Source: a virus
DNA length: 20,137 nt
Strand: one strand, 5' to 3'
Virus record (IMG/VR): IMGVR_UViG_3300030107_002661
Coordinates: 22,618 to 42,754 of that record
Shown here: one piece after another, positions 1 through 20,137 of the stretch
Numbering within the stretch: the stretch's first letter is position 1
Layout: each line of letters starts with the position of its first letter
The notes under the pieces: generated by a model
Told to the model about the DNA's origin: nothing
The model's database searches: none
Seen by the model: the letters and a program-made list of their open reading frames with translations, nothing else
Program-made: the position numbers and the translations under genes

Positions 1-1
1 T

Positions 2-3000
2 CAGGACTTCTCTTATGCTGTTAAATCTGCTGTTTCTATCAGCGATTGGAAAGAGATCCTTATTAAGAACGTTCACCCCGCATCATTTAAAGTATTTGGT
101 GAATTAAACCTTAATGAATATGGTGAAATTCCTAACAAAGAGACATTTTTCCAACTTACTAAGTCTGTTGAACTTGCACAGGAAGCGATTGTTCCTAATA
201 TTCAAAACTTTGCTCTTGTTGAACCAATTTACTCTGAGTTTAATAATACAGAAGTACTATTCAGACAGAAGAGATTAACATCTTCTGAGAATATTCTAAC
301 TTCTGTTGTACAACGTTTGGATGATATTTCTTCATTATTTGATGGTGAAAGAATTGCATTCCCTCTAACTGTTGATAGTAACAACGTTGTTGCTAATGCT
401 AATCAGTTAATGATTGTTCTTAACGGTGTTGTTCAGAACCCAGAAACTGCATTCCAGATTCAGCAAGACTCTATTGTATTCTCTGAACCTCCACAACCAC
501 CTGCAAGTGTTAAGTATGCAAATATTACTGTTAACCAGATTCAGACAGTTAAATTAACATTCACTAATATTAGTGGAATATTCCCTTCTGTTGGTAATCA
601 ATTAGTTGGTTCTAGTTCTGCTGCTAAATTAACAGTAACTTCAGTTGTTGGTAATGATATATTTGGATTTATTACTGATGGCACATACATTATTGGAGAA
701 TTGGTAAATGTTAGTGCAACTGGTTTCTCTGCTACTTTAGAATCTCAATCTAATGTTACAAATATTGGATTATTCGTATTTAATGAGAATATCACTAACT
801 TAACTGGTGATACAGCAAAGGTAGAACAGATTAACTTAGAAAGAGGTCAAGAAACTCCACTTGCTAAACTTCGTTATTCAGTTGGTACATCTACTACTGA
901 TGTTGAACTTGTTCCTGTAACTGGTGCTGAAGCAGCACTTCCTGCTAATACATTTGCAGTAACTAAGAAATATCAGTTTGGATCAGAAATATTCCTAGTT
1001 AATAGTATTACTGATAATGCTAGTTCCACAACTCTTGGTGTAACTAGAGCACAGGATGGTACTTCTGCAGTTGCTCAATTACAAGATACTCCTGTTTATG
1101 GTACTGATATATTAGTTACTGATAAACTAACATTAAGTAAAACTGCTGGTACTTATCAATCTACTCCTGGTTTATTTGATATTCAATTAAATGATTACAT
1201 TATTGGTGCTGCATCTGGAGTTGTTGCTCAGGTAACTGCAACTTCAGCATATCAAGATCCTACAACTAATGAATTTATCGGACAGGTTAATATATCTGAA
1301 GGATCATCATTCTTTGGTTTATTATTCAACAGAATTACATCAACATCTTATCCAAACGTAGTTTTAGATGATATTTCTAAATCTCAGATTAGTATTGTTG
1401 ATTATACTGATAATACTACTTCCTTCGACTTAAGTTTCCCTGCTAATGAGCAGATTAATAACTTTATTCTTCCATACGACAATAAAGTTGGAACTTTCTC
1501 TGAAGGTGAGAATATTAGAAATTATAAGATTGACTATGGTAATAATAGTGGAGATTTTACTGCTACTGAAAATGCTAGAGTTAGAAAATTATCATTTACT
1601 GATAAGCAAGGTACTGGATTCTTTAATACTGGACAAGTAATTAGAACAAGAGATACTAAGGCTGAAGTTATTGGATTCAATCAAGCACGTAGTATTGTTT
1701 ATCTTGGAAAAATTGGTAGGACATTAGCAACTGGTAAAGATTATTTTGATTTCAAATTTAACGGAAATGCACAATTAGATACTGCTCAGAAGAAGTATGG
1801 TACTACATCACTTTTACTTGATGGTGCTAATGATTATGTTAGAAATACTTTAAATCAAGCAGAACTTGCTTTTGGTACTGGTGCTCTTACTGTTGAATTT
1901 TATGTTCGACCAACTGCTGCAGCATTAAGTGGAACTGCAACTCTTATTGATACTAGAGCATCAGGTGCAACTGAAGTTGCTCTTAGATTATATCTACAGG
2001 CAGGTCAAATTCGTTGGAATGTTAATGGATCTGATCTTGTAAACTCTGGTGCTACAACACTTTCTGCTGATACTTGGTATAACATCACTTATGTTAGATC
2101 TAGTACTACAGGTAAGATTTACTTAGATGGTGTTGAAGTAGGAACTGGTACTGATAGTTCTACATATGTTGCTAAACCAATTACTATTGGTGCTGACTAT
2201 GCTAATATTAATGGATTTACTGGTCATATTGACGAATTAAGAATATCTAACACTAACAGATATAACGCAGCATTCACTCCTGTTGTTGGTATTTTCCAAG
2301 GAGATGCTAATACAAAAGTACTAGTTCACTTTGATGGTATTGATAAACAGACCTTTACTGAAGATTGGTCTGGTGCTGAAGGATTTACAAATGGAGAATT
2401 CTTCAATAATGATGCTATTGCTTCATCTTCTCGTTTTGCTGGAGTTCATACTTATACTGGTGGAACATCAACAAATGCTATTACAATAACTGCTGGTAGT
2501 GTTCAAAAAGATGTAACTGCTGCCACATACAATCATGTATCTGGTGATTTAGAATTAACGATTGGATCTCATAGTTATACAACTAGTGATACATTAACTA
2601 TTGGTGCTGATAAATTATCATTTACTTGTGCTTTAGATGCTAATGCTACTACTCATACATATCCAAGATCAACTGATCCAGCATTCCTTACTGCATTAGC
2701 AATTTCATCTGTAACATCAACAACGGTTACAGTTAATGTTGGTGCTGCAGGAGCTCCTCGTGGATTCGTAGGTAACTCACAGAGATATTATAATGCTGCT
2801 GATTTGATTGTAGCAAATAAAGAATTTATTGCTAAAGAGACAGTATATCTTGTTAATCAGAAATTCCCTAATTTCACTACTATTAACGGTGATGCTAACT
2901 GTGAAGATGATGTTAAAGACATTTTAGATGCTCTTGTAGGTGACCTTCGTAATGGTGGTAATAATAAGATTTGGGATGCATCAGCACTTTATGTTGATAG

Positions 3001-6000
3001 AACAGATACTAATAATATTAAACTTAATCATGTAGAGACTGAAATTAATGAGACTATCTGGGCATATGGTAAAGCAAATGAAATTGTTGAATATATTGCT
3101 ACTAATAGTATTTGGGATATCCAAGGTGATCATGGATTGCTTCAGAAGACAGATACTACAATTACTGATTCTTCTAACCCAACATACACTCAAGTAACTC
3201 CAACAGGAGCAGAATATACTGCTTCTACTGGTGAATTAAAGATGACTGTTTCTGGTCATGGTTTAGTTGGTCCATCAGCATTAACAGCAACAGGAGCAAC
3301 TTATAATGCTTCTACAGGTGTTTTGGTTGTTACATCTAATGGTCATGGTCTTGTAAATGGCGATAAAGTTCAACTTGAAGATAATTCATTAACATTCACT
3401 TGTTCGATGGATGATAATCGTACAGAACATACATATCCAAGAATTTCTGATCAAGCAAGTACTGGTTGGATGGAAGTTTCTAATAAGACTACTAACACAT
3501 TTGAAATTAATGTTGGTAAGTCTCCTCTAATCGTTTATAACCCAACTGGTGCAACTTATGATGGTACAACTGGATACCTTAAGATGCAAATTGGTGATCA
3601 TATATTGACACCTAAGACTAACATTAGAATGGCTAAAGAATCCTTATCATTTAAGTGTTCTATGGACGGTCTTCAGGCTACTAAGAAATATCCTAGAACT
3701 GTTGATTCGATTTACGATAAGTCTATACCAATCTTATTTGATGGTGAGTTACATACCGCATCTGGAGCATCTTATGTTCCAACAACAGGTAAGATGACTA
3801 TTACTTGTGGTAGAGGTTTAACTCCTACAGATGTATCATACGTAGCGTCTGCTGGTGTGATGAAAGTTACTGTCCCTAATCATGGATTAGTAAATGGAGA
3901 TAACGTAAGAATTTCTGATAATGCATTAACATTCACTTGTGGAATGGATGATCATTATAGTGAGCATAGTTATCCAAGATCTACTGATCCTAAGAGTGGA
4001 TTATCTATAGCAGTTTCTGGTGTAACTGCAAACACATTTGATATTAGTGTTGGAACTTCACCTATCGTTGCTCTTACACCTAATAGTGGATCCTATGATC
4101 CAACAACAGGTATGATGACCTTAGGATTCCCAACTAATCATAATCTTAGTGCTGGAACAAGTATAAGACTTAAGAAAGAATCCTTGAAGTTTAGTTGTGC
4201 ATTTGGTGGTGCTTCTGGCGATGCTGCTATTAAGTCATATCCAAGAACAACTGACCCATTTTATAGCAATTCACTTCTTATTGAATCAGTAACAAATACA
4301 ACTATTACTGTACAAGTTTTAACTACAGTTCCTTCTACTAATACAGACGCACATACTTTCGTTTCTGCAGACACAGGAGCAGTAACTACTGGTGGTGATT
4401 ATGTACATAAATTTGTTCGTGCTGTTACTAACGGTATTACTACACCTAAGCATGGATTTGCTAATAAAGATAGAATTAAGATTACTGATGGATCTTTAGT
4501 ATTTGATTGTGGTCTTGATGGTAATTCTACTGAGCATTCTTATCCAAGATCAACTGATCCTTATAGTGGAAGATGGTTATCTATCTCTAATGTAACAGAT
4601 CTAACTTTTGATGTAAATGTTGGTATTTCACCAGACACATCAGTTCATACTTTCAAATCTGCTGCTCCAAATGGTATTGTTAAACGTGATGGTAGCATAA
4701 CACTTGATATTGGTAAGTCACCCCAAATTGGATACGATCTTACTACTGCAACTTATGATGCTGCAACTGGTGATATGGTACTTACTGTTGCTGGAAGTCA
4801 CAATTTAACAACTGCTGGTGCTCTTCAGATTGCAGACAACGGTCTATCATTTACATGTACTATGGATGGTAATGCAACCACACATAGTTATCCAAGATTA
4901 ACTGATCCTGCACGTAAGAATGCACTTAAGATTAAGGCTGTTGGTACTTCAAATCTAACTGCAGCTGCTGGTACAACATATAATCCTACAACAGGTGTTC
5001 TTTCAATTACATCTAATGGTCATGGATTAACTGCAGCAACAACTAAGTCTGTAACTGATGCACAATATAATCCTGGAAATGGAAATCTAATATTAACAAG
5101 TGCTGCTCATGGATTTGTTAATGGTGATAGAGTAAAAATTGCTGACAATTCACTTACATTTACATGTGGTAAGGACAATCATGGTTCTACCCATACATAT
5201 CCAAGATCAACTGATCCTTCAAGTAATGCTTGGTTATTTGTTCAAAATGTTAGCACTAATAAGTTTACAGTTAATATTGGTAAGTCTCAAGACTTATCTG
5301 CTCATAGATTCATCTCTGCTACATCATCAAACATAAAGAAAGCAGAAGATGCAGTTAAATTTGATAACGAATCTTTAAGATTTACATGTGTTAAGGATAG
5401 CAACGGTAGCAACCATGATTATCCAAGAGCAACAGATCCTGTTGCTAATCAATGGATTCCTATTGATAGCAAAACTACAAATACATTCGATGTATTCGTT
5501 GGTAAGGCAAATGATGATAGTGCTGGTACTCATACATTCGTTTCAGCAGTTTCTAATGGAATTAAAAAGCAAACTGGTACAGTTACAGTTAACGTTGGTA
5601 TAACACCTACTACAACATATAATCCTTCTGCTGTCACATATACACCAACTACAGGTGATATGGCGATGACAATCGGTACTCATTATCTTCGTGGTGGATC
5701 AACACATACAGCATCTAATGCAACTTATGATGCTGGAGATGGTCTACTAGAAATTACTGTTGCAAATCATGGATTCTCAGTTGGTGATAGAGTTAAGTTT
5801 GCTGCTGACTCTCTTACATTCACATGTACGATGGATGGAAATACTTCTCAGAAGACTTATCCAAGAACTACAGATCCATCTTACAACAAGTATTTGGCAA
5901 TTACGAAAGTAACTGACAATACATTTACAGTTAATGTTGGAACTTCACCTATCGTTAATTACAACGTTAGTGCTGCTACATACGATCCAACATCAGGTGA

Positions 6001-9000
6001 TCTACAAATGACGATTGGATCACACTCATTTGATATTGGTGATAGCATCAAACTTGCTGATAATTCATTAACCTTCACTTGTGATTATAATAGTGATGGT
6101 AACACAACCAATAAGACCTACCCAAGGTCTACAGGTGCCTCTACAACAGGTAATAATGGTGCTGACTATGCATATAATACTGCATTACCTATTACAGCAA
6201 AAACTGCTACTCAGATTACAGTTAATGTGAACGGTGGACAGGGTGCTATTACAGATACTACTGCACATAACTTTGTTTCTGCAACTGCTGGTGCAGTAAT
6301 TACTGGTGGTGATTATGTACATACATTTGTACAGGCTTCAACTGATGGAATTACTAGAGCAGGTGATTCTATAAGACTTTCTAAAGAATCTCTAACATTC
6401 ACTTGTGATTATAACGGTGATGGTAACTCTACTAATAAGTTCTATCCTCGTTCAACTGGATCTAACTATCCAGGTGGTGCTGACCCAACTTACAATACTT
6501 CTACTCCAGTTCAAAATGTAGGTACTTCAAATCATACAGTAACTGCAGCAACATATGCTCCTACTACTGGAGTTATGACTCTTACTGTACCTGCTCATGG
6601 ATTTACTTCTTCCACAAATCATACAGTAACTGGAGCAACCTTTAATACCACAACTAGCATATTGAAATTAACTATTGCTGGTCATGGATTTAATGAAGGT
6701 GATAGGATTAAACTTAATGACGGATCATTAACATTTACTTGTAGTTTGGATAGTAACGCATCTAATCATGCTTATCCAAGATCAACTGATCCTATTAGTG
6801 GAAAATGGTTACCTATCACTAACGTAAACACAAATACTTTTGAGGTTAATGTTGGTAATTACTTCTTCGGTCAGTCAGCAATTTCCAATTCTTCTACACA
6901 CGCATTTGTTTCAGCAACTACTAATGGTCTTATTAAGGCGAATGATGCTGTTAAACTAGATGCTGAGTCAATAACATTTACATGTGCTAAAGATGCTAAT
7001 GCTTCTGATCATCAATATCCAAGACGTAGTGATCCTTCTTTCCAAGAATGGCTTCCAATCTCCAATATAACTCAGAATACATTTGATGTTAATGTTGGAC
7101 GTTCTAGTGATACTAGTGCTCATACATTCAAATCTGCATATGCAAATGGTCTTAAGAGACAAACTGGTGTAATTACAGTTAATGTTGGTATTTCTTCAGA
7201 TACAACCACACATAACTGGGTTGCTCCAACTAAATTAACACCTACTAATGCTGCATACAACCCAACAACGGGTGTTATGACTATTACAGTTAATGGTCAC
7301 GGTATGGAAAATGGTGAACAGATTAAGATTGATGATAGTGCTATTAAGTTAAGTTGTGCATTCGGTGGAGCATCAGGTTCTGCTGCACAGAAAGATTATC
7401 CAAGATCTACAGACCATGCTAGTGGAAGATGGTTAACAATTTCTAACGTTGCTACAAATACATTTGATGTTCAAGTTCTAGCATCTGCTCCTTCCACCAA
7501 TACAGATACTCATTCGTTTGTATCTGCTGTTGCTAATTCTATTACTAGAGGTATAATAAGAACTGGTGGTATTTACACACATACGTTTGTAAGTGCTAAG
7601 AAAAATGCTTTAGTTACAGGTGGTAGTTATCAGCATGAATTTATTGCTGGTACTAATTCATATACACCTTCTACTGCTGGATATGTTCCTGCAACAGGTG
7701 TTCTTACATTAACTATTAAGAATCATGGGTTTGAAAATGGAGATGCAATTAAACTTACTCCTAATTCATTAACATTCTACTGTGCAACTGGAGGTTCTGG
7801 TCAACCTAAGACTTATCCTCGTGCATTAGGTACTGGTGCAAATGCTGGATCTGCTGACCCTGCATATGATAATTATCTAATTATCTCTAACGTTACCACA
7901 GATACATTTACAGTTAACGTTGGAACTTCATCAGATACAACAACTCATACATTTGTTTCTGCTACATCCAATTGTGTTACTAGAGCAATAATACATACAG
8001 GTGGTGATTATGCACATACCTTCGTTTCTGCTGTTGCAAACGGTATTAAGAAACAAGGATCTGCAATTTCTATTGCTGCTGATGCTTTAAGATTTACATG
8101 TGATATTGACGATAATGCTACTAATCATGATTATCCTCGTGCTACAGACCCTGCTGCTAATTCAGCGTTAGCAATTACTAAGTACGATACAAATACATTT
8201 ACAGTTAACGTTGGTAAATTCATTCCTGGTACTGGAAATACGTTTGATACGTATAAGGAATTAACTCCAACATCTGCAACTTATGATCCTGCAAATGGAA
8301 ACTTAGTTATTAAGATTCCTAGTCATGGTTTAACAGTAGGTGATAAGATCACGATTGATGATGAATCTTTAGCATTCACATGTACGATGGATAGTGGACA
8401 ATCTACTAAGTATTATCCTCGTGACAATCATGATACACGTGCTTCTGGTAGAGAACTTGCTATTACTGCAGTAGATACTGGTGAATCAACAGCAGCAGAA
8501 GATCAGACAATTACAGTTAACGTTGGTGCTGCAGGTACAAATGTACAGTTTACTCCTAGTGCAGCAACATATGATGCTGAAACTGGTGAGATGACCTTAA
8601 CAATTGGTCAGCATGGTATTCGCCAAGGATCAAGTATTACTATTGCCAACTCTGGATTGAAGTTTACTTGTGGAATGGATGGTAATAGTTCTCAGAAAGA
8701 TTATCCTCGTGCTACAGATCCTTATGGTGGAACTAAGTCTATTCCTGTTACCCATGTAGGACACACACATCATACTGCTACTGGTGCTGCTTACACACCT
8801 GCAACTGGTGTTATGGTTATTACTAGTGCATCTCATGGATTCTCTAATGGTGATTATATTCAGATTGTTGATGAATCTTTGACTATGAGATGTGGTCTGG
8901 ATGGAAATACAACAGATCATGCATATCCTCGTAAAGGATTTGATTATCCAAGTGGAAGATGGTTGATCGTTTCTAACGTTGCTACTGATACTTTCCAAGT

Positions 9001-12000
9001 TAATGTTGGTATTTCTTCAGATACTTCTACTCACGTATTCAAATCTGCTAAAACAAAAGGCATCCGTAAGCAAAGTGGTGTAATTACAGTTAATGTTGGT
9101 GCATCACCAATTAAGGGATTTGATGTACAAGCTGCAACATATAACCCAACTTCGGGTGATATGGTTCTTACTATTGGTAATCACGGATTAACTACAGGTA
9201 CTAATATTAAACTTGCTAAAGAGTCTCTTATCTTCACTTGCGATTACAATAGTGATGGTAATACAACTCAGAAGAAGTATCCTCGTTCAAGTAGCGACTA
9301 TGTTTATAATATTCCTGTTGCCATTACTGCAACATCCTCTACCACAATTACTGTAAATGTTAATGGTGGACAAGGAGCAATTACTGATACAACAGTACAT
9401 AACTTTGTTGGTACAGTTAATCAATACACACCAACAGCAATATCATATAACCCAACAACGGGTGTTATGACTGTGACTGCTAATGGTCATGGTATGGTTA
9501 ATGGTGAACATATTAAGATTGCTGATAACTCACTTACATTTACTTGTGCTCATGATAGTGATGCTACTCAACACACATATCCTCGTGTAACTGATCCTGT
9601 AAGTAATAAGTGGATTCCTGTTTCTGGTGTAACTACAAATACATTTGATATTCAAGTTTTAGATTCAGTTCCTTCTACAAATATAACTGCACATAACTTT
9701 GTTTCTGCAACTACTAATTGTATTACAAGAGCAGTAGTTCAGACTGGTGGTGATTACTCACATACATTTGTATCTGCTGTTAGCAACTGTGTTTCTTATA
9801 GTCCAAATACCACACATACATTTGTAAGTGCTGGTTATGGATGTGTTAAGAAAATTCTTAACAGACATACATGGGTTTCTTCAGTAACTAATGGAGTTAC
9901 AGTTCTTGATTACACAACTGCAGATTGTGCAGATGTTCAAAATACTGCTGAGAACTTAATGAATATCCTTACGGATACTCTAACTGCTGCAAATGCTGCT
10001 GTACCTACAGATTACTTGGGAACTTTAAGGAAAAACGAACCTCCATTTGAATTCCTTGGTGGTAAAGTAGATACTTATTTTGAAGTTCCGTTCCCAGTAT
10101 CTTATCATGATGCTGCTACTGATATCATATACACAAATCAGATTGATGAGACTACTCTTGATAGATTCCGTGATGCTGCCAATTTACTACGTGCAAATTC
10201 TGGTCCTATTGTAGACAAAGCATCATTTGATATGCTTAATAGATATCCAGATCTTGCTCTAGAAATGCCTAGAAATACTGATGGATCTGGTAATGGTACA
10301 TTACAATGTAAGACAGATTTAGCATTAATTCTTCAAGAGTTTATTAAAGATATTGAGGTTGGTGGTAACTTTAATACAATTAATGTTGCTAAGTTCTACC
10401 TTGGTACTAATGACGAGATACAACATATTCGTCTACAATTATTCCAGTCTGTATATGCTCATGAACGTCTTGGCGTTTACATGAAGCAAGCAATTACAGG
10501 TGATCTTGATTACACAAATACTGATGATATTATTGTTGGTGACTGGGGTATTACAAATGATGGTGGTGGATGTGCAAACGTCAAGACTGCTATTGATAAC
10601 TTAATTACTGCTGTTAATGATCTTATTGCTCCTACATCTTTAGATTATGCTACTGCTGCTGATAGACTTTACTTTAACAGAAAGTATATCGCAGAAGAAA
10701 TTACTGGACTTACTACTGCAGAATTTACATATCCTCTCAATAATGTTAACTATAGTGCCTTTAATTATCCTGATGGTGCTAATGGTGAAGCAACATGCCA
10801 GAGAGATTTAAGACTTATTATCTTAGGAATTATTTCCGACTTACAAACAGGTGGTACTAATAGTACAATTTCTGCAATTGAAAAATATCTTGATTCACAA
10901 GGACAAATATCTCAAGTAGAGACTGAACTTCTTGCTACATTATATTCTATCGATCAACTTAAGATTATGTGTCAGAGAGCTGTTAAGAACGTACTTTACG
11001 ATCTTAATAGTGGACAGACTGATCCTAATTATGCTGCTCTTTATACAGACGAAACTGCATATAGAGACACTATAACTCCAACAAATATTCAAGTAGTGGT
11101 TGATAGGATTGGGGTTTTGGTTGATATTGCTGTTAATATTCTTGCTCCTGGAAAAGATGTTTCTAGAAGTGCTGCTAAGAATATTCTTTATAATAACAAC
11201 TACTATAAAGAAGAGATTACAACTATTGTAAATACTCAGTTTGGTGCTGGTTCTTGGACATATAACACATTTATAGATGAGTTAGTTTTAGACCTTGTTC
11301 ATGATATTATCACAACTGATGTAACAGATACTGCAATTGCATATAACGTTACTATTCAAGATGTTGTTGGTACATTTACCGTAGGTGAATTGATATTCGC
11401 TGATAATGGTGGAACTGCAAAAGTTCTAGAATTTAATCCTGAAAATAACTTCTTAGTTATTGGAAACTTTACTGGATCACCTTGGGGAATAGCAGATAGA
11501 ATAGAGGGTTATACTTCTAGTGCTCAAGCAGTCGTTTCTACTGCTGCTGTAAGTGGTGCTTATGTTTGGTACAACACTCCTGGAAATGTTAAGACTCTTG
11601 CTACTGCTAGAAATATTACTTCTAATATTACTGGACAGATTTCTGGTACGAACTTATATACTAACCCAGAAAAACATACAATTAATTGGGTTGGTAGTGA
11701 ATTAGTAATTACTGATGATGTGATTGCTTCTCCAGACTTTACAGTAACTGCTGAAAAATTAGCAGCATCTACAGTATCTGGTCTTCATGTTTTATACAGA
11801 GATTATAATCTAACAGCATTTGATACTTTTGATGATGAAAATATCAAGTGGGATGATACCACTAATAAATTTGATGAAGGTGCTATAAGTATTGATTCTG
11901 ATACTCAGCAATTTACATTCTCTGTTTTTGTTAAAGGTGCTGAATATACATCAATTAGATTGAAGATAACTCTTGATGATGGTACTGCTGCTGAACAGAA

Positions 12001-14545
12001 TGTATTCTTTGATTTAAATCTTGCTAACGGAACTACTGGATCTGTATTCACACCTCAGAATGGTATGACTGCTGATGCATATGGTGCTGTTCCTTATGGT
12101 GATGGATGGTATAGAGCATATATTACAACCACATTCTCCTTTGGTTTCACCTCAGCGAGAACTAAGGTTCAGGTTAATAATGCAACAGGACAACAATCTT
12201 ACGTAGGTAATGGTACTGATGGATTGTATGTTTGGGGTTCTAAACTCAATAAAAATGTTTTAGATCCTTACACTTCTGGTATCAATAAAGTATTCTATGC
12301 TGATTCTGAGTACAACATTAAGACATACGCACTTAATCTTCTTGAAGAATATACAATTAAATCACTTGATAATACTCTAACTTCACCTTCTACAAATTCA
12401 AGTTTCTATAAATTCTTTGATTCTGCAGTAGCAGGAAAATATGATAAAGATTCTATTAGTAGAATTGTTCGTTATCTACTTGATATTATTAGAAAACAGT
12501 TAGCAATTGATACAACTTATACAACTATAACAACTAATACCAATCTTACTGTTCCAGCTAAGACATATGGAACTAGATCTATAACAACTGGTGTAGGTGG
12601 TGGACTTGCTTCTGCTGATTTCATATATGGTCTTCAAAGTAACAACTATGCAGAATTAGAAAAAATAACTCTTAATGAAGGTGAGATAGTTAAGATCTAT
12701 CAAAGATTCCGTATTGATGGTGACATCACAGATGGTCCTTTCACCATGAATGAAGTAGTTACTAAGCAAGGTAACGCATCAATTACTGGTAAGGTTTATG
12801 GATTCTGGCAAGATGCCAACTATAAGTATCTTGATGTAGAGGTTACTGCTGGTCCTTGGGCAATTACTGATACCGTTGTTGGTGCAAGTAATTCTACAAC
12901 TGCTCAGATTAGTGCTATTGAAGATCGCATACAAATTGTTGATCTTAAGGGTACATTTACTAATGATATTCCATTCAGAGGATATACAAGTGGTGCTACT
13001 GCATTACCTACAGGATTCCTGAAGGCAGAGGCAGCAATCCTTGATAATACTGGTGGTACTCTAACAGTTGATACTGAAACTCTTGCGGGTACATTTGAGA
13101 CAACTGCAGTTGTTTATCCTTCAGAATCTAGGAAGTATCTTGATGTTATTAAATATGCTGGTCTTGATGTTTCTGTTGGTGATCAAATCGCTTCTGCAGG
13201 TAATGTAAGACTTGGTTTAACTATCATTAGTGGTCTAAATGTCTTTACTGTTGGTAACAGACTTTATAAGATTACTGGTGGTGTACAAGATTTGAATACT
13301 TACGCTATCATTTCTGAAGTTGATATTGCTAATAACTTCATTTACGTAGTTGAATATCAGGGTACACTTACTAACGGTGATACAGTTGGTGATTATGGAA
13401 ATACATCCTTCCCAGTTGGTTATGCAACTATCGCAACTAAGGTTTCAACTGCGGGTGCTGCTGCTGCTCGTGTACAAGATATACGTACCATAGGTGTTAA
13501 TAAGAGATTATATCTAAGTGGTGTTGCTGGAACATTTGATCTTAAGGATGGTGTTATTGGACCTGATGGTTACAAGTCAGTTATATCTGCTCAGGTAGAT
13601 CTTAAGGCACGTGTTAAGCGTTCCTTCAAAGGATTTGATGGCACTACAACATCATTTAAACTATCACAACAAAATGGTACTCAGTATCTTCCAGATCCCG
13701 CAGGACATTTGATGGTATTCGTTAATGGTATTCTACAACCTCCAGGTGCTTCTAACGCATACACAGCGTTCTCAGACACTATACAGTTTACAGAGGCACC
13801 AGATCTAGGAGCATCCTTCACAGGATTCTACGTAGGTAAGTTGAGACAGTTAGATGATATTTCATTCGAGTTTGACTCCTTACGTCAGTCATTTAACCTC
13901 AAGCGTAACGAAGTATTCTACTCACTAACGCTAACTGACGGTGTTCAGTCATCCACAATACGTCCAGAAAACAATATCATCGTTTCTCTAAATGGTGTTA
14001 TTCAGGAACCAGGCGTAGGTTTCGAGATTGTTGGTTCTAGAATTATCTTCTCTGAGATTCCTCGTGTGGGATCCACATTCGTAGCATTCTCTTATGTTGG
14101 TTCTGAAGCAGACGTTGATGCTGCTGAAGTTGTACCTCCAATTGAACCTGGTGACTTTATTGCAATTCAAGGTGAGACTTCAGACAGAGAAGTTGCTGTT
14201 ATTGAATCTTCAAACTCATTAATCACATTTGATTATCTTGGATCTGTATTCGGGCAAGATGCAAAAGCACAAGCAGCGATTACTTCTGGATTCATTAGTG
14301 ATGTACAAATCACTTCTGGTGGTTCTGGATATACTTCTAGACCAACCGTAAGGATTGACTCTATATCTGGTTTTGAGGGTTCTATTCGTGCTCTAGTTGG
14401 TGTTGCTGGAGTTGAATTGAGTAATGCTGGTACAGGATATAAGAACCCTGACGTAGTGGTTGAGACTGTAGTTCCAGATGATTGGACTGCACCTGATCTT
14501 AGCCTATACGGTGAAGAGTTAATAGATCCTGAAGTCTTACCGTAA
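2..14545 (+). CDS. Giant repeat-rich virion structural protein (tail fibre/baseplate), 5'-partial
   Basis: The frame is open from the first complete codon at nt 2 to TAATAA at 14543-14548, giving 4847 visible residues with the start outside the window. The visible N-terminus (QDFSYAVKSAVSISDWKEIL, then NVHPASFKVFGE) resembles a conserved segment of large structural proteins in T4-like marine phages, so it is real coding sequence. Domains by residue from nt 2: FDG/VNGxxQ module about 106-178; beta modules 180-575; LamG-like 580-780; YPR unit 1 about 834-918; helical domain 927-1055; YPR units 2-22 about 1060-3300; helical copies 3300-3780; jelly-roll-like 3882-4092; beta modules; FDG/VNGxxQ modules 4542-4705; GxGY module about 4763-4823. 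No frameshift or signal peptide was seen. The giant size, modular lectin-like domains and position before a gp8-like gene suggest an outer baseplate or fibre protein, perhaps in the slot of gp7. The structural class is fairly secure; the exact role is inference. Confidence 0.85.
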   Translation, partial: QDFSYAVKSAVSISDWKEILIKNVHPASFKVFGELNLNEYGEIPNKETFFQLTKSVELAQEAIVPNIQNFALVEPIYSEFNNTEVLFRQKRLTSSENILTSVVQRLDDISSLFDGERIAFPLTVDSNNVVANANQLMIVLNGVVQNPETAFQIQQDSIVFSEPPQPPASVKYANITVNQIQTVKLTFTNISGIFPSVGNQLVGSSSAAKLTVTSVVGNDIFGFITDGTYIIGELVNVSATGFSATLESQSNVTNIGLFVFNENITNLTGDTAKVEQINLERGQETPLAKLRYSVGTSTTDVELVPVTGAEAALPANTFAVTKKYQFGSEIFLVNSITDNASSTTLGVTRAQDGTSAVAQLQDTPVYGTDILVTDKLTLSKTAGTYQSTPGLFDIQLNDYIIGAASGVVAQVTATSAYQDPTTNEFIGQVNISEGSSFFGLLFNRITSTSYPNVVLDDISKSQISIVDYTDNTTSFDLSFPANEQINNFILPYDNKVGTFSEGENIRNYKIDYGNNSGDFTATENARVRKLSFTDKQGTGFFNTGQVIRTRDTKAEVIGFNQARSIVYLGKIGRTLATGKDYFDFKFNGNAQLDTAQKKYGTTSLLLDGANDYVRNTLNQAELAFGTGALTVEFYVRPTAAALSGTATLIDTRASGATEVALRLYLQAGQIRWNVNGSDLVNSGATTLSADTWYNITYVRSSTTGKIYLDGVEVGTGTDSSTYVAKPITIGADYANINGFTGHIDELRISNTNRYNAAFTPVVGIFQGDANTKVLVHFDGIDKQTFTEDWSGAEGFTNGEFFNNDAIASSSRFAGVHTYTGGTSTNAITITAGSVQKDVTAATYNHVSGDLELTIGSHSYTTSDTLTIGADKLSFTCALDANATTHTYPRSTDPAFLTALAISSVTSTTVTVNVGAAGAPRGFVGNSQRYYNAADLIVANKEFIAKETVYLVNQKFPNFTTINGDANCEDDVKDILDALVGDLRNGGNNKIWDASALYVDRTDTNNIKLNHVETEINETIWAYGKANEIVEYIATNSIWDIQGDHGLLQKTDTTITDSSNPTYTQVTPTGAEYTASTGELKMTVSGHGLVGPSALTATGATYNASTGVLVVTSNGHGLVNGDKVQLEDNSLTFTCSMDDNRTEHTYPRISDQASTGWMEVSNKTTNTFEINVGKSPLIVYNPTGATYDGTTGYLKMQIGDHILTPKTNIRMAKESLSFKCSMDGLQATKKYPRTVDSIYDKSIPILFDGELHTASGASYVPTTGKMTITCGRGLTPTDVSYVASAGVMKVTVPNHGLVNGDNVRISDNALTFTCGMDDHYSEHSYPRSTDPKSGLSIAVSGVTANTFDISVGTSPIVALTPNSGSYDPTTGMMTLGFPTNHNLSAGTSIRLKKESLKFSCAFGGASGDAAIKSYPRTTDPFYSNSLLIESVTNTTITVQVLTTVPSTNTDAHTFVSADTGAVTTGGDYVHKFVRAVTNGITTPKHGFANKDRIKITDGSLVFDCGLDGNSTEHSYPRSTDPYSGRWLSISNVTDLTFDVNVGISPDTSVHTFKSAAPNGIVKRDGSITLDIGKSPQIGYDLTTATYDAATGDMVLTVAGSHNLTTAGALQIADNGLSFTCTMDGNATTHSYPRLTDPARKNALKIKAVGTSNLTAAAGTTYNPTTGVLSITSNGHGLTAATTKSVTDAQYNPGNGNLILTSAAHGFVNGDRVKIADNSLTFTCGKDNHGSTHTYPRSTDPSSNAWLFVQNVSTNKFTVNIGKSQDLSAHRFISATSSNIKKAEDAVKFDNESLRFTCVKDSNGSNHDYPRATDPVANQWIPIDSKTTNTFDVFVGKANDDSAGTHTFVSAVSNGIKKQTGTVTVNVGITPTTTYNPSAVTYTPTTGDMAMTIGTHYLRGGSTHTASNATYDAGDGLLEITVANHGFSVGDRVKFAADSLTFTCTMDGNTSQKTYPRTTDPSYNKYLAITKVTDNTFTVNVGTSPIVNYNVSAATYDPTSGDLQMTIGSHSFDIGDSIKLADNSLTFTCDYNSDGNTTNKTYPRSTGASTTGNNGADYAYNTALPITAKTATQITVNVNGGQGAITDTTAHNFVSATAGAVITGGDYVHTFVQASTDGITRAGDSIRLSKESLTFTCDYNGDGNSTNKFYPRSTGSNYPGGADPTYNTSTPVQNVGTSNHTVTAATYAPTTGVMTLTVPAHGFTSSTNHTVTGATFNTTTSILKLTIAGHGFNEGDRIKLNDGSLTFTCSLDSNASNHAYPRSTDPISGKWLPITNVNTNTFEVNVGNYFFGQSAISNSSTHAFVSATTNGLIKANDAVKLDAESITFTCAKDANASDHQYPRRSDPSFQEWLPISNITQNTFDVNVGRSSDTSAHTFKSAYANGLKRQTGVITVNVGISSDTTTHNWVAPTKLTPTNAAYNPTTGVMTITVNGHGMENGEQIKIDDSAIKLSCAFGGASGSAAQKDYPRSTDHASGRWLTISNVATNTFDVQVLASAPSTNTDTHSFVSAVANSITRGIIRTGGIYTHTFVSAKKNALVTGGSYQHEFIAGTNSYTPSTAGYVPATGVLTLTIKNHGFENGDAIKLTPNSLTFYCATGGSGQPKTYPRALGTGANAGSADPAYDNYLIISNVTTDTFTVNVGTSSDTTTHTFVSATSNCVTRAIIHTGGDYAHTFVSAVANGIKKQGSAISIAADALRFTCDIDDNATNHDYPRATDPAANSALAITKYDTNTFTVNVGKFIPGTGNTFDTYKELTPTSATYDPANGNLVIKIPSHGLTVGDKITIDDESLAFTCTMDSGQSTKYYPRDNHDTRASGRELAITAVDTGESTAAEDQTITVNVGAAGTNVQFTPSAATYDAETGEMTLTIGQHGIRQGSSITIANSGLKFTCGMDGNSSQKDYPRATDPYGGTKSIPVTHVGHTHHTATGAAYTPATGVMVITSASHGFSNGDYIQIVDESLTMRCGLDGNTTDHAYPRKGFDYPSGRWLIVSNVATDTFQVNVGISSDTSTHVFKSAKTKGIRKQSGVITVNVGASPIKGFDVQAATYNPTSGDMVLTIGNHGLTTGTNIKLAKESLIFTCDYNSDGNTTQKKYPRSSSDYVYNIPVAITATSSTTITVNVNGGQGAITDTTVHNFVGTVNQYTPTAISYNPTTGVMTVTANGHGMVNGEHIKIADNSLTFTCAHDSDATQHTYPRVTDPVSNKWIPVSGVTTNTFDIQVLDSVPSTNITAHNFVSATTNCITRAVVQTGGDYSHTFVSAVSNCVSYSPNTTHTFVSAGYGCVKKILNRHTWVSSVTNGVTVLDYTTADCADVQNTAENLMNILTDTLTAANAAVPTDYLGTLRKNEPPFEFLGGKVDTYFEVPFPVSYHDAATDIIYTNQIDETTLDRFRDAANLLRANSGPIVDKASFDMLNRYPDLALEMPRNTDGSGNGTLQCKTDLALILQEFIKDIEVGGNFNTINVAKFYLGTNDEIQHIRLQLFQSVYAHERLGVYMKQAITGDLDYTNTDDIIVGDWGITNDGGGCANVKTAIDNLITAVNDLIAPTSLDYATAADRLYFNRKYIAEEITGLTTAEFTYPLNNVNYSAFNYPDGANGEATCQRDLRLIILGIISDLQTGGTNSTISAIEKYLDSQGQISQVETELLATLYSIDQLKIMCQRAVKNVLYDLNSGQTDPNYAALYTDETAYRDTITPTNIQVVVDRIGVLVDIAVNILAPGKDVSRSAAKNILYNNNYYKEEITTIVNTQFGAGSWTYNTFIDELVLDLVHDIITTDVTDTAIAYNVTIQDVVGTFTVGELIFADNGGTAKVLEFNPENNFLVIGNFTGSPWGIADRIEGYTSSAQAVVSTAAVSGAYVWYNTPGNVKTLATARNITSNITGQISGTNLYTNPEKHTINWVGSELVITDDVIASPDFTVTAEKLAASTVSGLHVLYRDYNLTAFDTFDDENIKWDDTTNKFDEGAISIDSDTQQFTFSVFVKGAEYTSIRLKITLDDGTAAEQNVFFDLNLANGTTGSVFTPQNGMTADAYGAVPYGDGWYRAYITTTFSFGFTSARTKVQVNNATGQQSYVGNGTDGLYVWGSKLNKNVLDPYTSGINKVFYADSEYNIKTYALNLLEEYTIKSLDNTLTSPSTNSSFYKFFDSAVAGKYDKDSISRIVRYLLDIIRKQLAIDTTYTTITTNTNLTVPAKTYGTRSITTGVGGGLASADFIYGLQSNNYAELEKITLNEGEIVKIYQRFRIDGDITDGPFTMNEVVTKQGNASITGKVYGFWQDANYKYLDVEVTAGPWAITDTVVGASNSTTAQISAIEDRIQIVDLKGTFTNDIPFRGYTSGATALPTGFLKAEAAILDNTGGTLTVDTETLAGTFETTAVVYPSESRKYLDVIKYAGLDVSVGDQIASAGNVRLGLTIISGLNVFTVGNRLYKITGGVQDLNTYAIISEVDIANNFIYVVEYQGTLTNGDTVGDYGNTSFPVGYATIATKVSTAGAAAARVQDIRTIGVNKRLYLSGVAGTFDLKDGVIGPDGYKSVISAQVDLKARVKRSFKGFDGTTTSFKLSQQNGTQYLPDPAGHLMVFVNGILQPPGASNAYTAFSDTIQFTEAPDLGASFTGFYVGKLRQLDDISFEFDSLRQSFNLKRNEVFYSLTLTDGVQSSTIRPENNIIVSLNGVIQEPGVGFEIVGSRIIFSEIPRVGSTFVAFSYVGSEADVDAAEVVPPIEPGDFIAIQGETSDREVAVIESSNSLITFDYLGSVFGQDAKAQAAITSGFISDVQITSGGSGYTSRPTVRIDSISGFEGSIRALVGVAGVELSNAGTGYKNPDVVVETVVPDDWTAPDLSLYGEELIDPEVLP
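314..535 (+). repeat. FDG/VNGxxQ module, N-terminal copy
   Basis: This segment of the giant protein reads LDDISSLFDGERIAFPLT, followed by LMIVLNGVVQNPETAFQI and a hydrophobic IVFSEPP strand. It matches two copies near the C-terminus of the same protein (13625-14116), which share the LDDIS lead-in, the FDG or FDS turn, the LNGVxQxPG core and the I-x-FSE ending. The module is a beta-rich block I recognise from marine T4-like tail proteins; its function is unknown to me. Having the copies at opposite ends of a protein of about 4850 residues is the notable point. Confidence 0.7.
1739..2340 (+). other. LamG/concanavalin A-like lectin domain within the giant CDS
   Basis: Residues about 580-780 follow the LamG_3 pattern. 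A lead strand DYFDFKFNGNAQLDTAQKKY is followed by SLLLDGANDYVR, then LTVEFYVRP, TLIDTRASG, the central WYNITYVRSSTTGKIYLDG, the GFTGHIDELRISN signature and a closing VLVHFDG. The order of these motifs is characteristic of the concanavalin A-like jelly-roll family, whose members often bind carbohydrate and are common in phage receptor-binding and fibre proteins. Binding to host surface glycan is inference; the fold call is fairly safe. Confidence 0.8.
2501..2757 (+). repeat. Isolated first YPR unit of the giant protein
   Basis: This is a complete unit: ATYNHVSGDLELTIGSHSY, then LSFTCALDANATTHTYPR (Tyr codon at 2660), STDP, and the closing TTVTVNVGAAGAP. It matches the consensus of the main array (3181-9905) but is separated from it by a helical domain of about 130 residues. 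It therefore sits directly after the LamG region and before helical copy 1. Confidence 0.85.
2780..3165 (+). repeat. Helical domain copy 1
   Basis: Residues about 927-1055 are predicted helical from composition and heptad-like spacing. Key pieces are RYYNAADLIVANKEFIAKE, KFPNF, then NCEDDVKDILDALVGDLRNG and a tail KLNHVETEINETIWAYGKA. The same pattern (AADxxxxNxxxIxxE, then CxxDVxxILxxxxxDLxxGGN, then an aliphatic helix) recurs at 10160-10500 and 10640-11010, and more weakly further on. It contrasts with the beta-rich modules on both sides. Its function is not recognised; it may be an oligomerisation or spacer element. Confidence 0.65.
3181..9905 (+). repeat. YPR protein repeat array, units 2-22
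   Basis: Twenty-one imperfect units follow unit 1. The Tyr codons of the YPR motif are at 3434, 3689, 3971, 4238, 4541, 4889, 5198, 5420, 5858, 6119, 6443, 6773, 7016, 7397, 7814, 8132, 8414, 8702, 8924, 9278 and 9578. Spacing runs from 222 to 438 nt, averaging about 307 nt (102 residues). A full unit has three modules. A is ATYxPTTGxMxLTIxxHG(L/F)xxGD. B is SLTFTCxMDGNxxxHxYPR, then STDP, LxISNV and TFxVNVG. C is SxDTSxHTFVSAxxNGIxR. Every B module keeps one Cys 15 to 19 residues before the YPR. The copies are divergent in both DNA and protein, so this is old duplication with reshuffling rather than a young tandem repeat. It is probably a beta-rich fibre shaft (inference). Confidence 0.92.
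9906..11340 (+). repeat. Helical domain copies 2-4, after the YPR array
   Basis: The region begins with a half-copy (CADVQNTAENLMNILTDTL). Copy 2 at about 10160-10500 reads RFRDAANLLRANSGPIVDKA, CKTDLALILQEFIKDIEVGG, then IRLQLFQSVYAHERL. Copy 3 at about 10558-11010 reads CANVKTAIDNLITAVNDLI, AADRLYFNRKYIAEEI, CQRDLRLIILGIISDLQTGG, then VETELLATLYSIDQLK. Copy 4, less complete, at about 11100-11330 reads RSAAKNILYNNNYYKEEI and FIDELVLDLVHDIIT. The shared Cys, the D(L/I)xxGG turn and the NxxxIxxE helix match copy 1 at 2780-3165. A further related helical stretch lies near 12310-12510 (YNIKTYALNLLEEYTIKSL; DSISRIVRYLLDIIRKQL). Function unknown. Confidence 0.65.
11645..12275 (+). other. Jelly-roll, carbohydrate-binding-like domain within the giant CDS
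   Basis: Residues about 3882-4092 show the pattern of a phage tail jelly-roll module. A strand QQFTFSVFVKGAEYTSIRLK is followed by FFDLNLANGTTG, then the conserved GDGWYRAYITTTF, a long strand ARTKVQVNN and the closing GLYVWGSKLN. The GDGWYR and GLYVWGxxL signatures are common in phage fibre and appendage proteins with a carbohydrate-binding-like fold. The ligand is unknown. It interrupts the helical stretches on either side, again suggesting domain insertion. Confidence 0.6.
13625..14116 (+). repeat. Two adjacent FDG/VNGxxQ modules near the giant protein's C-terminus
   Basis: The first copy (13625-13849) has FKGFDGTTTSFKLSQQNGTQ, LMVFVNGILQPPGASNAY and IQFTEAPDLGASFTGFYVG. The second (13850-14116) has LDDISFEFDSLRQSFNLK, IIVSLNGVIQEPGVGFEI and IIFSEIPRVGSTFVAFSYVG. 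Both align with the N-terminal copy at 314-535, and the second copy shares its LDDIS lead-in. From about 13600 the DNA uses visibly more C-ending codons (TTC, TAC, AAC) than the repeat array. Confidence 0.75.
14288..14475 (+). repeat. GxGY module at the C-terminus of the giant protein
   Basis: DVQITSGGSGYTSRPTVRI is followed, after a short alternating stretch, by GVELSNAGTGYKNPDVVV. This paired 'V-x-I-x-x-(G/A)GxGYxxxPxV' pattern is a beta-rich module common in marine phage tail proteins. Related modules occur three times in the protein encoded at 15810-19979. Its function is not known to me. Confidence 0.65.
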
Positions 14546-14551
14546 TAACAC

Positions 14552-14559
14552 CATAAATA
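14552..14559 (+). promoter_or_regulatory. T4-type late promoter octamer (CATAAATA)
   Basis: The octamer lies in the 34-nt gap between the giant gene's stop and the ATG at 14580. It differs from the T4 late consensus TATAAATA at one position. In T4 this single element replaces the -10 box and is recognised with the phage sigma-like gp55. Transcription would start a few bases downstream, leaving a leader of roughly 15 nt before the ATG. The same octamer recurs in the other intergenic gap at 19984. Confidence 0.65.
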
Positions 14560-14579
14560 ACTAAAAATCGTAGCAACTA

Positions 14580-15806
14580 ATGGCTAAGCAAGCTCTAAAT
14601 TTAGGTTCAACAGCTAACGACAACACAGGGGATACTCTGCGAGGTGGTGGCGATAAAATTAATGATAATTTTAATGAACTCTATACTGCAATCGGCAACG
14701 GTTCTAGTTTGACTGTTAGTGTTACTAACCCTGCTGTTGGTCAAGTATTGCGTTATAATGGATCAACTTTCTTACCGTCTGATTATACTAATTTGACGGC
14801 AGGATTGGATGTTAATGGTAATTCTATTGTTTCAAGTTCTAATGGAAATATAGTTATTGCACCGAATGGAACAGGTAATGTAACTATTTCTAATGGTACT
14901 ACAACTAGCACATTTAATGGTACAGATAATACCATTGATATGCCGACCAAAGTTAAATATAAAAACGAATATTCCGCATTAGGATCCGCACCTACTGCAG
15001 CAACATATACAGGTTATTTTTTCACAGTTGATGGTGATGATAATCCATATGTAAACATTAATATTACTGCTGGTGGTGCTGGAGATGTAAGAGCAAAACT
15101 AGCAACTCAGTATTCTAGTATTGATCTTTTAGCAGACGTTGATACAACAACTGCTGCACCTACAAACAATCAAGTTTTAAAATGGAGTTCTACTTCTAGT
15201 AAGTGGGTTCCTGCTGCTGATGATTCGGGTATATCATCAATTAATTTATTCTCTACAGTTGCATCTGATGCAGGATCAACAACTGCAAATAGTCAATCTG
15301 ATACATTAACTATTGCTGGTGGAACGAATATTAGTACTGCTATTACTGGTGATACAGTAACAGTTAACTTTGATGGAACAATAACGACAACATTTGCTGC
15401 TCTAACAGATACAGATGTTACTGGTATTACTCAAGGTGATTCGTTATTCTTTAATGGAACAAATTGGTCTATAGTACGTAGTCCAATTACTTGGTGGGAA
15501 ATTAATGCTAATGGATCGTCTGATTATACCTTTAACGGACCAGGATTTTCTGCAGCAACAAATGACCCAACCATTTATGTACATAGGGGATTTACTTATG
15601 CTTTTGATAATTCTGTTCAGGGTGGTGCTCATCCTTTCAGGATTCAAAGCACTCAAGGTTTAAGTGGTACTCCTTATACAACTGGACAAAGTGGTAGTGG
15701 AACTACAGTTCTTTATTGGACTGTCCCTATGGATGCTCCGACCACTCTTTATTATCAATGCACACTCCATGCTGCGATGCAAGGAACAATTAACGTAGTA
15801 GCATAA
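14580..15806 (+). CDS. Virion structural protein with C-terminal cupredoxin-like domain
   Basis: The protein has 408 residues. The ATG is the first start after an in-frame TAG at 14571; no convincing Shine-Dalgarno sequence precedes it. The N-terminus (NLGSTANDNTGDTLRGGGDK, INDNFNELYTAIG) matches a motif at the start of many marine T4-like tail/baseplate proteins. The middle (about 45-300) is Thr/Ser/Asn-rich beta sequence with NGNIVIAPNGTGNVTI and DTVTVNFDGTIT stretches typical of fibres. The C-terminus (about 305-408) is cupredoxin-like: a HRGFTYAFD strand, His351 (GAHPFRIQ), a TVPMDAPTTLYYQC strand with Cys394, then His397 and Met400. His, Cys-x2-His and Met is a type-1 copper ligand pattern. 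Copper binding is inference; in known cupredoxins the Met usually lies slightly further on. The gene ends in tandem stops (TAATAG) directly before the next ATG. Confidence 0.82.
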   Translation: MAKQALNLGSTANDNTGDTLRGGGDKINDNFNELYTAIGNGSSLTVSVTNPAVGQVLRYNGSTFLPSDYTNLTAGLDVNGNSIVSSSNGNIVIAPNGTGNVTISNGTTTSTFNGTDNTIDMPTKVKYKNEYSALGSAPTAATYTGYFFTVDGDDNPYVNINITAGGAGDVRAKLATQYSSIDLLADVDTTTAAPTNNQVLKWSSTSSKWVPAADDSGISSINLFSTVASDAGSTTANSQSDTLTIAGGTNISTAITGDTVTVNFDGTITTTFAALTDTDVTGITQGDSLFFNGTNWSIVRSPITWWEINANGSSDYTFNGPGFSAATNDPTIYVHRGFTYAFDNSVQGGAHPFRIQSTQGLSGTPYTTGQSGSGTTVLYWTVPMDAPTTLYYQCTLHAAMQGTINVVA

Positions 15807-15809
15807 TAG

Positions 15810-18800
15810 ATGACAAGGACAGTACCTGGAACTGGAGCTCTAATCGAACCAATTTTCGATGAAATATTTGGTGTAAGGGCAGTTAAAGTAAAAAATGGGG
15901 GTTCTGGATATGACCCTGCTGATCCTCCACGTCTAACAATAACTGGATGTGGTACTCCTGATGAAGCCGCACTTCTTTATCCTATTATCGATACAGATTC
16001 GGGAAAGATTATACACGTTCGTGTTTTGAATAGAGGTAAGGGATATGATCCTTTAAGACTTCAAATAATTCCAGAGCAAGAAACTCCTAATGTAGTTAAT
16101 TCTTTTGATATTAAAAGAATTTGGCAGACACATCCAAATAGTCCTACTACAGCAACGTTTGATGGCACAACTGATAGACTAAGAATAGTATCTGATAATG
16201 ATCCTAAACCAACTGTTATTGATACAGAAAGAGTTCCTGGTGGTGGTCCATTAACTGATAGAACTTTTAATCAACAATTTGTATACAGAGGCGGTAAAGA
16301 CGTTCCTAATCCTGGTACTAGAGAAGCACAACCAGATAAGGTTATGGGTATTATGGCAAACGGAGGTTTGCTGCATACTCCAGAATGGGGGCAAGATGGA
16401 AGTCCACCTCCAGGATTTGCTATTGATAGTGTAAAGTATCCTTATATTAAAAATAATACTTCAGCAGATGCTGTAATAGAAAGTGGTAATTATTATTATC
16501 AGTCAAGTAGACTTATAAGTGAGTGGGATGATACTAATGGTGTATTTGAATGGGGTAAGTTAAAGCAGTTTACTTGGAATGTAAAAGTTGAATTTGATAA
16601 TATAATGCTTGATGTTACTGGTGTTGATGAGACATTAGGGCAAATTGAAGTTGGTAGAATAGTTGATGAGATATCTGGTACTGGTAAAGGTGAAGTTACT
16701 AAAGTTGTTAGAAATGGATTAGGTGTAGTTACAAGAGTATACTTAAGACAAACTACAGGTAGTTTTGCAGAAAATGATCTCTTTTTGGGATCGACAGGAT
16801 TTAGTTTTAAGGTATCTCAAACACCAACTCTCCTAACAAACGGTATTTTTTATATTGATTTTGGTACAGATTCTACAGAATTTGGTCCATTCGTATCAGG
16901 ACAATATTACTTTGCACCACAAGATATTAAGGTTCAAAGAAATTATTTAATTATTTGGAATCAGTCAGATAGTACTAATGGTGTAACTGGTACTCATCCT
17001 AATGGGCATCCTATGCAGTTTAGTACAACTGCTGATGGTTTATTAAATGGTGGTACTCTTTACTATGATAGTACTGGTGTAACAGAAGCACCTTCTACTG
17101 ACTATGAGAATGAATTCCAACCGTTATTCATAATGAATGCGGATGAGAGTAATCGCATTTATTATTACTGTAAGTATCACAGATACATGTCTGGATACGC
17201 TGGAGATGAAGGATATATTAGTTTTGATTCAACGATTGATAATGATCCTCCAGTTAATGATTATTATGTTACTGGTTATTATCAGAGTGATGCAAATGAT
17301 CCTGCTACCATAGATTATTCTAGACATACAGATGGACATTCTAAAATTTTAGGTATGTCCTATGATGGGTATCCAATTTATGGACCTTATGGATATAATT
17401 CTAGTGGTACTGCTGCTAGAGAGGTATCTGGATTTAGATTAAAGAGTGGTGTTGAGATCGATGGTTCTAGACCAACTGCAATTACTGCTGGAAATGTAAC
17501 TTATGTCGTAACTGTTTCTAATGGTAAGTTTTTATATGATGGATCTACTCCTTCATTTTTAGAATTAAAAAGAGGTAAGACATATATCTTCCAACAAAAT
17601 GATGCTAGTAATCTTAGTCAACAATTATTGATAGGTAATATTGAAGATGGATGGCATGGTGCTGATCCTGTAATTATTGGTGATACATCAAAACTCTGGA
17701 CACAGGGAGTAAAGTATTATATTGGAGGTTCTGAAGTAACTTATACCTCATATTTAAGTGGATTTAATGGTGCAGCACAAAGAGAGATTAGATTTACAGT
17801 TCCTGTAAATGCCCCTCCTGCACTTTATACATTTGCTTATACTACTTCTGAGCATGGAGTTAGAACAGTCCAAGATGGATATGTTATGGGTGATTTGGTA
17901 CAAGATTATATTTGGGATACAGCAGTTTCTAATCGTACTCTTGATGCATTTAATGGTAAGTTTGATGTAACTCCAGAATATCCTAATGGAACATATGCAT
18001 ATTATATGACAGAGGATGGTACTGGTGCTCCTGCTTTCCCATATGCAGTTGGTCCTAGATTTTATGGTTCTCCTATATTTGAAGGAGACACATTACCTGC
18101 CCCTGTTACAGTATTCCCTGCAGGTGCAGAGGGAGATGTTGTATTAAAAACTGATGGAACTGGAGCAGTAAATTACATCAAAATGTCCCAAAAGGGTGAT
18201 AACTATTTTGGTTCTGCTCAAGCAAAAATTCTTGGTGGTGAAGGTAGTGGTGCATTAGGAACTCCTACTGTTCAAACAATTACTGGTCTTTCTTTACTTG
18301 CTACTGGTAGAAGTTATGCAACTCCTCCAACACTAATATTTGAAGGTGGTGGTGGACAAGGTGCTCAAGGTGCTGCTGAAGTTGATACTCTCGGTAAGGT
18401 TACAAATATTGCTATTGTAGATAGCGGTGAATTCTATCAGGAACCTCCTTATATTTTAATTACTGGTGGAGGTGGTATTGGTGCTAAAGCAACTGCTCAA
18501 GTTGCTCAGGGTGCTGTTACTGGAATTACTATTACTGATCCAGGTAGCGGTTATACTCAAGCACCAAATATTGTCTTTACAAAATTAGTACAATTAAAAC
18601 GTAAGACAAGAGCAAGACAGGCATTTAACTCAGTACCAAACTTCTTAACTGGTCTTGTTAAGGATGTTACTGCAAACGATTCAAACATATATGTTGACTC
18701 TACAGATGCTTATCCAGGATCAGGAACTATAATTGTTAATAAAGAGACTATTACTTACACTTCTAAATCTGCAGGTAAATTCTCAGGTTTAACTAGAGGT

Positions 18801-19979
18801 GTAAACTTCAATTACGATCAGAGAGTTATTCTTGATACTGGACAGAATGCATCTGATGGTACTTCAAACTATAAGTTTAATGTTGGTGACCGTGTTATTA
18901 GAAAGGTTGAAAATGCTAGTAATAAGGTTGCTAAGGTATATGACTGGGATTCTGCTACTAGAGCACTTCTAGTAACATTTGAGGTTGATGAGTTAGCATT
19001 TATTGATGGTGGTATTCCATCTACAGAAGATGCTATTGTACAGTTTGATGCTGGTGTTGCAGCTTCTGCTCCTGCAGGATTTGATCCTCATGTTCTTGTA
19101 GATGCTGTAGGAACTAATATCGTTACCTTAACATCTCCAATCTCATCTGTACAAGATAAGGATTTTCAAGATATTGCTGAAAATGATGGTGCTGGAGATG
19201 GAATTCCAGATTTGGTAAATACTGGTACAGATTTTCTTAATCAAATTAGTCTTGATGGTGGTATTTTCAATTCCTTATATGGTATTGAAGAGACATTAGG
19301 TGGTACAAACACAACCTTATTCCAAGTTGGAGATAATATTAAGGATGCAGATATACCATTTAAGTATGCAACCGTTATTGAAGCGGGTGGATTGAGTGCA
19401 GGTGTAGGACATACTGCTCTTGTTGATCTCTATCTTGATCCAAATGTATCTAATGGACTAAACTTTGGTGTTGATGAAATTGTTACTGGTGCTACTTCTG
19501 GTGTCAGAGGAACTTGTGTTTCATGGAATCCAGTAACATCAGTATTGACATTAAAAGATATTGTTCCATATAACACAGGCAATATTAATGTTGGTATTGC
19601 TGGTTATTTGTATGAATTCTCACACGATAGTACAATAACTGATTTTGTTATTCAAGATGCAGGAGTAAACTATACTGCTGCTCCAACAGTCGCAATTGAA
19701 AATACTGGAGATATACAAGCAACAGGAACCGCAGTTTTAACTACTGCTGGAGACCAAGTTGGTTCTATCACTATTAGTAATGGTGGATATGGTATACAAC
19801 AGACGATTGATGGGTCATATCAAACTCATCCAACAATAACTTTCACAAATGCTGCTGGTGATACCACGGGAAGTGGTGCTAAAGCACAAGCAGTTTTAGG
19901 TGGAGAAACAGTAAATGGTAATGCAGGTGCTCAATATCGAATAAAGAGTATTGTTTATCAAACAACTGTTCGCTCGTAA
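15810..19979 (+). CDS. Large virion protein with cupredoxin-like, YHYH and GxGY modules
   Basis: The protein has 1389 residues. The ATG follows the in-frame TAG at 15807, so it is the first possible start; there is no clear Shine-Dalgarno sequence, so coupling to the preceding gene is likely. Order by residue: GxGY module about 20-92 ([21 protein letters not shown]); unassigned region 95-255; small beta module near 260-340; cupredoxin-like domain about 345-480 with His400, Cys454, His457 and Met460; YHYH-type segment 508-530; degenerate cupredoxin-like segment 563-690; YHYH C-terminal part 711-745; GxGY modules 788-927; beta modules from about 931 ([21 protein letters not shown]); final GxGY-like module 1278-1366. 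This is probably a late baseplate or tail decoration protein acting with its cupredoxin-bearing neighbour. The domain calls are reasonable; the role is inference. Confidence 0.82.
16842..17240 (+). other. Cupredoxin-like domain with complete His/Cys/His/Met set
   Basis: Residues about 345-480 of the 1389-residue protein start with [20 protein letters not shown] and reach GHPMQFST (His400). They end with [18 protein letters not shown], giving Cys454, His457 and Met460. The Cys-x2-His-x2-Met spacing is the same as in the upstream protein (Cys394, His397, Met400), and both first His residues are followed by Pro. This agreement in sequences that otherwise differ argues for a conserved metal site. 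Confidence 0.7.
17310..18095 (+). other. YHYH-type domain apparently split by a degenerate cupredoxin-like segment
   Basis: The first half has [18 protein letters not shown] and PYGY at residues 508-529, matching the '[21 protein letters not shown]' hallmark of YHYH proteins. The second half at 711-745 has [23 protein letters not shown], then [11 protein letters not shown], the usual C-terminal YHYH hallmark. Between them (about 563-690) is [16 protein letters not shown], then [20 protein letters not shown] and HGV. This has cupredoxin-like strand order but no Cys where the copper ligand would be. The YHYH call is from motif memory; the insertion reading is inference. Confidence 0.62.
18171..18590 (+). 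repeat. Run of GxGY-like modules in the 1389-residue protein
   Basis: Residues about 788-927 contain successive motifs: [56 protein letters not shown] and [20 protein letters not shown]. They are separated by Gly/Ala-rich GGGxGAxAxAxV turns. Each is a variant of the 'V-x-I-x-x-x-GxxYxxPPxxxxxGGG' module also found at the ends of this protein and at the C-terminus of the giant protein. Confidence 0.65.
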
Positions 19980-19983
19980 CCTT

Positions 19984-19991
19984 CATAAATA
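19984..19991 (+). promoter_or_regulatory. T4-type late promoter octamer (CATAAATA)
   Basis: The octamer sits 4 nt after the stop at 19977-19979, in the 38-nt gap before the ATG at 20018. It is identical to the octamer at 14552-14559 and one base from the T4 late consensus. It would give the gp8-like gene its own late transcript. No terminator hairpin is visible in this gap. Confidence 0.65.
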
Positions 19992-20017
19992 AACAAGAGG
20001 ACAATAGTCACTAGGAC

Positions 20018-20137
20018 ATGGCAGCTCTATTAACAGATCAATTTAGGATTTTTTCAGCAAAAAAATTCATTAAGGCACTTGAAGGTCCAGATGCGACTCA
20101 ATCCGATACGGCTGCTGGTGCCAATCGTGATAGGGTG
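20018..20137 (+). CDS. 8: Baseplate wedge gp8-like protein, 3'-partial
   Basis: Only the first 40 codons are in the window: MAALLTDQFRIFSAKKFIKA, then LEGPDATQ and a tail ending NRDRV. The opening 'AxxTxxFRxxxxxxF' resembles the start of T4 gp8 (AIVTSKFRTEKMLNFYNSIG) and of many marine T4-like baseplate proteins. T4 gp8 is a baseplate wedge subunit of about 330 residues. The ATG is forced by an in-frame TAG at 20012. An AGGA lies only 1 nt before the ATG, too close to be typical, and AAGAGGA at 19995-20001 is rather far. The gp8 assignment rests on a short N-terminus and gene context, so it is moderate. Confidence 0.55.
   Translation, partial: MAALLTDQFRIFSAKKFIKALEGPDATQSDTAAGANRDRV

Follow-up and report, generated by a model that had tools for sequence, protein, structure and literature searches.

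The long repeat array in this phage DNA is probably (about 0.7) a lineage-specific expansion of an accessory barrel domain of ~100 aa, which is made up of three sequence modules (C, A and B) and plugs into fixed slots of a conserved protein scaffold. On this reading the units are gained and lost whole, and a role in glycan binding is proposed for them. On sequence grounds, the protein that carries the array is the giant baseplate-wedge protein at the gp7 position of a marine cyanophage of the T4-like type, the name gp7 being given by position and by cyanophage annotation. The window, by which is meant the whole stretch of 20,137 bases that was analysed, is the final part of a 42,754-base viral record. 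Its main features are as follows.

2..14545, plus strand: giant baseplate-wedge (gp7-position) structural protein, C-terminal 4847 codons, in open frame +2
1820..2254, plus strand: LamG / concanavalin-like lectin domain (PF13385, E 1.8e-21), with slot I in a loop, empty here
2441..2743, plus strand: unit 1, a C variant (VHTYTGGTSTNAITI) followed by A and B1, in slot II between LamG and D1 (HMM profiles)
2744..3196, plus strand: helical domain D1, ~150 aa, between units 1 and 2, with slot III inside it, empty here (anchors)
3203..9913, plus strand: slot IV array, units 2-22, with 21 B, 21 A and 20 C modules (HMM profiles)
9914..10600, plus strand: start of the conserved helical region D2, after the array (relatives and anchors)
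14580..15806, plus strand: gp9, the wedge to tail-fibre connector (T4_gp9_10_N, phrog_677)
15810..19979, plus strand: baseplate wedge subunit (phrog_708, T4-GC 399) with a YHYH domain

The giant gene starts upstream of the window, at record position 12046 (G000 12046; L009:9347), and about 8,370 of its codons were recovered as two pieces on either side of an N-run scaffold gap. The apparent frame break directly upstream of the window is this gap; a mutation was ruled out, and both sides are colinear with P-SSM4 and P-SSM7. The protein is matched over its whole length (both halves) by phrog_701 and close to its N-terminus by PF23786 (Baseplate_wedge, E 2.5e-7), while its first 3520 residues share 74% identity with the annotated gp7 of P-SSM4. 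Upstream lie the genes for a phrog_719 wedge subunit, a PAAR protein, heme oxygenase, gp25 and gp6. The order gp25 (PF04965), gp6 (PF21379), giant ORF and gp9 (PF07880, gp9/10) is that of a T4-type gp7 locus. Annotated Kyanoviridae have this order as well, and their giant gene is named gp7 or virion structural protein. Because of this match in gene order, the carrier is taken as a gp7-position protein and not as a simple or free-standing fibre; a fibre had been suggested by the first-pass annotation. PDB searches by sequence and by fold yielded no structure of this virion.

The 22 units claimed for the array, along with the listed missing and multiplied modules, were borne out. There are 22 YPR motifs in a single frame (nt 2657-9575). 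Separate profile HMMs, built from the copies, recognise 22 A, 22 B and 20 C modules, all within 2441-9913 of the window and residues 839-3304 of its ORF, at cut-offs that overlook some degenerate A and C modules; strings such as A-41-A conceal a B. The B modules score 47-82 bits. Elsewhere in the window's ORF these HMMs gave zero matches, as they did in 20 shuffles and in the array when reversed. When two relatives, L019 and L038, were the sole source of the HMMs, 22 A, 22 B and 19 C were still recovered in the window. The A module is missing between B8-9, B11-12, B13-14 and B16-17 and doubled ahead of B2, B4, B8, B10 and B13. B15 is followed by three C modules, the third of them degenerate, and B22 by four. 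D1 splits the array into 1 + 21 units, with unit 1 set apart from units 2-22. QTGVITVNVG, a copy of the last strand of B, comes after C in units 6, 9, 14 and 20, and B3, B7, B12 and B19 are without that strand and continue directly into A. Both of these traits were overlooked in the first reading, as were D1 and the LamG domain before unit 1.

At the DNA level, no array was reported here by Tandem Repeats Finder, from which it follows that the copies are old. The best self-alignments within the array do not exceed 77% nucleotide identity. Two blocks stand out among them.

4922..5599, plus strand: three-unit block, the end of unit 7 and AA-B8-C-B9-C (self-alignment)
6497-7171, plus strand: its duplicate, the end of unit 12 and AA-B13-C-B14-C (self-alignment)

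These blocks share 64.6% of nucleotides over 692 columns and 51.6% of amino acids over 223 columns. Further old block duplications are seen within the array (15CC vs 22CC, 6 vs 20).

Structural models show A, B and C as strand groups of one domain, in which B would form the core and either A or C would give the preceding strand and turn. Module spacing was compared across annotated phages and 80 relatives drawn from IMG/VR. From A to B, the gap is 7-9 aa in 216 of 234 cases. Among 238 distinct B modules with enough preceding sequence, 229 have a partner recognised by the HMMs (190 come after A and 39 after C), and the remaining nine have a degenerate A or C ahead, as seen by inspection. In the A-less units, the end of C reads ...TNGIxKAGDxIxL and corresponds to the ...HGLxNGDxIxL at the end of A, and there are hybrids, such as HQFVSATAGAVILGHGFSVGDRIKI, in which C is joined to the tail of A. 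These endings indicate that C replaces A ahead of B in such units. The following stretches of the window serve as examples, the last being the unit that was modelled alone.

4334..4624, plus strand: C, C, the HG-tail of A and B6, without a full A (module strings)
6884..7099, plus strand: C then B14, without A, C being in its place (module strings)
6614..6976, plus strand: single unit of A, B13 and C (AlphaFold2 pLDDT 88.6, pTM 0.81)

The B5-B6 interval is the one in which two C modules are fused to an A tail (KHGFANKDRIKI); B5 itself is preceded by a low-scoring A (YDPTTGMMTLGFPTNHNL). The AlphaFold2 model of A-B-C, for which an alignment of 104 units was used, has nine strands spread over all three modules, and a 404-aa stretch of four units was modelled as all-beta with a pLDDT of 83. 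With Foldseek against the PDB, the best folds for the unit are barrels: the phi92 endosialidase (4hiz) at a probability of 1.00, an rmsd of 3.4 and a TMq of 0.50, followed by the K1F endosialidase (1v0e) and the E1 FCCH domain 2v31 at 0.93-0.98. Both the models and Foldseek (probabilities 0.93-1.00, E above 0.001) point to a small beta-barrel of the E1 FCCH / endosialidase kind. In this PDB search there was no match at E<=0.001 and the TM-scores were moderate (0.4-0.5); as the E-values are weak, the barrel assignment is one of fold resemblance, and sequence homology is not implied.

In Pfam the matches were weak and none reached a curated cut-off: E1_FCCH reached 15.3 bits against 29.5, and End_beta_barrel had a best E of 0.0078, in 2 of the 104 units. 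No BACON or Ig family was significant in Pfam, the sole Ig-type match being C2-set (best E 0.12), and a BACON or Ig-like fold was not found for the unit. A PDB sequence search with 404 aa of the array returned no match. A weak PDB match of the unit profile to iota-carbonic-anhydrase was rejected, no aligned segment being significant by itself. A metal site built from invariant C, D and H residues was also dropped, as the H of the A module becomes N in C-B units.

The places where units occur were mapped in the module strings of 72 relatives, with D2 and both halves of LamG and of D1 as anchors. It was shown that the conserved scaffold of LamG, D1 and D2 takes up units at fixed slots. Slot I, inside the LamG loop, is occupied in 38 of the 72 proteins; slot II, in the LamG-D1 interval, in 23; slot III, within D1, in five; and slot IV, between D1 and D2, in 62. 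In the window, slot II holds a single unit and slot IV holds 21, with slots I and III empty. In many relatives slot I holds one CAB unit. In most relatives slot IV holds one unit (AB or ABC) or four, and the number of units there varies between 0 and more than 20. The scaffold is present with zero units in five long relatives (L063, L065, L067, L069 and L087). Isolated units have the order C-A-B in slots I and II and A-B-C in slot IV, which is a circular permutation. Such permuted orders would be easiest to explain if the ends of the barrel lie near each other.

How the array changes with time can be judged from relatives at different distances, and it is here that three other explanations have to be weighed. 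The window and its two nearest relatives (L013 and L014) share an identical module string at 91-92% aa identity and a dS of ~0.25 in the array, with one or two single-residue gaps over ~4,846 aligned residues. The window's own clade of three members is without unit change, and the dynamics are inferred from other relatives. It may be supposed that the array is a fast contingency locus, the copy number of which shifts within a population and varies the surface rapidly. The gene is repetitive, and in the laboratory evolution of S-TIM4, repeat recombination was reported in another structural gene, ORF108 (PMC6224464). Against this stand the unchanged module string at such a dS and the age and divergence of the copies in the window. 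Further, the giant gene is 20,454 bp long and gap-free in all five of the ACG-2014d isolates examined, at 99.9% identity, which is a weak test as the isolates are very close. Fast copy-number variation was rejected on the module-string, ACG-2014d length and dS evidence, and such a locus is very improbable. A comparison of P-SSM4 with P-RSM3 was discarded as a stability test, the proteins being 100% identical. Free combinatorial assembly, in which A, B and C would each be an independent module and recombination would take place at the module borders, was the proposal of the first-pass annotation. It accounts for A occurring 0-2 times and C 0-4 times between successive B modules, and for the C/A hybrid junctions. 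Nevertheless, it has already been largely refuted and is unlikely, since B keeps a fixed partner at 7-9 aa, A-B-C is modelled as one fold, phages that are 91% identical show no module change, and the gains and losses observed are those of whole units or blocks. The two conditions that the first-pass annotation had set for its own refutation come out mixed: A, B and C make up one fold, and module order is constant in the nearest relatives but varies in the more distant ones.

Larger differences appear with distance. L019 and L038, at 74% identity, are set apart by entire AB or BC stretches. Gap positions within repeats are arbitrary to within one unit, and breakpoints inside repeats are not exactly placeable. 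A single CAB unit is present or absent between proteins at 88-91% identity, its length being 107-108 aa for slot I and 100 aa for slot II. Overall, relatives that diverge by 3-12% differ cleanly by the presence or absence of whole CAB units (100-108 aa) or of a four-unit cassette. The cassette, with four B modules (AABCBABABCCC), sits inside D1 (slot III) in L076 and is also carried by ACG-2014g, the two being 99.85% identical in nucleotides. It is missing from L074, which is 96.7% identical to L076 over flanks of 12,025 + 3,520 nt, and from L078 and L081 as well. Since metagenome contigs can collapse repeats, these polymorphisms could be ascribed to assembly. Yet the cassette recurs in separate records (L076 and the complete ACG-2014g) and is absent from the three just named, while the units of slots I and II are single-copy with unique flanks; an artefact is the least probable of the explanations considered. 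Between ACG-2014g and S-TIM4, the cassette has 84.0% aa identity, compared with 65.2% before it and 55.1% after it, and its nucleotide identity rises and falls sharply at the edges, from ~40 nt ahead of the first module. Because its identity exceeds that of the rest of the gene and has sharp edges, the cassette is best read as a ready-made block exchanged horizontally through flanking scaffold DNA. This one locatable breakpoint falls in the D1 sequence that flanks the modules, ~40 nt away from them, and not at a module border as had been suggested. The broader idea that unit number and order change through recombination is supported, as the cassette and single CAB units do differ between relatives. 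The copy number changes by whole domains or blocks, and A, B and C are not shuffled.

In the expansion reading, units would be gained, lost and exchanged by homologous recombination between repeats and through the conserved flanking scaffold DNA. Long arrays may be built by block duplication and later diverge under purifying selection. The barrels and the lectin-like LamG domain next to them would be displayed around the baseplate, where they may bind glycans on the cyanobacterial surface, each contact being of low affinity and the overall avidity high; a change in the number or type of barrels could then tune adsorption or host range. This functional step, from display to the tuning of adsorption or host range, has not quite an even chance of being correct. 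Its main rival is that the units are structural beads which set the length and reach of an arm of the baseplate protein, so that their number matters and their surfaces do not. Such a spacer is a substantial, if lesser, possibility. Most units retain just the fold-defining residues and are otherwise diverse, which suits a spacer, as does the range of unit numbers in slot IV. The dN/dS of the array (0.18-0.21) is near that of the flanks (0.16-0.18). It follows that the array is maintained; amino-acid change is not in excess, and overall there is no sign of diversifying selection. On the other hand, many units lie in loops of LamG and D1 (slots I and III), where they lengthen nothing, an objection that is not decisive; the endosialidase barrel is also among the nearest folds.

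The nearest published case is that of the tandem BACON repeats of crAss-like phages, in which the order is stable within a lineage, and repeats have been duplicated in one lineage and transferred horizontally in others (PMC6949934). Both systems have small tail-associated beta domains in tandem, the number and architecture of which differ between lineages, and a host-surface binding role is proposed (putative) in each. BACON domains, however, are Ig-like and belong to other phages and another gene, whereas the cyanophage units are FCCH/endosialidase-like barrels that also lie within loops of other domains at fixed slots and that, when isolated, are permuted, with CAB as one order and ABC as the other. 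Ig-like domains are promiscuous among phage structural proteins. T4 Hoc and other phage Ig-like domains are likewise strings of accessory beta domains on virion proteins, variable between relatives (PMC10385173); the cyanophage units are not Ig-like and are found off the capsid, on a baseplate-wedge protein. The endosialidase barrel (4hiz, 1v0e; PF12195) and E1 FCCH (PF16190, 2v31) are the nearest solved folds to one unit, but each is a single domain where the cyanophage has an array, and sequence identity is 10-16%. The giant protein and its repeats are already contained in PHROG families 701, 18802, 5342 and 1276 ('virion structural protein', 'tail fiber protein' or unknown), in which the unit, its slots and the cassette exchange are not described, and no account of the C/A/B unit or its slots was found in the open-access literature searched. 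Relative to the BACON and Hoc parallels, the fold, the carrier gene, the loop insertion at fixed slots and the permuted units are different.

Little is known of the genes that set host range in marine T4-like cyanophages; published laboratory evolution has pointed, in S-TIM4 and S-PM2d, to structural genes, among them those of the baseplate and the tail fibres (PMC6224464, PMC9910659). A scaffold that is conserved, has defined slots and carries or lacks whole domains between near-identical phages bears on this question. A single clean insertion separates ACG-2014g from relatives that lack the cassette, which is a concrete and testable difference. It is tentatively suggested that permutable C/A/B barrels move as cassettes between lineages into at least four fixed scaffold sites and so help to set host range in the ocean. 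A search of a phage collection with one unit matched 269 records, all of them marine phages (cyanophages or marine virus records), and across these the units are present in several virion genes. The same one-unit search of genome contigs brought up a single contig of an archaeal-labelled MAG, which is probably a mis-binned phage.

The final strand of the B module is missing in the copies listed below, each of which continues straight into A.

B3, window 3638-3733, B module without the final strand
B7, window 4838-4960, B module without the final strand
B12, window 6386-6541, B module without the final strand
B19, window 8654-8776, B module without the final strand

Downstream (3') of B3, B7 and B12, the A module is doubled, as if the extra A stood in for the missing final strand of B. 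Further, a fourth small element, (Q/R)TG.ITVNVG, is found 3' of C in some units, and it looks like a copy of the last strand of B.

Unit 6, window 4628-4741, region of the element
Unit 9, window 5528-5626, region of the element
Unit 14, window 7103-7243, region of the element
Unit 20, window 9014-9130, region of the element

Past the array (window 10001-14545), the helical D domain is present at least two more times, as seen from repeats of anchor 4, a sequence marker for part of D1. Part of this C-terminal region gives a match (E 2.7e-8) to 6tb9, the gene transfer agent head-spike fibre Rcc01080. Among the relatives, further large inserts are present in the same scaffold, some of them within D1.

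L077, residues 2721-3090, large insert
L070, residues 4058-4443, large insert
L088, residues 4398-4797, large insert

The repeats in these inserts were judged by eye to be beta-propeller-like, FG-GAP-like, and the scaffold seems to take plug-in domains of other kinds as well.

A short N run, a scaffold gap at about 22606-22617 of the full record, lies immediately 5' of window position 1. The halves of the giant gene fall in different frames across it, and both flanks are colinear with P-SSM4 and P-SSM7 in the alignment. The gene start lies in L009, a locus of the same record, which also carries a metabolic gene.

L009:5743-6426, heme oxygenase gene (PF01126), with the PAAR gene on one side and gp25 on the other

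In P-SSM7, a 2OG-Fe(II) oxygenase occupies roughly this position; because of these two genes, this stretch of the baseplate region may be a place where metabolic genes insert.

A contig labelled as a Euryarchaeota MAG (L102, PBPH01000042.1) codes for the cyanophage repeat unit; it is probably of phage origin and was placed in the MAG by a binning error. P-RSM3, from the Red Sea, and P-SSM4 have giant gp7 proteins that are 100% identical over 7312 aa (L012 and L101), which is unexpected between separate isolates and possibly reflects a mix-up.

Follow-up and report, generated by a model that had tools for sequence, protein, structure and literature searches.

In bacteriophage T4, the N-terminal part of gp9 anchors in the baseplate and the C-terminal end points outward and holds the long fibre, with six gp9 trimers in each particle. 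Among host-facing virion proteins, iron-binding HxH motifs have been described in T4 gp37 and in fibres of marine phages (PMC11705849). Among the open-licence papers listed in our searches we found no prior description of a cupredoxin, plastocyanin-like or copper-binding domain in a phage or cyanophage, nor of a YHYH domain paired with a cupredoxin.

Here we analyse a stretch of 20,137 nucleotides (hereafter the window), i.e., bases 22618-42754 of the 42,754-base virus record IMGVR_UViG_3300030107_002661. An initial annotation of the window had proposed that two adjacent virion genes each encode a cupredoxin-like domain with a complete set of copper ligands. All eight residues that it named are indeed present: H351, C394, H397 and M400 in the first protein (P0001) and H400, C454, H457 and M460 in the second (P0002). 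The proposal holds most strongly for P0001, where profile, predicted structure and conservation all speak for it; for the corresponding domain of P0002 (D2a) it is upheld by sequence profile, and no structural match was obtained. We consider it fairly probable that these are type-1-like cupredoxin sites on Kyanoviridae-like (marine T4-like) baseplate proteins, acting as a metal or redox latch or switch in attachment.

The Two Baseplate Genes

The features of both genes are listed in Table 1. P0001 matches phrog_677 over its whole length (E 9.7e-200), and residues 3-74 pass the cut-off of PF07880, the family of the T4 gp9/10 N-terminal region (37.3 bits, cut-off 25). Profile A2, which covers the N-terminal part, aligns with T4 gp9 (1pdp) at E 2.5e-7, with profile positions 3-88 falling on residues 7-91 of the chain, and with T4 gp10 at E 3.5e-10. 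The identity of P0001 to gp9 of S-SSM5 and P-RSM4 is 76-78%, and matches at E<=1e-5 were obtained in 390 of 50,697 phage records, the best with 75-78% identity and mostly Synechococcus phages or cyanophages.

P0002 matches phrog_708, a family annotated as baseplate wedge subunit, over its full length (2365 bits), and its relatives carry the annotation "baseplate wedge initiator gp7" or "baseplate wedge subunit." It also passes the cut-off of the YHYH family PF14240 (48.7 bits, cut-off 25), the match consisting of two stretches. A phmmer search of P0002 against the PDB gave no credible match, and no NCBIfam family was found for either protein.

Table 1. Features of the two baseplate genes, with positions counted from the first base of the window.
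Feature	Position	Strand	Evidence
gp9-like baseplate wedge tail-fibre connector (P0001), 408 aa	14580..15806	+	phrog_677 and PF07880
T4 gp9/gp10-type N-terminal attachment part of P0001, residues 3-88	14586..14843	+	profile A2
Predicted C-terminal cupredoxin domain of P0001, residues 301-408	15480..15803	+	AlphaFold model, VIA, profile A1
His351 codon, putative first ligand	15630..15632	+	His in 80/80 homologues
Cys394 codon	15759..15761	+	Cys in 80/80 homologues
His397 codon	15768..15770	+	His in 80/80 homologues
Met400 codon	15777..15779	+	Met in 80/80 homologues
Baseplate wedge subunit (P0002), 1389 aa	15810..19979	+	phrog_708
Putative ligand-bearing cupredoxin-like domain D2a of P0002, residues 345-481	16842..17252	+	hhalign to A1
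His400 codon	17007..17009	+	His in 70/70 covering homologues; gap in 8/78
Cys454-x2-His457-x2-Met460	17169..17189	+	Cys 70/70, His 70/70, Met 68/69 covering homologues
DGYPIYGP motif (YHYH domain), located between D2a and D2b	17364..17387	+	columns invariant in 38 sequences
Third predicted cupredoxin-like domain D2b (P0002), residues 561-691, ligands lost	17490..17882	+	model, VIA, hhalign
Best stretch of YHYH (PF14240), P0002 residues 693-736	17886..18017	+	Pfam

Relationship to Copper Proteins

The AlphaFold2 model of P0001, for which 37 sequences from the window and IMG/VR served as alignment input, reaches a pLDDT of about 82-92 in the C-terminal 108 residues and is poor in the remainder (overall mean 67.9, pTM 0.34). 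With VIA-align its best match was the copper nitrite reductase 2dv6 (Z 10.5, rmsd 2.2, 89 residues); rusticyanin was matched with Z 9.5, and all 50 matches listed are copper proteins, covering residues 301-408 of the model. Copper nitrite reductases and multicopper oxidases were also the top matches in Foldseek, none of them at E<=0.001 (best 2.1e-3). The predicted fold of this domain is that of a cupredoxin, with a Greek-key beta-sandwich of ~100 residues in the model (Z 10.5) and, in the sequence, His, Cys, His and an axial Met in this order, the Cys, second His and Met lying on one loop. C394 is the only Cys of P0001. Sequence searches with single proteins were far less informative: phmmer of P0001 against the PDB gave a copper nitrite reductase at E 0.4, at the edge of detection, the best Pfam copper model (PF25489) remained below its cut-off of 27 on the gp9 domain (18 bits, E 0.003), and the window proteins had no match to PF00127 (Copper-bind) at E<=1.

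The relationship is seen more clearly with profile A1, built from 16 divergent phage domains, i.e., the gp9 domain of the window and 15 from fetched phage records. Searched against the PDB, A1 matched 87 sequences at E<=1, 13 of them at E<=1e-4, and the 60 listed are copper proteins throughout: nitrite reductases, plastocyanins, amicyanins, rusticyanins, pseudoazurins and auracyanins, as well as one multicopper oxidase and one cytochrome oxidase subunit 2 domain. Plastocyanin (2plt) was matched at E 6.2e-6 and amicyanin (1aac) at E 7.3e-5, and in the alignments with both proteins the copper-loop Cys and His are matched by the Cys and the second His of the phage domains. Seven of the 16 members match PF00127 at E<=1, and a virion protein of one relative (L089) passes the cut-off of that family (24.8, cut-off 21.2). 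Domains L085, L094, L096-L098, L088_+5815 and L088_+7542, the weak repeats of L091 and the p2-type domains (L081, L086, L096-L098) were omitted from A1. Two of these, L088_+5815 and L088_+7542, are P-SSM5 domains near those taken from L089; by eye, the omitted gp9- and fibre-type domains (L085, L088, L094, L096-L098) also retain the four residues.

Domain D2a of P0002 aligns to A1 with its putative ligands in register (hhalign probability 97.3, E 1.8e-11), and the hmmsearch match within it spans residues 397-462. By profile comparison, both stretches named in the initial annotation are related to cupredoxins. P0002 contains a further cupredoxin-like domain, the ligand-free D2b, which was absent from that annotation. 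In the structure model of P0002, which spans residues 336-762, the pLDDT blocks of D2b range from 71 to 96 over most of the domain; VIA matched it to rusticyanin (Z 8.1) and auracyanin A (Z 8.0), both rated middling by the tool, and hhalign to A1 gave 97.6. Since D2b fills the structural match list of P0002 by itself, the fold assignment of D2a rests on sequence, and the profile match to other phage domains supports D2a as a candidate cupredoxin-like domain.

The C-x2-H-x2-M motif occurs once in P0001 and once in P0002 and is missing from the upstream frame of 4848 codons. A chance origin was rejected: the motif appeared in 1 of 20,000 shuffles of P0001 and in 3 of 20,000 shuffles of P0002.

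Conservation and Loss of the Ligand Residues

Free variation of the four residues among homologues, which the initial annotation had named as evidence against a metal site, is ruled out for the gp9 domain and for D2a; it is true for D2b, whose ligand positions vary among relatives. In the 80 closest IMG/VR homologues of P0001 (72-97% identity), each of the four ligands is retained in 80/80 sequences, and in the 78 homologues of P0002 8 or 9 are gapped at the ligand positions. The codons differ between the gp9 homologues, with CAT in 43 and CAC in 37 for H351, TGT in 52 and TGC in 28 for C394, and CAT in 60 and CAC in 20 for H397, and those of the P0002 ligands likewise vary synonymously. Because synonymous codons differ, the conservation of the ligands reflects more than recent ancestry.

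The same picture emerges at larger distances. The other members of A1 are 32-57% identical to the first, and only six columns of the profile are invariant (G26, H40, Y81, C83, H86 and M89), four of which are the ligands; the member from S-SKS1 has two additional residues between Cys and His. Among the 212 distinct domains found with A1 (loci through L178), 173 have the full set, 2 lack the axial Met only and 37 are Cys-less, counts that are biased toward full sets by the seeding of A1 with ligand-bearing domains, although ligand-free ones were still found. All but one of the Cys-less domains (36/37) belong to the D2b lineage, the remaining one being L159, and after clustering at 50% identity a full ligand set is present in 18 of 23 clusters. 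Judged from these alignments, the four putative ligand residues are conserved under selection.

Conservation alone could also be explained without a metal, if the C-x2-H-x2-M-x-G hairpin and the H-P-F turn were packing or docking elements of an ordinary adhesion sandwich. HPF, YYQC and the G after Met are conserved as well, and in the close set 40 of the domain's 103 columns reach an invariance of >=0.99. In the divergent domains, however, the ligands persist while nearly all else changes. Losses, moreover, are all-or-nothing, the exceptions being the axial Met and a small number of D2b domains with a lone ligand-like residue, and exported bacterial relatives carry the same ligand set. We regard retention for packing or docking as highly improbable.

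The two domains of P0002 allow the fate of the site to be followed separately from that of the fold. We collected 78 distinct frames with the YPIYGP motif, of which 3 are incomplete; 7 of the 75 complete ones represent another protein, which leaves 68 p2-like frames. The seven belong to a separate YHYH protein encoded upstream of gp9. C-x2-H-x2-M is found in D2a in 62 of the 68 frames, in D2b in 4 and in both domains in none, and two frames (L045 and L064) have three of the four D2a ligands; what they lack is the axial Met, the position at which known type-1 sites differ from one another. For relatives of the S-SSM4/ACG-2014d/S-RIM14 type no D2a was found, and there D2b holds the H and the C-x2-H-x2-M. 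One site is thus kept where that of the other domain decays, from which it follows that selection sees the site; it seems that selection keeps the metal-site residues, beyond the fold alone.

These data also bear on the main rival to a switch in attachment, i.e., that copper (or zinc) tightens the domain and keeps the fibre connector rigid in seawater, without any switch of state during infection. The occurrence of the site in many otherwise unrelated virion proteins is what a generic stabilised module would look like. However, D2b, in the window itself, has the predicted fold without ligands, and 36 of its 40 distinct sequences have no Cys, so that a metal is not needed for the fold there. 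Because D2b retains its predicted fold in this state, a purely structural need for metal becomes less likely, and with it the idea that a metal merely stabilises the fold; the initial annotation had listed stabilisation among the possible roles of copper. A rigidifying metal without a change of state therefore appears rather unlikely to us.

Distribution

The gp9 cupredoxin domain was found at E<=1e-9 in 321 of 50,697 phage records, nearly all of them Synechococcus or Prochlorococcus phages or cyanophages. At E<=0.01, 340 records were found, named Synechococcus (254), Cyanophage (51), Prochlorococcus (25), Marine (6), Pelagibacter (2), Actinomycetia (1) and uncultured (1). Phages with the gp9 domain include S-SSM5 and Syn19. 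Beyond gp9, the tail fibres of an uncultured Mediterranean phage and of pelagiphage HTVC028P carry the domain, as do long proteins from S-SKS1, P-SSM5 and MED4-213; it is combined with an S74 endosialidase chaperone (L088 and L089) or with a subtilase (L184). It is not universal, as P-SSP7 gave no domain match.

In bacterial genomes, matches at E<=0.001 were obtained for 13 of 143 genomes in the class of G002 and 5 of 147 in the order of G001 (both included). The gammaproteobacterial relatives that were read look exported and share the ligands, the first in H-D-F, H-D-V or H-P-F. Of the six bacterial proteins scanned, two that look exported (L195 and L197) pass the cut-off of PF25489. Four of the five GTDB matches look phage-derived by eye: three are Pelagibacter contigs with a phage fibre and one adjoins a capsid-like gene.

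The location of the domains in a fibre-joining protein and in tail fibres would also fit a metal lure, in which the virion offers copper or another metal to an uptake receptor of the host, as a counterpart of the iron "Trojan horse." Type-1 sites, however, hold copper tightly, picocyanobacteria face copper toxicity more often than copper shortage, and we know of no host receptor, all of which count against such a role. A precedent has been published for iron, with HxH motifs that bind the metal in fibres of T4 and marine phages and with the Trojan Horse hypothesis itself (PMC11705849), yet we deem a lure of this kind most improbable.

A Possible Role in Attachment

The presence of a conserved ligand set on the virion suggests a putative metal site that is active during infection. 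Since the domain ends a gp9-like connector, its place would be at the outer baseplate rim, at the junction with the long fibre, and from the arrangement of gp9 in T4 up to 18 such predicted sites could therefore ring the baseplate. The protein would be made in the copper-poor cytoplasm of the host. Because free copper is scarce there, loading is likely to take place once the cell has lysed or at the surface of the host, with copper that may come from the host or from seawater. The metal would then act as a latch, or as a redox or metal switch, in contacts of the fibre or baseplate while the phage attaches, and it is this contact in attachment that we favour above a mere stabilisation of the fold.

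A more specific version is that the copper site forms a redox switch of the baseplate, perhaps coupled to light, in which reduction or metal loading on the surface of the host alters the contact between gp9 and the fibre. We think this very unlikely, although, if true, it would provide a physical basis for the strain-specific, light-dependent adsorption of cyanomyoviruses. A comparison of light-dependence in three phages is mixed. S-PM2, whose adsorption is reported to depend on light, has only a degenerate cupredoxin domain, which counts against a light switch. P-SSP7, which infects in the dark, is without a cupredoxin match, the direction expected under such a switch. P-HM2, which does not adsorb in the dark (PMC7112961), gave five cupredoxin matches, of which three or more have the complete ligand set. 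P-HM2 and P-SSP7 thus fit and S-PM2 does not; P-HM2 and P-SSP7 differ in everything else, which weakens the comparison.

Kyanoviruses infect the main picocyanobacteria of the ocean. If a copper site is indeed present at the fibre-joining protein of their baseplate, metal chemistry would be added to phage attachment, adsorption would be linked in a testable way to copper, redox state or light, and virions would constitute a copper-binding pool in seawater.

Comparison With Known Systems

With respect to sequence, the phage domains resemble amicyanin in the His...Cys-x2-His-x2-Met loop that both have in common. The initial annotation considered this spacing tighter than in classical blue-copper proteins, which is not correct given that amicyanin shares it; plastocyanin has C-x2-H-x4-M. 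The HP at the first ligand, which the same annotation pointed out, turns out to be common across the phage family, where Pro follows the first His (HPF), whereas plastocyanin and amicyanin have Asn (H-N). To our knowledge the phage domains also have no redox partner, unlike amicyanin and plastocyanin; methylamine dehydrogenase, from which amicyanin accepts electrons, would not be expected in a phage. By profile and by the fold of the predicted model they are like the Copper-bind family (PF00127), the proteins of which are electron carriers, whereas the phage domains are part of virion baseplate proteins. For the gp9 domain the best Pfam model, yet one whose cut-off is not reached, is the At5g54830-like family (PF25489). 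The best structural match of P0001, 2dv6, is the N-terminal cupredoxin of a three-domain copper nitrite reductase from Hyphomicrobium and belongs to an enzyme, whereas no enzyme domain was found in the phage proteins.

A host plastocyanin carried as an auxiliary gene was considered and rejected, as the domain terminates a baseplate protein whose opposite end is gp9-like. With T4 gp9, P0001 has the N-terminal attachment part in common (PF07880; 1pdp); the alignment stops at residue 91 of the T4 protein, and the C-terminal domain of P0001 is instead a predicted cupredoxin. The HxH fibres (PMC11705849) differ from the phage cupredoxins in metal chemistry, fold and ligands, but in both cases a virion protein that faces the host carries the site, with iron bound in the fibres and a predicted site in the baseplate proteins described here.

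Related domains in neighbouring genes and other genomes

Coordinates of the features discussed here, in the window or in comparison loci (L-numbers)
Feature	Coordinates	Remarks
Giant open frame	window 2-14545	
D2b, cupredoxin-like domain without ligands	window 17490-17882	within YHYH region of second protein
YHYH protein with CGGHP...GEYHYH	L081:3324-5096	upstream of gp9; also L085, L086, L099, L101-L103
Subtilase (PF00082) gene	L184:4488-6893	marine contig, probably phage
Subtilase (PF00082) gene	L159:2415-4253	marine phage contig
Subtilase (PF00082) gene	L082:3322-5535	marine phage contig
T4-type major capsid-like gene (by eye)	L184:977-2180	

In other kyanovirus genera the counterpart of D2b holds the full set of putative copper ligands. 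The C-x2-H-x2-M motif was absent from the YHYH protein upstream of gp9 in all loci listed for it; the C-terminal half of this protein appears, by eye, alpha/beta-hydrolase-like.

The subtilase frames of L184 and L159 also encode a cupredoxin domain, with ligands in the former and without them in the latter, while the L082 gene adjoins a gp9-like gene. L184 is classed under a Gammaproteobacteria MAG; it is probably a phage contig, since its capsid-like gene adjoins two genes bearing cupredoxin domains.

The giant frame, rich in repeats resembling LTFTC.MD.N..H.YPR.TDP and HTFVSA, contains 84 His and 33 Cys and, by eye, a LamG/ConA-like stretch. An N run lies immediately upstream of the window start in the virus record and two giant frames overlap there, so that a single gene has probably been split by a scaffold gap.

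Uncharacterised, exported-looking gammaproteobacterial proteins (L193, L195-L202) carry a cupredoxin with H-D-F/V...C-x2-H-x2-M; after this domain comes an extended stretch that is probably helical. The AlphaFold model of the gp9-like protein matches BFVD entries A0A481YWX9, A0A481Z6J5 and others (E about 1e-5). These come from giant viruses known from uncultured material, Marseillevirus LCMAC and Pithovirus LCPAC, and bear the name ‘Beta-sandwich proteins’; they are possible cupredoxins of viruses other than phages.
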